Source: Flavobacteriales bacterium
Lineage (GTDB): Bacteria; Bacteroidota; Bacteroidia; CAIKAF01
Direction: 5' to 3'
Length of the DNA: 64,000 nucleotides
Assembly (NCBI GenBank): GCA_022402535.1
Contig: JAKRSD010000026.1
Coordinates: 1-64,000 of the forward strand
Part shown: one piece after another, positions 1 through 64,000 of the stretch
Layout of the letters: every line of letters starts with the position of its first letter
Position numbering within the stretch: the first letter of the stretch is position 1
Notes under the pieces: model-generated
Databases searched by the model: none
Seen by the model: only the letters and a program-made list of their open reading frames with translations
What the model was told of the DNA's origin: nothing
Program-made: the position numbers and the translations under genes

Positions 1-224
1 GGCAATGGGCAATAGGCAATGGGCAATAGGCAATGGGCAATAGGCAATGGGCAATAGGCAATGGGCAATGGGCAATAGGCAATAGGCAATGGGCAATAGG
101 CAATAGGCAATAGGCAATGGGCAATGGGCAATGGGCAATGGGCAATAGGCAATAGGCAATGGGCAATAGGCAATAGGAAATGGGCAATAGGCAATAGGCA
201 ATAGGAAATGGGCAATAGGCAATT
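1..224. repeat. Heptamer tandem repeat, GGCAATR x 32
   Basis: The first 224 bases are 32 units of a 7-base repeat in unbroken register. Most units are GGCAATG or GGCAATA. Two units read GGAAATG (176-182 and 204-210) and the last reads GGCAATT. No insertion or deletion breaks the phase. The array reaches the window edge, so its true length is unknown. Two more units lie at 620-632. There is no protein-coding signal. It looks like an intergenic minisatellite grown by slippage; function unknown. Confidence 0.95.
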
Positions 225-530
225 ATTCCGCTATGGTTACTCGCTGCACTCGTGCGTCGCTTTGCCCTTCGGTCATGCGTTGCGCTCCGGGCAATGGTTT
301 TTACCCCGATGGCGTCGGGGAATAGTCCTAAAACATTGTCTTGATTATTATTTCATGCGCCGCTTTGCTTTGCCTCCGGTCATGCTTCGTTTCACTTCGC
401 ATGGCTCTTGATTCTTGAAATTGGTATTGAGTATTTAGACAAAACTCATCAGTACATTAGCACATTGATTCATCAGCACATTTCTAGGTTCCTTAAACCT
501 TGCTCTTGTTGTTGGTTATCAGTTGATTGG
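225..530. other. Non-coding stretch with degenerate GC-rich repeats
   Basis: No credible gene. It holds a near-palindrome CCCCGATGGCGTCGGGG at 304-320 and a block at 358-375 (CGCCGCTTTGCTTTGCCT) that recurs with one change at 5082-5099 beside another CGAT/ATCGGGG palindrome. A short open frame crosses this stretch but begins inside the heptamer array and has no domain or ribosome-binding site. Confidence 0.6.
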
Positions 531-605
531 TAAGCCCCGTAGGGGCGGCATATTGGTAGAAAAAATATTCCCGCATAAATTAAGCCCCGTAGGGGCGGCA
601 TATTG
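531..605. repeat. Twin 25-bp direct repeat with internal palindrome
   Basis: Two identical 25-base copies lie at 531-555 and 581-605, starting 50 bases apart. Each contains the inverted repeat GCCCC-GTA-GGGGC followed by GGCATATTG. The spacing sequence is AT-rich and unrelated. Two copies with a hairpin suggest an interspersed palindromic repeat family rather than CRISPR. Confidence 0.85.
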
Positions 606-632
606 ATTAATTATAAAAAGGCAATAGGCATT

Positions 633-674
633 ATCCTTGTTCCTTTATCCTTAATCCTTAATCCTTGTTCTTTT
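633..674. repeat. Second heptamer array, ATCCTTR-like x 6
   Basis: Six in-phase 7-base units: ATCCTTG, TTCCTTT, ATCCTTA, ATCCTTA, ATCCTTG, TTCTTTT. The unit differs from the GGCAATR array, but the period is the same. It sits just beyond the 3' end of the M23 peptidase gene. Confidence 0.75.
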
Positions 675-704
675 AAGTAGGCCTTGGGTGTGCGAATGAA
701 TAAC

Positions 705-1718
705 TTATAATTTCCGTTTCTTCTCCCAGCGTCTGAATTTTTTCATTTGGGGTAAATCGTCAAGAAATACCACATCATCAAAGTAATCTGATGAAAACGG
801 CAAATCGAGTAGGGGTTTTCTCGAAAAATCTTTCTGGTAAAGGTTGAAGTGTTTTTCAAACCGGGTAGGGTAGTAGTTCATTTCAATGATGGTGTGAGTA
901 GCTCTTTCTTCGATGTGTTGAAGCGCATTCAGCCGCTCTCTTACCGATTTGGTTTTACAAACGGCAAGGGCTTCTTCTATTTTTTGCTCATCGTAAACCG
1001 AGGGAATGTAAAGTCCGGAGGAAGTGTTGGAAGGCGGCGCCGGAAGATTCCCGTTGTTCCAGAGGGTGCTGTTGCCTTCAAAAGGAAAAGGATCGGTAGG
1101 TAAGGAATTGTGCCATACATTGAAATGCACATGAGGAATGCCAAAAGGAAAAGTAAGCAAAGCATCCAGACCGCTGTACCCCGAAAGGGCGATAGGCGCA
1201 CCTTTTTCAAGAATGTCGCCAACCTCTACCAAGGCTCTTGCCAGGTGGGCATAGCAGGTCATCACGCCTTGGCCGTGATCTATAAAAATTTTCAATCCGC
1301 CCCGGTTAAACTGAGAAAGTATTGCCACCACTTTGCCAGGTGCAGCTGTGCAAACGGGAGTGCCCACAGGTATGGCAAAATCAGTTCCGTTATGGCTGTT
1401 GTAGGTAAGTCCTCTGCCTCTGAAATCGCGTATCTGCGTTTTGGCCACCGACCACCCCTCGTGTATCGGGGTTTGGGTATGATTGTACAGGTTGGAAATG
1501 ATTACTTTTCTTTCTAGGTAGCTTTTGCCTCTCCAGAGTTTGGGTGAAACTTGCGGATGCAGTTGCTGCAGGCTCGAAAAACCGGCCTTCGACGGGGGTA
1601 CATCCTCTTCCCCTCTTACGGCAATCATCGCTTGTTTAAAACGTTCTTTTACCGGGTGCAGGCCTATGACTTCTTTGAAAAATCGCAGTTTTTTATGAGG
1701 GGGTGTGTTTATTTTCAT
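705..1718 (-). CDS. M23 family metallopeptidase (LytM-like)
   Basis: A 337-residue protein with a LytM/M23 zinc peptidase domain at about residues 100-215. The zinc-site signatures are visible: HxxxD at H109/D113, the YAHL motif with H158, and HxH at H196/H198. Family members cleave peptide cross-links of peptidoglycan. Oddly, the N-terminus (MKINTPPHKK...) is charged and shows no signal peptide or membrane helix, so either export is unusual or the enzyme acts elsewhere. The C-terminal 120 residues, rich in charged and aromatic residues, match nothing I recognise. The gene stands alone, 160 bases from the antitoxin gene. Confidence 0.85.
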   Translation of the reverse strand: MKINTPPHKKLRFFKEVIGLHPVKERFKQAMIAVRGEEDVPPSKAGFSSLQQLHPQVSPKLWRGKSYLERKVIISNLYNHTQTPIHEGWSVAKTQIRDFRGRGLTYNSHNGTDFAIPVGTPVCTAAPGKVVAILSQFNRGGLKIFIDHGQGVMTCYAHLARALVEVGDILEKGAPIALSGYSGLDALLTFPFGIPHVHFNVWHNSLPTDPFPFEGNSTLWNNGNLPAPPSNTSSGLYIPSVYDEQKIEEALAVCKTKSVRERLNALQHIEERATHTIIEMNYYPTRFEKHFNLYQKDFSRKPLLDLPFSSDYFDDVVFLDDLPQMKKFRRWEKKRKL

Positions 1719-1775
1719 TTTCTGAAACTAAGAAAAAAGTAGAGTCTTCAAAGCTAAGAAATTCAGTAATGGATT

Positions 1776-1812
1776 TACGCCCGGTAGGTGTTTTCACCGA
1801 CCGGAATGTGCA
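1776..1812. repeat. Hairpin repeat, left copy (downstream of higA)
   Basis: A 37-base element containing CCGGTAGGTG-TTTT-CACCGACCGG, a 10-bp stem with one mismatch and a TTTT loop. It matches the copy at 2570-2606 at 32 of 37 positions in the same orientation. The two copies bracket the HigBA module. Confidence 0.85.
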
Positions 1813-1877
1813 GTGAAAAGGAATCCGTATTTTTCACTCACATTACACTTATACTGTGCTGTCGTTTTTAATTCGGT

Positions 1878-2177
1878 TCAAAGAAAAGTCAGTCCGATTT
1901 TTCTGTTAAGCCCCTGCTCAAAAATTCGAATTAACGTAGATAATTGGATATTGCCTTTCCCGTTTTCAAGTTTGGAAATGTAGCTTTTCTTCGTTCCTGC
2001 TTTTTGGGCTAATTGTTCTTGTGTCAGTTTTGCTGCTTTTCGTGCTTCTTTCAACATTTCGCTCACAATGAACATTTGTGCCCCTTCTTCGTATCGGTTT
2101 CGGCTTTCCGTTCCAATTTTTCCGTGCTCAAGTTCAATGAGTTCGTCAAATGTCTTTATGTCTTTATATTTTTCCAT
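1878..2177 (-). CDS. higA: HigA-like XRE-family antitoxin
   Basis: A 99-residue protein with a C-terminal Cro/C1-type helix-turn-helix (LTQEQLAQKAGTKKSYISKLE). It follows the toxin gene, the HigBA order. The chosen start (ATG at 2177, MEKYKDIKTF) lies 7 bases after the toxin stop; an upstream ATG at 2207 would overlap the toxin end by 23 bases and add ten low-complexity residues. The family neutralises its toxin and represses its own operon. The gene name is by family and order, not from a specific orthologue. Confidence 0.85.
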   Translation of the reverse strand: MEKYKDIKTFDELIELEHGKIGTESRNRYEEGAQMFIVSEMLKEARKAAKLTQEQLAQKAGTKKSYISKLENGKGNIQLSTLIRIFEQGLNRKIGLTFL

Positions 2178-2184
2178 ACCCTTA

Positions 2185-2517
2185 TTATTTGTTGTTGAAA
2201 TATTCATTCATTAATTGTTCCGCTTTGTCAATTTCGTTTTGCGGAGTCTTTTGGGATTTTTTTTGAAACCCATTGAAAAGAACTACAAGTTGTCCATCGT
2301 CAAAACAGCAGAAAATCCTGTAAATGTTTGATTGATACTCAACCCGGATTTCATAAAGTCCGTTTGTTCCTGACAAATGTTTTAAAAACTTTTCAGGAAC
2401 CCGGTCAACTTGTTTAATCAACTCAAAAACGTATTGAATTTTACCCTTTACCTTTTGGTCCTGCTTTTGGTAAAATTCAATAAAATGGTTTTTATAGAAG
2501 ATTATCTTTCGATTCAC
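2185..2517 (-). CDS. higB: HigB-like RelE-superfamily toxin
   Basis: A 110-residue protein of the phage-derived Gp49-like/HigB group of RelE-fold mRNA interferases. The hallmark central strand pattern (GLYEIRVEYQSNIYRIFCCFDDGQLVVLFNGFQKK) is present, as is the C-terminal KAEQLMNEY helix. Such toxins cut mRNA on the ribosome. The length is normal and the gene appears intact. It is the first gene of a two-gene operon with the antitoxin. Confidence 0.88.
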   Translation of the reverse strand: MNRKIIFYKNHFIEFYQKQDQKVKGKIQYVFELIKQVDRVPEKFLKHLSGTNGLYEIRVEYQSNIYRIFCCFDDGQLVVLFNGFQKKSQKTPQNEIDKAEQLMNEYFNNK

Positions 2518-2569
2518 TCGGCAAAGTTATCTCAAAAGATAACATTTTACAAATTTTCGAAAGATTTTT

Positions 2570-2606
2570 TGCGTCCGGTGGGTGTTTTCACCGACAGGAA
2601 TGTTCA
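2570..2606. repeat. Hairpin repeat, right copy (upstream of higB)
   Basis: Second copy of the 37-base element, with GGTG-TTTT-CACC at its centre. It lies upstream of the toxin gene and just beyond the end of the next minus-strand gene. It could serve as a terminator, a HigA operator or a module boundary; the sequence alone does not decide. Confidence 0.85.
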
Positions 2607-2629
2607 CAACAAAATAGGCTTGTGTGCTT

Positions 2630-3064
2630 CTAAGAAAGGTGTTTTCCAAAAATCATATACAGGATAAAGAAAATAATACTGGGTATCAGGTAAATGATTT
2701 GCAGAAAAGCAACGGGAATTCCGATGATGCTGAAAAAGCAGATGATGGTAAACACAAAGGTGATGACCATGTAGGCAATGGATGAGATTTGATAGAGTAT
2801 CAGCCCCGTTTTTTTGCCGTTCAGCATGATTACTGCGCCTAATATTGAACCCACGCAGGTCAGCAATTCTAATGCATAAAACACATTAATCAGCAGAATG
2901 GCTCCTTCCCGGCGGTCATCGTTGGTGCTGTACAGGGCATAATACGTAAACAGACCTTTCAGTATGATGAGCAGATTTCCCCAAATGGTGAGTACGCACA
3001 GCACCGGTAATAGGTGGGAGCGCGGTTTTGATACAGCGGGGTTGGGCATAACAGGGGTACTCAT
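2630..3064 (-). CDS. Small integral membrane protein, unknown function
   Basis: A 144-residue protein with about four predicted membrane helices, near residues 18-42, 56-78, 88-110 and 112-138. The N-terminal 15 residues are soluble and proline-rich (MSTPVMPNPAVSKPRS). No catalytic motif is visible. Base composition is like the core genome, unlike the next two genes upstream. I do not recognise a named family. Confidence 0.7.
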   Translation of the reverse strand: MSTPVMPNPAVSKPRSHLLPVLCVLTIWGNLLIILKGLFTYYALYSTNDDRREGAILLINVFYALELLTCVGSILGAVIMLNGKKTGLILYQISSIAYMVITFVFTIICFFSIIGIPVAFLQIIYLIPSIIFFILYMIFGKHLS

Positions 3065-3142
3065 TCAAAGAACGAATGTAGGGACTTTTCGGTGGGTTAC
3101 CAATCACCTTCATTGAACAGTTACCTAATGATTTTATGGCTG

Positions 3143-3541
3143 TTATTGTTTTTGGTTGGTACTTGCATTTACGGGAATGTGTATTTTCCATTTGTACAAT
3201 ATAATCAACAGGCATATAGCTAAGTAAATAAAAATTCCGATTGAATATACGATGTCCTGAGAAGGTAATATCATAGTTGAAAAAATCAAAACTGAAACGA
3301 TTGCCGGTAAAATGATTAAGAGAATGCTGAGTATTTTATGCTGTATGAAGAAGTGTAAAATCCAAAGAAGGGCAAGCAAAATATAGTATGAAAAAAATAT
3401 AAAATCTTCCCAAATAAAACTGATTTCCCAAAATTCCTGCTCAGGCGTGTTATTAGATGGTACAAACACTTCATACATGGGTATAAACAACAAAATCAAG
3501 AACAAAAATGATACGATGATTTTTATAGATTTTACAGCCAA
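3143..3541 (-). CDS. Small integral membrane protein, unknown function
   Basis: A 132-residue hydrophobic protein. Residues 5-25 form a first membrane helix, then an acidic stretch containing NNTPEQEFWE, followed by about three more helices and a polar tail (NASTNQKQ). It is AT-rich and lies between the dpnD gene and a second membrane-protein gene on the same strand. No family recognised, and no evidence that it takes part in restriction. Confidence 0.65.
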   Translation of the reverse strand: MAVKSIKIIVSFLFLILLFIPMYEVFVPSNNTPEQEFWEISFIWEDFIFFSYYILLALLWILHFFIQHKILSILLIILPAIVSVLIFSTMILPSQDIVYSIGIFIYLAICLLIILYKWKIHIPVNASTNQKQ

Positions 3542-3660
3542 TTGTATGTATTTAGTGTCTTGAATTTAATAACTTTTAAATTTCGAGAATAAAATTAGCT
3601 AGGTTATTATTTTCAAGTGAATTAAGAGGAATAAGTTAATGAAAAGCGGAAGTAAAAAAT

Positions 3661-3978
3661 TTATGATTCCATTAATGACTTTAATTTTTCTATTTTAATT
3701 AAAATATTATTTTCAGTATTGTATGACTCTTTAGTATCATTCTGTTTTTTTGATAATATATAATCAATAAGGTCTTTAGTCAGAACATTTATTTCATCTT
3801 TTGTACTCGGGCTATTTATATCAATAAAGTTAAGTTCTGCAAAATCATTATAGTCTAACACTATTACTTCTTTTTCATATTGGTCATATACGATTGAATA
3901 TGCTTCTTGTAAGTTTTCAGCTTGCACTTCAATAACTCTAGTTAAAAGCTCTTGCACCTCAATTTTAAATGTTTCCAT
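3661..3978 (-). CDS. dpnD: DpnD/PcfM family protein
   Basis: A 105-residue protein starting METFKIEVQELLTRVIEV, the signature start of the DpnD/PcfM family; residues 1-55 are the conserved domain and include the VLDYNDF motif. The ATG at 3978 fits the family better than the upstream one at 4002. It overlaps the end of the DpnI gene by 14 bases, so translation is probably coupled. In Streptococcus pneumoniae dpnD likewise follows the DpnI gene; its role there is unsettled. AT-rich like its partner. Confidence 0.85.
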   Translation of the reverse strand: METFKIEVQELLTRVIEVQAENLQEAYSIVYDQYEKEVIVLDYNDFAELNFIDINSPSTKDEINVLTKDLIDYILSKKQNDTKESYNTENNILIKIEKLKSLMES

Positions 3979-4744
3979 AATTAACTTTTTTATATTTACC
4001 ACGTCCTACAAATTCAATGATTCCTTTGTCTCGTAGAATTTGAAGTTGTTGTCTTATTTTATCCTTAATAAAATTGTTTTTGGGATACTTCAATTTTAAT
4101 TTATTCTCAAATTGGTAGACTTCATCCAAAGTGAATTCACTCTTTTTTAGTGCATCAACACATAGCAATATATCTAAAATCCATCCTTTTGATTCACTTG
4201 ATTTTTCTCTTAAAAATAATGTTTGGTTATATGAATTTTTAACCAATTTTCTGTCTATAATCTTAGACTCTTTAACTAAAAATACTTTGCCAGCTTCTGC
4301 AACATTTGAAATATCAATGTTGCAACCAATCCAACCTGCACGTTTTGCGGACGCTGAAAGAGGCTTTCTTTTCACAATGATTTCGGGAGTAAAAAATTGC
4401 TTTGGTATAATTAGAAAATTCTCTACTGACCAATTTTTAGAATAGGTTAAAAAGAAAAAGTTAGGATTCTGATTAGAGTTAATTCGTTCAATCATTTTTG
4501 AATAAGCTCCATCATTAATTATTGTAGAAAATTTTCCGTTTTTGCTTTTTAATTCAAATTCTTCAGAACATTTTTTACAATAGAAATCTGCAACAGGCCG
4601 ATTATTTTCAAATTCATTTAATTGAAATTCTCCACAACAAGGGCAATATGAGTTTTCTTTTACCCAATTTTCAGTTAAAACCCTTGCAATTTGAGAATTG
4701 CTTTTATAGTCTTGAGCAAGTTTAGTATTGAAAATCAAGTTCAT
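3965..4744 (-). CDS. dpnC: DpnI-like methyl-directed restriction endonuclease
   Basis: A 259-residue protein that aligns along its whole length with DpnI, which cuts GATC only when the adenine is methylated. The PD-(D/E)xK residues D53, E64 and K66 are present, as are four zinc-binding cysteines (C34, C37, C56, C59) and the tryptophan at 138 in RAGWIGCN. Residues from about 183 form the C-terminal winged helix that also senses methylated DNA. No deletion or missing key residue, so it should be active. No adenine methylase is nearby, as expected for an enzyme that attacks methylated DNA. The gene is much more AT-rich than the core genes around it. Confidence 0.95.
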   Translation of the reverse strand: MNLIFNTKLAQDYKSNSQIARVLTENWVKENSYCPCCGEFQLNEFENNRPVADFYCKKCSEEFELKSKNGKFSTIINDGAYSKMIERINSNQNPNFFFLTYSKNWSVENFLIIPKQFFTPEIIVKRKPLSASAKRAGWIGCNIDISNVAEAGKVFLVKESKIIDRKLVKNSYNQTLFLREKSSESKGWILDILLCVDALKKSEFTLDEVYQFENKLKLKYPKNNFIKDKIRQQLQILRDKGIIEFVGRGKYKKVNYGNI

Positions 4745-5121
4745 TTATGTAATAGTTATTGCTTTAAAGATTGTAGCCTTCTAAATTTATTTATGAATTA
4801 TGTTTTTGGCTTATCAATAAATTTTTAGGTGAACAAGCACCAATTCATCGTGTTTTTTTCTAGTACTTGTTTTTTTATAATTCAAAAAAGTATCGCGTCT
4901 TCATTGGGTGTATACATTGTATTCGTTAAGGTTTTTCAAATGTAGGATTTTAGATACATGCTGCCAACAGGAGATATAATTTTTCAGACTTCAAAAGCTT
5001 TTTTCCTTACATTCTGATACCTGATTATTACTTCGTGCCCCTCGATAGCAATCGGGGACTTCGTTTTGCGCTTCGCTCATACGCCGCTATGCTTTGCCTG
5101 CATCCTGATACCAGAATGTAC
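4745..5121. other. Intergenic region with degenerate palindromic repeat
   Basis: About 375 bases without a credible gene. The left part is AT-rich and probably carries the DpnI promoter, but no clear TAnnTTTG box is visible. At 5041-5057 CTCGATAGCAATCGGGG is a degenerate copy of the palindrome at 19388-19405, and 5082-5099 repeats the block at 358-375. The composition jump near 5030 marks the right edge of the AT-rich island. Confidence 0.6.
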
Positions 5122-5694
5122 TCAGATGCTTTCCATCAGAATGGCCAGGTTTTCATACACTTTGCGCACGGGCAGGCCCATCACGTTGTAAAAGCAGCCT
5201 TCAATGCGCTCAATGCCCACATAGCCTATTTTGTCCTGTATGCCGTAGGAGCCGGCTTTGTCAAACGGTTGGTGCTTCTGCACATACGTGCGGATGGTTT
5301 CTTCGCTCAAATGCCGGAAATACACCTTGGTGACATCAAAAAAGGAAATGCGTTTGTCGCCGGCGGTAATACATACGCCCGTAATCACCTCGTGCATATT
5401 GCCCGATAACAGGCCCAGCATGCGCACGGCATCGGCATCGTTTTCGGGTTTGTTCAGCAGCATTTCGTGTAAAATCACGGTGGTGTCGGCGGTAATAATC
5501 ACCGAATCGGGCGGGCATATGGTGAGCAGATCGTCCATTTTGCGCTCCGCCAGGTGCAGGGCCGCATCCCGCACGGGGAAATCTTCATGCAGCGTTTCGT
5601 CGGTATCACAGGTCATCACGGTGAAGGGAATTTCCAGTCCTTCCATCAGCTGTTTTCTCCGGGGCGATTTAGAGCCTAATATAATTTTGTTCAT
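5122..5694 (-). CDS. maf: Maf family nucleotide pyrophosphatase
   Basis: A 190-residue protein starting MNKIILGSKSPRRKQLMEGL. The Maf/HAM1-fold signatures are present: SxSPRR at residues 8-13, the DTDET motif near residue 30 and the ADTTV motif near residue 70. Family members hydrolyse non-canonical or modified nucleoside triphosphates such as dTTP/UTP derivatives. The ATG at 5694 is chosen because it overlaps the TGA of the upstream prenyltransferase gene in an ATGA junction. A longer reading from 5781 would lie entirely inside that gene. Confidence 0.93.
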   Translation of the reverse strand: MNKIILGSKSPRRKQLMEGLEIPFTVMTCDTDETLHEDFPVRDAALHLAERKMDDLLTICPPDSVIITADTTVILHEMLLNKPENDADAVRMLGLLSGNMHEVITGVCITAGDKRISFFDVTKVYFRHLSEETIRTYVQKHQPFDKAGSYGIQDKIGYVGIERIEGCFYNVMGLPVRKVYENLAILMESI

Positions 5695-6569
5695 AAACAC
5701 ATGGTTATCATGCCGCAAAGCATCCATAGCTTGAGCCAGAGCGAGATTGCTCTGAACTGCACCACGGAAGCCGCCGGCCAAAGTTTAAATAAAATGAAAA
5801 TTCCGCAGAGGGCCAAAAAAAGAAACGCCGCCCCATAACGTACTTCCGAATGGAAAAGAGAATTTGCGCCTATGAGCAGTAAACCCGTTATGGCTATTGC
5901 CATTAAGCCAATACTTATCCTTCTGGAAGTAGATATGCCCATCCGGGTGGCCACGGTGTGTAAACCTGCGGCGGTATCTCCGGGTGCATCTTCGGCATCT
6001 TTCACCAATTCCCGCACCATCGTTACCCCAAACGAAAACAGGGCATAAAGCATCAGCCGTTCCAGGGTAGAAGCCGATATGTTTTCAAAATCCGGAAGGC
6101 ATAACCAAGGCGCGGCAACCAACAATGCCCCCAGCACCGAAATGGTGAGATTTCCCCAGAACACGGTGCTTTTCAGCCGTAGGGCATACAGCCCCAGCAG
6201 AACGATGGCGGTGGTGTTTAAAAGAACGGGAAAAAATAACGGCGTTTGAAAAAGTACCGTGCCCAACACCGGTATCGCCAATCCCGACAGGGGTAAAATC
6301 CATAGGATGAGCGGTGAAACGGGGCCTTCGAAAATATTGGTTCCCGGCCGGTTTATTTTGTCGGTTTCCACATCGTAATAATCATTAATCAGGTAGCCCC
6401 AGGCCATAATGAGCAGTACCGAAAACACATACAGAAAAAACGGGAGGCTTTCCGAAGCCGTCATCGGAAAATCGGTTCGCAGGATGCCAAACCGTACGGC
6501 AAACAAAATGAGCATGCCCATAAGCAGATTTACGGGGCGCACCGCCTGTATGTAGTTTGCCGTTTTCAT
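5691..6569 (-). CDS. UbiA family prenyltransferase
   Basis: A 292-residue membrane protein with about eight to nine helices. It has the two acidic motifs of UbiA enzymes: NDYYDVETD at residues 62-70 and KDAEDAPGD near 189-197, which bind Mg-pyrophosphate. Bacteroidota proteins of this type are commonly annotated as (geranylgeranyl)glycerol-phosphate geranylgeranyltransferase, but the true acceptor cannot be read from sequence. Homogentisate- or 4-hydroxybenzoate-type acceptors remain possible. It is translationally coupled to maf. Confidence 0.88.
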   Translation of the reverse strand: MKTANYIQAVRPVNLLMGMLILFAVRFGILRTDFPMTASESLPFFLYVFSVLLIMAWGYLINDYYDVETDKINRPGTNIFEGPVSPLILWILPLSGLAIPVLGTVLFQTPLFFPVLLNTTAIVLLGLYALRLKSTVFWGNLTISVLGALLVAAPWLCLPDFENISASTLERLMLYALFSFGVTMVRELVKDAEDAPGDTAAGLHTVATRMGISTSRRISIGLMAIAITGLLLIGANSLFHSEVRYGAAFLFLALCGIFILFKLWPAASVVQFRAISLWLKLWMLCGMITMCL

Positions 6570-6576
6570 GAACGGT

Positions 6577-6584
6577 CAAAGGTA
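6577..6584 (-). promoter_or_regulatory. Candidate -7 box TACCTTTG for the ubiA-type gene
   Basis: TACCTTTG on the minus strand matches TAnnTTTG. It lies only 7 bases before the ATG at 6569, so the leader would be very short or absent. No convincing -33 TTG. Confidence 0.4.
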
Positions 6585-6682
6585 CTAAAGCCTTTCGGTT
6601 GGGGGCGATTTTGTAGGGAAGGCCTAAAAAATAACGCATTATGCATACCTTTATACCCGCTTATCCGTTTAGGTAAGACCGC

Positions 6683-8890
6683 ATGAAACAGATTTTTACG
6701 TATTGTCTTTTACTCCTTTTTTCCGCTTCGGTTTGCGCACAGCGCTCCGACGGAACGATACCGGTTTCTTTCACGGAAAATTTTGCCCAAACGGAACTTC
6801 CCAAACTGTCCATACCACGCCCCGAAGCTCAGATTCAGCAAATCCGGAGCACGGCTCCCGACGATAAAGTACTGGATTTCGGCGTGGCGATTCCGGTTTC
6901 GTTAAACCTGTTGGAAGCGGGTTTGGCCGAAAATACATCCGACGGTAAACGCATCATCCGTTTTGCATTGGAAGCCCCGGAGGCCTTTGGCATCAACCTG
7001 AATTTTGCCCGTTTTCAGCCCGGAAAATCCGGCAAACTCTGGGTGTATTCCGCCGATAAAACGCATGTAACGGGCGGCTTTGATATCCGTTCCGTGAATC
7101 CGGGTATTTCCTTTGCCACGGCACCGGTTCCCGGAGAAAAAACGATATTGGAATTTGTGTACGACCCGCAGGAGCCGGGCATCGAAGTAGAAATTGCCGA
7201 AGTGGTGTATGAATTTGAAGATTTATTTTCGACCGAACGGAATTTTGGAAGTTCGGGCGCCTGCAATATCAACATCAATTGTCCCGAATACACCGATAAA
7301 GCCAATCCGCGCCGTTCGGTGGCCATGATTCTTACGGCGAATAATGTGCGCAAATGCACGGGTACACTGGTGAACAATACCGCCGAAGACGGAAAACCGT
7401 ATTTTCTGACCGCCCGGCACTGCAACACCACGGCCAACAGCATTTTCATGTTTAATTACGAAAGTCCCGATTGCAGCAATCTGGACGGACCCATCAATCA
7501 AACCCTGCAGGGATGCACCATTCTGGTGAATTCTGCCCCGAGCGATGTGACCCTGCTCGAGCTTTCTTCGCCGCCTCCCGGTTCTTTTTTCACGTATTTT
7601 TCGGGTTGGAATGCCAATCCCGTAGCGCCGGATTCTTCCTATACCATTCACCATCCGCGGGGCGATATCAAAAAAATCAGTGTGGACCGGAACCTTGCGG
7701 TGGAATCGCCTTATGCACCCGGCGATGTGATTCCGAACCATTGGAAAATCCTGAACTGGGAATCGGGCACCACCGAACCGGGTTCTTCGGGATCGCCCTT
7801 ATTCAATTTTCAGAATCAGGTGCTGGGCCAACTGCACGGCGGACAGGCCACCTGTGCCAACAGCGTGAACGATTATTACGGCCGGTTCGATTATTCGTGG
7901 AACGGCGAAGGCACGCCTGAAACAGCACTTCGTTTTTGGCTGGATCCCTTGAATACGGGCCAAACCCAACTCAACGGCTTTGATTTTAATGCACCCGATT
8001 ACGAAACCGATCTGGCCATGTTGGGCATTTCCGTTTCGGATACCCTGCTCTGCGGCACTTCCGCCAATTTTGTGGTTACCCTGCGCAACGAAGGGCTGCT
8101 GCCTGTTTCGCAATTCACCGTGCGCTTATACGAAAATGGGGTAGAGGCGGCTTCTGCCCAGTTTACCCAAACCTTGCAGTACGGACATACGTTTTCGGTG
8201 AGTTTTACGGATATTCCCGTGGGTATGGGGGTGTCTGAATTTTCGGCCAGGGTAGAAGCCGAAGGGTTACTTTCGGATGAAAACCCCGCGAATGATACCG
8301 CCTTCCGGCAGATGAACCGCATTGAGGGCGAAGAAATTCAGGTTTCGTTTCTTTATGATTTATTCAGCGGCGAAACCAAATGGGGCATTTACACCCAGGA
8401 CGGTTCACCCGTGTATCTTTCGGGTCCGGCCGCACCGTTTCAGAATGAAGTAAAATCGCTCTGCCTCGCCGACGGCTGTTATATGTTCCGGGTTACGGAT
8501 TCGGGCAACGACGGAATCTGCTGTTCGGGTGGAGAAGGTTCGTTTGAAATTACCGGCGAAAACGGAGAAGTCATCCTCAGTTATGCCCCTTTCGAAAATC
8601 TTTTTGAACAGAAGTTTTGTGTGCCCGCGCTGCCGGTAGGTTGGGAGCCGCTTTTTCAGATTTACCCGAATCCGGCGCAAAACATGGTGAATATTAAACT
8701 GCAATCCTATGCCGAAGGCAATACCGGCGAAATTACGCTCTTCAGCCCGGAGGGCAAGGTGTTGGTAAGACAAACGGAAAGCTTAAAATATTTAAATACT
8801 TTTGACGTTTCGGAGTGGGCTTCGGGAGTTTATTTTGTAAGAGTTTCCGTGGGAAAATTGAAGAGCGTCCAGAAATTTATAAAGTTATAA
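6683..8890 (+). CDS. Secreted trypsin-like serine protease with T9SS sorting domain
   Basis: A 735-residue protein. Residues 1-20 are a signal peptide ending at CAQ. Residues about 195-440 are a chymotrypsin-fold protease resembling lysyl endopeptidase (Achromobacter protease I). The triad is visible as H246 in TARHC, D288 in DVTLLEL and S369 in GSSGSP. A CARDB-like beta domain follows at about 445-560, then a cysteine-containing beta domain with SGNDGICCSGGEG. The last 80 residues are a type A T9SS sorting domain (YPNPAQNMV ... GVYFVRV). It should be secreted or surface-attached. Specificity for lysine is suggested by fold similarity only. Confidence 0.92.
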   Translation: MKQIFTYCLLLLFSASVCAQRSDGTIPVSFTENFAQTELPKLSIPRPEAQIQQIRSTAPDDKVLDFGVAIPVSLNLLEAGLAENTSDGKRIIRFALEAPEAFGINLNFARFQPGKSGKLWVYSADKTHVTGGFDIRSVNPGISFATAPVPGEKTILEFVYDPQEPGIEVEIAEVVYEFEDLFSTERNFGSSGACNININCPEYTDKANPRRSVAMILTANNVRKCTGTLVNNTAEDGKPYFLTARHCNTTANSIFMFNYESPDCSNLDGPINQTLQGCTILVNSAPSDVTLLELSSPPPGSFFTYFSGWNANPVAPDSSYTIHHPRGDIKKISVDRNLAVESPYAPGDVIPNHWKILNWESGTTEPGSSGSPLFNFQNQVLGQLHGGQATCANSVNDYYGRFDYSWNGEGTPETALRFWLDPLNTGQTQLNGFDFNAPDYETDLAMLGISVSDTLLCGTSANFVVTLRNEGLLPVSQFTVRLYENGVEAASAQFTQTLQYGHTFSVSFTDIPVGMGVSEFSARVEAEGLLSDENPANDTAFRQMNRIEGEEIQVSFLYDLFSGETKWGIYTQDGSPVYLSGPAAPFQNEVKSLCLADGCYMFRVTDSGNDGICCSGGEGSFEITGENGEVILSYAPFENLFEQKFCVPALPVGWEPLFQIYPNPAQNMVNIKLQSYAEGNTGEITLFSPEGKVLVRQTESLKYLNTFDVSEWASGVYFVRVSVGKLKSVQKFIKL

Positions 8891-8894
8891 CAGA

Positions 8895-9533
8895 TTGAAA
8901 AAAATAGGATTCATATTGCTGGCGGTTCTGCTGATTATCCAAACCGGATGGGGGCAGGAGCGCAAAGTGGTGCAGATTACCGGCGTGGTAACGGAAAGTG
9001 ATACCGGCAAAGGAATTCCTTTTGCCACCGTAAGGGTAAAAGGGACCAACCGCGGAACGATTACTGATTTCTACGGATTTTTCAGCATCGTTTCCCGCGA
9101 AGCGGATACACTGGTATTCAGTTCCGTGGGATACGAACCCCAGATTGTTTTTCTGCCGGCCAAACTGGAAGACCAGAACTACTACATGATGGTGAAAATG
9201 GATGTGGACACCATACAATTGAAAACCGTGCGGGTGGGGCCCATCAGCAAAGAAGGGTTTGCCGATGCTTTTCTGAACCTGAAAATTAAAGACGACGATT
9301 ACGAGCGGGCCATGAAAAACCTCTCGCAACAGGAACTGGATATTATTCGCATGGGAACGCCTATGGACGGAAGCACCAATTTCAAAAACGTGGTGCATCA
9401 GCGCAATGCCGCCATGTATTCGGCGGGCGGACTGCCCTCACCCAGTTTCCTGAATCCGTTTGCCTGGGCGCAATTTTTCAAAGCTATAAAACAGGGGAAA
9501 TTTAAAGACCCGTATAAGGATATTCGCAACTAA
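8895..9533 (+). CDS. Carboxypeptidase-like regulatory domain protein, exported
   Basis: A 212-residue protein. A signal peptide (residues 1-20, ending GWGQ) is followed by a carboxypeptidase-D regulatory-like beta-sandwich at about residues 27-100, with the typical GVVTESDTGKGIPFATVRVKGT opening. The rest is polar and unassigned. No ATG fits; the TTG at 8895, 4 bases after the protease stop, gives a perfect signal peptide and is taken as the start. It probably belongs to one operon with the protease and the TonB receptor downstream. Confidence 0.8.
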   Translation: MKKIGFILLAVLLIIQTGWGQERKVVQITGVVTESDTGKGIPFATVRVKGTNRGTITDFYGFFSIVSREADTLVFSSVGYEPQIVFLPAKLEDQNYYMMVKMDVDTIQLKTVRVGPISKEGFADAFLNLKIKDDDYERAMKNLSQQELDIIRMGTPMDGSTNFKNVVHQRNAAMYSAGGLPSPSFLNPFAWAQFFKAIKQGKFKDPYKDIRN

Positions 9534-9543
9534 CCCCCGATTG

Positions 9544-12048
9544 ATGGCCTTTTTCCGGTACGTATTTTCATTGGTTTTATTACTCATTTCCCTTGCGGGA
9601 TTTTCGCAGGATGCCATTCTATTCGGCCGAATTACCGATGAGCAGAATAAACCCGTGGTGGAAGCCGCAGTGGCCGTTATCGGCGGAAAAGGAACCACCA
9701 CCGACGAAAACGGATTTTATGAATTAACGCTTAAACCCGGTACACTCGATATTACGGTTTCGCACCTGAACTATGACCGCAAAACCCTTACCCTGAAACT
9801 GACTGCCGGCGAAAAAAAAGAACTGAATTTCCGGTTAAATGCTTCGCAGCGTGTCATCAGCGAGGTGGAAATTACCAGCGAACGTTACGAAGGAACCAGC
9901 ACCATTTCCATAGACCCCGAAATTGCGAAAATCATTGCCACACCCGGCGATCCGTTTATGGCGCTCGTAAAAGCAGCCGCTTTGGGATTGGCTTCCAACA
10001 ATGAGTTAAGTTCGGGCTATTCGGTGCGTGGCGGAAATTTTGACGAAAACCTGATTTACGTAAACGATGTGGAAATTTACCGTCCGTTTCTTGCCCGTTC
10101 GGGGCAACAGGAAGGGTTGAGTTTTGTAAACTCCGATATGGTGGAAAATGTGGCCTTTTCGTCGGGAGGATATGAAGCCCGCTACGGAGATAAAATGTCG
10201 TCGGTACTGGATGTTACCTATAAACGTCCCACCCGTTTCAGAGCCAGTGTTTCGGGCGGTTTGCTGGGCGGCACCCTGCATGTGGAAGATGCCACACTCA
10301 AAAAACGACTGCGCTATGTGACGGGACTTCGTTTCCGGAGCAATAATTACATCCTGCGGGCATTGGATACCAAAGGCGAATACAAACCCTTTTTTGTGGA
10401 CTGGCAGGGTTATGTGGAATATTCCATACGCGAAAATCTGGAAATTTCCGCCCTCGGTATGTACAGCCTGAATTCGTACAATTTTGTGCCCCAAAACCGA
10501 CAGACTTCTTTTGGAACGGTGAATCAGGCGTATAGCCTCCGTGTGTTTTTCGAGGGTAGGGAAGTAACCCGCTTCCGCACGGGATTGGGCGCTCTTACTC
10601 TCAATTATAAACCCATTGACGGCATGAGCCTGAAACTGATCGGCAGTTTTACCGATACCCGCGAAAGCGAACGGTTCGATGTGTTGGGTCAGTATTTTCT
10701 GGGTGAATTGGACAACAACCTCGGCAGCGAAACATTCGGACAAACCGTAAATGAAACCGGTGTGGGCAGTTACTTGAACCATGCCCGCAATTACTTAGAC
10801 GGACGAATCATCAACATTCAGCATAAAGGAACCCATACACTCAACGATATGGTTACGTTCCGCTGGGGAGCCGGCTATAACAAAGAATTGATTGATGACC
10901 GAATCCGCGAATGGAATGCCGTGGATTCTACCGGGTATTTTCTGCCCTATTTCGGACCGCAGGACACGGCTTCCAATGCCTTGCCTTATTTTCTGAAAAG
11001 CACCATCAACCTCAATAACGACCGTTTTACGGCGTACTACGAAAACGCATTTACTTTCCGCACGGCCGACAGTACCCGCATTTTGCTGAATGTGGGCGTG
11101 AGGGCGCAATATTTTTCGTTCAATAATGAGTTTTTTGCTTCGCCGCGGCTGAGTCTGGGTATTATTCCCAACTGGAAACGCAAAGCCGTTTTCCGGGTTG
11201 CCGGCGGATTGTATTATCAGCAGTTATTTTATCGTGAATACAGAAATCTGTTCGGTCAGGTAAATACCGATATCAAGGCGCAGCGTAGTGTGCACGCCAT
11301 TGTCGGGTTCGATTATGTGTTCAAAATCTGGAAACGGCCGTTTAAATTCACCACCGAGGCGTATTACAAATACATGGACCGGCTCATTCCTTACGAAGTG
11401 GATAATATCCGCCTTCGGTATTATGCCGAGAACAATGCGAAAGGATTTGCCGCCGGAATCGACTTTAAAATCAACGGAGAATTTGTGAAAGGCGTGGAAA
11501 GCTGGGCCAGTCTTTCCATCATGGGCACACAGGAAGATATTCTGAATGATTTCTTTTATCAGAAGTACGATATCAACGGAAATAAAGTGCTGCCGGGTTC
11601 CAATGCCGTGGCAGTGGACAGTTCCATCGTATTTCCGGGCTATATTCCCCGCCCGATGGATCAGCGGGTGAATTTTGCCATTTTCTTCCAGGATAATATT
11701 CCCAAACTGCCCGATTTTAAAGTAAACGTAACCCTGGTGTTGGGAACGGGAATGCCTTACGGACCGCCCAGTTATGACCGCTTCCGCGATACACTCCGCA
11801 TGCCTTTTTACCGCCGCGTAGATATCGGGTTTTCGTATCAGCTGTTGCGAGCCGAACGCAAAATCAAAAAGAAAACCTTCCTCAATTACTTCCGCAGCGC
11901 CTGGATAGGCGTGGATGTGTTTAACCTGCTGGGTATCAATAATACGGTTTCGTACCTTTGGATTCGCGATACGGGAAGCCGCGTATATTCCGTGCCGACC
12001 TACCTTACACCCAGGTTGATTAACGCCCGTTTTGTGATAGATTTTTAA
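9544..12048 (+). CDS. TonB-dependent receptor with CarboxypepD_reg-like domain
   Basis: An 834-residue outer-membrane receptor. The signal peptide ends near residue 21 (AGFSQ). Residues 25-105 are a carboxypeptidase-regulatory-like domain (GRITDEQNKPVVEAAVAVIGG). A plug domain follows at about 120-225, with SGYSVRGGNFDENLIYVNDVE, then a 22-strand-type barrel ending in LINARFVIDF with a terminal phenylalanine. The substrate is unknown; there is no SusD partner. ATG at 9544 is preferred over the TTG at 9541. The small exported protein just upstream shares the same N-terminal domain type. Confidence 0.92.
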   Translation: MAFFRYVFSLVLLLISLAGFSQDAILFGRITDEQNKPVVEAAVAVIGGKGTTTDENGFYELTLKPGTLDITVSHLNYDRKTLTLKLTAGEKKELNFRLNASQRVISEVEITSERYEGTSTISIDPEIAKIIATPGDPFMALVKAAALGLASNNELSSGYSVRGGNFDENLIYVNDVEIYRPFLARSGQQEGLSFVNSDMVENVAFSSGGYEARYGDKMSSVLDVTYKRPTRFRASVSGGLLGGTLHVEDATLKKRLRYVTGLRFRSNNYILRALDTKGEYKPFFVDWQGYVEYSIRENLEISALGMYSLNSYNFVPQNRQTSFGTVNQAYSLRVFFEGREVTRFRTGLGALTLNYKPIDGMSLKLIGSFTDTRESERFDVLGQYFLGELDNNLGSETFGQTVNETGVGSYLNHARNYLDGRIINIQHKGTHTLNDMVTFRWGAGYNKELIDDRIREWNAVDSTGYFLPYFGPQDTASNALPYFLKSTINLNNDRFTAYYENAFTFRTADSTRILLNVGVRAQYFSFNNEFFASPRLSLGIIPNWKRKAVFRVAGGLYYQQLFYREYRNLFGQVNTDIKAQRSVHAIVGFDYVFKIWKRPFKFTTEAYYKYMDRLIPYEVDNIRLRYYAENNAKGFAAGIDFKINGEFVKGVESWASLSIMGTQEDILNDFFYQKYDINGNKVLPGSNAVAVDSSIVFPGYIPRPMDQRVNFAIFFQDNIPKLPDFKVNVTLVLGTGMPYGPPSYDRFRDTLRMPFYRRVDIGFSYQLLRAERKIKKKTFLNYFRSAWIGVDVFNLLGINNTVSYLWIRDTGSRVYSVPTYLTPRLINARFVIDF

Positions 12049-12059
12049 GTTTCGGGGCT

Positions 12060-12416
12060 ATGAGAAAATTTCTGAAATCGTTTGTGTTTGTGGGCAAGGG
12101 GCTTCTGTATGCCATCAAAACCCAGCCCAATTTCAGATTTGAACTTTTTTGCTGTATGGCCGTGATTTTCGCCGGATTTTATTTTCAGATTACGGCCGTA
12201 GAATGGTTGGTTTGTCTGCTTTGTATGGCCGGCATTCTGGTGGCTGAACTCATCAACACTTCTATTGAAACGCTTACCGATCTGGTTTCGCCCGAGTATA
12301 ATCCGTTAGCAGGCAAAGCGAAAGATTTAGCTGCGGCTGCCGTATTTTTGGCTGCTGTTTTTTCGGCGGTGGCCGGTCTCATTATTTTTGTGCCTTATCT
12401 TGCAGCATGGTTTTAA
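12060..12416 (+). CDS. dgkA: Diacylglycerol/undecaprenol kinase family protein
   Basis: A 118-residue membrane protein with three helices and the family signature (A)ELINTSIETLTDLV, followed by AGKAKDLAAAAV. It uses ATP to phosphorylate diacylglycerol or undecaprenol at the inner membrane. Length is normal. It starts 11 bases after the receptor gene and overlaps the next gene by 10 bases. Confidence 0.93.
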   Translation: MRKFLKSFVFVGKGLLYAIKTQPNFRFELFCCMAVIFAGFYFQITAVEWLVCLLCMAGILVAELINTSIETLTDLVSPEYNPLAGKAKDLAAAAVFLAAVFSAVAGLIIFVPYLAAWF

Positions 12417-12787
12417 AGAGCCGATATATCATCATTGTGGGCATGGCCTTACTGACGACCTTTTTTGCGGGTTGCGTTAACCGGGAGGAAGATATTCCCG
12501 ACTTTGAAGTGTATGACGAAGAACAGTTTGCCGATATTCTTTTTGACCTTACGCTGGTGGAAGCCGCATACAGGATTAACAGGGCTTCGCCCGATGCGCA
12601 GCTCAAAAAGAACCTGATTTACAAAGCCGTACTTGTCAATCATAATACAGATAGTCTTACCTTTGATTTGAACTGGAACTATTACAGCGCCGAAACCGAA
12701 AAAATGGTGAGCGTGTATGAACGGGTTACCCAAAAAATAGATGAACAGCGATCGCTGCGTGGAGTAGCGGTTAAAAACGAAGAATAA
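12407..12787 (+). CDS. DUF4296 lipoprotein
   Basis: A 126-residue lipoprotein with a lipobox FAGC and a DUF4296-type domain after it (PDFEVYDEEQFADILFDLTLVEAAY ... KAVLVNHNTD). DUF4296 is a Bacteroidota family of unknown function. It overlaps dgkA by 10 bases and precedes a cytochrome gene by 7 bases, so all three are probably co-transcribed. Confidence 0.85.
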   Translation: MVLKSRYIIIVGMALLTTFFAGCVNREEDIPDFEVYDEEQFADILFDLTLVEAAYRINRASPDAQLKKNLIYKAVLVNHNTDSLTFDLNWNYYSAETEKMVSVYERVTQKIDEQRSLRGVAVKNEE

Positions 12788-12794
12788 CACACAT

Positions 12795-13265
12795 ATGAAA
12801 AAGAATATTATCACTCTGGCTTCCTTACTGTTGATTCTTGTATTTTCCTGCGGAGAAAAGTCCACATCAACGGCAAAGGACGGAACGGATTCCACCGGAA
12901 AAGCCTGCCTGGCTCCTTCAGACAGAAATCCCAACGGGGCATCGGAACTGGCTTCTCTGATGCGGGTCATGGAAGAACAGACCGAAATCTGGAAAAAAGA
13001 AATTCTGGAAAATACACCGGCGCTCAGCCCCGTACCTGAATCATTTTCCACATTAAAAACAGCCTCCGTAACCGATGCGGATATGAAAAATGAAAATTTC
13101 GATGGTTTTGCAGATGATTTTATCAGCTATGCCAATACTTTGGTTGCTTCAAAACCCGAAGATCGAAAAACGGCTTTCAACTCGCTGGTTGGCGGATGTA
13201 TGACCTGTCACACCCAGATGTGTCCGGGGCCCATCAAACGCATCAATAAATTCTACTTTGAGTAA
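12795..13265 (+). CDS. Monohaem c-type cytochrome lipoprotein
   Basis: A 156-residue protein with a lipobox (VFSCGEK) and one haem-c motif CMTCH (C135, C138, H139) close to the C-terminus. The placement of CxxCH at the end of a helical domain resembles class II cytochromes c. It probably transfers electrons at the periplasmic face; partner unknown. It converges on the next gene with only 5 bases between stops and no terminator visible. Confidence 0.8.
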   Translation: MKKNIITLASLLLILVFSCGEKSTSTAKDGTDSTGKACLAPSDRNPNGASELASLMRVMEEQTEIWKKEILENTPALSPVPESFSTLKTASVTDADMKNENFDGFADDFISYANTLVASKPEDRKTAFNSLVGGCMTCHTQMCPGPIKRINKFYFE

Positions 13266-13270
13266 CCGGT

Positions 13271-14431
13271 TTAGCGGTTCAGAATCCAACGCAGATTCTC
13301 TTTTTCTTCGTTTGTTTCCAGGGTGATGATGTAAATGCCGTTGGAAAGATGTTCCGGAACGGAAATCCATGAACTCACACCTTTCGATTTGAAAACCGAT
13401 TGACCCGTGAGCGAAGTAATTTCTATGTTTTTAATGCTTTTATCCCCTGCGAAATAAAGGATGTTTCCATAACAGGGATTGGGGTAAACCCTAAAGTTTG
13501 TGGAAGGTTCCGCCTCCGGAATCGCTGCATAACCTAATATATCGTATTGCATATAAATAGCATCCACGGGACCAAAATTGGCGTCGGAATGGACAAAGGT
13601 TACTAAGGGAAGATATGCCCCCGGTATGAACAAATGGGTCTGGGAACGGTCGAACATTAAACCCTGTGAAAGTCCGAACGCATTCAACAGCATATCCGGA
13701 ACAATCTGTCCGTCCACAAAAAAGCTGTCGATGGTAATGGTTTTGCTGCGCTGCATCAGACAAGGGTAAGTAGCCGTTCCGCCATTTACGGGTATGATTG
13801 CCTGCCCATAGCCGATGATTTCTTCGTAGCGTATTTCTTGGGTTTTCTTTACAAATGGTGTCTGATTATATCCCGCCAACGCAAAGGAAATGGAACCATT
13901 CACGGTGATAAATGATTCCTCAGCGTGAATACCGGGATACGTTTGCGGAAAGCGGTAAGTGAAATTGCCGGGTACGGATGTCGCTGCCTGTTCATGAATA
14001 ATGAGGCTGTCACCGGCAGTGCCCGAAATATATTCCAGATCATACGCAAAGCGCGGATAGTGTCGCCCGATAATCTGATTTCCGTCCTGACCGAAATGCA
14101 TATACAGTTCGTACGGAATAAATGTGCCTTTGATATAGTCCTGATAACCCGGTTCTACAATATTGGCCTGGGTGAAAAAAGTATCTCTGGAGGCATAAAA
14201 GTTTTTGGGTTGCGGATTTACTCTCGTGTGTGAAGAAAAATCCCAGGTTTGGTTTTCGCCGGATGCGGGTTGAAAAAGTGTTCCTTCTAACGAAACCCGG
14301 GTGAATTGTTTGGGCATTTCATAGGCTTCGGGTGCAAAATCGGAAAAAGTGAATACCGGTGAGGTTTGCGCATCTGCCTGAAACGCACAAAACAAAATGC
14401 CGAAAATGCCGAGGGTAAGTAGTCTGTACAT
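13271..14431 (-). CDS. T9SS-sorted secreted protein, unknown function
   Basis: A 386-residue protein with a signal peptide (residues 1-21, QADAQ) and a C-terminal T9SS type A sorting domain of about 75 residues (FRVYPNPCYGN ... NGIYIITLE). The 290-residue middle is rich in aromatic residues and beta-prone, with no catalytic motif I recognise. It is transcribed alone from a good TAnnTTTG box and converges with the cytochrome gene. Confidence 0.8.
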   Translation of the reverse strand: MYRLLTLGIFGILFCAFQADAQTSPVFTFSDFAPEAYEMPKQFTRVSLEGTLFQPASGENQTWDFSSHTRVNPQPKNFYASRDTFFTQANIVEPGYQDYIKGTFIPYELYMHFGQDGNQIIGRHYPRFAYDLEYISGTAGDSLIIHEQAATSVPGNFTYRFPQTYPGIHAEESFITVNGSISFALAGYNQTPFVKKTQEIRYEEIIGYGQAIIPVNGGTATYPCLMQRSKTITIDSFFVDGQIVPDMLLNAFGLSQGLMFDRSQTHLFIPGAYLPLVTFVHSDANFGPVDAIYMQYDILGYAAIPEAEPSTNFRVYPNPCYGNILYFAGDKSIKNIEITSLTGQSVFKSKGVSSWISVPEHLSNGIYIITLETNEEKENLRWILNR

Positions 14432-14448
14432 AAGCAGTTTAGTTTAGT

Positions 14449-14456
14449 CAAAGGTA
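14449..14456 (-). promoter_or_regulatory. Candidate -7 box TACCTTTG
   Basis: A perfect TAnnTTTG box on the minus strand, 17 bases upstream of the ATG at 14431. The -33 region holds only a T-rich match. Confidence 0.55.
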
Positions 14457-14488
14457 TCCGGAGTTTTGGATAAAACTATTTTACAAAA

Positions 14489-14521
14489 AAAAACACCCGC
14501 ATTTTTTGATGCAGGTGTTTT
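14489..14521 (-). terminator. Rho-independent terminator of the 14538-17858 gene
   Basis: Stem AAAACACCCGCAT / ATGCAGGTGTTTT (one mismatch) with a short T-rich loop. On the minus strand it is followed by a run of eight T. It lies 17 bases after the stop of the giant PKD gene. Confidence 0.85.
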
Positions 14522-14537
14522 CTGGTTTAGTTTTTAC

Positions 14538-17500
14538 TTATCGAACAATCAACCTAAGATTTACCGTCTCGTTTTGGACATTTACTTCTATAATATAAAT
14601 TCCGGGTTTCAGCCCTAAATTTTTGGCAGACAGGGTAACCGGAGTTTCAGAAATAGTGGATTTTTCAAACAATACCTTACCATGCATATCTGTGATTCTA
14701 ATCCGGTCTATGGGTGCTGAGTCAGACGTTACTAATGTAAATAAATCTTCGGATGGATTGGGTTGCAATCCCAATAGAGAAATATTGTTTTCTGAAATAC
14801 CGACATTAAGCGTCAACGAAAGTGTCAATGTCTCCGTGCCGCATTCGTTAGTGAGTACTACGGTTACGGTGTAATTTCCGTTACCGGAATACGTATGTTC
14901 AGGTGCATTATCTGAAGATGTGTTTCCATCTCCAAAATCCCAGGCGGCAGTATAAGGCGAAGAAATTCCGCTCACCGAGAAGTTGTAGGTAAATCCGTTT
15001 TGATTTGAAACGATGCTTCCGCCGGATGGAGGAGAAATGATATTCAGATTAACGATTGTAGAAGCCGTGGTCAGATTTTGCGAAGTACAGGTTACCAGAC
15101 ATCGGAAGAAAGCGTGTGTTCCGGCCGTAGCATTATAATCGCTGTTGTTGGCTCCGTTAATATCGGTAAATGTATTTCCATCTGTAGATTGTTGCCATTG
15201 GTATTCATAGAATACAGCCTGAGCGGCGTCCAATCCCGTGAGCGAAAGGGTAAAATCATCGCCCGTGCATAAGTCGGTTGAAATGGCTTGTGCTGTGGCC
15301 TGGTCAGGAGCCCCTTCGCAGCCCACAGTAATCAACAGGGTTGCCGTGTCCGATCCGCAGGCATTGGTGGCTGTGGCAGTAACGGTAAATGTACCGCCCG
15401 CCGCATACGTGTATGAGGGAGAACTTCCCATCCCGAATGCTCCGTTCCCAAAATTCCAAAATACAGAACTTGCATTTTGCAGTCCGTTTGCCGTAAACTG
15501 ATATTCGCCACCATTATGTGTTTCAGAGATAGAACCGATAACGGGTACAGGTATAAAATTCACGGAAATGATATTAGAAAACGCGCTTTGTCCACTGAGG
15601 GTACATGTCACTTCACAGCGGAAGAATGTGGTTTCACTGATATTGGTGGTATACGGAGATAAATCAGCCCCCGGAATATCATTAAAATTCACCCCGTCTG
15701 TGGAGGATTGCCACTGAAGAGAAAGCGTAGGTGAAATCAACGGATTCAGCCCCGTTATCTGTAGGGTGAAATCTTGCCCTAGACACACAGATTGTGCATT
15801 TGACGATATGGTTCCTCCGCTCGGAGTACCTTCACATCCGATAAAAATAGGCAGAGAGGCCGTGTCAGCCCCGCATGCATTGGTCACGATTAGCGTTACC
15901 GTATAAGCGCCGCCGGTAGTGTATGTATGCGTGGGTGAAGGAAGGGTAGATGTATTACCGTTTCCAAAGTTCCACGAGTATCCGGTAACGTTTTGAACGC
16001 CATTAGCGGTGAAGGTATATTGTCCCAGCGTATGTGTTTCGGAAATGGATGCAACGGAAGGCAATGGCGTTATAGAAACCAATACCTGCCCGGAGGTATC
16101 AGACAGCCCGCTTGCGCTGCAGGTAACAATACAGGCAAAGTATGTGGGCTGGGTTATGCTTGTGGAAAAAGTTTGGTTTGTGTCTCCGGGTGAAACGGTG
16201 AAATTGACACCATTCAACGAGGTAATCCACTGAAAAGAAAGGGATGGAACTTCACCGATACTGAGTCCGGAAAGAGAAAGAGATACATTTCCCCCACTGC
16301 ATACAGATGTGGCTCCTGCTACGGCATTACCAGGGTTTGGTGTTCCTGAGCATCCAAACACGATAGGAATGGCCTCATCTGCTCCCCGGTAGGCGGCAGC
16401 ACTTCTGGGTTCCTGGTCTATGTCGGTAAGCACATCGGGTAAAAGAGGCGCAAGCAATGCCGCATTTCCGATAGAAGCTCCGGTAAGATGCAGGTCAGTG
16501 AGTGATACAAAGTTCACCACGGCATCGTTTGAATTCACTTCGTTTCCGGGGGCTCTCACAGCCTGATATGGCGCAAACGTGGTGTATAAATCGGTTCCCC
16601 AGCGGATCATGAATCCGGGAGGACCATTGTATGTGTTATAATCCATGTTCATGGTGCCGGAAATATTGGTGGCTGCCATGGCAATATGTTGCAGTCCGGC
16701 TGTACCTCCGGTTCTTTCATTTACAAAGAGGTTATTTTCTATTTCAAATATGTTAGAAACATTGGAAGCCGTACGATAAAAAGCTGCCGAGCCCACGGCT
16801 CCTGCCGAACCTCCCGAATTTAAAACACCGCCTATTCGTACACTGTTATGAACCACTCTTCCCGATGTGGGATTAGAACCTGTATATTCTATGCCGATGA
16901 GTGTGGTATTCACCCCGTTTCCTGAAGTCAGGGACACGAAATTGTTATAAATAATCGAATGATTCACCCCAGAAACGGAACGGATATTAATGGCTTTCAC
17001 CGTTCCTGTACTGAATAAGTCATAAATCCGGTTATTACGTATAATCGTAGTATCTGTCTGCCCGTCATACAAAATTCCGAAAGCCCCCTGACCTGTTGTG
17101 GTGGTGTTGTAAATAGAACAGGAATCTATGGTCAGCTTACCCGTTCCGGCCTGACTCCATATAGCCACAAATATTACATTGGTGAATTCACACCCGAAAA
17201 TCACATTATTCCGGTTCGGATTAGCTGACGTCCCGCTTGAATTAAGCAAGTATCTGCCTGACAAGAACTTGCAATATTCTACCAGGTTGTCCGAATTGCC
17301 CGTCGGGTTTGCTGCCGATGTGCCGAAAAACAGCCCCCTTCCTGCACTGCCTGTTGTAGAATTTAAAAAGGTACAGTAACGGAGTTGATTAAAGCTTGCT
17401 CCATTGGTTAATGTAACCGTATTTGAACTGCTGGTTGTGCCCAGATTACTGAATGTAAGTTGGCCTACATTACCTGTTCCTCCCGGTCTTCCATCCAAAA

Positions 17501-17858
17501 TAACATAATCGGCATCGTTCAAATTTAAAACGGCTCCACCCGGCTGACTTGCCTGTACCAATATGGAAGCTGCCCCGGCTGCCGGTCTCAGTGTGATCGT
17601 ATTGGCAGCACTTGCCCCCGTTTTTGCCACAAAAGTGATGGGATAAGTTTCAGAAGCGCCCGTATAGGTGTTTTCAATTTCTATGATGTAAGCCTGGGAG
17701 AGCGTGGCCGGTATGGCACCGTATGCTTCTCCGATGGAAGCATGCGACGAAATGAGCACTCCGCCTCCGTCTTTCAGGTTTACGGAGTTCGTTTGCGCTT
17801 TGGAATGCAAACAAAATGCAAAAAGTAGAATTGTCGGCAAGAAGTAAAAATTTTTCAT
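14538..17858 (-). CDS. Giant T9SS protein: beta-helix plus PKD and Ig-like repeats
   Basis: A 1106-residue secreted protein. A signal peptide ends near residue 21. Residues about 30-490 form a right-handed parallel beta-helix (many N-rich rungs), closed by a DIDQEPRS...YRGADE segment. Next come alternating Ig-like modules (each opening with GC-G-P and a FQW/LQWQSS-DG motif) and three PKD modules with WxFGNG/WDFGDGNTS. The last 75 residues are a T9SS sorting domain. It shares module types with the three tandem genes at 26294-37702 but in a different order. Likely an adhesin or surface structural protein; no enzyme signature. Confidence 0.88.
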   Translation of the reverse strand: MKNFYFLPTILLFAFCLHSKAQTNSVNLKDGGGVLISSHASIGEAYGAIPATLSQAYIIEIENTYTGASETYPITFVAKTGASAANTITLRPAAGAASILVQASQPGGAVLNLNDADYVILDGRPGGTGNVGQLTFSNLGTTSSSNTVTLTNGASFNQLRYCTFLNSTTGSAGRGLFFGTSAANPTGNSDNLVEYCKFLSGRYLLNSSGTSANPNRNNVIFGCEFTNVIFVAIWSQAGTGKLTIDSCSIYNTTTTGQGAFGILYDGQTDTTIIRNNRIYDLFSTGTVKAINIRSVSGVNHSIIYNNFVSLTSGNGVNTTLIGIEYTGSNPTSGRVVHNSVRIGGVLNSGGSAGAVGSAAFYRTASNVSNIFEIENNLFVNERTGGTAGLQHIAMAATNISGTMNMDYNTYNGPPGFMIRWGTDLYTTFAPYQAVRAPGNEVNSNDAVVNFVSLTDLHLTGASIGNAALLAPLLPDVLTDIDQEPRSAAAYRGADEAIPIVFGCSGTPNPGNAVAGATSVCSGGNVSLSLSGLSIGEVPSLSFQWITSLNGVNFTVSPGDTNQTFSTSITQPTYFACIVTCSASGLSDTSGQVLVSITPLPSVASISETHTLGQYTFTANGVQNVTGYSWNFGNGNTSTLPSPTHTYTTGGAYTVTLIVTNACGADTASLPIFIGCEGTPSGGTISSNAQSVCLGQDFTLQITGLNPLISPTLSLQWQSSTDGVNFNDIPGADLSPYTTNISETTFFRCEVTCTLSGQSAFSNIISVNFIPVPVIGSISETHNGGEYQFTANGLQNASSVFWNFGNGAFGMGSSPSYTYAAGGTFTVTATATNACGSDTATLLITVGCEGAPDQATAQAISTDLCTGDDFTLSLTGLDAAQAVFYEYQWQQSTDGNTFTDINGANNSDYNATAGTHAFFRCLVTCTSQNLTTASTIVNLNIISPPSGGSIVSNQNGFTYNFSVSGISSPYTAAWDFGDGNTSSDNAPEHTYSGNGNYTVTVVLTNECGTETLTLSLTLNVGISENNISLLGLQPNPSEDLFTLVTSDSAPIDRIRITDMHGKVLFEKSTISETPVTLSAKNLGLKPGIYIIEVNVQNETVNLRLIVR

Positions 17859-17966
17859 AAGACCCGATATTTAATGATTAATTCTGATGCAATTTACATA
17901 TTTTAACAAAAATGAATTTTAATCAACGGATTCCGCCCGGATGAATAAGTTCTGCCATCTAAATCT

Positions 17967-17974
17967 TATCTTTG
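17967..17974 (+). promoter_or_regulatory. Candidate -7 box TATCTTTG for ffh
   Basis: Perfect TAnnTTTG, 19 bases before the ffh ATG. The -33 region reads AGTTCTG, a weak match. Confidence 0.6.
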
Positions 17975-17993
17975 TCCCTCATTTAAATAAGCC

Positions 17994-19325
17994 ATGTTTG
18001 AGAATCTGAGTGATAAGCTGGAACGTTCGTTCAAGCTGCTGAAAGGCCAGGGTAAAATTACCGAGATAAACGTTGCCGAAACCCTTAAAGAAGTGCGCCG
18101 TGCCCTTTTGGATGCCGACGTAAATTATAAAACCGCCAAAGAATTTACCGAAAGAGTAAAGGAAAAGGCGATGGGGCAGAACGTGCTTACTTCGGTTTCG
18201 CCGGGTCAGCTCATGGTGAAAATTGTGCACGATGAGTTGAAAGAACTCATGGGCGGCACCATGACCGACATCAACCTTAAAGGAAGTCCCAGCGTGATTC
18301 TGATGAGCGGTCTGCAGGGTTCCGGTAAAACCACGTTCTCGGGCAAATTAGCCAATCACCTCAAAACCAAACGCGGTAAAAATGTATTACTCGTAGCCTG
18401 CGACGTGTATCGTCCTGCGGCCATTGACCAGCTTCATGTGCTGGGCGACCTTATCGGGGTAAAAGTGTACAGCGATAAGGAAAACAAAAACCCGGTAGAA
18501 ATTGCCCGCAATGCGGTAAAAGAAGCCAAAACCCACGGACACAATGTCGTAATCATAGATACTGCGGGCCGCCTGGCGGTAGATGAGCAGATGATGAACG
18601 AAATTGCCGATGTAAAAGCGGCCGTTAACCCGGATGAAATCCTCTTTGTGGTGGATGCCATGACAGGACAGGATGCCGTAAATACGGCCAAAGCCTTCAA
18701 CGATAAACTCAATTTTGACGGAGTGGTGCTTACCAAACTCGACGGGGATACCCGCGGTGGAGCCGCACTTTCCATCAAATCGGTGGTAAACAAACCCATC
18801 AAATTTGTGGGAACGGGTGAAAAACCCGAAGCTCTGGATATTTTTTATCCGGAGCGTATGGCCGATCGTATTCTGGGCATGGGGGATATCGTTTCGCTTG
18901 TGGAACGCGCCCAAGAACAGTTTAACGAAGAGGAAGCCAAAAAACTGCAGAAAAAAATTGCCAAAAATCAGTTCGATTTTGAAGACTTTCTGGGGCAGAT
19001 TCACCAAATCAAAAAAATGGGAAACATCAAAGATTTGATGGGTATGATTCCCGGAGTGGGCAAAGCCATGAAGGATATGGATATTGATGACAATGCATTC
19101 AAAGGAGTGGAAGCCATCATTTATGCCATGACTCCCGAAGAACGCCACAATCCGCAGGTGCTGAACGGAAGCCGCAGAAATCGCATTGCCAAAGGCTCGG
19201 GTACCAATATCCAGGAAGTGAATAAACTCATCAAACAATTTGATGAAATGCGGAAAGTGATGCGCATGATGAACGATAAAAACGCCATGGCGAAAATGAT
19301 GCGCAACATGCCGAAAACGAGATAA
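17994..19325 (+). CDS. ffh: Signal recognition particle protein Ffh
   Basis: A 443-residue SRP54 GTPase. N domain about 1-90; G domain with GLQGSGKTT (residues 105-113), the DTAGR motif and TKLDGDTRGG; methionine-rich M domain from about 300 that binds SRP RNA and signal peptides. It targets nascent membrane proteins to FtsY, which is encoded at 47714-48673. It starts a plus-strand run and has its own promoter. The last residues (MAKMMRNMPKTR) are methionine-rich, as expected. Confidence 0.97.
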   Translation: MFENLSDKLERSFKLLKGQGKITEINVAETLKEVRRALLDADVNYKTAKEFTERVKEKAMGQNVLTSVSPGQLMVKIVHDELKELMGGTMTDINLKGSPSVILMSGLQGSGKTTFSGKLANHLKTKRGKNVLLVACDVYRPAAIDQLHVLGDLIGVKVYSDKENKNPVEIARNAVKEAKTHGHNVVIIDTAGRLAVDEQMMNEIADVKAAVNPDEILFVVDAMTGQDAVNTAKAFNDKLNFDGVVLTKLDGDTRGGAALSIKSVVNKPIKFVGTGEKPEALDIFYPERMADRILGMGDIVSLVERAQEQFNEEEAKKLQKKIAKNQFDFEDFLGQIHQIKKMGNIKDLMGMIPGVGKAMKDMDIDDNAFKGVEAIIYAMTPEERHNPQVLNGSRRNRIAKGSGTNIQEVNKLIKQFDEMRKVMRMMNDKNAMAKMMRNMPKTR

Positions 19326-19338
19326 CGGAACTTGGAAC

Positions 19339-19405
19339 AAGGATGAAGGACTGGATATATTCTATTGCCTTGTGCCTCCTACCTATTCCCCGATAGCTAT
19401 CGGGG
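19339..19405. repeat. Composite intergenic repeat: heptamers plus perfect palindrome
   Basis: The ffh-folD gap holds AAGGATG AAGGACT (19339-19352), then four in-phase heptamers TATTGCC TTGTGCC TCCTACC TATTCCC (19363-19390), ending in the perfect 18-bp palindrome CCCCGATAGCTATCGGGG (19388-19405). TATTGCC is the complement of the GGCAATA unit at the window start. Confidence 0.75.
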
Positions 19406-19436
19406 TATTAACAATTAACAGATAACAATCAACCCA

Positions 19437-20318
19437 ATGATTTTACTCGACGGAAAAGCCACATCGCAACAGATAAAAGCAGAGTTAAAGCAACAAACCG
19501 ATATATTAATCGCTTCGGGTAAACGCGCTCCGCATCTGGTGGCTGTTCTGGTGGGGAATAACGGGGCTTCGGAAACCTATGTGGCGGCTAAAATCAAAGC
19601 ATGCGAAGAAGTCGGTTTTAAATCTACGCTGCATCGACTTCCCGATACGGTTTCTGAACAGGAACTGCTCAAATTGATTCAGGACATGAATTCGGATGAG
19701 GGATTGGACGGATTTATCATTCAGCTCCCTTTGCCTAAACATATATCAGAAGAAAACATATTGCAGGCCGTAGATGCCCGCAAAGATGTAGATGGATTTC
19801 ACCCGCAGAATGTGGGACGGCTTACTTTGGGGCTTCCTACGTTTGTATCAGCGACTCCCGCCGGCATCATGGAATTATTAGCCCGTTATTACGTAGAAAC
19901 CGCGGGAAAACATTGTGTGGTAATAGGCCGCAGCAATATTGTGGGTACGCCCGTAAGTTTACTCATGAGCCGTAATACACAACCCGGAAATGCGACCGTA
20001 ACCCTGTGCCATAGCCGCACAAAAAATATCGAAGAAATAGTGCGCTCGGCCGATATTGTAATTGCCGCCATCGGGAAACCCGAGTGGGTTCAGGGCAGTT
20101 GGATTAAAGAAGGCGCCGTAGTGATTGATGTGGGTATTACCCGCATGGCAGATGCATCTAAAAAATCCGGGTTTCGGTTGGCCGGCGATGTGCATTTTGA
20201 ATCCGCAGCTCCCCGTTGTTCTTTCATTACGCCCGTTCCGGGGGGAGTAGGACCCATGACCATCGTCTCGCTGCTTAAGAATACACTGAAGTCCTACAAC
20301 AAAGAAGTCTATCCTTAA
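19437..20318 (+). CDS. folD: Bifunctional methylene-THF dehydrogenase/cyclohydrolase FolD
   Basis: A 293-residue FolD. The catalytic region [18 protein letters not shown] carries the Y..K pair of the active site. [23 protein letters not shown] and the Rossmann region [14 protein letters not shown] are all typical. The C-terminal [11 protein letters not shown] is intact. It interconverts 5,10-methylene- and 10-formyl-tetrahydrofolate with NADP(H). Length is normal for the family. Confidence 0.96.
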
Positions 20319-20405
20319 TTTTTGGGAAATCGGACTTTAAATATTTGAAAGGAATGGATTTCCTTTGAAAAAATTATTACTTTTCGACCACTAAAGAAAT
20401 TTTAC

Positions 20406-22061
20406 ATGATGCGTTCACTTGCCGTTTCTACCCTTCTATTTACCACCACCATTTTCACGTTCGGGCAGACAGGCAGTTCAAACAAGAAAGGTTTTCTGAA
20501 CATGGAACAGGCCAAACGGTTTTTGCAGGAGGAAAACTGGGAAGGTGCTGCTTCGGCCGCAGAAAAAATATTAAGCCAGAATCCGTCACATCCTGACGCC
20601 AATTACATGGGAGCCATGGGGCATATCAATGCCAAAAACTACAACCGTGGGTTTGAATTGATTTCGAATGCCGCTGCGGCGAAAAATAAAAAACACAAGG
20701 ATATAGATTTCTGGATGGGCCGGGCTTTTATGGGCATTCAAAATGTAGACAGTGCGCTGTTTTACATGAACCGCTACAAAAGCAAAGGCGGAAAACGCCC
20801 CAATTATACCTTCGGGTTTACTCCCGATTACTATCTGAAACAGCTTGAAAACGCAAAAAAATACATGGCTACTCCCGTGAAGGTGGCCTTTAAAAATTTG
20901 GGCGAAGCCGTAAACGATGAAGATGATGACGTAGCGCCGTCACTCACTGCCGAAGGCGATTTACTCATCTTCACTTCGCGTAGAAATTCCAATATCGGCG
21001 GACTTTCCGATCCATACGACGGGCGGCCGTTTCAGGATATCTGGCTCAGCCGTCTGGATACCGTAACCGGTAAATGGCGCGATGCGGAAAACCTTACCAA
21101 GCTGAATACATCAGGCCACGAAGCCAATATGAGTATTTCCCCCGACGGAAACACGGTGTTTATCTACAAAAATGTGAGTGATAATTCGGGAAGTGGCGAC
21201 ATCTGGTTTGCCAAAACCAAAGGCGACCCAACCGATTGGAATCGTCCGAAAGAATTTGAAGGACCTTTTAACTCTACGTATTTTGAGACGTCGGCCTGTT
21301 TGGCACCGGGAGGTAAAAAGTTCTTCTTTGTGTCCGAAAGACCCGATGGGAAACCCTCTTATGGCAGTGGAGATATCTGGATGTGCGAAAGACTTAACCG
21401 CCGCGAATGGAAAAAACCGGTGAATCTGGGGGCCAAAATCAATTCTCTTTATGATGAAATCAGCGTAACCGTTCACCCTAATGGTAAAACTATATTCTTC
21501 GCCTCAAATGGAGAAAAGAGTATGGGAGGATATGATATTTTTCGTTCGGAATGGGTAAACGACCAATGGACCGAGCCGGTAAATTTGGGGTATCCGCTCA
21601 ATACCATGGGCGATGAAATTCACTTTACGATTTCTGCTGATGGAAAAAAGGCTTTCATAGCCGCTATCCGTCCTGAAGGGCTGGGCCGTTATGATATTTA
21701 CGAAGTGGATTTATCCGATTATGATTTGGTAGCCGTGGAAGGAAGTGAAAGCGGAAAAGGGGTAGTTCCTTCCGGTGCCGGGCTTTCCATTCTGAAAGGA
21801 AAAATAATCAACGGAACTTCCGGAACCTTGGGCGCAGAAGCCACTATTACAGTTTTTGATGCAGAAACAGGAAGCGAAGTGATAAAAACAGACTCCGACG
21901 AAAATGGATTATACTTTATTACGCTGGAAGGTGCAAAACGCTATAAAGTAACGATTGAAGCGGAAGGATTTAAAACCCAGACGGACGAATTTTATCTGGG
22001 CAAACGTAATAGCGGTACACCTTTTACCCTGTCCAAATCGTATTACCTTCAAACCCAGTAA
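20406..22061 (+). CDS. PorE-like TPR/PD40 beta-propeller/CRD protein without OmpA domain
   Basis: A 551-residue exported protein. Signal peptide residues 1-21; TPR region about 28-115; PD40 (TolB-like) beta-propeller about 165-440 with repeated SPDG/SADGKKAFI blades; carboxypeptidase-regulatory-like domain about 462-550. This is the domain order of the T9SS-associated PorE protein, except that the C-terminal OmpA peptidoglycan-binding domain is absent and the protein stops at the end of the CRD. It may be a PorE paralogue with another anchor. A second ATG (20409) follows the first directly. Confidence 0.8.
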   Translation: MMRSLAVSTLLFTTTIFTFGQTGSSNKKGFLNMEQAKRFLQEENWEGAASAAEKILSQNPSHPDANYMGAMGHINAKNYNRGFELISNAAAAKNKKHKDIDFWMGRAFMGIQNVDSALFYMNRYKSKGGKRPNYTFGFTPDYYLKQLENAKKYMATPVKVAFKNLGEAVNDEDDDVAPSLTAEGDLLIFTSRRNSNIGGLSDPYDGRPFQDIWLSRLDTVTGKWRDAENLTKLNTSGHEANMSISPDGNTVFIYKNVSDNSGSGDIWFAKTKGDPTDWNRPKEFEGPFNSTYFETSACLAPGGKKFFFVSERPDGKPSYGSGDIWMCERLNRREWKKPVNLGAKINSLYDEISVTVHPNGKTIFFASNGEKSMGGYDIFRSEWVNDQWTEPVNLGYPLNTMGDEIHFTISADGKKAFIAAIRPEGLGRYDIYEVDLSDYDLVAVEGSESGKGVVPSGAGLSILKGKIINGTSGTLGAEATITVFDAETGSEVIKTDSDENGLYFITLEGAKRYKVTIEAEGFKTQTDEFYLGKRNSGTPFTLSKSYYLQTQ

Positions 22062-22076
22062 TCCTTACTTCCCCCT

Positions 22077-23006
22077 ATGTTGAACGTGGAAAAATATCTT
22101 CAACTGATGGGGCATACGGGGGCTGTGTATTCAATCACTCAGGCCGAAAATCCCGATTCTGTATTTACCGCCGGCAGCGATGGTTTTATTGCCCGTTGGA
22201 ATATCGTTTCCGGTCAGTCAGAAGGAGCATTGGCGCAAATTCAGGCGCCTGTATTCAGTCTTCATCATCATCGCGAAAGCCGGACTGTTTGGGCCGGCAG
22301 AGAAGATGGAGGACTGCACGTAATCGATTTGGTAAATAACTCGGAACGAAAGCTGTTAAAAAACCACACGGGCGGTGTATTTTCTATTTACGTGGCTCAT
22401 GGCTTTATATACACTTCGGGGGGAGACGGAACCATAGCCATCATATCACCCGAAACATTTGAAACGCTGAAAATCAGGAAAATTTCTACAGAGAAACTGC
22501 GCGGAATTTATGCGCACCCTGTTTCAGGTCATTTATTTTTGGCTTCTGCCGATGGCAAAATTCGAGAGTTTGATAAAGACCTGAATGGATTGATTCGCGA
22601 ATGGTCAGCGCACGAAGGCGCTGCCAACGCAGTCAGTTTATTCCCCGATGGCAGGCTGATTTCCGGAGGAAGAGATGCCCGTTTGAAAATTTGGGATATT
22701 AGTTCCGGTGAACCTCAGCTTACAGAAAATATCGCGGCCCATAATTATGCCGTATATAAAATAAAAGTGGTTGAAAGTCAGAATGTGTTTATAACCTGTT
22801 CGCGCGACAAAACCTTAAAAATTTGGGACTTGAATTCGTTGCAGGTGCTCAACCGCATCAGCCTGAAAACCTTGGGAGGACATAAGAATTCGGTGAATAG
22901 TTTTGAATATCTTCCTGAGTCCCAGAAATTAGTCTCCGTAAGCGATGATTCCGCCGTGATGGTTTGGGAATTATCGGGATTAATGCAAAACAAAGCTCCC
23001 GATTAG
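22077..23006 (+). CDS. WD40-repeat beta-propeller protein
   Basis: A 309-residue protein of about seven WD40 blades (for example HTGAVYSIT ... DGFIARWNI, SRDKTLKIWDL, DDSAVMVWEL). There is no signal peptide, so it is predicted cytoplasmic. It starts 15 bases after the PorE-like gene and is probably co-transcribed. WD40 proteins are scaffolds; the partner is unknown. Confidence 0.88.
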   Translation: MLNVEKYLQLMGHTGAVYSITQAENPDSVFTAGSDGFIARWNIVSGQSEGALAQIQAPVFSLHHHRESRTVWAGREDGGLHVIDLVNNSERKLLKNHTGGVFSIYVAHGFIYTSGGDGTIAIISPETFETLKIRKISTEKLRGIYAHPVSGHLFLASADGKIREFDKDLNGLIREWSAHEGAANAVSLFPDGRLISGGRDARLKIWDISSGEPQLTENIAAHNYAVYKIKVVESQNVFITCSRDKTLKIWDLNSLQVLNRISLKTLGGHKNSVNSFEYLPESQKLVSVSDDSAVMVWELSGLMQNKAPD

Positions 23007-23043
23007 CAGTTTAAATTGAAACATTAACATAAATAAAACCGAT

Positions 23044-23496
23044 ATGTCACATGTAAAAGTAGGAGATAAAGCTCCAGAAATTCAGGGAATAGACCAACAT
23101 GGAAATGCTGTTTCGTTAGCTTCATTTAAAGGAAAAAAACTGGTGCTGTATTTTTATCCCAAAGACGATACGCCGGGCTGTACGGCAGAGGCCTGTAATC
23201 TCAGAGATAATTATGATGCGATCAAAAAGGCAGGATTTGAAATTTTGGGGGTAAGCCCCGATAATGAGAAGTCACACACGAAATTCATCACCAAGTACGA
23301 ACTACCTTTCAGTCTGCTGGCTGATACTGATAAAGCAACCTGCGAAGCCTACGGAGTTTGGGTTGAAAAAAGCATGTATGGCCGTAAGTATATGGGTGTA
23401 AACCGCATGACTTTCATCATCAATGAAAAAGGTATCATTGAAAAGGTTATTGAAAAAGTAGATACCAAAAACCACACGGATCAAATTTTAGCCTGA
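23044..23496 (+). CDS. bcp: Thioredoxin-dependent thiol peroxidase (Bcp/PrxQ)
   Basis: A 150-residue peroxiredoxin. The peroxidatic cysteine lies in DDTPGCTAEACNLRD, which also carries the resolving cysteine five residues later, the PrxQ pattern. It reduces hydroperoxides using thioredoxin. Cytoplasmic, intact and of normal length. Gap of 37 bases from the WD40 gene. Confidence 0.95.
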   Translation: MSHVKVGDKAPEIQGIDQHGNAVSLASFKGKKLVLYFYPKDDTPGCTAEACNLRDNYDAIKKAGFEILGVSPDNEKSHTKFITKYELPFSLLADTDKATCEAYGVWVEKSMYGRKYMGVNRMTFIINEKGIIEKVIEKVDTKNHTDQILA

Positions 23497-23574
23497 AAAA
23501 CAGACTGTTGAAAAAATCCATTAGGATAATTTCTGTTTTTGACTAAATTGTTGCCCAAATTAATGACAAAAAAA

Positions 23575-24594
23575 ATGGCAAAAGACGAAAAATCGGCAAA
23601 ATTAGAGGCGTTAAAGCTCACATTAGATAAGCTGGACAAAACATACGGTAAGGGAACCATTATGCGCTTGGGCGATAATGCCGTGGAAACCATGGAAGTA
23701 ATTCCTTCAGGCTCACTTTCGTTAGACTTGGCTTTAGGGGTGAATGGTTATCCGCGCGGCAGGGTCATTGAAATATATGGTCCGGAGTCTTCAGGTAAAA
23801 CCACATTAACCATACACGCGATAGCCGAAGCCCAAAAACAGGGAGGCATTGCCGCATTCATTGATGCAGAGCATGCTTTCGACCGTTTTTATGCCGAAAA
23901 ATTAGGGGTTGACACCGAAAATCTCTTGATTTCGCAACCCGATAATGGCGAACAGGCTTTAGAAATTGCCGATAATCTGATTCGTTCAGGGGCTATTGAT
24001 ATTATTGTAATTGACTCCGTGGCGGCTTTGGTTCCCAAAAGCGAACTGGAAGGTGAAATGGGGGATTCTAAAATGGGGCTACATGCAAGGCTCATGTCTC
24101 AGGCCATGCGTAAACTAACGGCATCCATCAGCCGTACCAACTGTACCTGCATTTTTATCAACCAGCTGCGCGAAAAAATCGGAGTTATGTTCGGTAATCC
24201 CGAAACCACTACGGGCGGAAATGCCTTGAAATATTATGCTTCTATTCGAGTGGACATTCGCAGAACCGGTCAGATCAAAGAAGGAGATGAAATCGTGGGT
24301 AACCGCATTAAAGTAAAAGTGGTGAAAAACAAGGTGGCACCTCCTTTCCGTCAGGCAGAGTTTGATATTATGTACGGACAGGGAATATCCAAAACCGGTG
24401 AAATCATCGACATGGCCACCGATTTGAATATTGTGAAAAAATCGGGTTCATGGTTCAGCTACGGAGAAACAAAACTCGGTCAGGGGCGTGATTCAGTAAA
24501 AGCCTTGTTAGCCGATAACCCTGAATTGGCTGAAGAACTTGAACAAAAAGTGAAAGAAGCCGTATATGCCAATGCGGCGGCTAAGAAAAAATAA
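23575..24594 (+). CDS. recA: Recombinase RecA
   Basis: A 339-residue RecA from the ATG at 23575 ([20 protein letters not shown]); in-frame ATG 23563 and TTG 23541-region starts are possible but extend beyond the usual family start. Walker [10 protein letters not shown] lies near residues 69-77, and the L2 loop region [20 protein letters not shown] is intact. It drives homologous recombination, which matters here because the tandem genes at 26294-37702 show signs of gene conversion. The stop TAA is followed directly by the next ATG. Confidence 0.97.
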
Positions 24595-25089
24595 ATGGAG
24601 AGTAAAAAACTTATTTGGTCCATATTATCAGTATCCACTTTGCTTATGATGGCAGGGTGGATACTTCCGCTTTTAACCGTAAAGGTCAGCTTTGAAGTGC
24701 CTTTCATCGGCCGACAGGATGTAATGAACGAAACCCGAAGCATGTTTGGGACCATTGCCAAGTTAACGGAAGACCAAAATTACTTTCCGGCATTCCTTAT
24801 TACATTTTTTGGTGTTTTGGTCCCCGTATTGAAGACACTATCCATGGGATATTCGTTAACGGGATTTAGAAATGCAGAAAAGGTAGGGGAGTGGATTTTT
24901 TCCATTAATAAATGGGCTATGGCCGATGTGTTTTCTATGAGTATTATCATTGCCTTTTTAACAGCAAGAGGAATGGGAAACATCAGCGCCGAGCCACAAG
25001 CCGGCTTTTATGTTTTTACGGCTTATGTACTGCTTTCGGGCATTGGAGCCCAAATGAGCATGAAATTTCACCGTAAAAACAGGCGATAA
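24595..25089 (+). CDS. Paraquat-inducible protein A (PqiA-like) membrane protein
   Basis: A 164-residue protein with four membrane helices (about 8-28, 62-84, 98-125 and 135-155). The segment PVLKTLSMGY and INKWAMADVFSMSIIIAFL match the PqiA domain. Family members work with MCE-type lipid-transport complexes in Proteobacteria; no MCE gene is nearby. It starts on the base after the recA stop, so the two are likely co-transcribed. Confidence 0.85.
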   Translation: MESKKLIWSILSVSTLLMMAGWILPLLTVKVSFEVPFIGRQDVMNETRSMFGTIAKLTEDQNYFPAFLITFFGVLVPVLKTLSMGYSLTGFRNAEKVGEWIFSINKWAMADVFSMSIIIAFLTARGMGNISAEPQAGFYVFTAYVLLSGIGAQMSMKFHRKNRR

Positions 25090-25148
25090 GCCAATGAAAT
25101 TATTCTTGGCAAACCTTGCTCTATCTATTACTTTTGGAAAAAAATTAC

Positions 25149-26168
25149 ATGAGGACTTTCCCCCTATACATTTTTCTTATTTCATCGATGGTGGTGCTTT
25201 TTACCTTTTTTTCCTGCGGAAATAAAAAGGAAGGGAATGCCAAAAGTAAAGTCGGGGATACGTTAAGTGTTTTGTCCAATTTTGACCTGCTGATTGAAGA
25301 AGATCCCGATAACCCTGAACTCTATTTTCAAAGGGCAGAATTTCATCTTGGACAGGATAACGTATTTTCAGGTATGGCGGATATAGAAAAAGCCATCGCC
25401 CTGGATTCCACGAAAGCTAAATATTATACTCTTCTGGCTGATTTTAATCTGGTGATGAATAAAATCCCTGAAGTAAAAAATAACCTGAACAGAGCTCTTC
25501 AGCTTGAGCCCGAAAATACCGATGCATTATTAAAATTTGCCGAGTTTCAGCTCTACCTGCAGGACTATCCCCAAGTATTTGAGCACGTAAATAAAGCCCT
25601 TCGGATCAACCAATATTTAGCTAAAGGGTATTTTCTAAAGGGCATGGCATACATTGAAATGGCGGATACGCCGATGGCAGTGAGCAGCTTTCAGACTTGT
25701 GTGGAACAAGATCCTGAATATTTTCATGCGCATATGCAGTTGGGGTTAATTTTTTCTTCTAAAAACGACCCTGTTTGTGTTACCTATTTTAATAATGCGA
25801 TTCGTGTAAATCCCACGAAACCGGAGTCCTATTATGCACTGGGCTATTTTTATCAGGAAAACGGACAATTCGAAGCCGCCCTTCAGAGCTACGACAATAT
25901 GCTTAAAGTGAGTCCTAAAAACGCAGCGGCGTTGTATAATAAGGGGTATATTCATTTAGTGTATCTGAAAAATTACGATGAAGCCATTTCCTGGTTCACT
26001 CAAGCCATCCAGTCGGATGGACGATATGCAGATGCTTACTATAACCGTGGTTTTGCGTATGAACTGAAGAAAAATAAGGCTGCGGCCAAGCAAGATTACG
26101 AAAATGCGCTGAGAGTAAATCCTGACCACGAACTCGCCCCCAGAGGACTTTCTCGTATTGGTAAATAA
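25149..26168 (+). CDS. TPR-repeat lipoprotein
   Basis: A 339-residue protein. The signal sequence ends in a lipobox (FFSCGN). About eight tetratricopeptide repeats fill residues 45-335, for example YYNRGFAYELKKNKAAAKQDYENAL. The ATG at 25149 is chosen over a TTG at 25116 because it places the signal peptide at the N-terminus. It is probably anchored in the envelope as a protein-binding scaffold; the partner is not evident. Confidence 0.87.
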   Translation: MRTFPLYIFLISSMVVLFTFFSCGNKKEGNAKSKVGDTLSVLSNFDLLIEEDPDNPELYFQRAEFHLGQDNVFSGMADIEKAIALDSTKAKYYTLLADFNLVMNKIPEVKNNLNRALQLEPENTDALLKFAEFQLYLQDYPQVFEHVNKALRINQYLAKGYFLKGMAYIEMADTPMAVSSFQTCVEQDPEYFHAHMQLGLIFSSKNDPVCVTYFNNAIRVNPTKPESYYALGYFYQENGQFEAALQSYDNMLKVSPKNAAALYNKGYIHLVYLKNYDEAISWFTQAIQSDGRYADAYYNRGFAYELKKNKAAAKQDYENALRVNPDHELAPRGLSRIGK

Positions 26169-26264
26169 TGATTGATATTGAATTCATTAAACTATTTCAA
26201 CATCTGTTGATTGTTTTTTGGCGTTTATTGTCCTGAGTATAGCCCATGATATTTACATTTTGTG

Positions 26265-26272
26265 TTAATTTG
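26265..26272 (+). promoter_or_regulatory. Candidate -7 box TTAATTTG, tandem gene 1
   Basis: One mismatch to TAnnTTTG, 21 bases before the ATG of the first tandem gene. The same TTAATTTG at the same spacing precedes the second tandem gene. Confidence 0.5.
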
Positions 26273-26293
26273 TGCTAAACAAAATGTAAAATT

Positions 26294-29200
26294 ATGAGAT
26301 TAAAGATTTACAAAACGCAAGGTCTGCGAAAAGTGACCATGTTGTTTTCTGCAATCCTTTCTTTCACAATGGGGTATAGTCAGTATTGTACTCCTGTGAT
26401 GAATTGCGGTTCAGCAGACTTGATTAACAACTTCAGTACAACTGGAGGAGTGGCAAACATTTCCAATCTAAACTCGGGTTGTAGTGGTGGTTATATTTAT
26501 TATGCCGCGCAAACCGTATCACAAAATCCGGGTCAGAACGTGAATATTTCGGTTCAGTCAGGTCCTTCTTGGGGTCAAGGCTTCCGAATTTGGGTGGATT
26601 GGAATCAAAATGGAAGTTTTGCAGATCCGGGTGAGGATGTGTGGAATTCAGGTGGTTCGGGTACAGGAGTTTATAACGGTGTAATTGCGGTGCCTGTAAC
26701 GGCTATTCCCGGTACAACACGTATGAGAGTTATGGCTCAGTATGCTACGGTGCCTCTCTCCGGTGATTTTTGTCAGAATTTTTCCAATTTTGGAGAGGTT
26801 GAGGATTATAACTTTCAAGTTATTCCTACAGCACCTTGTTCAGGAGTTCCCAATGGAGGTACAGCAACTGCTTCAGTTTCTACGGTTTGTCCCGGGGTGT
26901 CTTTTTCAATTACATCAGCCGGGGTAAGTTTTGGTGCTGGAACCGAATACCAATGGCAATCTTCTCCTGATGGGTTTACTTGGACAAATATTGCCGGCCA
27001 AACAGGAGCGGGCTTCTCAGGTACTCAGTCTGCGGCTACAAATTACCGTCTTCGTGTTATTTGTACAAGTGGTCCGGATACCGCATACTCCAACAGTGTT
27101 CTTGTTGACCTGACTCCTTTCTTAAATTGCTACTGTACCTCAGGAGCTACCAGTACATTTGATTCAAACGTACATGGAGTAGAATTCGGAACTATCAATA
27201 ATATTACAGGTGCTGCCTGTGGCACATATTCTGATTTTACTTCAATTCAGACAAACATTTTCAAAGGACTGAGCTACCCAATAACTATTACTGCAGGTTC
27301 GTGTGGAGGTGCTTATACTCGTTACGGTAAAGTATACATAGATTATAACCACAACGGATTATTTACCGATCCGGGCGAAGAAGTGTTTTCATTCGGTCCC
27401 ACAAATGCAGGTCAGGTTGTTCAGCCATTCAATGGAAGCGTTACAATTCCTGTTACTGCTGCTGACGGTTTAACCCGTATGCGTGTTATTGTAAATGAGA
27501 CATTTGCATTGACAAATGTTAATCCATGCGGAACATTTACCTGGGGCGAAACTGAAGATTATTATGTAAATATCTTACCTCCACCTGCCGATGAGGCCGG
27601 TGTGTTGGCCATTACCACTCCCGGCATCGCTGCTTGTAATTTAGGTCAGGAAATCTGGGTTGAATTGCAGAATCTGGGAACCAACGATCTTACTTCCGCT
27701 ACATTTACGGTGGCCGTTAACGGATTTAACATTCCTGTTTCTCCATGGACTGGATTGGTTCCTGCCGGTACGTCTGCAGAAGTACAGGTGCCTGTAACTT
27801 ACGTTCTTGCCGATGGCGACAGTGTGAGTGTAACCGTTTCCGATCCAAACGGAGTAACGGAAAATGCGCTATTTTTATTCAACAACCAGACAGGCCGCCG
27901 TATCTGGGCCGGTTTATCGGGTGTGAAAACCGTTTACGGAGCCGGTGCGGATTTCGTGGATATGGATGAAGCCATTGATGCATTAGTGTTCCGCGGGGTA
28001 TGCGATACAGTGTATTTCCAGATAGCTACAGGAAACTATACTTCACAACATGTAATGACCCAGTATCCTGGTGCGGGTCCCGGCCGTCTGGCCGTGTTTG
28101 AATCGGCTTCGGGCAATGCGTCTGATGTAACCTTTACCCATTCTGCTTTAGCCGCTGCTGATAATTATGTATTCCGTTTCAATAACGGAGACGGGTACAT
28201 GTTCAGAAACCTGACCGGTATCGCTACGGGAACCGCATTCTCTAAAGTAATTGATATCCTTGGCGGTTCATCGGATTTAACGTTTGAAAACAACGTATTT
28301 GTTGGAGATACCTTAGCTCCGTACAACATGGGCGACTTTGAAAGAATCGTGATTGCTTCTACCGGAGCCAGCAACGATAACCGCACGGTTCTCCGCAACA
28401 ACCATATCATGGGCGGTAACCGCGGTCTGAATTTGGGTGGTGCCACCGGATTATATGAAACCGGTAACGTGGTGGAAGGCAACGTGATTGAAAAATATGC
28501 TGCCATCGGTGGTATTTTTGGCAACTTATCAGGTTACCAGGTAAACAACAACGTATTCCGTCCGCGTACCGACCTTACGCAGGAAGCCTTCGGGGTGTAT
28601 GCGGTAGGAACTATTGACGGAGCTGGCATTTCAGCCAACGATTACCTGTCATACCGTCCGGGTTCAGCTATTTTCCTTTCCAATGTAAAAGGTGGTGGTA
28701 ATGAAGTATTGGTATCCAATAACTTTATTTTCTCAGGCGACTCAGGGGTTGCTACTTTAGCACGTGGTGTTTTAATCCAGGATGTTAATTCATCTGATGT
28801 TATTTTGGCCAATAATAGTATCGCATTTTATAACAAAAACCCACAAAGCGGTGCAATTACCGTGGTTGATGGTTCACAGATTCGTTTCTACAACAATAAC
28901 GTAGGAGCATTCGGAACGGCTCCCGCAGCCCGTATCGAAAAATCATACAGCGTAGCCGCTTCCAACCACAACAATATGTTTGGAACCAATCTGGCTAATG
29001 TATTGGGTACAGTTTATACTTCATTGACCAACTTCCAGTCTGTTACAGGATTTGATGCCAACTCGGTAAGCGTTAATCCCGGTTTCAACGGAACCGATTT
29101 ACATACCTGCGCACCCGAACTGAACGGTGCAGCCATGCCAATGGCTTCCGTAGCGGTTGACTTTGATGGAGATGCCCGTTCTACGACTCCTGACATTGGT

Positions 29201-29923
29201 GCCGATGAGTTTGTGGGCGATGCCAACGGATTACTGGCCGCCGATTACTTTGAAAAATGTCCTTCAGTAGAAGTAACTCTGGGAGGTGCGCCTTTAAATG
29301 GGGTAACTTACAGCTGGACTCCTTCAGGTAATACCTCTGAAATTACGGTAACTGCTGCCGGTACTTATGTGGTAACGGCTACTTCTGCCTGTGGTTCATT
29401 CAGCGATACGGCCGTGGTGGTAAACAATCCGTTGCCAACAGCAAGCTTCACAACTTCTACGGTAGGACTGGCTTCCATCTTTACCAATACCTCCACCAAC
29501 GGTACTTCATACCTATGGGATTTTGGTGATGGAAATACATCCACAGAGTTTAGTCCTTCACACGTTTACACAACGGCAGGAACTTATTCAGCAACATTGA
29601 CTGTTACCAACGAATGTGGTTCAGCAACATTTGGACCTCAGCCTGTAAACGTAATCAATGCCGGCATCGAAGAAAACGATATGGCTTCTGTAGCCCTGTT
29701 CCCGAATCCTACTTCGGGCCAGTTTACGGTGACTCTGAACAACATCAGCAGCGAAACGGTATTGACTGTGATTGATGTTACAGGTAAAGCCGTAATGGTT
29801 AAAAACGTACCTGCTGGCGTAAATCAGATTACCTTGGATGCCACCCAATTTGCATCGGGTGTTTATTCAGTAAAAGTAAGCAGCGGAGACTTTAACAAAG
29901 TAATCCGTTTGGTACGCAAATAA
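26294..29923 (+). CDS. Tandem T9SS surface protein 1 (two GEVED, beta-helix, PKD)
   Basis: A 1209-residue protein. The signal peptide ends near residue 29 (GYSQ). The unique N-terminal module (about 31-175) is itself a GEVED domain ending in GEVEDYNFQV. An Ig-like module follows (WQSSPDGFTW), then a second GEVED domain to about 425 (GETEDYYVNI), a CARDB-like domain (about 435-530), a right-handed beta-helix (about 545-960) closed by TPDIGADEF, a PKD domain near 1050-1110 (WDFGDGNTS) and a T9SS type A sorting domain (FPNPTSGQF ... GVYSVKV). No enzyme motif is visible. Likely a surface adhesin or fibre protein. It has its own terminator. Confidence 0.9.
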   Translation: MRLKIYKTQGLRKVTMLFSAILSFTMGYSQYCTPVMNCGSADLINNFSTTGGVANISNLNSGCSGGYIYYAAQTVSQNPGQNVNISVQSGPSWGQGFRIWVDWNQNGSFADPGEDVWNSGGSGTGVYNGVIAVPVTAIPGTTRMRVMAQYATVPLSGDFCQNFSNFGEVEDYNFQVIPTAPCSGVPNGGTATASVSTVCPGVSFSITSAGVSFGAGTEYQWQSSPDGFTWTNIAGQTGAGFSGTQSAATNYRLRVICTSGPDTAYSNSVLVDLTPFLNCYCTSGATSTFDSNVHGVEFGTINNITGAACGTYSDFTSIQTNIFKGLSYPITITAGSCGGAYTRYGKVYIDYNHNGLFTDPGEEVFSFGPTNAGQVVQPFNGSVTIPVTAADGLTRMRVIVNETFALTNVNPCGTFTWGETEDYYVNILPPPADEAGVLAITTPGIAACNLGQEIWVELQNLGTNDLTSATFTVAVNGFNIPVSPWTGLVPAGTSAEVQVPVTYVLADGDSVSVTVSDPNGVTENALFLFNNQTGRRIWAGLSGVKTVYGAGADFVDMDEAIDALVFRGVCDTVYFQIATGNYTSQHVMTQYPGAGPGRLAVFESASGNASDVTFTHSALAAADNYVFRFNNGDGYMFRNLTGIATGTAFSKVIDILGGSSDLTFENNVFVGDTLAPYNMGDFERIVIASTGASNDNRTVLRNNHIMGGNRGLNLGGATGLYETGNVVEGNVIEKYAAIGGIFGNLSGYQVNNNVFRPRTDLTQEAFGVYAVGTIDGAGISANDYLSYRPGSAIFLSNVKGGGNEVLVSNNFIFSGDSGVATLARGVLIQDVNSSDVILANNSIAFYNKNPQSGAITVVDGSQIRFYNNNVGAFGTAPAARIEKSYSVAASNHNNMFGTNLANVLGTVYTSLTNFQSVTGFDANSVSVNPGFNGTDLHTCAPELNGAAMPMASVAVDFDGDARSTTPDIGADEFVGDANGLLAADYFEKCPSVEVTLGGAPLNGVTYSWTPSGNTSEITVTAAGTYVVTATSACGSFSDTAVVVNNPLPTASFTTSTVGLASIFTNTSTNGTSYLWDFGDGNTSTEFSPSHVYTTAGTYSATLTVTNECGSATFGPQPVNVINAGIEENDMASVALFPNPTSGQFTVTLNNISSETVLTVIDVTGKAVMVKNVPAGVNQITLDATQFASGVYSVKVSSGDFNKVIRLVRK
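27827..27985. repeat. 159-bp block identical to 31627-31785
   Basis: Base-for-base identical between tandem genes 1 and 2 across the junction of CARDB-like domain and beta-helix. The same stretch of gene 3 differs at many third-codon positions. Interpreted as a recent gene-conversion tract. Confidence 0.85.
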
Positions 29924-29943
29924 ATTAGCAGAACGATTTTGCG

Positions 29944-29978
29944 AAAGGGCATTCTCATTGAGAATGCCCTTTTTTTTG
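29944..29978 (+). terminator. Rho-independent terminator, tandem gene 1
   Basis: Stem GGGCATTCTCA / TGAGAATGCCC with a short loop, followed by eight T. It lies 20 bases after the stop. Confidence 0.92.
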
Positions 29979-30010
29979 TTAACAAAACTTAATTGAATCG
30001 AAATTTCGTT

Positions 30011-30018
30011 TTAATTTG
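30011..30018 (+). promoter_or_regulatory. Candidate -7 box TTAATTTG, tandem gene 2
   Basis: One mismatch to TAnnTTTG, 21 bases before the ATG of the second tandem gene and downstream of the first gene's terminator. Confidence 0.5.
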
Positions 30019-30039
30019 TTGTCATAAAATAATTTAATT

Positions 30040-33000
30040 ATGAAATCAATTCTATCATTTCATTGGGTTAAGATTAAGCTATTGTTATTGTCTTTTTGCC
30101 TAGTTAATGCATCAAAGGCTCAGATAACCATCGCTACAAATCACATTAACAACAACGGAAACGGGTCAGTTACATTTAATGTGCAAAACACAAATGCATT
30201 TGACATAATAATAACTGGTGTTTCCGCTCATTTAGGTACCAGTGCCAATAATCAAATACAGTTGCTTTATCGCACATCGGCCATTAACGATTTGGCAACA
30301 CCTTGGGATTATGGTACAGTAGGTGCGGGTCAAAACGGTTGGGTTTTAGCAGGAACGGGTACCGTAAATTCAAATGTGGCAAATGGTGTTGTGCCTGTAT
30401 TATCAGGCTTAAATTTGGTTATTCCAGCAGGAGCCACGTACACTTTGGGGCTTAGTGCCACCACGCTTCAGTATATGACATTAACCAATGGTAATGGAGC
30501 CAATGTAAATACATTTTCAAATGCAGGCGTGAACTTGATAACAGGGGATGGTGTCAGCTGGGGAGGCACAGCATATCCTTCTACGCCTGCCAACTACCCC
30601 AGAGGATTTGCAGGTAGTATAACCTTTATACCCGCTTTGCCATGTTCAGGGGCACCTTCAGCAGGAACTATTACGGCTACAGCATCGAGTGTTTGCCCTT
30701 CGGTGAACTTTACGATTAATAACACCGGGGCAACATTTGGAACAGGAACCTTGTATCAGTGGCAGTCTTCACCGGACGGATTTTCTTGGAATGATGTTGC
30801 CGGACAAAATCAACCTACTTTTAATGGTTCCCAAACCACAGCACTCAACTACCGTTTGCGTGTAATTTGTTCTTCGGGTCCTGATACCGCGTATTCCAAT
30901 TCGGTATTTGTTGATATGAACCCTTTCTTTAACTGTTATTGTGCTTCTGGGGCAACAAGTACTGCAGATTCAAATATTGATCGGGTTGAATTTGGAACCA
31001 TAAATAATTTGACAGGAGCCGCCTGTGCAACGTATTCAGATTTTACTTCTATTCAGACAAATCTATTTAAAGGGTTGAGTTATCCAATTACGATTACTGC
31101 AGGAACCTGTGGAGGGAACTTTACAAGAAACGGTAAAGTATACATAGATTATAATCACAACGGGTTATTTACGGATCCGGGAGAAGAAGTTTTTGCTTTC
31201 GGGCCTACCAATCAGGCCGTTCAAGCTTTTAATGGAACCGTAACTATTCCAGTAACCGCTACTGACGGAGTAACCCGTATGCGGGTAGTTGTAGTAGAAA
31301 CTGGATTATTGGCAAATGTAAATCCATGCGGAACATACACCTGGGGAGAAACAGAGGATTATTTAGTAAATATCTTGCCTCCGCCTGCCGATGAGGCCGG
31401 TGTATTGGCCATTACTACTCCCGGTGTTGCAGCCTGTACCTTAGGTCAGGAAATCTGGGTCGAATTGCAGAATTTAGGAACTAACGATCTGACTTCCGCT
31501 ACATTTACCGTGGCCGTTAACGGGTTTAACATCCCCACCCAGCCCTGGACAGGATTGGTTCCTGCCGGTACGTCTGCAGAAGTTCAGGTGCCTGTAACTT
31601 ACGTTCTTGCCGATGGCGACAGTGTAAGTGTAACCGTTTCCGATCCAAACGGAGTAACGGAAAATGCGCTATTTTTATTCAACAACCAGACAGGCCGCCG
31701 TATCTGGGCCGGTTTATCGGGTGTGAAAACCGTTTACGGAGCCGGTGCGGATTTCGTGGATATGGATGAAGCCATTGATGCATTACTGTTCCGCGGGGTC
31801 TGCGATACGGTGTATTTCCAGATAGCCACAGGAAACTATACATCACAACATATACTGACCCAGTATCCGGGTGCGGGTCCCGGCCGTCTGGCCGTATTTG
31901 AATCGGCTTCGGGCAACGCGTCGGATGTGAGCTTTACCCATTCCGCCCTGGCTGCGGGTGATAACTTCGTATTCCGTTTCAATAACGGCGACGGGTACAT
32001 GTTCAGAAACCTGACGGCTAGAGCCACGGGTACCGCATTCTCTAAAGTAATTGACATTCTTGGCGGTTCATCAGATCTGACGTTTGAAAACAACGTGTTT
32101 GTTGGAGATACCTTAGCTCCGTACAACATGAGTGATTTTGAAAGAATCGTGATTGCTTCTACAGGAGCCAGCAACGATAACCGCACGGTTCTCCGCAACA
32201 ACCATATCATGGGCGGTAACCGCGGTCTGAATTTGGGCGGAGCCACCGGATTATATGAAACCGGTAACGTGGTGGAAGGCAACGTGATTGAAAAGTATGC
32301 TGCTATCGGCGGTATTTTTGGTAACTTATCAGGTTATCAGGTAAAAAACAATGTATTCCGTCCGCGTACCGACCTTACCCAGGATGCTTTCGGGGTTTAT
32401 GCTGTGGGTACAATCAGTGGAGCTGATATTGCAGGTAATGATTATTTGTCATACCGCCCTGGTTCTGGGATTTTCCTTTCTAATGTAAAAGGAAGTGCTG
32501 TGAATGAAGCTATTGTTTCCAACAACTTTATTTTCTCGGGAGATTCTGGAGTTACAACTTTAGCCCGCGGTATATTCATTCAAGATGTAAACACAGCGGG
32601 TATTACTCTTGCTAACAATAGTATTTCTTTTAATAATAATAATCCGTTAAGTGGAGCCATCACAGTAGTAGACGGTACCCAAATTTATTTTTACAACAAC
32701 AACGTAGGGGCATTCGGCACGGCTCCCGCAGCCCGTATCGAAAAATCATACAGTGTTGCTGCTTCCAACCACAACAATATGTTCGGAACCAATCTGGCCA
32801 ATGTATTGGGTACGGTATACACCTCACTGGCCAACTTCCAGTCTGCTACTGGATTTGATGCCAACTCGGTAAGTGTAAATCCCGGTTTCAACGGAACCGA
32901 TTTACATACCTGCGCACCCGAACTTAACGGGGCAGCCCTTTCATTGGCTTCTGTAACGGTTGACTTTGACGGTGATGCCCGTTCTGCGACTCCGGATATC

Positions 33001-33726
33001 GGTGCCGATGAGTTTGTGGGCGATGCCAACGGATTACTCGCTGCTGATTACTTTGAAAAATGTCCTTCGGTAGCCGTTACGTTAGGTAATGCTCCTCAAA
33101 GTGGAGTAACTTACAGCTGGACTCCTGCAGGAAGTACCTCTGAAATTACGGTAACTGACGCAGGCACCTATGTGGTAACGGCTACATCTGCCTGTGGTTC
33201 ATTCAGCGATACAGTTGTGGTGGTAAACAACCCATTGCCTACGGCAAGCTTTACATCAACATCTGTGGGTCTGGCTTCCATCTTTACCAACACTTCTACC
33301 AACGGTACATCGTATCTGTGGGATTTTGGTGACGGAAACACTTCCACTGAGTTCAGCCCGACACATGTATACTCATCAGCGGGTGTTTATTCGGCTAACT
33401 TAACGGTAACCAACGAATGTGGTTCAGCTACATTTGGTCCGCAGCCTGTAAACGTAATCAATGCCGGCATCGAAGAAAACGATATGGCTTCCGTATCTCT
33501 TTTCCCGAATCCAACTTCGGGTCAGTTTACGGTAACCCTGAACAACATCAGCAGCGAAACGGTACTTACCGTGATTGATGTGACAGGAAAAGCGGTATTG
33601 GTTAAAAACGTACCTGCGGGTGTAAACCAGATTACATTAGACGCCACTTCTTTTGCATCGGGCGTATACTCGGTGAAAATAAGCAGCGGAGACTTTAACA
33701 AAGTAATCCGACTGGTGCGCAAGTAA
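30040..33726 (+). CDS. Tandem T9SS surface protein 2
   Basis: A 1228-residue protein. The signal peptide ends near residue 28 (NASKAQ). Residues about 29-205 form a beta-rich module unlike the N-termini of its two neighbours (ITIATNHINNNGNGSVTFNV). From the PCSG...WQSSPDGFSW Ig-like module onward it is collinear with protein 1: GEVED (GETEDYLVNI), CARDB-like, beta-helix, TPDIGADEF, PKD and T9SS sorting domain. The body is closest to protein 1 in the CARDB/helix region and closest to protein 3 near the C-terminus, a mosaic. Confidence 0.9.
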   Translation: MKSILSFHWVKIKLLLLSFCLVNASKAQITIATNHINNNGNGSVTFNVQNTNAFDIIITGVSAHLGTSANNQIQLLYRTSAINDLATPWDYGTVGAGQNGWVLAGTGTVNSNVANGVVPVLSGLNLVIPAGATYTLGLSATTLQYMTLTNGNGANVNTFSNAGVNLITGDGVSWGGTAYPSTPANYPRGFAGSITFIPALPCSGAPSAGTITATASSVCPSVNFTINNTGATFGTGTLYQWQSSPDGFSWNDVAGQNQPTFNGSQTTALNYRLRVICSSGPDTAYSNSVFVDMNPFFNCYCASGATSTADSNIDRVEFGTINNLTGAACATYSDFTSIQTNLFKGLSYPITITAGTCGGNFTRNGKVYIDYNHNGLFTDPGEEVFAFGPTNQAVQAFNGTVTIPVTATDGVTRMRVVVVETGLLANVNPCGTYTWGETEDYLVNILPPPADEAGVLAITTPGVAACTLGQEIWVELQNLGTNDLTSATFTVAVNGFNIPTQPWTGLVPAGTSAEVQVPVTYVLADGDSVSVTVSDPNGVTENALFLFNNQTGRRIWAGLSGVKTVYGAGADFVDMDEAIDALLFRGVCDTVYFQIATGNYTSQHILTQYPGAGPGRLAVFESASGNASDVSFTHSALAAGDNFVFRFNNGDGYMFRNLTARATGTAFSKVIDILGGSSDLTFENNVFVGDTLAPYNMSDFERIVIASTGASNDNRTVLRNNHIMGGNRGLNLGGATGLYETGNVVEGNVIEKYAAIGGIFGNLSGYQVKNNVFRPRTDLTQDAFGVYAVGTISGADIAGNDYLSYRPGSGIFLSNVKGSAVNEAIVSNNFIFSGDSGVTTLARGIFIQDVNTAGITLANNSISFNNNNPLSGAITVVDGTQIYFYNNNVGAFGTAPAARIEKSYSVAASNHNNMFGTNLANVLGTVYTSLANFQSATGFDANSVSVNPGFNGTDLHTCAPELNGAALSLASVTVDFDGDARSATPDIGADEFVGDANGLLAADYFEKCPSVAVTLGNAPQSGVTYSWTPAGSTSEITVTDAGTYVVTATSACGSFSDTVVVVNNPLPTASFTSTSVGLASIFTNTSTNGTSYLWDFGDGNTSTEFSPTHVYSSAGVYSANLTVTNECGSATFGPQPVNVINAGIEENDMASVSLFPNPTSGQFTVTLNNISSETVLTVIDVTGKAVLVKNVPAGVNQITLDATSFASGVYSVKISSGDFNKVIRLVRK
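32836..33161. repeat. 326-bp block identical to 36812-37137
   Basis: Base-for-base identical between tandem genes 2 and 3 across the end of the beta-helix and the start of the PKD linker. Gene 1 differs at many positions here. Flanking sequence immediately upstream diverges between genes 2 and 3, so the tract has a sharp edge. Confidence 0.88.
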
Positions 33727-33742
33727 TTTTATCATAATATTG

Positions 33743-33774
33743 AAAAGGCTGCATGAACAATGCAGCCTTTTTTT
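33743..33774 (+). terminator. Rho-independent terminator, tandem gene 2
   Basis: Stem AAAAGGCTGCAT / ATGCAGCCTTTT with a 5-base loop and a run of T. Its stem sequence is unrelated to the terminators of the other two tandem genes. Confidence 0.92.
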
Positions 33775-33808
33775 ATGTTAATAATTTTAAAAAAAAGTAA
33801 AATCAGCG

Positions 33809-33816
33809 TAAGTTTG
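33809..33816 (+). promoter_or_regulatory. Candidate -7 box TAAGTTTG, tandem gene 3
   Basis: Perfect TAnnTTTG, 19 bases before the ATG of the third tandem gene. Confidence 0.6.
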
Positions 33817-33835
33817 ACGCCTAAATTTTCAGTTT

Positions 33836-36800
33836 ATGAATCATACAATTACAAAAAATCAGATATTTAAAAATCTGAAACCTTTATTCGAAACAGGGGG
33901 AGTTTCAAATAAAGCGTACAAATTTTATTTCTCAATTTTTGCGTTTTTATTACTAATTATCTCTAAATCAAGTGCACAAAGTTATAACTTGACTTTTGCG
34001 GCTAATTCAGGTAACCCAGCTCCGGGTTATGTCACTACGGATATTAGTACAACAGGGACAATAGTTATTGATCAAAGTCTTTCTGCAAATGTTTGGTCAT
34101 CGGTACAAACGCTTCCGTTTCCTTTTACTTTTTACGGCGTACCGGTTACCCAGTATAAAGTAAGTGCAAATGGAGTATTGACTTTTGATGTAGCTTCAGC
34201 AATACTTCCTGCAGGAAACGTAAGTATTCCAACGCCTAATTTACCCGATTTGAGCATTGCATTTATGTGGGATGAGTTTACCGCTGCACCTCCCACCGCT
34301 ACGGGTGACCGTGCCTATGCAAATACTTACGGAACAGCACCTAACAGACAACATTGGGTTTGGTACTTTTCCTATGAAATAGGTAATCCGCAATATTCCT
34401 TTGCCTACTGGGCAGTAGTGTTGGAAGAGTCTACAAATAATATATATGTTATCGATCAATACTCTATAGCGGGAACAAGTGGAACCACAGTTGGTGTTCA
34501 GTTAAACTCTACTACCGGTATTCAGGATCCCTTGTCACCTAATATTGCCCGTCAGGGAAATGGTACTACGCTGGCAGATAATGATGTTTGGACGTTTCAG
34601 TATTTGACGGCTCCTTGTAATGGAGTGCCTGCTATCGGAACAGCAACCGGTCCTGCAACAGGATGTCCATCTTCAAATTTCACAGTAACAGTAACCGGAA
34701 CTACGCCTTCCGTAGGCCTTACTTATCAGTGGCAATCATCACCAGATGGATTTTCTTGGACCGATATTCCGGGGGCCACAAGTACTTCTTATGCAGGAAC
34801 TATAACTGCCCCTCTGAATTATAGAAGGATGGATATCTGTACAAATACGTCAGACACCTCTTATTCAACACCTCACTTTATTGATGTCAGTCCATTTTTC
34901 AATTGTTATTGTACTTCTGGGGCCACTTCAACTACTTATGGTTACATTAAACGTGTTGAACTTAATACAATTAACAATATATCACCTACTGGCTGTGGAC
35001 AGCAATACACTGATAATACTTCGATTCAGACAAATCTTTTTGAAGGATTATCGTATAACATTTCTCTGGATATCGAAAACTGTTCAGCAGGAACGTATAA
35101 TTATGGTACCCGGGTTTGGATTGATTTTAATCAAAACGGAATTTTTGATGCTACGGAATTGGTTTATAATGGTAATCCTTCTGTTACTGCCGGTGTTACC
35201 ACTACGGTAAACGGAACCGTTACTATACCGGTGGGTTCTCCAAACGGACTAACCCGCATGCGTGTGGTAACCATTGAATCTAATGCAAACCCTAATCCAT
35301 GCGGAACATTCACCTGGGGCGAAACAGAAGATTATCTGGTAAATATTCTTCCTCCTCCTGCTAATGAAGCAGGCGTTTTGGCAATTTCTAAACCTGAATT
35401 AGCTGCTTGTGCTTTGGGCCAGGAAATTTGGGTGGAAATGCAAAATTTGGGAACCAATGATTTAACTTCTGCAACGTTTACCGTAACGGTTAATGGTTTT
35501 AATATTCCTACTCAGCCATGGACTGGACTGGTACCTGCCCAGAGTACTGCAGAAGTACAAGTGCCGGTTACTTACGTTCTTGCTGATGGCGACAGTATAA
35601 ATGTTTCGGTTTCTAATCCTAACGGAGTCACAGAAGATACATTGTTTGCATTTAATAATCAGACAGGCCGTCGCGTATGGGCTGGACTTTCCGGAGTGAA
35701 ATCTGTTTATGGAGCCGGTGCTGATTTTGCAAATATGGATGACGCTGTAGCGGCTTTAGTTTTCCGCGGAGTTTGTGATACGGTAAATTTCCAGATTCCT
35801 AATGGAGATTATGCTTCCAATCATGTATTTGAAGAATATCCCGGTGCCGGACCAGGTCGTTTGGCCGTATTTGAGTCTGCATCTGGTAATGCTTCAGATG
35901 TAATATTCCGTCACTCTGCTATTGCTGCTGCTGATAACTATGTATTCCGTTTTGACGGTGGTGACGGGTATATGGTTCGCAACCTTACGGGTATAGCCGA
36001 GGGAACTGCATTTTCAAAAGTGGTTGATATTCTTAACGGTGCAGATGATTTAACATTTGAAAGCAATGTTTTTGTTGGTGATACAGTTTCAGCTTATAAT
36101 GCATCCGATTTCAATAGAATCGTTATTGCGTCTTCAACCGGTACAGGATCTACCGATTTACGAACAGTAATCCGCGATAATCATATTATCGGAGGTAACC
36201 GGGGTATTAATCTTGGTGCCGCTACAGGCTCATTTGAATTTGGAACCGTGATAGAAGGTAACCTATTTGAAAATTACGGTCATATTGGAGTTATTCTAGG
36301 CGGCCAACAAGGATCTGTCATTAAAAACAATGTTTTCCGCCCCAAATCAAGCTTTACTCAGGATGCTTTTGGTCCTTATCTCAATGGATGTGTCGGTGGC
36401 GGAGAAATTTCAGGTAATGACTACCTCTCTAATCGTACAGGATCGGGAATATTCTTAACCAACGTAAAAGGAGGAGTAGAGTCATTTATAGTAACTAATA
36501 ACTTTATTAATTCTGGAGATACAAATGCTACAGGAGTTTCTAGAGGAATTTTAATTCAGGATGTAAACTCTAATGACATTTTAGTAGCCAATAATAGTAT
36601 ATCATTCCATAGTGATAATGCAACAAGTGGCGCTATCACGGTTGTGGATGGTGTGGATATCCGTTTCTACAATAATAACGTAGGCGCATTCGGCTCGGCT
36701 CCCGCAGCCCGTATCGAAAAATCATACAGTGTTATTGCTTCTGATAATAATAACATGTTCGGAACCAATCTGGCTAACGTATTAGGGTCAGTGTATACAA

Positions 36801-37702
36801 CTTTGGCGAGTTTCCAGTCTGCTACTGGATTTGATGCCAACTCGGTAAGTGTAAATCCCGGTTTCAACGGAACCGATTTACATACCTGCGCACCCGAACT
36901 TAACGGGGCAGCCCTTTCATTGGCTTCTGTAACGGTTGACTTTGACGGTGATGCCCGTTCTGCGACTCCGGATATCGGTGCCGATGAGTTTGTGGGCGAT
37001 GCCAACGGATTACTCGCTGCTGATTACTTTGAAAAATGTCCTTCGGTAGCCGTTACGTTAGGTAATGCTCCTCAAAGTGGAGTAACTTACAGCTGGACTC
37101 CTGCAGGAAGTACCTCTGAAATTACGGTAACTGACGCGGGCACCTATGTGGTCACGGCTACATCTGCCTGTGGATCATTCAGCGATACTGTAGAGGTAGT
37201 AAACAATCCATTACCTACTGCAAGTTTCACTTCTTCAACTGTAGGATTAGCTTCCATCTTTACCAACACTTCTACCAACGGTACTTCGTATCTGTGGGAT
37301 TTTGGTGACGGAAACACTTCCACTGAGTTCAGCCCGACGCATGTATACTCATCAGCGGGAGTTTATTCGGCTAACTTAACAGTAACCAACGAATGTGGTT
37401 CAGCTACATTTGGTCCGCAGCCAGTAAACGTAATCAATGCCGGCATCGAAGAAAACGATATGGCTTCCGTATCTCTTTTCCCGAATCCAACTTCGGGTCA
37501 GTTTACGGTAACCCTGAACAACATCAGCAGCGAAACGGTACTTACCGTGATTGATGTGACAGGAAAAGCGGTATTGGTTAAAAACGTACCTGCAGGTGTA
37601 AACCAGATTACATTAGACGCCACTTCTTTTGCATCGGGTGTTTATTCAGTGAAAGTAAGCAGCGGAGACTTTAACAAAGTGATCCGACTGGTGCGCAAGT
37701 AA
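33836..37702 (+). CDS. Tandem T9SS surface protein 3
   Basis: A 1288-residue protein. An unusually long N-region precedes the hydrophobic core of the signal peptide (about 31-48, ending KSSAQ). Residues about 49-260 are a third, unrelated N-terminal beta module (PFPFTFYGVPVTQYKVSANG ... WDEFTAAPP), resembling beta-sandwich domains that open other Bacteroidota surface proteins. The shared body then follows: Ig-like, GEVED, CARDB-like, beta-helix, TPDIGADEF, PKD and T9SS sorting domain. Codon choice in the middle of the gene is more AT-rich than in genes 1 and 2, while the 3' end matches gene 2 almost base for base. Confidence 0.9.
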   Translation: MNHTITKNQIFKNLKPLFETGGVSNKAYKFYFSIFAFLLLIISKSSAQSYNLTFAANSGNPAPGYVTTDISTTGTIVIDQSLSANVWSSVQTLPFPFTFYGVPVTQYKVSANGVLTFDVASAILPAGNVSIPTPNLPDLSIAFMWDEFTAAPPTATGDRAYANTYGTAPNRQHWVWYFSYEIGNPQYSFAYWAVVLEESTNNIYVIDQYSIAGTSGTTVGVQLNSTTGIQDPLSPNIARQGNGTTLADNDVWTFQYLTAPCNGVPAIGTATGPATGCPSSNFTVTVTGTTPSVGLTYQWQSSPDGFSWTDIPGATSTSYAGTITAPLNYRRMDICTNTSDTSYSTPHFIDVSPFFNCYCTSGATSTTYGYIKRVELNTINNISPTGCGQQYTDNTSIQTNLFEGLSYNISLDIENCSAGTYNYGTRVWIDFNQNGIFDATELVYNGNPSVTAGVTTTVNGTVTIPVGSPNGLTRMRVVTIESNANPNPCGTFTWGETEDYLVNILPPPANEAGVLAISKPELAACALGQEIWVEMQNLGTNDLTSATFTVTVNGFNIPTQPWTGLVPAQSTAEVQVPVTYVLADGDSINVSVSNPNGVTEDTLFAFNNQTGRRVWAGLSGVKSVYGAGADFANMDDAVAALVFRGVCDTVNFQIPNGDYASNHVFEEYPGAGPGRLAVFESASGNASDVIFRHSAIAAADNYVFRFDGGDGYMVRNLTGIAEGTAFSKVVDILNGADDLTFESNVFVGDTVSAYNASDFNRIVIASSTGTGSTDLRTVIRDNHIIGGNRGINLGAATGSFEFGTVIEGNLFENYGHIGVILGGQQGSVIKNNVFRPKSSFTQDAFGPYLNGCVGGGEISGNDYLSNRTGSGIFLTNVKGGVESFIVTNNFINSGDTNATGVSRGILIQDVNSNDILVANNSISFHSDNATSGAITVVDGVDIRFYNNNVGAFGSAPAARIEKSYSVIASDNNNMFGTNLANVLGSVYTTLASFQSATGFDANSVSVNPGFNGTDLHTCAPELNGAALSLASVTVDFDGDARSATPDIGADEFVGDANGLLAADYFEKCPSVAVTLGNAPQSGVTYSWTPAGSTSEITVTDAGTYVVTATSACGSFSDTVEVVNNPLPTASFTSSTVGLASIFTNTSTNGTSYLWDFGDGNTSTEFSPTHVYSSAGVYSANLTVTNECGSATFGPQPVNVINAGIEENDMASVSLFPNPTSGQFTVTLNNISSETVLTVIDVTGKAVLVKNVPAGVNQITLDATSFASGVYSVKVSSGDFNKVIRLVRK

Positions 37703-37721
37703 TTCATTCAACATTAATTTT

Positions 37722-37757
37722 AAAAGGGAGGTTTTGTAAAAAGCCTCCCTTTTTTTA
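37722..37757 (+). terminator. Rho-independent terminator, tandem gene 3
   Basis: Stem AAAGGGAGG / CCTCCCTTT with a 12-base loop and a run of T. Confidence 0.88.
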
Positions 37758-37791
37758 TGACTGACAGCTTCCTGATTTACGCTAAAAAAGT

Positions 37792-37799
37792 TACTTTTG
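37792..37799 (+). promoter_or_regulatory. Candidate -7 box TACTTTTG for sucC
   Basis: Perfect TAnnTTTG, 21 bases before the sucC ATG at 37821; this spacing also supports that start over the upstream TTG at 37797. Confidence 0.6.
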
Positions 37800-37820
37800 G
37801 CGCACATTACAATATTTGAG

Positions 37821-39032
37821 ATGAACTTACACGAATACCAAGGGAAAGACATTTTACAAAAATACGGAGTGCGTGTGCAGCGCGGAATTGTTGCCGATAC
37901 ACCCGAACAGGCTGTAGAGGCTGCTAAAAAACTTCAGGCCGAAACCAATACTCCAATTTGGGTAGTAAAAGCGCAGATTCATGCTGGTGGGCGCGGAAAA
38001 GGTAAAATTGCCGGAACCGAGCAAAGGGGAGTTGCACTCGCAAAAAAAATTGAAGATGTAGAAACGATTGCCCGTAATATTTTAGGTAACCGATTGATTA
38101 CGCTTCAAACTTCTGCCGAAGGTAAAGTGGTAAACAAAGTGTTCGTTTGTGAAGATACCTATTATCCCGGTGATTCGGAGCCTAAAGAATTCTACATGAG
38201 TATTCTTTTGGATCGCGGGAAAAGCAAAAATGTAATCATGTATTCGCCCGAAGGGGGAATGAACATTGAAGAAGTTGCTGAAAAAACACCTCATCTTATT
38301 TTTAAAGAAACCATAGATCCTACTGTAGGGTTACAACCGTTTCAGGCCCGCAAAATAGCTTTTAACTTAGGTTTGAGCGGTGATGCGGTGAAAGAAATGA
38401 CCAAATTCGTGTTTGCCCTTTACAAAGCTTATATGGAGTCTGACTCTGCCATGTTTGAAATCAATCCGGTGTTAAAAACATCTGACAATAAAATTTTGGC
38501 CGTAGATGCCAAAGTAACGTTGGATGATAACTCTTTATACCGTCATCCCGAGTTGGCAGCCATGAGAGATGTTACCGAAGAAGATCCTACCGAAGTAGAA
38601 GCCGGTAACTTCAACCTGAATTACGTGAAACTGGACGGAAATGTGGGATGTATGGTAAACGGAGCCGGCTTGGCTATGGCTACCATGGATTTGATTGCGC
38701 TTTCAGGCGGTAGTCCCGCAAACTTTCTGGACGTGGGAGGAACTGCCGATGCTGCCCGTGTTGAGCAGGCATTTCGTATCATTTTAAAAGATGCCAATGT
38801 AAAAGCTATTCTGGTAAATATTTTTGGTGGAATTGTACGCTGTGACCGTGTAGCCCAAGGCGTGGTTGATGCTTACAAAAACATTGGAGATATTCCGGTG
38901 CCTGTAATTGTTCGCCTTCAGGGAACTAATGCCGAGGAAGCAAAAAAGATTATCGATGAGTCGGGTATGAAAATTTATTCGGCTATCGAATTCCGCGAAG
39001 CGGCTGACCGTGTGAAAGAAGTATTGGCTTAA
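37821..39032 (+). CDS. sucC: Succinyl-CoA synthetase subunit beta
   Basis: A 403-residue ADP-forming succinate-CoA ligase beta subunit, starting MNLHEYQGKDILQKYGV. ATP-grasp domain in the first 240 residues, with KAQIHAGGRGKGK; CoA-ligase domain after it, with the nucleotide/phospho-histidine loop region GGTADAARV and NIFGGIVRCD. TCA-cycle enzyme. The alpha subunit gene (sucD) is not in the window, which is common in Bacteroidota. Followed by a strong terminator. Confidence 0.96.
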   Translation: MNLHEYQGKDILQKYGVRVQRGIVADTPEQAVEAAKKLQAETNTPIWVVKAQIHAGGRGKGKIAGTEQRGVALAKKIEDVETIARNILGNRLITLQTSAEGKVVNKVFVCEDTYYPGDSEPKEFYMSILLDRGKSKNVIMYSPEGGMNIEEVAEKTPHLIFKETIDPTVGLQPFQARKIAFNLGLSGDAVKEMTKFVFALYKAYMESDSAMFEINPVLKTSDNKILAVDAKVTLDDNSLYRHPELAAMRDVTEEDPTEVEAGNFNLNYVKLDGNVGCMVNGAGLAMATMDLIALSGGSPANFLDVGGTADAARVEQAFRIILKDANVKAILVNIFGGIVRCDRVAQGVVDAYKNIGDIPVPVIVRLQGTNAEEAKKIIDESGMKIYSAIEFREAADRVKEVLA

Positions 39033-39052
39033 ATCATAAAATTCTATTTTTG

Positions 39053-39079
39053 AAGCCCGTTATCACAACGGGCTTTTTT
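39053..39079 (+). terminator. Rho-independent terminator between sucC and the biotin carboxylase gene
   Basis: Stem AAGCCCGTT / AACGGGCTT with a 5-base loop and a run of T. It ends only 13 bases before the next start codon, so it may act as an attenuator. Confidence 0.85.
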
Positions 39080-39091
39080 ATTGAAATGCTC

Positions 39092-40573
39092 ATGAAAAAA
39101 ATTTTGATAGCCAACCGGGGCGAAATTGCCTGTAGAATTATACGCTCCTGCCAAGAAATGGGTATTGCCACCGTGGCCGTGTATTCTGAAGCCGACAGGG
39201 GAGCCAAACATGTGAAAATGGCCGATGAAGCCGTTTTTATTGGCCCTTCTCCTGCTTCGCAGTCATATCTGGTTCAAGAAAAAATTGTGGAAGCGGCCAA
39301 AAAAACAGGAGCCGATGCCATTCACCCCGGATACGGTTTCCTTTCTGAAAATGCCTCTTTTGCCCGATTGCTCCAAAAAGAAGGAATCATATTAATTGGT
39401 CCTTCTGCCGAGAGTATGGAAATTATGGGATCAAAGCTAGCGGCAAAAAACGCCGTAAAAGCATATAATATTCCGCTGGTTCCGGGTACCGATACCGCTA
39501 TTAATTCTTACGAAGAAGCACTCGCAAAAGGTAAAGAAATTGGTTTTCCTATTTTAATTAAAGCTTCTGCCGGTGGCGGGGGAAAAGGAATGCGCGTAGT
39601 ACGGGAAGAAAGTGAATTTGAAGAAGCCCTTCAAAGAGCTCAAAGTGAAGCCCGTTCTGCTTTTGGTGACGGGTCGGTTTTTTTAGAGAAATTCATCGGG
39701 GATTCTAAACATATAGAAGTGCAGGTTTTGTGTGATTCACATGGCAATTATCTGTACTTGTTTGAACGTGAATGTACCATTCAGCGCCGGCATCAGAAAG
39801 TGGTGGAAGAAGCACCGTCCCCGGTAATTAATGATGAAAAACGCAAACAGATTGGTGAACATGCCGTGAATGTGGCACGTTCCTGTAATTATCTGGGAGC
39901 AGGCACGGTTGAATTTATTTTTGATGTTACCGACGGAGCATATTATTTTCTGGAAATGAATACCCGCCTGCAGGTGGAACATCCCGTTACCGAAATGATT
40001 ACCGGGGTAGATTTGGTGAAAGAGCAAATCCGTATCGCTTCGGGAGAACCCATTTCGTTTTCGCAAAGTGATTTGAAAATTTCGGGTCATGCCATTGAGG
40101 TGCGCGTGTATGCCGAAGATCCATCCAACAACTTTCTACCCGATACAGGAAAACTTACAGAATATATCATTCCGCAGGGAGAGGGTATTAGGGTTGACGA
40201 TGGCTTTGAAAGAGGAATGGAAATTCCTGTGTTTTATGACCCCATGATTGCCAAATTGATAGTGCATGCCGAAAACAGAGAGGCCGCAGTAGAAAAAATG
40301 CTTCATGCCATACAGTCTTATCATATCGGAGGAATACAAACAACGTTAGGGTTTTGTCGTTTTGCGGTAAATCATGAAGAATACAGAAACGGAAAGTTTA
40401 CGACCAAATTTGTGGAGAAATATTTCACCCCCGATTTATTGATGAAGGAAGCTTCTGAAGAGGAGTGGATTGCGGGGTGTATTGCCGCTTCACAAATTCT
40501 GGAAGAAAAAACGACACAACCCAAAGCGCTTGAATCGAAACCCTCTAATTGGAAAACAAACCGTTCTTTTTAG
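39092..40573 (+). CDS. accC: Biotin carboxylase subunit of an acyl-CoA carboxylase
   Basis: A 493-residue biotin carboxylase, starting MKKILIANRGEIACRII. ATP-grasp motifs KASAGGGGKGMRVV and FLEMNTRLQVEHPVTE are present, as are the C-terminal biotin carboxylase domain residues. It carboxylates biotin on a carrier protein with ATP and bicarbonate. At 493 residues it exceeds the 450 of classical AccC, and the AFGDGSVFLEKFI segment is like propionyl/acyl-CoA carboxylase alpha subunits, so the enzyme could serve either acetyl- or propionyl-CoA carboxylase. No carrier or transferase gene is adjacent. Earlier in-frame starts would be encoded by the terminator. Confidence 0.88.
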   Translation: MKKILIANRGEIACRIIRSCQEMGIATVAVYSEADRGAKHVKMADEAVFIGPSPASQSYLVQEKIVEAAKKTGADAIHPGYGFLSENASFARLLQKEGIILIGPSAESMEIMGSKLAAKNAVKAYNIPLVPGTDTAINSYEEALAKGKEIGFPILIKASAGGGGKGMRVVREESEFEEALQRAQSEARSAFGDGSVFLEKFIGDSKHIEVQVLCDSHGNYLYLFERECTIQRRHQKVVEEAPSPVINDEKRKQIGEHAVNVARSCNYLGAGTVEFIFDVTDGAYYFLEMNTRLQVEHPVTEMITGVDLVKEQIRIASGEPISFSQSDLKISGHAIEVRVYAEDPSNNFLPDTGKLTEYIIPQGEGIRVDDGFERGMEIPVFYDPMIAKLIVHAENREAAVEKMLHAIQSYHIGGIQTTLGFCRFAVNHEEYRNGKFTTKFVEKYFTPDLLMKEASEEEWIAGCIAASQILEEKTTQPKALESKPSNWKTNRSF

Positions 40574-40583
40574 TTCCTGCGCT

Positions 40584-41879
40584 TTATTTTTTAAAGCGTA
40601 ATCTATACAGATTGTGCAGCGTCATATAATCCAATCCCGGAAATTCGCTACGTCGGTTTGCAGGACCATGCGGTTTGTACTTTTTATGGGATTCCAGCCA
40701 TCGGTTCGAATTGTTCCAACCTCCGGGGCCGTCGCTGCTCAGGCTGTCCGGATTCATATGTAACAGCATACTTTTAATTTTTTTCTCACGGAGTCTGGGT
40801 GAGAACGTGTGTTTTACACCGTAAAGTTCCGCATGGGCTAAGGGAAAAACTTCTTTTTTCCACATGATATCCTGTGCCGCCAAGAATCGGTTGGTAATCT
40901 GTTTGGGTCCCCAGGTATTTCCCGTGGTGGCCAAAATCATAATCATGGTCCGGTTAAAAAATACAGGCGTGAGTCCTGACGTCATGATACCGGAAGCCGG
41001 TTTACTGAAAAATGCAGCGGGCGGCAATTTATCAGGCATTTTGCCGCCATTCAGCTTTTTTGCTGTTTTACGAAAACCATACGAAAATAATCGGGCATCG
41101 GGTCCTCTGTAAACAGGCAGACCTGTAACGGGATTGTATATCATCCATTTATCGGCGGCAATATAACGTATAATCCGCAAGCCGATTTCCCGGGCAAATG
41201 CAGCCACTTTAATTCCTTGATATTCCGCTGCGCTGTCCACATAATGGGTAACTAACGTCAGTCCAAATAATAAATGGATGGCCTGGTCCTGACTCATCTC
41301 ATTATCGCGCTGGTACTTGGGATGATCTTTACCGAACGATTCCCCCAGCAGGTAATCCGAATCAATACGGTTTACATTTTTAAACTTGGATTTGAACGTA
41401 GTGTCAATGTCGTCACGCACAAAAAAACCGTTGATTTCGGCATTGCCTCGTCTGCCCAAACTGTCGTAGTAAAACGTTTCGGCAATACTATCTAAACGGT
41501 GAACTACCTGTATGGCATAAAACAATTCTTTCAATGTTTCACCGGTTGGTTTTCCATCGCGTTTAAGAAGGGCATATTCTGTAGCCAGCGTAGATAAATA
41601 CCAACCATGATAGGTGATGTTGTCGGCATATTTAACCTGTACTTTTTTATTTGAAAAGTAGGTTTTGTTGGCGGGAGCAATGCTTAATCCGGGACCGTTT
41701 CCCACAAATACAAATTCGTTTTTTAATCTGGTGCGAAGGGTTTCATAAAGATACTGAAGACTGTCTGAATCACTTTTTACTTGCGCATTTACCTGCCGGG
41801 AATTGGATACAACCAATGCCGAAATGCTTAAAAGTAGCATCAGGAAAGGACGGATGGAAATTGATGTCGGTAATTTCAA
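40584..41879 (-). CDS. Exported protein of unknown function, coupled to bshC
   Basis: A 431-residue protein with a signal peptide (residues about 1-32, ending VNAQ). The body is helix-rich and alpha/alpha-toroid-like in pattern (DQAIHLLFGLTLVTHYV), but no catalytic motif is clear. The C-terminus has SSDGPGGWNNSNRW and ends in a basic LRFKK. Its ATG overlaps the bshC stop in an ATGA junction, so it is translated with BshC. I do not recognise the family. Confidence 0.72.
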   Translation of the reverse strand: MKLPTSISIRPFLMLLLSISALVVSNSRQVNAQVKSDSDSLQYLYETLRTRLKNEFVFVGNGPGLSIAPANKTYFSNKKVQVKYADNITYHGWYLSTLATEYALLKRDGKPTGETLKELFYAIQVVHRLDSIAETFYYDSLGRRGNAEINGFFVRDDIDTTFKSKFKNVNRIDSDYLLGESFGKDHPKYQRDNEMSQDQAIHLLFGLTLVTHYVDSAAEYQGIKVAAFAREIGLRIIRYIAADKWMIYNPVTGLPVYRGPDARLFSYGFRKTAKKLNGGKMPDKLPPAAFFSKPASGIMTSGLTPVFFNRTMIMILATTGNTWGPKQITNRFLAAQDIMWKKEVFPLAHAELYGVKHTFSPRLREKKIKSMLLHMNPDSLSSDGPGGWNNSNRWLESHKKYKPHGPANRRSEFPGLDYMTLHNLYRLRFKK

Positions 41880-43459
41880 TAGATTATAAGTTTTAATCCG
41901 GGATTGAGCGGCTCACAGAGTTCCACCAGTTTTTCTATTGGAGAATCTCCCAATAATCCCCAATACGCGATGATGGATTCTTTTCGCTCAGAAAGGATTC
42001 CACCGGGGTAAAGTTTTTTATGCACGGATTGAAGAAAGCCGGCAGTTTCATTCTCATTTCTGGCCGCACTCCGAAGGGCTTTTTTCTCTAATTTTTCAAG
42101 CTCTTTCGTTAACTTATGTTCAGTAGCGCTGAAGAAGTCAAGTGGTTGGGATAATACGCCGGCATAACGTTGTTTAAGTTCTTCAATCAGGGTTTGAATG
42201 GCTTTAATTTCTGATTGAACCGAAAGGTTATTTCCTTGCATGGATTGAACGTATGTTTTCAGGTTTTCGGCGGGAGTTTTCAAGAGATTTTCAATCGGTA
42301 ATCCTAATGCCAGAAAGCGCTCTACCTCTTTTTCTGGTAGAAAAGCAAAGCCATCCCGGGGCACCAACACAGGAAAATCCACATGGGCAGCAATAAATAC
42401 CTGCTTCAATTGCATCCAATACATAATTTCAGCGGCCCCGCCTACATACGCAATATTGGGTAGAATACATTCCTGATAAAGCGGGCGCAAAACCACATTG
42501 GGGCTAAACCGTTCGGGGTAATCGGTAATTTCTTTTTCTAATTCATCAGCAGTAAAACGGATATCCGTATGTAAAACCTGCCACGTGTTTTGCTCAAAAA
42601 CAATGCGCTCTCGTATGTTTTTCTGAAGGTAAAATAGATTTATTTCTCTGGGTTCCACCTGTGTTTTGTATCCTAGATTTCGAAGAGTTTCTCCTGTTTC
42701 TTGAACCAATGGATTAGAAAACTGATGGAAAAGTTCTTTCCGAATAACATCAGAGAAAGATTGCTTTAGGTCTTTTTCTTGAGCATCGACACATACGATT
42801 CCCTGTTTCCCGAATAAATCATAAACTGCCCTGCGAACCGCCGACGATAAATCGGGTTGGGAGGTCCATGCCTTTTTGAAGATTTGATAAATACGGTTAA
42901 AGCTGAGTTTTTCGCCTTCGGTAGATTCCATTTCAGCAAAAAAGGCTTCAATTCCTTGGGTTGATATAGCTCCTGTAGCGCCCGATGCACCCGTATTCCA
43001 TGCATATGTTTTTCCGTTTAGGAATACCGAACGGATTTCTTCAAAATCATGATCTTCAGTAGCTGCCCAATATACCGGCACAAAATGTTTATCCGGAAAC
43101 CGGGCGTTGAGTTCTTGGGCCAGCTTAATTGCTGAGGCTATTTTGTAAACAAAATACAAGGGACCGGCAAGCAGACCAATTTGATGACCTGTAGTTACGG
43201 TAAAGGTGTTTTCTTTCGAAAGGGATTCAATGTTAGCTAATACTTCCTGCGGCAATTTTCCCAATTCCTCGCTTTGTTTGCGCAATGTACTAACCAGAGT
43301 AGCTCTTTTTTCTATCGAAAATTGCCTGTTAGAGTGGGCATTTTCAAAACCTTCCATACGAAACGGAAAGGAATAAAACGGATGGAGCATATCCTTATCG
43401 GCCAGATAATCTTTGATTAAAGGAGAAAAGTAGGAACCGGTAAGAATATGTTTTTTCAT
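41876..43459 (-). CDS. bshC: Bacillithiol biosynthesis cysteine-adding enzyme BshC
   Basis: A 527-residue BshC. The Rossmann-like core is recognised by TGHQIGLLAGPLYFVYK near residues 90-106 and FVPVYWAATEDHDFEE near 130-145. A coiled-coil insertion follows at about 400-480 (KAIQTLIEELKQRYAG). BshC adds cysteine to glucosaminyl-malate in the last step of bacillithiol synthesis. bshA and bshB are not in the window. It is transcribed from a good TAnnTTTG box and coupled to an exported protein gene. Confidence 0.95.
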   Translation of the reverse strand: MKKHILTGSYFSPLIKDYLADKDMLHPFYSFPFRMEGFENAHSNRQFSIEKRATLVSTLRKQSEELGKLPQEVLANIESLSKENTFTVTTGHQIGLLAGPLYFVYKIASAIKLAQELNARFPDKHFVPVYWAATEDHDFEEIRSVFLNGKTYAWNTGASGATGAISTQGIEAFFAEMESTEGEKLSFNRIYQIFKKAWTSQPDLSSAVRRAVYDLFGKQGIVCVDAQEKDLKQSFSDVIRKELFHQFSNPLVQETGETLRNLGYKTQVEPREINLFYLQKNIRERIVFEQNTWQVLHTDIRFTADELEKEITDYPERFSPNVVLRPLYQECILPNIAYVGGAAEIMYWMQLKQVFIAAHVDFPVLVPRDGFAFLPEKEVERFLALGLPIENLLKTPAENLKTYVQSMQGNNLSVQSEIKAIQTLIEELKQRYAGVLSQPLDFFSATEHKLTKELEKLEKKALRSAARNENETAGFLQSVHKKLYPGGILSERKESIIAYWGLLGDSPIEKLVELCEPLNPGLKLIIY

Positions 43460-43470
43460 TTGCAGATTGC

Positions 43471-43478
43471 CAAAGGTA
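43471..43478 (-). promoter_or_regulatory. Candidate -7 box TACCTTTG for bshC
   Basis: Perfect TAnnTTTG on the minus strand, 11 bases before the ATG at 43459, with TTC (near TTG) 19 bases further upstream. Confidence 0.6.
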
Positions 43479-43683
43479 ATATAACCATCTAAGAGTTGAA
43501 AACAGCTTGAGGATTGGGAAATTGAAAAGGCATATATAGATGGTTTTATGTTAATAAAAGAACTAAATAAAGAATTTGTTTATCAATAAAATATATTAAT
43601 GCTTGATATAAAAAAGATAAATTATGTCTTATGGATTTGAATTCACATTTTTGCGGCGCTTAAAACACTTTATTGCAATTCAT

Positions 43684-45120
43684 ATGACAAGAGTAACAGT
43701 TGCCAAAGGAGACGGAATAGGTCCTGAGATTATGGACGCCACATTAAAAGTATTGTTAGCAGCAGGCGCCCAAATACAATGGGATGAAATTTCAGTAGGT
43801 GAAAAGGTGTATTTATCCGGAAACACATCGGGTATTGCTCCGGAGTCTTGGGATATAATCAGAAGGAATAAAGTATTTTTAAAAGCACCTATCACCACAC
43901 CGCAGGGTGGAGGGTATAAAAGCCTGAATGTTTCTACCCGTAAATTTTTGGGGTTGTATTCTAACGTAAGGCCTTGTATGAGTCTGCACCCTTTTGTGCG
44001 TACCAAACACCCGGTGATGGATGTGGTGATTATCCGAGAAAATGAAGAGGATTTATATGCCGGTATTGAGCACCAACAGACCGATGAAGTGGTGCAGTGT
44101 CTGAAGTTGATCAGTCGTCCCGGTTGCGAAAAAATTGTTCGCTATGCGTTTGAATATGCTAAACAGCAAAACCGCAAAAAGGTAACCTGTTTTACCAAAG
44201 ACAACATCATGAAACAAACGGACGGTCTTTTCCACCGTGTGTTTGATGAAATCGGTAGTGAATATCCTGATATTGAAAAAGAACATTGGATTATTGATAT
44301 AGGTGCCGCCAAACTGGCCGATACGCCCGAAGCGTTTGATGTAATCGTAATGCCCAATTTGTATGGCGATGTGTTGAGTGATATCGCCGCCCAGATTACG
44401 GGTTCTGTGGGAATGGCAGGATCGGCAAATATCGGCGAAGAATGTTCCATGTTCGAGGCTATACATGGTTCTGCTCCGGACATTGCCGGGCAAAATGTGG
44501 CAAACCCTTCGGGTTTATTGCAGGGAGCCGTGATGATGCTCAATCATATCGGACAGGCAAGTGTGGCTGAAAAAATCCAGAATGCCTGGCTCAAAACGTT
44601 GGAAGACGGCATTCATACCCGCGATATTTACAAAGAGGGAGTCAGCAAACAAAAAGTTGGAACTTCGGAATTTGCGAATGCGGTTATTGCGAATCTGGGT
44701 CAGAAGCCTTCTGTACTTAAAACAGTTTCGTATTCGGCGAATGTGGCGCTCAATCTGCCTAAGTACGTACGCAAACCCTCAGCTAAAAAAGTATTGGAAG
44801 GCGTGGATGTATTTGTGCACTGGACAGGTTTAAATCCCGATGAATTGGCCGAAAAAATGCAAAAACTCGAGTTTAATGGAATTAAACTTTCCATGATTAC
44901 CAACAGAGGAATCAAAGTATGGCCCGAAGGTTTTGAAGAAACGTTTTGCACCGATCATTGGAGATGCCGTTTCAAACCTGTTGAAGGCTACTCCATTGAA
45001 AATAAAGATGTGGTAGAGTTGCTGAACAAAGCACTTCAGGAAAATATTGATACCATCAAAACAGAAAATCTGTACTCATTCGATGGAAAATCTGCTTATT
45101 CCTTAGGCCAAGGGCAGTAA
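43684..45120 (+). CDS. icd: NADP-dependent isocitrate dehydrogenase, Thermus/Rickettsia type
   Basis: A 478-residue enzyme starting MTRVTVAKGDGIGPEIM. The isocitrate/isopropylmalate dehydrogenase domain spans about 1-340 (KAPITTPQGGG, RENEEDLYAGIEH, NLYGDVLSDIAAQITG, EAIHGSAPDIAG). A C-terminal extension of about 130 residues (FVHWTGLNPDELAEKMQKLE) is the mark of the Thermus/Rickettsia-type enzymes. The start at 43684 is chosen over an ATG at 43624 because a CATTTTTG box at 43646-43653 falls between them and the family begins here. Confidence 0.92.
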   Translation: MTRVTVAKGDGIGPEIMDATLKVLLAAGAQIQWDEISVGEKVYLSGNTSGIAPESWDIIRRNKVFLKAPITTPQGGGYKSLNVSTRKFLGLYSNVRPCMSLHPFVRTKHPVMDVVIIRENEEDLYAGIEHQQTDEVVQCLKLISRPGCEKIVRYAFEYAKQQNRKKVTCFTKDNIMKQTDGLFHRVFDEIGSEYPDIEKEHWIIDIGAAKLADTPEAFDVIVMPNLYGDVLSDIAAQITGSVGMAGSANIGEECSMFEAIHGSAPDIAGQNVANPSGLLQGAVMMLNHIGQASVAEKIQNAWLKTLEDGIHTRDIYKEGVSKQKVGTSEFANAVIANLGQKPSVLKTVSYSANVALNLPKYVRKPSAKKVLEGVDVFVHWTGLNPDELAEKMQKLEFNGIKLSMITNRGIKVWPEGFEETFCTDHWRCRFKPVEGYSIENKDVVELLNKALQENIDTIKTENLYSFDGKSAYSLGQGQ

Positions 45121-45135
45121 ATAAGAAAACTGCGT

Positions 45136-46446
45136 TCAAATAATTTCTCCGTACAGGTCATAATCCGAAGCATCGGTGATGCGCACCTCGGCAAAATCGC
45201 CCATGCGAACATAATTTCCTTTTGTGGGAACCAATACTTCGTTGTCTACATCCGGAGAGTCAAACTCGGTGCGGCCTACAAAATAGCCTCCCTCGGTTTT
45301 ATCAAAAAGTACCCGGAAGGTTTTCCCGATTTTTTCGGCGTTCAATTCGTCCGAAATTTCACGTTGAATTTCCATAATGGTGTTTGCCCGCTCTTTTTTC
45401 ACGTCTTCGGGTACATCATCTTCCAATTTAAACGCATGCGTGTTCTCTTCATGTGAATACGTGAAAACACCCAGCCGGTCAAATCGCACATCCCGCACAA
45501 ATTGACAAAGCTCCTCGAAATCGGCTTCGGTTTCACCGGGATACCCGGTAATCAGCGTGGTGCGTATGGCAATACCGGGCACTCTGCTTCGCATATCTTC
45601 CAGCAGTTTGTAGGTCTTGGTTTTGGTGGTTCCGCGGCGCATGGATTTGAGCATATTGTCGCTGATGTGTTGCAGCGGAATATCCACATAACGGCACACT
45701 TTCGGGTTGTTGGCCATCACTTCCAGCACATCTTCGGGAAAACCCGCAGGGAAAGCGTAATGCAGGCGAATCCATTCAATACCCTCAACTTCGCTGAGTT
45801 GGGTGAGCAGTTCGGCCAGTTTACGCTCTTTGTATAAATCCAATCCGTAATAGGTGGAATCCTGGGCAATAATGACCAATTCTTTGGTGCCGCCCGCTGC
45901 CAGATGCTGCGCTTCCTTCACCAGTGCTTCCATAGGTTTTGAAACGTGTTTTCCCCGCATAAGCGGAATGGCGCAGAAAGAACAGGGACGGTCGCAGCCT
46001 TCAGAAATTTTCAGAAAGGCATAGTGGCGAGGTGTGGTGAGCAATCGTTCACCCAACAGTTCATGTTTATAATCAGCCCGCAGGGTTTTAAGCATGGCAG
46101 GCAGTTCGCGCGTACCGAACCAGGCATCCACTTCAGGAATTTCATCTTTCAAATCATCTTTGTATCGCTCGGAAAGACAGCCGGTTACGTATACTTTTTC
46201 AACCAATCCGTCATTTTTGGCTTCTGCAAAACGCAGGATGGTATTTACACTTTCTTCTTTGGCGTTGTCAATAAACCCGCAGGTGTTTATCACCACGATA
46301 TTAAAATCATCTTCGCTGCTTTCGTGCGCTACGGGAAGTCCGTTAGCCTGCAATTGCCCCATGAGTACTTCGCTGTCGTACACGTTTTTGGAGCATCCCA
46401 GGGTAACGATGTTTATCTTGTTTTTTTTGAGTGATTTTGTTTTCAA
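45136..46446 (-). CDS. rimO: Ribosomal protein S12 methylthiotransferase RimO
   Basis: A 436-residue radical-SAM enzyme. The N-terminal UPF0004 domain carries TLGCSKN, NTCGF and TGCLSERY cysteines for one cluster. The radical-SAM motif CDRPCSFCAIP (CxxxCxxC) holds the second. A C-terminal TRAM domain ends the protein. It adds a methylthio group to an aspartate of ribosomal protein S12. It is the last gene of the ftsY-TPR-rimO run. Confidence 0.95.
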   Translation of the reverse strand: MKTKSLKKNKINIVTLGCSKNVYDSEVLMGQLQANGLPVAHESSEDDFNIVVINTCGFIDNAKEESVNTILRFAEAKNDGLVEKVYVTGCLSERYKDDLKDEIPEVDAWFGTRELPAMLKTLRADYKHELLGERLLTTPRHYAFLKISEGCDRPCSFCAIPLMRGKHVSKPMEALVKEAQHLAAGGTKELVIIAQDSTYYGLDLYKERKLAELLTQLSEVEGIEWIRLHYAFPAGFPEDVLEVMANNPKVCRYVDIPLQHISDNMLKSMRRGTTKTKTYKLLEDMRSRVPGIAIRTTLITGYPGETEADFEELCQFVRDVRFDRLGVFTYSHEENTHAFKLEDDVPEDVKKERANTIMEIQREISDELNAEKIGKTFRVLFDKTEGGYFVGRTEFDSPDVDNEVLVPTKGNYVRMGDFAEVRITDASDYDLYGEII

Positions 46447-46464
46447 AATGCAGTATAAATTTTA

Positions 46465-47706
46465 CTAACTGTAGATAACAATCTGGCTGATGTATGTTTT
46501 TATTTTCTCTTTGTTTTCTTTCACAAATGCCCTGTAGGACGGCAACAGATCATAATGAAATAATGAAATGAAAACATAACAGTCTAAATATCCTTTGGAT
46601 AACATGTTGGCTGCATAGGTGAGTTCCGGGAATTTGCTTCTGTTTTTTTCAAGCATCATTTTCCATGCATATACTTCGGCATATTTTTCTCCGTCAAAAA
46701 GAGAAGGGTCTTTAATCACTCCAAGTGAGTCTGATTGCGACCAGGCCTTTCTTGCATAACTTACATAATCGTTCCAAGGCTGCGGATAGTTGTTTGTAAA
46801 TGGGTTGTTTGGAAAATAGGGATAAACGCCTCTTTTTATCCATCCGTCGTCATATATTTTTTTTAATCCCTCAGCGGCGTCTTCCAACTTGTAAAAAAGC
46901 GCCTGATCCGGGTAAATTAAAAGCGCCTGAATGCAGGCATCAATTGCCCCTTCAAAATTATTTTGTGCGCCATAACAATCGGCTAAAAATTTGGGAGCTT
47001 CTATTTGTCCAGGAAATTCTTTCACGCAGTATTCAAAATATTTCTGGGCACTGTCATATTCGTTAATCATATAATACGCATCGCCTAAATATAAAATTGC
47101 ACTGTAAAAAGTGGTATCTGATTTTTCTATTGCTATTCTGTAAAAGGGTATAGATTGTTCATATTGTTTATTTCTGAACAGCTTTTCGGCTTCTTGAAAG
47201 GCTTGAATACTCTCTGTTTGTTTTGCTTTTCGGGGCGAAGGTATGTCATTTACAAAACTACTCCTCATCAGCAATGAAGGATACGTATTTCGGGTAGTTA
47301 ACGTGGCTCTGCGTAAAGCATTTTTATATTGTAATTGAGCCTGTAAATATTGCTGAAAAACATCAATATTCAGTGATTTGGATTCATTGGAGGATTTTTT
47401 TTCTGACATGGATTCTTTTATCGCATTGGCTATCATGTCATTGAGGCTGTTTGACATTTTTTGATTTTGAACCCTAAAATTCTCTGCATACATGTCAATA
47501 ACAATGTTCCAAATCTTGTATTGATCGGGGTATTTAACCAGTAATTTTTCTGCCTGGTCTATTCCTTTTTGCATTTTACCGCTATTGAAAGTTTTAACAG
47601 CTTTCAATACTTCTTTTTTCTGCACGTCGGTCAGATTTTGCCCAAACCCGGGCAAAGCGTATAATAAAAGGGTAAAGAAAATGGGAACAAGGGCTTTTTT
47701 CATCAT
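46465..47706 (-). CDS. Exported TPR-repeat protein
   Basis: A 413-residue protein with a signal peptide (MMKKALVPIFFTLLLYALPG ...). TPR-like repeats are visible at residues about 25-75 and 180-290 (AILYLGDAYYMINEYDSAQKYFEYCV). The C-terminal 130 residues are aromatic-rich and unassigned. The ATG at 47706 lies 7 bases after the ftsY stop; a longer frame runs back into ftsY. It is probably periplasmic. Function unknown. Confidence 0.82.
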   Translation of the reverse strand: MMKKALVPIFFTLLLYALPGFGQNLTDVQKKEVLKAVKTFNSGKMQKGIDQAEKLLVKYPDQYKIWNIVIDMYAENFRVQNQKMSNSLNDMIANAIKESMSEKKSSNESKSLNIDVFQQYLQAQLQYKNALRRATLTTRNTYPSLLMRSSFVNDIPSPRKAKQTESIQAFQEAEKLFRNKQYEQSIPFYRIAIEKSDTTFYSAILYLGDAYYMINEYDSAQKYFEYCVKEFPGQIEAPKFLADCYGAQNNFEGAIDACIQALLIYPDQALFYKLEDAAEGLKKIYDDGWIKRGVYPYFPNNPFTNNYPQPWNDYVSYARKAWSQSDSLGVIKDPSLFDGEKYAEVYAWKMMLEKNRSKFPELTYAANMLSKGYLDCYVFISLFHYDLLPSYRAFVKENKEKIKTYISQIVIYS

Positions 47707-47713
47707 CTTGCTA

Positions 47714-48673
47714 TCAGGAATTATTGAATAAACTTTCCACAAAACCTTCCTTATTGAATACCTGAAGGTCTTCGGCTTTTTCGCCTAAGCCGATATATTT
47801 TACCGGAATTTTAAATTTATCTGAAATGCCTATTACCACGCCACCTTTGGCGGTTCCGTCGAGTTTGGTTACAGCCAGTGCATTTACTTCGGTGGCTGCG
47901 GTAAACTGTTTGGCCTGTTCAAAGGCGTTTTGACCCGTAGAGCCGTCCAGTACCAATAACACTTCGTGCGGGGCATCAGGAATTACCTTTTTCATTACGT
48001 TTTTCACTTTAGTGAGCTCGTTCATCAGGTTTACCTTGTTGTGAAGCCTGCCTGCCGTATCCAGCAGAACCAGATCGCAGCCTTTGGCTACGGCAGAGTT
48101 AAGGGTATCAAAAGCCACCGATGCCGGATCGGCGCCCATGCCTTTTTCTACAATGGAAACCCCGGCACGTTCACTCCAGATTTTAAGCTGATCAACCGCT
48201 GCAGCACGAAAGGTGTCGCCGGCTCCCAGCATCACGGATTTACCTCTTTTTTGGAATTGATAGGCCAGTTTGCCGATGGTGGTCGTTTTTCCCACTCCGT
48301 TAACGCCTACCACCATCACCACATACGGCTTTTTTCCTTCGGGCAGGGAAAAGTCTTCGAAGTTTTCGTGGTTATTTTCGGCCAGTAAAGCCGAAATTTC
48401 TTCTTTGAGTAATTTATCCAGTTCTGCAGTATCCACGTATTTATCGCGAGATACCCGTTCTTCCACACGACGAATGATTTTTAGCGTAGTATCCACTCCC
48501 ACATCCGAGGTAATCAGAATATCTTCCAGCTCATCCAGGATTTCATCATCCACTTTCGACTTGCCGGCCACGGCCCGTTTTAGTTTGTCGAAAAGGCCCG
48601 CACGTGTTTTCTGAAGCCCTTTGTCGTAGGTTTCTTTGGTTTCCTTTTTGGTGAAAAAGCTGAAAATGCCCAT
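47714..48673 (-). CDS. ftsY: Signal recognition particle receptor FtsY
   Basis: A 319-residue SRP GTPase with a short N-terminal region instead of the long acidic A domain. NG domain: GVNGVGKTTTIGKLA near 123-137, GAGDTFRAAAVDQL, LLDTAGRLHNK, TKLDGTAKGG. It receives Ffh-ribosome complexes at the membrane. It starts a minus-strand operon and is separated from DUF4295 by a terminator. Confidence 0.97.
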   Translation of the reverse strand: MGIFSFFTKKETKETYDKGLQKTRAGLFDKLKRAVAGKSKVDDEILDELEDILITSDVGVDTTLKIIRRVEERVSRDKYVDTAELDKLLKEEISALLAENNHENFEDFSLPEGKKPYVVMVVGVNGVGKTTTIGKLAYQFQKRGKSVMLGAGDTFRAAAVDQLKIWSERAGVSIVEKGMGADPASVAFDTLNSAVAKGCDLVLLDTAGRLHNKVNLMNELTKVKNVMKKVIPDAPHEVLLVLDGSTGQNAFEQAKQFTAATEVNALAVTKLDGTAKGGVVIGISDKFKIPVKYIGLGEKAEDLQVFNKEGFVESLFNNS

Positions 48674-48698
48674 ATCAGTTTATAAATCAGAATAAAAG

Positions 48699-48730
48699 TA
48701 AAAAAGCCCCGGCTGTTAACCAACGGGGCT
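48699..48730 (-). terminator. Rho-independent terminator after rpmG-DUF4295
   Basis: Stem AGCCCCG / CGGGGCT with a 12-base loop. On the minus strand it is followed by a T-rich run. It separates the ribosomal-protein unit from ftsY. Confidence 0.85.
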
Positions 48731-48755
48731 GTAAAATATTATGTAAACAAAACGG

Positions 48756-48908
48756 TTATTTCCCTTTGAAGAAATCGTTGGCAGCGTCTTTGTGCACAAT
48801 TTCCTCTTTGAAAGAATACGAACCTTTTTCGTTCTTCACCATTTTAATCACTTTAGCGAAATCTTTTCCTTCGCCTTTTTTTAACGTCGCTACAACTTTC
48901 TTAGCCAT
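48756..48908 (-). CDS. DUF4295 small basic protein
   Basis: A 50-residue lysine-rich protein read from the ATG at 48908: it starts MAKKVVATLKKGEGKDFAKV and ends NDFFKGK. DUF4295 is a Bacteroidota family that sits after rpmG and before ftsY in many genomes; the order holds here. Its basic composition and context suggest a ribosome-associated role, but this is inference. The gap to rpmG is 9 bases. Confidence 0.9.
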   Translation of the reverse strand: MAKKVVATLKKGEGKDFAKVIKMVKNEKGSYSFKEEIVHKDAANDFFKGK

Positions 48909-48917
48909 GGTCCGGTA

Positions 48918-49100
48918 TTATTTAATTTCTTTATGAACGGTTACACGACGCAATACAGGGTTGAACTTCTTCAACTCCAGACGGTCTGTGGTGTTTTTCT
49001 TGTTCTTAGTGGTAATATAACGCGAAGTGCCGGGCATTCCGCTCGTCTTGTGCTCAGTGCATTCCATAATTACCTGAACTCTGTTACCTTTCTTTGCCAT
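48918..49100 (-). CDS. rpmG: 50S ribosomal protein L33
   Basis: A 60-residue L33 starting [20 protein letters not shown], with the family's [11 protein letters not shown] and [18 protein letters not shown] ends. Only one cysteine remains of the zinc-ribbon motifs, so this is the zinc-independent form. rpmB, its frequent upstream partner in Bacteroidota, is absent from this position. Confidence 0.96.
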
Positions 49101-49118
49101 TTTTATTCAATTGGGGTG

Positions 49119-49126
49119 CAAATGTA
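49119..49126 (-). promoter_or_regulatory. Candidate -7 box TACATTTG for rpmG
   Basis: Perfect TAnnTTTG on the minus strand, 18 bases before the ATG. TTTG at 49148-49151 lies 21 bases upstream and could be the -33 element. The best promoter match in the window. Confidence 0.7.
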
Positions 49127-49212
49127 GGAAAAATATTTTCCCGGATACAAATACCTGTCTGTTTTTTTGAAAATTCCTGACAAGTATCTGTTCTTTTTTG
49201 AAATACAGGGGA

Positions 49213-49623
49213 TTAGCCCATGCCGCCTAACAATAAAACTCGGTTAAATTGATCTTCGGTAAAGGGCATTACGCTGAGTCTGGATTGTTTTATCAGTCCG
49301 GTGTGCTGCAAAATTTCGTCTGTTTTTATCTGCTCCAGGGTGACCGATTTTTTCAGCGTATGTTTGGGTTTAAGGTCCACCACCACCCAATTGGTGTCGT
49401 CAGTGGTGGGGTCCTGATAAAATTCTTTAATCACTTCAGCAACTCCCACAATCTCTTTTCCTTCATTGCTGTGGTAAAACAGCACCAGATCTCCTTTCTT
49501 CATTTCTTTCAGGTTGTTGCGCGCCTGATAATTGCGCACACCGTCCCAAAATGTTTTTTTGTCCTCGTTGAATTTATCCCAGGAGTACTTGAAGGGTTCT
49601 GATTTTACTAGCCAGTATTTCAT
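49213..49623 (-). CDS. EVE domain protein
   Basis: A 136-residue protein starting MKYWLVKSEPFKYSWDKF, a full-length EVE domain. It contains GVRNYQARNNL and GDLVLFYHSNEGKEIVGVAEV, the typical fold elements of this PUA-related family. EVE domains bind modified bases in DNA or RNA. Start at 49623 follows the family; a longer frame would run into holA. Gap of 19 bases from holA. The DpnI gene elsewhere in the window also reads modified DNA, but no link is shown. Confidence 0.9.
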   Translation of the reverse strand: MKYWLVKSEPFKYSWDKFNEDKKTFWDGVRNYQARNNLKEMKKGDLVLFYHSNEGKEIVGVAEVIKEFYQDPTTDDTNWVVVDLKPKHTLKKSVTLEQIKTDEILQHTGLIKQSRLSVMPFTEDQFNRVLLLGGMG

Positions 49624-49642
49624 TTTTGAGCAGTTAATCTTT

Positions 49643-50656
49643 TTAGTACGAAAGTATTTTATACACCAGATCGCGGAGTACTTCGCCGCTTTCCATCTGC
49701 CCGGCACCGATTCCTTTGGAGCGAAGGTCTGCATCCGAAATTTCTATCATAATTCGCCGGAGCGAAGGAAGGGTATAATTTCTGGCACCGGCCGTTACAT
49801 CCGTGCTGGCGGGAAATCGCAGTTTCATGATGGATAAAATTTCGCCTTCATTTTTCCCCGTAAGGTGGTGGTATTTATATTCCATCAGTCTGCCGAAGAA
49901 GGTATAAAGCTGGGGATTTAGTGCATGGAAATTATGTGATTTTTGATTCTGTACAAAGTAATCGGTGATTTTTACGGCGCGCGACATGTTTTTGAGCGAT
50001 AAGGCTTTAATCAATTCAAAAATATTGAAGTCCTTATGAATTCCCACATTTTCCATGATGTGTTCATGGGTGATTTCTACTTCGGGGCCCAAAGCCAACG
50101 TGAGTTTTTCAATTTCATTCGAAAGCTTTGAAGGTTCTGCGCCGATGTATTCTGCTAAAAAGTCAACGGCGCGGTCCTGTATTTTAATTTTATTCTGCCT
50201 GCAGTAGCTGCTTATCCACTCGTTTATTTTGTAGCTCTGAATTTTTTCTGAAGTGAATAATACACAGTCTTTACTTTTTTCGAGTACTTTACTAATGGTT
50301 TTTCTTTTATCTAAGCTTTTGTATTTGTGGCAGATAATTAGAATGGTGGATTCCATGGGATGGGCAAAGTAAGACTCCATCAGTTCCCAATCTTTAATGT
50401 TTTGTGCTTCACGCACAATCACCACCCTGTATTGCGACATCATGGGGTAGCTGCGCACTTCGGCAATGATATGCTCAACCAGTACATCTTTTCCGTAAAG
50501 AATGCTCTGATTAAATTCTTTTTCGTCGGGAGTGAGAATTTTCGACTCCAGAAGTTTTTCGATTTCATCAATAAAATAGGGCTCTTCGCCCATTAAAAAG
50601 TACACGGGATAGTACTTTTCGGCCTTTATTTCCTGTATGATCTGTTCAAACTTCAT
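49643..50656 (-). CDS. holA: DNA polymerase III subunit delta
   Basis: A 337-residue clamp-loader subunit. N-terminal region with YPVYFLMGEEPYFIDEIEKLL, an AAA-like domain about 15-200, and the helical C-terminal region with GRLMEYKY and the final SGEVLRDLVYKILSY. It opens the sliding clamp in the polymerase III clamp loader. ATG at 50656 fits the family; an upstream start would add 13 residues. A GACCTTTG box (7 of 8) lies at 50665-50672. Confidence 0.9.
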   Translation of the reverse strand: MKFEQIIQEIKAEKYYPVYFLMGEEPYFIDEIEKLLESKILTPDEKEFNQSILYGKDVLVEHIIAEVRSYPMMSQYRVVIVREAQNIKDWELMESYFAHPMESTILIICHKYKSLDKRKTISKVLEKSKDCVLFTSEKIQSYKINEWISSYCRQNKIKIQDRAVDFLAEYIGAEPSKLSNEIEKLTLALGPEVEITHEHIMENVGIHKDFNIFELIKALSLKNMSRAVKITDYFVQNQKSHNFHALNPQLYTFFGRLMEYKYHHLTGKNEGEILSIMKLRFPASTDVTAGARNYTLPSLRRIMIEISDADLRSKGIGAGQMESGEVLRDLVYKILSY

Positions 50657-50811
50657 GTAAGTGGCAAAGGTCTGTTTTGTATTGCTTTTTGTCAAAAAAT
50701 GTTTTTAACACGAAAACTCATCGTTATTAGGCCGGTAAAAAGGAATTGTGTTCCGGTTTTCATAAATCCGGCAATATTTCCTACAATTGTCCAAAGAAAT
50801 AAGGCGGCAGC

Positions 50812-52215
50812 ATGAGTGCAAAACAAAAAACATTGGCAAATTCTTTTGAGGTTTCCGGTCAGGGACTTCATACGGGCGGAACGGTGAAAATGCGTTTTTT
50901 GCCTGCCGACGAAAATACGGGCCTCATATTCCGTAGGACCGATTTGGAAGGAAATCCCGAAATTAAAGCCTTGGCGGATTGGGTTATTGATACCCAACGC
51001 GGAACCACGATTGGTAAGGGAGATGTGAAAATTCACACCGTAGAACACGCACTTTCTGCCCTTACAGGATTAGAAATCGACAACTGCATCATGGAAATCG
51101 ACGGTTCGGAGGTTCCCATTTTAGACGGAAGCTCGGGAATTTTTACCGATTTGATTCATACAGCCGGAATTAAAGAACAAAATGCATGGAAGGATTATTT
51201 TGTTATCCGCAAACCTATCCGATATGTAGATCCTGAAACCGGTTCAGAAATTATGGCCTTACCGTCTGATCAGTATGAACTGACCGTGATGATAGATTTT
51301 GGCAGTAAAGCACTCGGGTCGCAATTTGCCAAATTTGAAGCCGGTGCCGATTATTCAAAGGATATTGCCCGCTCCAGAACCTTTGTTTTTCTGCATGAAT
51401 TGGAAATGCTCATTAAACACGGATTAATTAAAGGGGGTGATTTGAGCAATGCCATCGTATTTGTGGAGCGCTTTATCGATGAAAAAGTATTGGATAAATT
51501 AAAAGCAGAACACAATCTGCCTGATATCCGCGTACGCGAAGGCGAAATGTTGAACCGCGAAGGGCTCCGTTTTTCCAATGAACCTGCACGTCATAAACTG
51601 CTGGATGTAATCGGCGATTTGGCCTTGGTTGGCGTTCCTATCAAAGGGCACATTATTGCCACCAAACCCGGGCATAAAGTAAATACAGCGTTTGCCGCCA
51701 TGCTGAGAGATGCTTACAAAAAAGAAAGAGCCTCTCATCAGATGCCTGATATTGATTTGAATAAGCCCCCGCTTTACGATATTTATCAGATTCTTAATAT
51801 CCTTCCGCATCGCTACCCTTTTTTATTGGTTGATAAAGTGATAGAAATGGGGGATGAACACGTAGTGGGAGTGAAAAATGTAACGTTTAATGAACCCTTT
51901 TTTCAGGGACATTTTCCCGATAACCCCGTAATGCCCGGTGTAATGCTGATTGAAGCGATGGCACAGGTAGGGGGGATTCTGGTGATGAATACTGTGGATG
52001 ATCCCAAAATGTACACGCCTTATTTCATCAAAATTGATGGCGTGAAGTTCAAACGCAAAGTATCTCCGGGCGATACGGTAGTCTTTATCTGCCATTTGGT
52101 TTCTCCGATACGCAGGGGAATCTGCCACATGGAAGGCAAAGCTTACGTGGACGGGAAAGTAGTGATGGAGGGTGAAATGATGGCCCAGATAATTAAAAAC
52201 GAAGACGCAAAATGA
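50812..52215 (+). CDS. lpxC/fabZ: Bifunctional LpxC/FabZ: UDP-acyl-GlcNAc deacetylase and 3-hydroxyacyl-ACP dehydratase
   Basis: A 467-residue natural fusion typical of Bacteroidota. LpxC fills residues 1-310, with zinc ligands H75 or H79 in HTVEH and H261/D265 in RHKLLD. FabZ starts near 320 and carries the catalytic H367 in GHFPDNPVMPG and E381 in EAMAQ. LpxC commits UDP-3-O-acyl-GlcNAc to lipid A; FabZ dehydrates hydroxyacyl-ACP for fatty-acid synthesis, so one chain links both pathways. A TACAATTG box lies at 50782-50789. It overlaps lpxA by 4 bases. Confidence 0.96.
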   Translation: MSAKQKTLANSFEVSGQGLHTGGTVKMRFLPADENTGLIFRRTDLEGNPEIKALADWVIDTQRGTTIGKGDVKIHTVEHALSALTGLEIDNCIMEIDGSEVPILDGSSGIFTDLIHTAGIKEQNAWKDYFVIRKPIRYVDPETGSEIMALPSDQYELTVMIDFGSKALGSQFAKFEAGADYSKDIARSRTFVFLHELEMLIKHGLIKGGDLSNAIVFVERFIDEKVLDKLKAEHNLPDIRVREGEMLNREGLRFSNEPARHKLLDVIGDLALVGVPIKGHIIATKPGHKVNTAFAAMLRDAYKKERASHQMPDIDLNKPPLYDIYQILNILPHRYPFLLVDKVIEMGDEHVVGVKNVTFNEPFFQGHFPDNPVMPGVMLIEAMAQVGGILVMNTVDDPKMYTPYFIKIDGVKFKRKVSPGDTVVFICHLVSPIRRGICHMEGKAYVDGKVVMEGEMMAQIIKNEDAK

Positions 52216-53009
52216 TTCAGCCGCTCTCTTTTATAGACCCTTCTGCCAAAATCGGCAAAAATGTGGTGATTGACCCCTTTTCGGTCATTCACAAAAACGT
52301 GGAAATAGGCGACGGAACCTGGATCGGTTCTAATGTTACCATTATGGAAGGAGCCCGTATCGGGAAAGATTGTAAAATTTTCCCGGGAGCCGTTATTTCA
52401 GCTATTCCGCAGGATTTAAAATTCAAAGGAGAAGAATCTACCGTTGAAATCGGAGACCGTACTACCATCCGCGAATTTGTAACCATAAACCGTGGCACCG
52501 TAGATCGTCATAAAACAGTGGTGGGAAGCGATTGCCTGGTGATGGCATATTGCCATATTGCACATGATTGCATTGTGGGCGACGGATGTATTCTGGCTAA
52601 TGGCGTTACGCTCGCCGGGCATATCAATATAGGTAATCATGCCAATATCGGTGGATTAACGGCGGTTCAGCAATTTATTTCCATCGGTTCGCATACCTAT
52701 GTGGCGGGCGGTTCACTTATCCGTAAGGATATACCGCCATTTATAAAAGCGGCCAAAGAACCTACTACGTATATGGGAATCAATTCGGTGGGTTTACGCA
52801 GAAAAGGATATACCAACGAGCAGATAAACCATATTCAGGATATATACAGAATTCTGTATCTGAAAGGATACAATACCACCAAAGCCATTGAAATCATTGA
52901 AACGGAAACGCCTTCCTCTTCCGAAAGGGATGAAATACTGCTGTTTTTGCTGAAAAGCAAAAAAGGGGTGATGAAACGCTCGGTGCTGGAAAAAGACATT
53001 GAGGAATGA
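52212..53009 (+). CDS. lpxA: Acyl-ACP--UDP-N-acetylglucosamine O-acyltransferase LpxA
   Basis: A 265-residue left-handed beta-helix acyltransferase. Hexapeptide repeats run through about residues 5-185, with the catalytic histidine at H118 in CHIAHDC; the C-terminal helical domain follows. It performs the first step of lipid A synthesis. ATGA overlaps join it to lpxC/fabZ upstream and the ABC ATPase downstream, a three-gene coupled unit. Confidence 0.96.
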   Translation: MIQPLSFIDPSAKIGKNVVIDPFSVIHKNVEIGDGTWIGSNVTIMEGARIGKDCKIFPGAVISAIPQDLKFKGEESTVEIGDRTTIREFVTINRGTVDRHKTVVGSDCLVMAYCHIAHDCIVGDGCILANGVTLAGHINIGNHANIGGLTAVQQFISIGSHTYVAGGSLIRKDIPPFIKAAKEPTTYMGINSVGLRRKGYTNEQINHIQDIYRILYLKGYNTTKAIEIIETETPSSSERDEILLFLLKSKKGVMKRSVLEKDIEE

Positions 53010-53632
53010 TCCGGATTGCCTTTCAGGAGGTTCATAAACGATTTGGCCAAACCCGGATTCTTTCGGGTTTTTCTGCCGAGTTTGAATCCGGAAAGGCCTA
53101 TCATATTGCCGGCTCCAATGGTTCGGGTAAATCCACTTTTTTAAAATTGGTTTGTGCTAATCTCAGTCCCGATAAGGGTTCTGTTTTGTTTACCCAAAAC
53201 GGAAATCCGCTGGACTTAGATCAGGTTGGGCTTCATACGGCTTTCTGTGCGCCTTATATTGAACTGCTGGATGAACTGACGGGAAGAGAGCAGATTGCAT
53301 TTCATATCCGTTTTAAACCCGTATTTAAAGAGGCGGATATTTTTCAAGAAATTCATACAGCCGGGTTAACCGCAGCGCTGGACAAGCCCTTGCGTTTATA
53401 TTCTTCGGGCATGAAGCAGCGCTTAAAACTGATTCTTACTTTTTTGAGTGATACGCCTTTGCTTTTGCTGGATGAGCCCTGTTCTAATTTAGATGAATCG
53501 GGGAGATCATTTTATGCATCGCTGGCTGAGCGTTTTGTGCAAAACAGACTGGTGATGGTGGCCTCCAATAATATGCCCGAAGAACATTTTTTCTGTACAC
53601 ACACATTGATACCTTCTTCAGGTCTTAGCTGA
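53006..53632 (+). CDS. ABC transporter ATP-binding protein
   Basis: A 208-residue ABC ATPase. Walker A GSNGSGKST near 36-44, signature YSSGMKQRLKL and Walker B LLLLDEPCSNLD are all present. No membrane partner is adjacent. It is translationally coupled to lpxA (ATGA), which hints at an envelope role, but its size and shape are also like CcmA-type haem-exporter ATPases. The last 8 bases overlap the convergent glycosyltransferase gene. Confidence 0.87.
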   Translation: MIRIAFQEVHKRFGQTRILSGFSAEFESGKAYHIAGSNGSGKSTFLKLVCANLSPDKGSVLFTQNGNPLDLDQVGLHTAFCAPYIELLDELTGREQIAFHIRFKPVFKEADIFQEIHTAGLTAALDKPLRLYSSGMKQRLKLILTFLSDTPLLLLDEPCSNLDESGRSFYASLAERFVQNRLVMVASNNMPEEHFFCTHTLIPSSGLS

Positions 53633-54689
53633 AAAGCCTAATAAAATTGGCCGTGTTGGAAGTAACGGAATAATCCGCTTCAATTTTTTTTCGGGTTTCT
53701 GCCGAAAGGGATTTCAATACATTTCGGTCGTTGTATAGTTTGCGGATGTAGGTAATCCAATCTTCTGGTGCTGAGCATATAAATCCATTAATGCCGTGAT
53801 TTACAATGTTAGAATTTACGCCCACGGGAGAAACCAGCGCAGGAATTCCCAAGGCCATATACTGCAAGGCTTTGAAGCCACATTTACCCTGGCTCCACTT
53901 ATCTTCCGTAAGGGGCATCAATCCGATATTAAACTGAAGCAAATCGTCAATTTCTGTGGCTTTGTTCCAAGGAATAAAGCGTACAAAAGGCTGTTGAAAG
54001 GAAGGCTTTTTATCGCAGATTACGGCCAGCACTAAGGGAATTTCTGCTGCCAATTTTTCCATCACGGGCAAAATATCTTCGAGGTATTTTATGGTGCTGT
54101 GCGTGCCTGTCCACCCGATTACAAAAGTTTCCGTATCCTGATTTTTAATCCGGTTGTGAAGATTAACCGTGTCAATGGTGGTGGGATTATACACCACATT
54201 CGGATTCACTTCTCGGGCATAATTGCATAAAAACGCATTTCCTGCCGATACTTTGTAGGCATACCGGCAGAGATTCCGTGTGTTGTTCCAGTTTTTGAAT
54301 TTCATGAAAGCCCGGTTGCTTTCGCTCGCATTGGGTATCCAAATGGCATCATCAAAATCAAAAATGATTTTTTTTCGTGCTACCACACCATAGAGCCAGG
54401 GAAAAATTCGCAGTCCCAACGGGTCAATTTCGCGGTGAACAAAAACATAGTCGAATTTATCCAGTCTGAAAACCAGCAGAAAACGTTTCAGCCACCCATT
54501 GATTAACCGCAGTAATTTCCCTGCGATGTTTCCTTTTTTGTATAAAATATTCCAGGCATTATCACTCCAAAATGCCTTATATTCAAATTGGATATTTTGC
54601 GCTTTCAACGCCTCATAATACTGCTCAAAGCGAAACCGCTGACTGGGTGCCGCCGCATGAGGATAAGGGGTGAGAAAGAGGATTTTCAT
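53625..54689 (-). CDS. Glycosyltransferase, GT-B fold (GT4-like)
   Basis: A 354-residue enzyme. The N-terminal nucleotide-sugar fold starts MKILFLTPYPHAAAPSQRFRF. The C-terminal half has GWTGTHSTIKYLEDI and the GLMPLTEDKWSQGKCGFKALQYMALGIPALVSPVG segment, typical of the donor-binding domain. It probably adds a sugar to an envelope glycan; donor and acceptor unknown. It starts 6 bases after the GNAT-like gene on the same strand. Confidence 0.87.
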   Translation of the reverse strand: MKILFLTPYPHAAAPSQRFRFEQYYEALKAQNIQFEYKAFWSDNAWNILYKKGNIAGKLLRLINGWLKRFLLVFRLDKFDYVFVHREIDPLGLRIFPWLYGVVARKKIIFDFDDAIWIPNASESNRAFMKFKNWNNTRNLCRYAYKVSAGNAFLCNYAREVNPNVVYNPTTIDTVNLHNRIKNQDTETFVIGWTGTHSTIKYLEDILPVMEKLAAEIPLVLAVICDKKPSFQQPFVRFIPWNKATEIDDLLQFNIGLMPLTEDKWSQGKCGFKALQYMALGIPALVSPVGVNSNIVNHGINGFICSAPEDWITYIRKLYNDRNVLKSLSAETRKKIEADYSVTSNTANFIRLFS

Positions 54690-54695
54690 CCGGAA

Positions 54696-55892
54696 TTATC
54701 CGTTGTTTTCTTCTTTATTTTCTGAGTCGCCGCCTATGATGGGCGCTCTTTCAAAAGGAAGTGTGCGATCGAACAGATAGCGATAAGTGGCAAACGTACG
54801 GTAATTGGTAGCTCCCAAGTTTTCGCAAACCCGTAGCATTTTCGGATTAAAATCACCCACCCAACCCAAAATAGTATCCAAATAAGGAGTTTTATGTGCA
54901 ATGTCGGTTTCGGCAAATTTAATCATGGCACCTTCCACGCCTTTGCCGTGATATTCTTTTACCACTCCGAAAATAACCCCAAACATGGTGGTAGGCGGAT
55001 GCACTTTGCGGTGCCAAACAAATTTCAGTTTACCCCACCAGTTCAGGTTTCCATCTAAATATTTAAACACTTGATTCAGCTCCGGCAGGTTCACATAAAA
55101 CCCGATAGGGCGGTCTTTTTTGAACACAAACACCACAATACGCGGGTCGTAAACCGGTTTCATGGCTTTGATGGTTTTCATCGCCACATCAAAATTCATC
55201 ATTTTAAACCCTTCGTGTCCACCCCATGCACTGTTATATACTTCCAGAAAACATTCTGCAAAATATTTATCGGACCAGCCCACCACATTGGTTACCCGTA
55301 TTTCCGGATCCTGTTTCAGCATTTCGGCTTTGCGTACAAATACTTCCTGCGCAGGCATCAGCAGGTCGCGATGAAACATCAGCTGATTGTAGTAGAGTTT
55401 GAATCCGTAGTTTTCAAAAAGGGCGATGTAATACTCCGGATTATAGGTCATTCCATAAGAACCGTGCTGTGTGAAGTTTTTGATCATCAACCCCCAAAAC
55501 TGAAGTTTCTCTCCAAAGTTGATGGGGCCGTCCATGGCTTCCATCCCTTTTTCCTTAAGCCAGTCGCGTCCCGTATCAAAAAGAAGATTGGCGGCATTCT
55601 GATCATTGATACATTCAAAAAAACCGACTCCTCCGGTAGGCTGTTTAAAGGTATTGGCTGTTTTGGCATTCACGAATGCCGCGATACGGCCTATGGTTTT
55701 CCCTTTTTCATCCTGCAAAATCCAGCGTTGGGCACATCCGTCGCGGAACAATTTATTGCGTTTGGGATCAAATATTTTTTCAATATCCTGTCTGAGCGGA
55801 GCCACAAAATGGGGATCGTTTTTGTACACCAGTTTTTCTACTTTGAAAAACTCTTCACGGGTGCGGTCGTCGTTCACCGGTATTATCTGCAT
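54696..55892 (-). CDS. GNAT-like N-acyltransferase superfamily protein
   Basis: A 398-residue protein starting MQIIPVNDDRTREEFFKV. It has the pattern of a Bacteroidota family with an N-acyltransferase fold: a GRIAAFVN strand near residue 70 and a C-terminal GVVKEYHGKGVEGAMI segment, like the acetyl-CoA loop of GNATs. Substrate unknown. ATG at 55892 gives the usual N-terminus. Probably co-transcribed with the glycosyltransferase. Confidence 0.78.
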   Translation of the reverse strand: MQIIPVNDDRTREEFFKVEKLVYKNDPHFVAPLRQDIEKIFDPKRNKLFRDGCAQRWILQDEKGKTIGRIAAFVNAKTANTFKQPTGGVGFFECINDQNAANLLFDTGRDWLKEKGMEAMDGPINFGEKLQFWGLMIKNFTQHGSYGMTYNPEYYIALFENYGFKLYYNQLMFHRDLLMPAQEVFVRKAEMLKQDPEIRVTNVVGWSDKYFAECFLEVYNSAWGGHEGFKMMNFDVAMKTIKAMKPVYDPRIVVFVFKKDRPIGFYVNLPELNQVFKYLDGNLNWWGKLKFVWHRKVHPPTTMFGVIFGVVKEYHGKGVEGAMIKFAETDIAHKTPYLDTILGWVGDFNPKMLRVCENLGATNYRTFATYRYLFDRTLPFERAPIIGGDSENKEENNG

Positions 55893-55971
55893 GTGAGATG
55901 CGTTTTTGTGATTTACGAGGCGAAAATACTTAAAAGTATTACATGGGTACACTTGCCCGCCTCTTCCCATG

Positions 55972-55990
55972 AAACCCGAATTTCGGGTTT
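55972..55990. promoter_or_regulatory. Palindrome AAACCCGAATTTCGGGTTT between divergent genes
   Basis: A 19-base near-perfect palindrome (9-bp arms, one-base centre) in the 138-base divergent gap. It could be an operator or a hairpin; no T-run follows on either strand. Confidence 0.45.
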
Positions 55991-56030
55991 ATAATTTTCT
56001 AAATCACAAAATTTAAAATTGCTTTGTGCT

Positions 56031-56849
56031 ATGAAATCTACATTTGAAGGGAAAGTGGCTATTGTTACGGGTGCCGGTTCCGGTATCGGAAAAGCGCTGG
56101 CAGAAGCCTTTGCTGAACAAGGCGCACAGGTGGTGCTGGCTGCACGAAGTGCAGAAAGCCTGAATCGGGTGGCTGAAAACCTGCGTAAAAAAGGCGCCCG
56201 TGTGTTGGTTTGTCCATGTGATGTAAGTCGCGAAGAAGAATGTGAACAATTGATAAACAGTACGATAAATGAATTTGGGCGCATTGATTTTTTAGTGAAT
56301 AATGCGGGCATTTCCATGCGTGAATTATTTGTGGATACCTCACCCGAGGTGTTGAAACGCCTGATGGATGTGAATTTCTGGGGAACAGTGTATTGCACCA
56401 AACATGCTTTGCCTCATCTGCTCAAAAATAACGGATCGGTAACGGGTGTTTCGTCTATTGCCGGATACAAGGGATTACCCGCCCGAACGGGATATTCTGC
56501 TTCAAAATTTGCCATGCACGGTTTTTTGGAAAGTCTTCGGATCGAAAATCTAAAAACCGGACTTCATGTGTTGATTGCCTGTCCGGGATTTACGGCTTCC
56601 AATATCCGAAACACGGCCCTCAAGGGCGATGGAAACGTACAGGGAGAATCGCCACGGGATGAAGCCGCCATGATGCAGCCCGAAGAAGTGGCCTATGAAA
56701 TAGTAAAAGCCATCCACCGGAAAAAACAAACGCTTATTCTTACCACCCAAGGTAAAATGACGGTTTGGCTCAATAAGTTTTTCAACCGTTTTATGGATAA
56801 AATGGTGTTCAATCACATGGCTAAAGAACCGGATTCGCCTTTTAAATAA
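56031..56849 (+). CDS. SDR family oxidoreductase
   Basis: A 272-residue classical short-chain dehydrogenase. Cofactor motif TGAGSGIGKALAEAF (TGxxxGxG), NNAG near residue 90, and the active-site YSASK with upstream serine in GVSSIAGYKG. The C-terminal tail is basic and hydrophobic (NKFFNRFMDKMVFNHM). Substrate unknown. A TTGCTTTG box (7 of 8) lies just upstream. First gene of a plus-strand run. Confidence 0.9.
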   Translation: MKSTFEGKVAIVTGAGSGIGKALAEAFAEQGAQVVLAARSAESLNRVAENLRKKGARVLVCPCDVSREEECEQLINSTINEFGRIDFLVNNAGISMRELFVDTSPEVLKRLMDVNFWGTVYCTKHALPHLLKNNGSVTGVSSIAGYKGLPARTGYSASKFAMHGFLESLRIENLKTGLHVLIACPGFTASNIRNTALKGDGNVQGESPRDEAAMMQPEEVAYEIVKAIHRKKQTLILTTQGKMTVWLNKFFNRFMDKMVFNHMAKEPDSPFK

Positions 56850-56896
56850 AGTGAAGGATTGTATATTTACCGGTATAACCGTTAAACCATCATCCC

Positions 56897-58174
56897 ATGA
56901 AAGAGGAATTTCTTCACGCTGCCTGGCAGTTTGGATTATTTGATAAGAAAACTCTGGTAACCGATCAGGGCGAAGACGTGGAAATTTTGCATCCGGGCAT
57001 GTACAACCGGAATTCCGGTCCCGATTTTTTTAACGGACGGGTCCGCCTGAACGGAATCCAACTGGCAGGCAATATTGAAATTCACATACATTCTGATGAT
57101 TGGTATGCCCACGGCCATGAAATGGATGCGGCCTACGAAAATGTAATTCTTCATGTGGTTTGGGATACCGGAAAACCCGTGAAATGCCGCGACAGAAATA
57201 TTCCCACGCTGAGCATCAAAAATAAAGTATGGCCCAGGGTATTGGAAAATTACAATTACCTGATGGGCTCCATGGAACGTATTCCCTGCGAAAAAAGAAT
57301 TACTTCGGTGCCCGATACCGTAATCAGAATGTGGCTGAGCCGTATGACAGCCGAAAGACTTCAACAAAAAGCAGAAACGGCAAAAGCCTTGGTCAGCGAG
57401 TTGAAATATTCGCCCGAGCAGGCCTTTTTTATTCTGCTGGCCGGCAATTTCGGATTTCATGTGAATAGGGCACCTTTTGAAGAATTGGCCAAACTGATTG
57501 ATGTGAAACTATTTGCCAAGCACAAGAATTCGCTTTTTCAGATAGAGGCTATGTTGTTCGGATGCGCAGGCCTTTTAGACAGAGAATTGCCCGATGCGTA
57601 TGCACAGGAAATGCAGAAAGAGTATTCATTTTTGCGTCTTAAATATGGATTGTCTTCCATGAATCCGGCGGCATGGAAGTTTGGGCGAACCCGTCCGGCC
57701 AATTTTCCTACGGTAAGAATTGCCCAATTGGCGGCACTGATTTTTCAATCCAAATTTCTGATGTCCTCCATTTTGGAAGCGGAATCGGCGGCCTCGCTTC
57801 GCAAACTGCTTTCCGCAAAACCTTCACCTTACTGGCAGGAAAGGTATGATTTCGGCAAACCGGCTAAAAAAACATCGGGCTCGCTTTCCGATGCTTCCAT
57901 TGATTTACTGTTGGTAAATACGGTAGCCCCCTTCTTATATTTTTCGGGCATCAGAGCCGCCAATGAAGAATGGAAAGAAAAAGCCCTCAGTATATTGGAA
58001 TCTGTAAAACCCGAGCAAAACAGAATCACATCCATCTGGAGAGAAGTGGGTTTTGCAGCCCGTTGTGCGGCCGATTCGCAGGGAATGATTCATATATTCA
58101 GGCAATATTGTTCGAATAAATTATGTTTGCAGTGTGCTATAGGAAATAAAATTTTGTCAGAAAACGTTTCATAA
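56897..58174 (+). CDS. DUF2851 family protein
   Basis: A 425-residue protein matching DUF2851: MKEEFLHAAWQFGLFDKKTL, HPGMYNRNSGPDFFNGRVRL, GNIEIHIHSDDWYAHGHE, and the C-terminal cysteine cluster CSNKLCLQCAIGNKIL. The family is Bacteroidota-centred and uncharacterised; the GPDF...IHxH core looks nuclease-like (PD-(D/E)xK pattern), but this is inference. The gene ends 3 bases before the PspC gene. Confidence 0.88.
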   Translation: MKEEFLHAAWQFGLFDKKTLVTDQGEDVEILHPGMYNRNSGPDFFNGRVRLNGIQLAGNIEIHIHSDDWYAHGHEMDAAYENVILHVVWDTGKPVKCRDRNIPTLSIKNKVWPRVLENYNYLMGSMERIPCEKRITSVPDTVIRMWLSRMTAERLQQKAETAKALVSELKYSPEQAFFILLAGNFGFHVNRAPFEELAKLIDVKLFAKHKNSLFQIEAMLFGCAGLLDRELPDAYAQEMQKEYSFLRLKYGLSSMNPAAWKFGRTRPANFPTVRIAQLAALIFQSKFLMSSILEAESAASLRKLLSAKPSPYWQERYDFGKPAKKTSGSLSDASIDLLLVNTVAPFLYFSGIRAANEEWKEKALSILESVKPEQNRITSIWREVGFAARCAADSQGMIHIFRQYCSNKLCLQCAIGNKILSENVS

Positions 58175-58177
58175 ACC

Positions 58178-58408
58178 ATGAATAACATTTCAGAAAAAAT
58201 TACTGATTTCACTTCACTGAACGCATTCGGAGTCTGTACCTATCTGGGTAATAAATTGGGCATAGGCGTAGATAAGGTGAGAGCGTATTTTATTTATGCT
58301 TCGTTTGCCACATTAGGGTCATCCGTGTTGGTTTATCTGGTGCTGTCTTTCGGACTCGAATTCCGCAAACTGTTGCGCAGAGGCCGTTCCCGTATTTGGG
58401 ATATATGA
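58178..58408 (+). CDS. PspC domain membrane protein
   Basis: A 76-residue protein with one PspC-like domain: GVCTYLGNKLGIGVDKVRAYF followed by a single membrane helix (about 40-60) and a basic tail. PspC proteins sense membrane stress. It overlaps the next gene in an ATGA junction. Confidence 0.82.
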   Translation: MNNISEKITDFTSLNAFGVCTYLGNKLGIGVDKVRAYFIYASFATLGSSVLVYLVLSFGLEFRKLLRRGRSRIWDI

Positions 58409-59307
58409 AAATACTCATCACAGGTTGTAATGGATTAATCGGATGCCGTCTGGCCCGGCTTCTTGATGCACAGGGGCATGTTGTATATGGCACTTCGCTC
58501 AATGGACTTACCAATCCGTATATTCAACCTGCACATTATATTCAGGCTGATTTGACTGAAGAAGCCATTCCTGAAAAAATGTTGATGCAGATTGCGCCCG
58601 AAGGGTTAATTCATGCCGCGGCCATCACCAAACCCGATGCCTGTGAACTGAACCCCGAATTATGTATAAAAACCAATTTCAATCCCATTCCATCGCTCTT
58701 CAAAAAAGCGAAGGACCTTTCGGTTTTTTCGGTATATATATCCACCGATTTTGTGTTCTCGGGCCGATTTATTTCACATACTGAAGAAACCGATGATTTT
58801 CCGCCGGTGAATGTGTATGGCCGTTCCAAGTGGGAGGCGGAAAAATTTCTGCTTGCCCACCACCCTGAAGTGGCTATTGTGCGCACGGCATTGGTTTATG
58901 GGTTTGAGCCTTTATTGCCGCGTTCCAATATATTTACCTGGGCGTATGCTGAATTATCCGACGGTCATAAAATCCGGGTGGTGAACGATCAGTTCCGCAC
59001 CCCCACGTATGCCGATGATTTGGCCAATGGGTTAAGTGCACTCATTCAACTGCGCAAACCCGGTTTGTTTCATCTGGCAGGAATCGATTACCTGAGTGTG
59101 TATGATTGGGTGTGTATGATGGCTGATGAGTTTGGGTTTGATAAAAATCTCATCACCCCCGTAAATACTCGCGATTTAAATGAACCCGCCTTAAGACCAC
59201 CATCCACCCGATTAATAATTGATAAAGCCCGGCGGGAGTTGCTTTACTCTCCGTCACGATTGGAGGATAACCTGAAAATGCTCAGAAATGAGATCGGTAA
59301 AGCCTGA
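58405..59307 (+). CDS. RmlD-like NAD(P)-dependent sugar-nucleotide reductase
   Basis: A 300-residue extended SDR, starting MKILITGCNGLIGCRLARLL. The Rossmann motif is TGxxGxxG; STDFVFSG and YGRSKWEAEKFL give the active-site Y..K. The best match is dTDP-4-dehydrorhamnose reductase (RmlD) or a related reductase; no other rml gene is in the window, so the substrate is uncertain. ATG at 58405 overlaps the PspC stop. Confidence 0.87.
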   Translation: MKILITGCNGLIGCRLARLLDAQGHVVYGTSLNGLTNPYIQPAHYIQADLTEEAIPEKMLMQIAPEGLIHAAAITKPDACELNPELCIKTNFNPIPSLFKKAKDLSVFSVYISTDFVFSGRFISHTEETDDFPPVNVYGRSKWEAEKFLLAHHPEVAIVRTALVYGFEPLLPRSNIFTWAYAELSDGHKIRVVNDQFRTPTYADDLANGLSALIQLRKPGLFHLAGIDYLSVYDWVCMMADEFGFDKNLITPVNTRDLNEPALRPPSTRLIIDKARRELLYSPSRLEDNLKMLRNEIGKA

Positions 59308-59384
59308 CGGAGAAATAAGTTTTCCACCGTTTTCCTTTGTTTGCTTTATTTTTTTTTTCTTTAACCGCAATTTAACATCAAGGA

Positions 59385-61037
59385 ATGACAAAGGAAAAAC
59401 AACAATGGGGCTCCAGAGTGGGACTCATATTGGCAATGGCAGGAAATGCCGTAGGCTTGGGTAATTTTTTACGGTTTCCCGTTCAGGCAGTAAACAATGG
59501 AGGAGGAGCGTTTATCATTCCTTATCTGTTTTGCTTTCTGGCCATGGGAATTCCTTTGTTGTGGATAGAGTGGTCTATGGGCCGCTTTGGCGGAAAACAT
59601 GGAAATCACTCCACACCCTTTATTCTGAATACCATGAGCAAACGCGCCATGTGGAAGTACATCGGCGTATTCGGAATCTTTACCAATATCGGGGTGGCAG
59701 CCTATTATTGCTACATCGAAAGTTGGACACTTTCGTACGTATTTCATTCTGTAGCACGCACATTCGATGGCATGTCGCAATCCCAGGTAGCCCAATTTTT
59801 TGCCGATTATGTGGACATTGGCAAATCCACTATGGGCATTCCTTATGAAGCGGTTGTGTTTTATGTGATTTGTTTGGCACTGAATACATTCATTTTATCC
59901 CGTGGATTAAAAGGGGTAGAGAAAGTCGCTAAAATCGGAATGCCCCTCTTGATTATATTCGGAATAGTTTTGGCTATTCGCGGACTTACTTTGGGTACTT
60001 CGGGTGCCAGTATAGAAGTGCCCAATGCTTCAGCCATCGACGGGCTAAATTTTCTTTGGACTCCTCAGTTTGACAGCCTGGCCAATCCAAAAGTATGGCT
60101 TGCTGCTGCCGGACAAGTGTTTTTCACGCTCAGTGTGGGCATGGGAACCATCCAATGTTATGCCTCTTACTTAAGCTCAAAGGATGATGTGGCCCTGAAC
60201 GGGGTTACTTCAGGTTTTACCAATGAATTTGTGGAAGTAGTTTTAGGAAGTTCTATTGTGATTCCTATTGCTGCCGGATATCTTGGATTAGACTGGGTGA
60301 AAGAAAATGCTGGCTTCGGAATGGCCTTCCAAACCATGCCTTTCCTTTTTGAAAAATGGGGAGCCGTGTTAGCCGTTGTGGCAGGGGTTATGTGGTTCGG
60401 ACTGCTCTTTTTTGCCGGTATCACCTCTTCATTGGCCATGGGAACTCCATGGATGGGATTCATGCATGATGAATTCGGCTGGGGCCGTAACAAAGGCGCC
60501 CTTTCGTTCGGACTGATTATTTTAGTATTAGGTTTACCTACGGTATTTTTCTTCAATCAAGGGGTTTTTGATGAATATGATTACTGGGCAGGAACGGTTT
60601 CACTCGTTGTGTTTGCCATGCTCGAAACCATTTTATTTGTCTGGATTTTTGGAATGAACAAAGGCTGGCGCGAAATAAATTTGGGAGCCGATCTCAAACT
60701 GCCGGTTATTTATAAATATGTGATGATGGTGTTGACACCCGTGATGTTAATCGCTGTGTTTTTGGCGTCTATGTTTACCCCTAAAGATAATGACTGGAAG
60801 AGAGCTTTCTCAGGCGATTGGGTATTAGACAACAGCTCTATCATTAAACAGATAACAAACGCCGGCCTCAAGGAAAAACTGGCTGCAGCAACCGACCCTG
60901 TGCTTATCAGCGAACTTCAGGAAAAAATAATGTACATAAACGGAGCCCGTATTTTATTGGTTGGTCTGTTTGTGGCAATCTCTGTTTTGGTTTATATTGC
61001 ACATCGTAACCATCAAAAACAAAAACATAACCTATGA
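59385..61037 (+). CDS. NSS-family sodium-dependent transporter
   Basis: A 550-residue neurotransmitter:sodium symporter family protein with about 12 membrane helices. The unwound TM1 motif GNAVGLGNFLRFP is intact and binds sodium and substrate. NSS members in bacteria carry amino acids such as methionine, alanine, leucine or tryptophan. The gene is followed, in an ATGA overlap, by a 47-residue single-helix protein, the arrangement seen for MetP/MetS. A TTCCTTTG box lies at 59332-59339. Confidence 0.92.
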   Translation: MTKEKQQWGSRVGLILAMAGNAVGLGNFLRFPVQAVNNGGGAFIIPYLFCFLAMGIPLLWIEWSMGRFGGKHGNHSTPFILNTMSKRAMWKYIGVFGIFTNIGVAAYYCYIESWTLSYVFHSVARTFDGMSQSQVAQFFADYVDIGKSTMGIPYEAVVFYVICLALNTFILSRGLKGVEKVAKIGMPLLIIFGIVLAIRGLTLGTSGASIEVPNASAIDGLNFLWTPQFDSLANPKVWLAAAGQVFFTLSVGMGTIQCYASYLSSKDDVALNGVTSGFTNEFVEVVLGSSIVIPIAAGYLGLDWVKENAGFGMAFQTMPFLFEKWGAVLAVVAGVMWFGLLFFAGITSSLAMGTPWMGFMHDEFGWGRNKGALSFGLIILVLGLPTVFFFNQGVFDEYDYWAGTVSLVVFAMLETILFVWIFGMNKGWREINLGADLKLPVIYKYVMMVLTPVMLIAVFLASMFTPKDNDWKRAFSGDWVLDNSSIIKQITNAGLKEKLAAATDPVLISELQEKIMYINGARILLVGLFVAISVLVYIAHRNHQKQKHNL

Positions 61038-61177
61038 ACACAACAGCATTAATCTTAATGATTTCCACCATGGGAATCGTTACTTTCATTACTGGTTATT
61101 TCTATTATAAAGTGCTCAAAACTCCTCCCAAAGAGGGAGACGATGACCGTCCCGAAGGATTTTACGAAGGAGGCTAA
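61034..61177 (+). CDS. Small subunit of the NSS transporter (MetS-like)
   Basis: A 47-residue protein read from the ATG at 61034: it starts MNTTALILMISTMGIVTFIT, has one membrane helix (about 5-27) and a charged tail with EGDDDRPEGFYEGG. The N-terminal pattern resembles the methionine/alanine importer small subunit family. The ATGA overlap with the transporter implies a near 1:1 ratio. A Shine-Dalgarno-like GGAGG lies only at its end, before the next gene. Confidence 0.8.
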   Translation: MNTTALILMISTMGIVTFITGYFYYKVLKTPPKEGDDDRPEGFYEGG

Positions 61178-61189
61178 ACCGATTCCGCT

Positions 61190-62113
61190 ATGAAAAAGTG
61201 GTGGAACGCTTATTTCTACTGGAATTCCCGCGAACGGAAAGGAATTTTCTATCTGCTGATTATTGTATTGTTGTTAGCAGGAGTTAATCTATATTTCCGC
61301 ACCTTAAATCCTGAAATGCCTGAACCCGATACCGAATTTCTGGCTCTTGCCAACCGTTTTAATTCTCCCGAAGATGAAGAATTGAATCCATCCCGGGAGA
61401 AAACGTATGGGAATTCTCCTTTTCGGAATACATATAAAAGCCCAAAAAAATTTGAAAAACCGGACGGCCCTTTCAACCCTAACGGATTGGCAATTTCGGA
61501 ATGGATGAAATTAGGATTAAGTGAGGCACAGGCCGAATCTATAAAGCGGTTTGAAGAAAAAGGAGGGGTGTTTAGATCCAAAGAGGACCTCAAAAAAATG
61601 TATGTGATTTCCGAAGAATTTTATAATCACATAGAACCCTTTCTGGTATTCCCTGAGAGAACATTTCCCGAACCCAAATCGAAAGAGTCTGCTTATTCAG
61701 AATCCCGAACCATTCAAAAAGTGGATATTAATTCGGCAGATTCCGCACAATTGGAAATGTTACCGGGTGTTTCGCCTAAGATGGTCAGTTTTATACTGAA
61801 AACAAGATCAAAATTCGGAGGGTTCCATACGATTGAACAGCTCAAGGATTTCAGAGGCTTTCGCTCTGAATATTTTGAAAAGCTGTCTGCAAAAGCTTAC
61901 GTAAGCGAGGTGAAAATAAAACCTGTCCATTTAAATTACTGCACATTTTCCGAGTTATTGGCGGTGCCGGGTCTTGATTTTGAAACGGTGAAAGCCATCA
62001 TAAAACACAGAGAACGAAACGGTCACTTCCAAAAAACAGAAGACCTTGTTACGCTAAATTTGGCAGAACCCGGTTTATACGCTAAAATTGCACCCTATTT
62101 AACAATACTGTGA
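61190..62113 (+). CDS. Helix-hairpin-helix (ComEA-like) membrane-anchored protein
   Basis: A 307-residue protein. One membrane helix at about residues 18-36, a proline-rich linker, then at least three helix-hairpin-helix segments: LSEAQAESIKRFEEKGG, VDINSADSAQLEMLPGVSP and VPGLDFETVKAIIKHRERNG. Such motifs bind DNA; ComEA does so during uptake, but a role in DNA uptake here is not shown. Its TGA overlaps the GTG start of apt. Confidence 0.85.
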   Translation: MKKWWNAYFYWNSRERKGIFYLLIIVLLLAGVNLYFRTLNPEMPEPDTEFLALANRFNSPEDEELNPSREKTYGNSPFRNTYKSPKKFEKPDGPFNPNGLAISEWMKLGLSEAQAESIKRFEEKGGVFRSKEDLKKMYVISEEFYNHIEPFLVFPERTFPEPKSKESAYSESRTIQKVDINSADSAQLEMLPGVSPKMVSFILKTRSKFGGFHTIEQLKDFRGFRSEYFEKLSAKAYVSEVKIKPVHLNYCTFSELLAVPGLDFETVKAIIKHRERNGHFQKTEDLVTLNLAEPGLYAKIAPYLTIL

Positions 62114-62637
62114 TTCAGGAAGAAGTAAAGAAAAAAGTGAGGGATATTCCGGATTTTCCCAAGCCCGGAATTCTGTTTCGCGACCTTACGCCCGTTCTTG
62201 CCCATCCGGATCTGGTAAACGGTATTGTTGATTTTTTTGCCGAAAAATTCCAAAACGATAAACTCGATGCAGTGGCTGCAGTGGAAGCACGTGGTTTCTG
62301 GTTTGGTACCCTGCTCAGTCAGCGGCTCAATGTTCCTTTTATTCCCATCAGAAAAAAGGGGAAACTGCCCTACCGAACCATTGAACGCTCCTACGATTTG
62401 GAATATGGACAGGCTACGGTAGAAATGCACATAGATGCCGTAAGTCCGGGCAACCGCATTTTAATTCACGATGATTTGATTGCTACGGGAGGCTCAGCGG
62501 TTGCCGCGGCAGAATTGATTCAGTCGCAGGGGGCACTGGTTTCGGGTTTTGCTTTTTTGGTAGAATTAAACGATTTGAAAGGACGCGAAAAGTTGAACCC
62601 TTTCTCATCCAACATTGTTTCATTACTTACATATTAA
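62110..62637 (+). CDS. apt: Adenine phosphoribosyltransferase
   Basis: A 175-residue APRT. FPKPGILFRDLTPVLAHPDL, VEARGFWFG and the PRPP-binding ILIHDDLIATGGS are all present. It salvages adenine to AMP. The start is GTG at 62110, overlapping the previous stop (GTGA); no ATG fits. Length is normal. Confidence 0.95.
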   Translation: MIQEEVKKKVRDIPDFPKPGILFRDLTPVLAHPDLVNGIVDFFAEKFQNDKLDAVAAVEARGFWFGTLLSQRLNVPFIPIRKKGKLPYRTIERSYDLEYGQATVEMHIDAVSPGNRILIHDDLIATGGSAVAAAELIQSQGALVSGFAFLVELNDLKGREKLNPFSSNIVSLLTY

Positions 62638-62653
62638 TATAGGTTGATTGTCT

Positions 62654-63796
62654 ATGAATTTTGAATTAGAAGAAAATGTAAAAATGGTGGCTGCCACAGC
62701 CCGTGATTTTGCTCAGAAAGAAGTCCTTCCCCATGTAATGGAGTGGGACGAGAGTCAATATTTCCCGATTGAAGCCATGAAAAAAGCAGGTGAATTGGGT
62801 CTTTTGGGTGTTTTGGTACCTGTAGAATACGGAGGCTCGGGTCTTGGTTATCAGGAATACATCAGCGTGATTGATGAAATAGCGCAGGTCGATGGATCTT
62901 TCGGATTGTCTGTGGCCGCTCATAATTCACTTTGTACAGGCCATATTTTACAATTCGGAAACGAAGAACAGAAGAAAAAATGGCTGCCCAAATTAGCCAC
63001 CGGCGAATGGATAGGTGCATGGGGGCTTACCGAAGCCAATACCGGTTCCGATGCCATGCGCATGAAATGTGTGGGTGTGCAGGATGGCGATTATTGGGTG
63101 ATAAACGGCACCAAAAACTGGATTACCCACGGAATTTCTTCAAACGTAGCGGTTGTATTGGTCCGCACCGGAGAGTTATTGGACAGCAACGGAATCACAG
63201 CCTTTGTCATTGAAAGAGGAACTCCGGGTTTCAAAGCCGGGAAAAAAGAAAATAAACTGGGCATGCGCTGCTCCGAAACCGCTGAGCTGATTTTCGAAGA
63301 CTGCCGTGTACACAAGGATAATATTCTGGGTAATGTAGGTGATGGATTTAAACAAGCCATGAAAATCCTGGATGGCGGTCGTATTTCTATTGCGGCCTTG
63401 TCTATCGGAATTGCTCGCGGCGCCTATTTGGCCGCACTTAAGTATTCTAAAGAGCGCCAGCAGTTTGGTAAGCCCATTTCTGAATTTCAGGCCATTGCAT
63501 TTAAATTGGCCGACATGGCTACCGAAATTGAAGCTTCGGAATTATTGACCCGTCAGGCGGCCGATTTAAAAATGAGAGGCCAAAAAATGACGCTTCAGTC
63601 CGCTATGGCCAAATACTATGCTTCAGAAGTAGCCGTGAAATGCAGTACCGAAGCCATTCAAATTTTTGGAGGCTATGGATACACAAAAGATTTCCCGGTT
63701 GAAAAATTTTATCGCGATTCCAAACTGTGTACCATCGGCGAAGGTACTTCCGAAATTCAAAAATTAGTAATTTCACGGAATATTCTAAACGCATAA
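62654..63796 (+). CDS. Acyl-CoA dehydrogenase
   Basis: A 380-residue flavoprotein of the short/medium-chain acyl-CoA dehydrogenase family, starting MNFELEENVKMVAATARDF. FAD-binding stretch GLTEANTGSDAM; QIFGGYGYTKDFPVEKFYRD; catalytic base E363 in GEGTSEIQ. First oxidation of beta-oxidation. No electron-transfer flavoprotein gene is adjacent. ATG at 62654 is preferred to the TTG at 62648. Confidence 0.95.
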   Translation: MNFELEENVKMVAATARDFAQKEVLPHVMEWDESQYFPIEAMKKAGELGLLGVLVPVEYGGSGLGYQEYISVIDEIAQVDGSFGLSVAAHNSLCTGHILQFGNEEQKKKWLPKLATGEWIGAWGLTEANTGSDAMRMKCVGVQDGDYWVINGTKNWITHGISSNVAVVLVRTGELLDSNGITAFVIERGTPGFKAGKKENKLGMRCSETAELIFEDCRVHKDNILGNVGDGFKQAMKILDGGRISIAALSIGIARGAYLAALKYSKERQQFGKPISEFQAIAFKLADMATEIEASELLTRQAADLKMRGQKMTLQSAMAKYYASEVAVKCSTEAIQIFGGYGYTKDFPVEKFYRDSKLCTIGEGTSEIQKLVISRNILNA

Positions 63797-63802
63797 ATAA
63801 AT

Positions 63803-64000
63803 ATGAACAGAGTTTTTCGGGTAGCATCGGTTTCGTTTTTTTTCATGATTGTGCTGTTGAGCGCAGGCTGTAAAAAAACAACCACGTTCACGTACAAAGC
63901 GTTTTGCAACAATTGTGAGGTGTCTTATTTTGATGAGTCCGGAAACTTTGTGGGGCAACAACCCATGCAGGGCACATTCGAACAAAAAATTTCGGTGCCC
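63803..64000 (+). CDS. Lipoprotein, 3' end cut by window edge
   Basis: 66 codons are visible. The signal sequence (MNRVFRVASVSFFFMIVLL) ends in a lipobox SAGC at residues 22-25, followed by KKTTTFTYKAFCNNCEV with a CNNC pair. The rest is missing, so the function cannot be judged. It starts 6 bases after the dehydrogenase stop. Confidence 0.75.
   Translation, partial: MNRVFRVASVSFFFMIVLLSAGCKKTTTFTYKAFCNNCEVSYFDESGNFVGQQPMQGTFEQKISVP

Follow-up and report, generated by a model that had tools for sequence, protein, structure and literature searches.

The window, a stretch of 64,000 nucleotides of Flavobacteriales DNA, carries a tandem array of three large T9SS cargo proteins, g1, g2, and g3, that share one body and differ in their N-terminal modules, referred to below as tips. 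We consider it probable that these are separately transcribed genes in which recombination between the bodies homogenizes the stalks, moves cassettes at the gene junctions, and renews the N-terminal modules. Judged from sequence, the case consists of mosaic bodies, incongruence between tips and bodies, an orthologous locus at which two species differ by a cassette, and the occurrence of tip B on unrelated stalks, by which the tips are exchangeable cassettes on evolutionary time. The three genes are as follows:

26294 to 29923, forward strand: g1, a 1209-aa T9SS cargo protein (ORF call, Pfam, TIGR04183)
30040 to 33726, forward strand: g2, a 1228-aa T9SS cargo protein with putative mature N-terminus Q28
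33836 to 37702, forward strand: g3, a 1288-aa T9SS cargo protein with putative mature N-terminus Q48

The preliminary description had reported three adjacent genes with one shared body, and ORF, Pfam, and identity data agree with that account; the ORFs lie exactly at these positions on one strand. The N-termini of g1, g2, and g3 are hydrophobic and end in YS, KA, and SA before a glutamine (read by eye); in g1, the same reading gives a putative signal peptide of aa 1-29 and a mature N-terminus at Q30. These N-termini agree with the Bacteroidetes Q-rule (PMC10653852). Each of the three proteins has a sorting domain matching TIGR04183 at 40 bits (cut-off 23) and PF18962 (Por_Secre_tail, type A sorting domain) at 45-47 bits (cut-off 27). 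Furthermore, the T9SS translocon protein SprA is encoded in the same genome (TIGR04189, 2402 bits; cut-off 200), and this profile was absent from 14 control genomes. Hairpins were found after all three genes:

29943 to 29973, forward strand: terminator-like hairpin of 14 pairs after g1
33742 to 33772, forward strand: terminator-like hairpin of 13 pairs after g2
about 37725 to 37756: third hairpin, after g3, seen by eye

The untranslated sequences around g1, g2, and g3, upstream regions included, are not shared. Since the upstream sequences are not shared and a hairpin stands after each gene, the three genes look separately transcribed. The separate hairpins and dissimilar untranslated sequences also bear out the earlier observation that the terminators differ and that the common unit is limited to the coding body. 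On one side of the array lies a TPR protein (25116-26168), and on the other (37797-39032) an ATP-grasp/CoA-ligase protein of the succinyl-CoA ligase beta kind. Also in the window, recA (23539-24594) precedes the array by about 1.7 kb, a proximity that is probably coincidental, and a separate fourth large protein of 1106 aa, encoded on the reverse strand at 14538-17858, matches the array proteins in several stretches of their Ig-like, PKD, and sorting regions.

The shared bodies occupy most of each gene:

26828 to 29920, forward strand: g1 body, comprising Ig-like, GEVED, CARDB-like, helix-like, PKD, and type A sorting domains
30628 to 33723, forward strand: g2 body (sequence comparison, Pfam)
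34607 to 37699, forward strand: g3 body (sequence comparison, Pfam)

Pfam recognized GEVED, PKD (PKD_4), and Por_Secre_tail in 3/3 proteins, in keeping with that part of the domain list first proposed. The "CARDB" and "beta-helix" entries of the same list are plausible by eye and have no Pfam match in g1, g2, or g3; matches to Ig_7 and Beta_helix were obtained in relatives only. Pairwise amino acid identity among the three proteins was lowest in the Ig-like domain that adjoins the tip (48-63%) and highest in the sorting domain (94-98%), with 55-82% in the body GEVED, 80-96% in the "CARDB," 67-93% in the "helix," and 88-97% in the PKD segment. In another part of the source genome (contig C17, L050:2133-7616, reverse strand), an 1827-aa T9SS protein contains an array-like Ig-GEVED pair (about 43-47% identity) followed by a concanavalin A-like lectin domain, that is, the same joint on another body.

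N-terminal to each body lies a different module:

26384 to 26827, forward strand: tip type A of g1, a GEVED domain (PF20009) homologous to the body GEVED
30121 to 30627, forward strand: tip type B of g2, no Pfam family, beta-rich AF2 model
33977 to 34606, forward strand: tip type C of g3, with 28-41% relatives on other proteins of the family

In forced alignment, tips A, B, and C are 13-25% identical, and hhalign returned a probability of 0.1-0.4% for A-B, A-C, and B-C with profiles of 4-8 rows only, upholding the earlier statement that the three modules are mutually unlike. The positive control, tip A against the body GEVED, reached 99.8%. The tips thus appear mutually unrelated in sequence and may still share a beta-sandwich-like fold. 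That control also revises the earlier picture of the g1 module as an unrelated tip: it is indeed unlike B and C, but its homology to the body GEVED had been overlooked, and Pfam finds two GEVED stretches in g1, one of them being tip A. In CshA-like adhesins, GEVED has been described as belonging to the stalk (PMC10952558), and "tip" may therefore be a misnomer for g1. For tips B and C, there was no significant Pfam match, one tip C relative matching the nidogen-like NIDO domain weakly (E=0.0021), and none of the three tips retrieved a significant sequence match from PDB. AF2 yielded no usable fold for tip C (mean pLDDT 33 from an eight-row alignment). By its position away from the C-terminal anchor, the N-terminal module would be the outermost part of the protein, and this end is presumably the exposed, ligand-binding one, serving as an adhesin or in polysaccharide binding.

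We compared the array with those of relatives, using one genome per species and 16 genomes in the order, none of them seen from the source genus; all of these comparisons are therefore between species, and some assemblies are fragmented. Relatives within the family have this body type as well, their arrays comprising one or two genes, so that gene number per array ranges from 1 to 3 in the family with the window included. Copies within one relative's genome are 26-58% identical in the helix region, and the sorting domains of array members in relatives are only 21-34% identical. At least five tip types occur on similar bodies in the family, distributed as follows (a and b denote gene copies):

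Tip A: window g1, G010a, G013a, G011a, G009a, G005a, G014a, G015a, G001a
Tip B: window g2, G004a, G008b
Tip C: window g3 only
Tip D: G004b, G013b, G011b
Tip E: G010b, G008a

In the body tree, the three window genes form one clade (100/100), and within genus g5 two orthologous gene positions are resolved, one with tips D/E/E and the other with tips B/B/A. G008b is read in two frames, and in this tree its two pieces share a single row, positioned by alignment columns and without repair of the sequence. AU tests on the body tree reject a single clade for tip A (2.5e-41), tip B (1e-66), and tip D (2.6e-4). Two side observations concern the distribution of body and tip parts. In G013 and G011 (L051 and L052), proteins of 2145 aa end in a C-terminus corresponding to the body from CARDB to sorting domain (about 34%), preceded by a different and much longer N-terminal region, with tip-B-like matches in the same frames. 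In the source genome, three tandem tip E matches (43-48%) lie in and beside a 1533-aa frame (C29:247474-248731), and tip E thus occurs as a repeat in the source organism.

The congeners G008 and G010 offer the closest view of a tip difference. Their arrays share flanking genes on both sides (77-88% identity), and across the locus the DNA stays collinear, with identities of about 70-80% (65-83% in most 150-bp intervals). Over about G010 6851-7600, identity drops to 43-51%, as for unrelated sequence; the divergent segment of ~0.9 kb comprises the gene 1 sorting domain, the intergenic region, the signal peptide, and the tip, and it runs on into the gene 2 Ig domain. The tip of gene 2 and the sorting domain of the gene before it thus change together. 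Gene 2 bears tip B in G008 and tip A in G010, and its helix and PKD regions are 77-89% identical between the two. Between G010 and g1, the tips are 61% identical, against 36% for the helix regions, and the tip tree, in which some branches are long, rejects grouping of the G010 tip A with the sister genus (AU p=0.0015). An assembly misjoin, which would be expected only rarely between paralogues that are just 40-60% identical, could still conceivably account for the G008/G010 difference. The G008 tip-B gene itself (gene 2, L045:7110-10830) lies in two reading frames with a break near L045 9380-9425, which may reflect a genuine frameshift or an error in the sequence. The swapping of tips proposed earlier is supported in part by these orthologous copies and by the AU rejections for A, B, and D; related species do not carry the same tips in a fixed order free of recombinants.

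A serious rival for the G008/G010 event is differential loss, whereby single unequal crossovers would have trimmed an ancestral array of at least three differently tipped genes differently from lineage to lineage, without any tip ever being inserted into an existing gene. We regard it as possible, at a probability short of even. An E-A-B ancestor that underwent one deletion per lineage, with crossovers in the bodies, would give E-B in G008 and E-A in G010; the same events would yield a changed upstream sorting domain next to a conserved gene 2 body, and the range of one to three genes per array fits such trimming. Differential loss likewise needs recombination in the bodies, however, and it leaves unexplained both why the tip A of G010 lies closer to that of the window genus than to that of the sister genus and why tip B stands on unrelated stalks.

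A second congeneric pair, G011 and G013, differs inside the protein. Between their copies a, GEVED2 is 34% identical and the other segments are 71-93% identical, with 91-93% for the tip, CARDB, helix, and PKD. G011a keeps the GEVED2 type of the genus (62-64%) and G013a is the odd one, so that the internal GEVED was apparently replaced in G013. Conversion of the G011a GEVED from its own copy b was considered and rejected on the same grounds. The notion of a fixed stalk and export signal accordingly holds within the source genome but not beyond it, given the low sorting-domain identity among relatives, the inclusion of a sorting domain in the exchanged cassette, and the replaced internal GEVED.

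Tip B was also followed beyond the array. Its profile matches 49/395 genomes sampled from the class, and in 16/16 listed loci tip B starts 20-58 residues from the ORF start, just past the expected signal peptide. The domains that follow it differ among the scanned loci and include GEVED, fn3, beta-helix, and P-domain. In L056, a Flavobacteriales MAG and the one relative returned by a scan of genome contigs, a 75% identical tip B sits on another stalk with fn3 and Ig_7. Its constant first position ahead of different domains points to a first-position module used on many stalks.

The roles of the two protein parts could instead be reversed, with a helix-like body that is itself functional in binding or cleaving polysaccharide and N-terminal modules that act as accessory, carbohydrate-binding-like domains for substrate range. 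We think this somewhat unlikely. Related tip-B proteins do have Beta_helix matches, and the AF2 model of tip B, which is of moderate quality and beta-rich (pLDDT 57, pTM 0.59), weakly resembles CBM6 (Foldseek prob 0.97). This fold match is below significance (TM 0.34, E=0.06), however; Foldseek found nothing below E=0.001 for the model in PDB, and no catalytic family was detected in the bodies of g1-g3 with Pfam/TIGR profiles.

Recombination between the bodies is recorded at silent sites within the window itself. We tested 716 synonymous third positions in g1-g3 against 5000 shuffles. By pattern counts, 31% (g1-g2), 34% (g2-g3), and 44% (g1-g3) of these sites differ, and with such silent divergence the three genes are not recent clones. 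Nevertheless, g1 and g2 go 26 successive variable silent sites without differing (shuffled maximum about 6; 0/5000 shuffles), and g2 and g3 go 22 (shuffled maximum about 5; 0/5000 shuffles); for g1/g3, the same shuffle test showed no significant identity run (P=0.13). The tracts are located as follows:

27785 to 27997, forward strand: g1 part of the g1/g2 tract, mid-body, with a 159-bp exact match inside
31585 to 31797, forward strand: g2 part of the g1/g2 tract, partner of 27785-27997
32836 to 33161, forward strand: g2 part of the g2/g3 tract, a 326 bp exact match in the C-terminal third
36812 to 37137, forward strand: g3 part of the g2/g3 tract, the same 326 bp exact match in the C-terminal third
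33490 to 33594, forward strand: g2 part, in the sorting domain, of a further g2/g3 tract, partner 37466-37570

The most similar pair thus shifts along the body, from g1 and g2 in the middle to g2 and g3 near the C-terminus. Pairwise silent-site identity tracts beyond the shuffled expectation, as found here, mark gene-converting tandem paralogues, and by sequence such tracts are what gene conversion between neighbors leaves. The earlier suggestion of recombination inside the bodies is thereby substantiated within the window. A recent duplication of one ancestor followed by separate tip capture, with no continuing exchange, would fit the single clade of the window copies in the body tree. We rejected it as very unlikely on the uneven silent divergence along the bodies: a divergence of 31-44% interspersed with near or fully identical patches contradicts a single recent duplication, and so does the change of best-matching pair along the gene.

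Programmed antigenic or phase variation within a population, through silent tip copies or a site-specific recombinase, might be suspected from the observed body sharing, since a constant body with different ends resembles switching systems; silent-cassette switching was rejected as highly improbable, no silent donors being found in the source genome (which has B and C only once and no close duplicate of tip A), the ten neighboring genes scanned including no site-specific recombinase, and the few inverted repeats found not flanking the tips. The PilV shufflon combines a constant body with alternative ends. Its likeness to the g1-g3 array is in outline only: the array has no crossover sites or silent ends and no recombinase among the ten neighboring genes scanned, every tip belongs to a complete gene, and a terminator-like hairpin of its own follows both g1 and g2.

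Adhesin domain shuffling is already known, and the tandem, stalk-homogenized form described here is a variant of it. Fibrillar adhesins of the CshA/PAD type likewise consist of an N-terminal module, GEVED, a stalk, and a C-terminal surface anchor, with modules combined with various stalks; in that group, whose adhesive domain is CshA NR2, shuffling was inferred on the scale of the bacterial kingdom (PMC10952558). What sets the present locus apart is the tandem array, the homogenized bodies, the unrelated first modules, the Ig-like domain that separates tip from GEVED, and export by T9SS; g1-g3 contain GEVED, and tips B and C lack a Pfam or PDB sequence match. In Porphyromonas gingivalis, Kgp, RgpA, and HagA are also T9SS cargo with interchangeable adhesin modules, and they show domain rearrangements, allelic exchange, and a mosaic that does not follow strain phylogeny, for which gene conversion was proposed (PMC5266723). 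Variation in that case lies mainly in adhesin modules behind the protease (PMC5266723), whereas in the present tandem array the first domain varies and is exchanged together with the intergenic region. Among the open-licence papers searched, none mentioned GEVED and type IX secretion together.

For the mechanism that we favor, recombination between bodies with movement of junction cassettes, the bodies of neighboring genes would serve as long homology arms. Gene conversion and unequal crossover between them would keep the bodies alike, and recombination across a gene junction would move a single cassette made up of the upstream sorting domain, terminator, promoter, signal peptide, and N-terminal module. 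New N-terminal modules would come in from other T9SS cargo proteins, the outer end of the protein being renewed and the remainder kept. The route is presumably RecA-type homologous recombination, and selection may favor tip diversity. A further proposal, which we consider unlikely and put forward tentatively, is that this is a standing system in this Bacteroidota family, in which junction cassettes move often enough for populations to differ in tip combinations, matching phage, host, or polysaccharide diversity. Tip B, a module without a Pfam family that comes first on many large proteins across the class, would be useful for binding and structure work. Taken together, the array suggests a concrete and testable route by which surface proteins of Bacteroidota may diversify without dedicated recombinases, with the body as homology arm and the gene junction as the exchanged unit.

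Follow-up and report, generated by a model that had tools for sequence, protein, structure and literature searches.

Gene conversion as the probable source of a mosaic in three tandem genes for modular T9SS surface proteins of a Flavobacteriales bacterium

How can neighbouring genes lie near saturation at synonymous sites and yet be identical over stretches of 159 and 326 nucleotides? The question is raised by three adjacent plus-strand genes, predicted to encode secreted surface proteins, in a 64,000-nucleotide stretch (the window) of a Bacteroidota genome. Copy 1 (nt 26294–29923, 1209 aa) is composed of a type I (GEVED) head, a body common to the three genes, PKD and a Por_Secre_tail. Copy 2 (nt 30040–33726, 1228 aa) and copy 3 (nt 33836–37702, 1288 aa), both predicted T9SS cargo, carry the common body behind a type II and a type III head, respectively. 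GEVED (PF20009), PKD and the T9SS sorting tail each exceed the Pfam cut-off in all three copies. The sorting tail PF18962 scores 45.0–46.9 bits against a cut-off of 27, and the C-terminal sorting domain TIGR04183 scores 39.9–40.5 bits against a curated cut-off of 23. By this sorting domain the three proteins are predicted to be T9SS type A cargo.

The genes are separated by gaps of 116 bp (copies 1 and 2) and 109 bp (copies 2 and 3), between which no similarity is visible. Terminator-like hairpins, both plus-strand consensus matches only, lie 3′ of copy 1 (nt 29943–29973) and of copy 2 (nt 33742–33772). Because of the dissimilar gaps and these hairpins, each copy may be a transcription unit of its own. 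Homology among the bodies reaches the stop codon on one side and the head/body junction on the other, and goes no further. Head I (nt 26294–26827, residues 1–178), head II (nt 30040–30633, residues 1–198) and head III (nt 33836–34609, residues 1–258) give no blastp match to one another at E<0.1; the GEVED part of head I resembles the GEVED domain that lies inside the bodies. Pfam finds nothing above cut-off in heads II and III. A PDB sequence search with copies 2 and 3 returned PKD-containing chains (collagenase, protease, surface-layer protein) and a T9SS tail, with one endoglucanase in addition for copy 2, and no match informative on the head or the mid body. Structure predictions of head III from a single sequence (mean pLDDT 35.8) and of the copy 2 body from three sequences (mean pLDDT 35.1) gave unusable models; a beta-helix is suspected within the body.

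Two tracts of identity had been described in an earlier note, one between copies 1 and 2 and the other between copies 2 and 3, and both were recovered to the base as the longest identical runs of their pairs. The first comprises 159 nt (nt 27827–27985 of copy 1 and nt 31627–31785 of copy 2), and its silent run spans nt 27785–27995. The second comprises 326 nt (nt 32836–33161 of copy 2 and nt 36812–37137 of copy 3). The divergence ascribed to the remaining copy is complete, since copy 3 differs at 44 of the 44 polymorphic sites in the 159-nt run and copy 1 at 41 of the 41 in the 326-nt run. The edges had also been called sharp. This does not apply to the left side of the 1/2 tract, which extends leftward (75 nt starting at nt 27755 contain 2 differences), nor to the right side of the 2/3 tract, which fades (75 nt starting at nt 33124 contain 3 differences) before a diverged patch is reached.

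The mosaic is richer than these two tracts, and more and shorter ones are present. A second 1/2 tract (nt 28364–28435, equal to nt 32164–32235) holds 26 consecutive agreeing polymorphic sites (P=0.0002) and sits inside a stretch of low divergence at nt 28280–28573; a further significant tract of the same pair lies at nt 28444–28487 (P=0.007). Similarly, the diverged patch at nt 33199–33273, with 17 mismatches to copy 3 in its 75 nt, separates the 326-nt tract from a second homogenised 2/3 stretch at nt 33274–33660. The latter has a synonymous divergence (dS) of 0.07 and contains significant runs at nt 33312–33361 and nt 33492–33598; another significant 2/3 tract occupies nt 33621–33651.

Chance agreement was assessed by a GENECONV-style permutation with 5000 shuffles of the 1030 polymorphic sites found in 3084 ungapped body columns, for which 0.0002 is the lowest possible P. 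This value was obtained for pairs 1/2 and 2/3, both with all sites and with the 374 silent codons alone. The longest agreeing runs of 44 sites (1/2) and 41 sites (2/3) compare with shuffle maxima of 22 and 9, and the silent-codon runs of 26 and 22 with maxima of 14 and 11. Copies 1 and 3 have no comparable tract by the same permutation (longest run 4 sites, P=0.32). The identity extends to synonymous sites, as had been claimed: silent codons of copies 1 and 2 agree at 21 of 21 positions inside the tract versus 128 of 353 outside (Fisher p=1.6e-9), and those of copies 2 and 3 at 22 of 23 versus 100 of 351 (Fisher p=8e-11). A constraint at the nucleotide level, such as codon use or RNA structure, could in principle keep tracts alike with no recombination, and the protein is indeed well conserved in them. 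However, the third copy differs at every site of the runs (44 and 41), silent ones included, by which this explanation is refuted and its probability reduced to next to nothing.

An assembly artefact is a further rival: reads of one copy might have filled another, as 326 nt may be longer than a short read and the genome is assembled in 32 contigs. Against this, each of the three frames is unbroken and has flanks of its own, the tracts end in strongly diverged sequence, and isolated single differences are retained, such as the one at nt 27826, which separates a 41-nt run from the 159-nt run. Such single-base differences beside identical tracts argue against smoothing by the assembler, and an artefact is very unlikely.

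Synonymous divergence was then followed along the bodies in segments, and the course is not uniform: values that are near saturation in much of the remaining body drop to 0.07 (1/2) and 0.01 (2/3) inside the tracts. In copies 1 and 2, dS runs 1.40 (nt 26819–27742), 0.07, 0.49, 0.20, saturated (nt 28574–28870), 0.60, 0.44, 0.78, 0.80 and 1.28, and in copies 2 and 3 it runs 2.70, 1.42, 2.75, 1.96, saturated, 1.17, 0.01, 0.91, 0.07 and 0.43. Between copies 1 and 3 it is 1.1–2.4 or saturated up to the 2/3 tract, where copy 3 assumes the value of copy 2, 0.44. Since dS is near saturation in much of the bodies and low in islands, the copies are of old origin, and homogenisation came afterwards, patch by patch; values of intermediate size point to layered events that differ in age. 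A recent triplication is ruled out by the saturated synonymous sites between the tracts.

The earlier proposal of conversion in a tandem array, with the middle copy exchanging with both neighbours, agrees with these profiles, in that dS falls only in pairs 1/2 and 2/3 and does so between diverged flanks. In the restriction to adjacent pairs, proximity and similarity are inseparable, because two sharing pairs are set against one without, and copies 1 and 3 are also the most diverged. Alternatively, a chimeric middle copy could have been produced in one step by unequal crossover during expansion or contraction of the array. Tandem direct repeats are known to promote such crossover, and copy 2 does resemble copy 1 in the mid body and copy 3 at the 3′ end. 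Nevertheless, a single duplication starting from two genes would leave a middle gene that resembles the downstream gene in its 5′ part and the upstream gene in its 3′ part, and copy 2 shows the reverse. Deletion from a longer array would fit the polarity, yet it predicts one step change rather than separated islands of near-zero dS. Because of the reverse polarity and the island-like similarity, conversion is preferred and crossover appears very unlikely.

Ectopic gene conversion of the RecA type in an old tandem array of modular T9SS surface proteins is thus very probably the best explanation. Each of the three exported proteins would combine an individual N-terminal head, a module that probably binds a ligand or a surface, with the common GEVED/PKD body and the common secretion signal. 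The bodies would first have diverged until their synonymous sites were nearly saturated, and short patches would later have been copied to a neighbour through homologous recombination between the paralogues, in the mid body for copies 1 and 2 and in the 3′ third for copies 2 and 3. Dependence on RecA is presumed. An intact recA (nt 23539–24594, Pfam RecA 1.5e-139) is located in the window, 1.7 kb upstream of the array, probably by coincidence. As to direction, copy 2 is weakly favoured as the donor in the 2/3 tract, because the tract lies at a distance of 0.44 from copy 1, closer to the left-flank value of pair 1/2 (0.60) than to that of pair 1/3 (1.08). A clean clade of copies 2 and 3 is absent from the protein tree built on the 3′ part, which is probably due to the mixing of converted and unconverted parts in that stretch. 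Trees of such surface proteins combine different histories.

The relatives of the array show how heads and bodies are associated elsewhere. The hits place the array genome in Bacteroidota, and no further genome of its genus occurred in a set of 60. The family sample comprised 16 genomes, 12 of them with a body match at 1e-30. Adjacent copies occur in 6 of the 16, the array genome included; the other five (G004, G008, G010, G011 and G013) have two each. The second G008 copy (L062:6610-10330) is split into two frames of 771 and 407 aa, a broken gene or an assembly error. Five types can be distinguished among the 17 heads: I (8, with copy 1), II (3, with copy 2), III (copy 3 only), IV (2) and V (3). 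Paralogous bodies within the relatives diverge more than copies 1–3, and heads cross-match between genomes. G010_b and G008_b pair as sister bodies in both half trees (support 100), and almost every 25-residue window in their first half shows 52–96% identity, yet G010_b carries head I and G008_b head II; the next outward, G004_b, carries head II. Because the sister bodies have unlike heads and G004_b also has head II, the simplest reading of the sequences would be that the G010 lineage had its head replaced, with the rest of the protein remaining orthologous. Identity between head I of copy 1 and the G010_b head is 60%; over the whole proteins, head included, it is 40%, with most body windows at 24–60%. 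Since relatives carry at least five head types, one of them apparently swapped on an orthologous body, the heads apparently behave as exchangeable modules.

Heads II and III were also found on other proteins at E<=1e-6, in 12 and 81, respectively, of 198 genomes of the class (own genome counted). The best five loci outside the own genome were inspected for each head, all of at most 3.6 kb. For head II, all five have some body-like part, on the GEVED side or in the later body. For head III, a match to the later body is present in L118, whereas the other four loci lack body similarity apart from a single short, weak match. Head III, which has no Pfam match, is a putative exported module without a Pfam family; many of its relatives lie on ORFs of about 690–720 aa. 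Other parts vary as well. The GEVED stretch of G013_a (L061:3160-6789) is 16–40% identical per window to that of G011_a, versus mostly 68–100% elsewhere, and looks like a module swap. The sorting tails of G010_a (L059:7514-11011) and G008_a (L062:3043-6552) are about 33% identical on bodies at mostly 70–95%, an apparent swap.

With heads that seem to move between genomes, it can be asked whether the tracts too were acquired from arrays of other strains by natural transformation rather than by exchange within the chromosome, as homologous replacement would yield a like mosaic. The tracts match the neighbouring copy of their own genome, however, which is the simplest donor, and an outside origin is accordingly quite improbable. 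Under conversion between neighbours, the heads of the array have stayed dissimilar even as portions of the shared body were homogenised repeatedly, and the third copy serves as a control at every position, so that tract length, direction and GC bias become measurable inside one bacterial genome.

The third of these was approached through third-position GC (GC3), which averages 0.448 over the 29 ORFs of the window. GC3 is 0.37–0.56 where a pair is homogenised versus 0.22–0.35 in saturated stretches. Copy 3 has 0.26–0.29 opposite the 1/2 tracts and 0.38–0.45 within the 2/3 tracts, and the non-participating copy keeps a low GC3 at the same position. The rank correlation of GC3 with silent difference is −0.69 for copies 1 and 2 and −0.51 for copies 1 and 3 (0 of 33 circular shifts as low in either case), and a nonsignificant −0.24 for copies 2 and 3 (5 of 33). 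In 12 chosen control pairs among the relatives, correlations range from −0.31 to +0.43 and none is significantly negative by the correlation test, although for the pair G014-G015 1 of 33 shifts is as low. A comparable step of GC3 along the body is absent in the relatives, except that G011_b and G013_b are GC3-richer near the 3′ end. Lassalle et al. describe recombinant genes as higher in GC in 11 of the 14 bacterial groups of their account (PMC4450053). That conversion in the array is GC-biased, raising third-position GC upon homogenisation, is rather unlikely on our assessment. The independent tracts are few, and because GC3 also tracks amino-acid identity (0.77 for copies 1 and 2), the rise may stem from codon selection or from a donor richer in GC. 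If the bias is true, many such arrays would provide a within-genome, same-position test of the disputed GC-biased gene conversion of bacteria.

The process is known in kind, and the array is a clear and unusually clean new example of it; no earlier report of this array was found among the papers listed for gene conversion, Bacteroidetes and type IX secretion, or for gene conversion, tandem Flavobacterium adhesins and gliding. Cassette antigenic variation, such as that of pilE and vlsE, also works by copying between related surface-protein genes, and the array is alike in this respect. Cassette systems, however, have one expression locus and silent incomplete donors, whereas the array consists of three complete frames with starts, the first two followed by terminator-like hairpins; silent partial cassettes were not seen, and such a system is not what these sequences suggest.

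The closest parallels found, so far as the cited accounts go, are three. In Porphyromonas gingivalis, the modular adhesin domains of Kgp, RgpA and HagA are described as rearranged and exchanged, and the authors invoke gene conversion (PMC5266723). These too are Bacteroidota T9SS surface proteins with modular parts, but in that account whole repeated adhesin domains are involved in separate genes, in contrast to sub-domain patches in three adjacent genes with unlike N-terminal heads; the likeness is one of organisation and not a claimed homology of families. HMW1A and HMW2A of Haemophilus influenzae are likewise two surface adhesins, paralogues that diverge in the binding region (PMC4849778, PMC8262952). 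As described there, they belong to dispersed operons with phase-variable promoters and secretion partners of their own, whereas the array is tandem and T9SS-dependent by prediction, and its observed conversion lies in the body instead of the head. CshA/B-like fibrillar adhesins share GEVED (PF20009) with the array, and their adhesive heads are reported to be shuffled onto many stalks across phyla (PMC10952558). The array differs from this description in its anchor, a T9SS sorting domain, and in that neither the whole proteins nor the heads gave a Pfam match to CshA NR2, the adhesive domain that precedes GEVED there, a search that a distant relative could escape.

No gene neighbourhood was found in common with the relatives when 17 flank genes of the window were compared with ten loci of at most 15 kb each. 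Elsewhere in the window, the minus strand encodes another T9SS protein (nt 14538–17858) with three PKD stretches.
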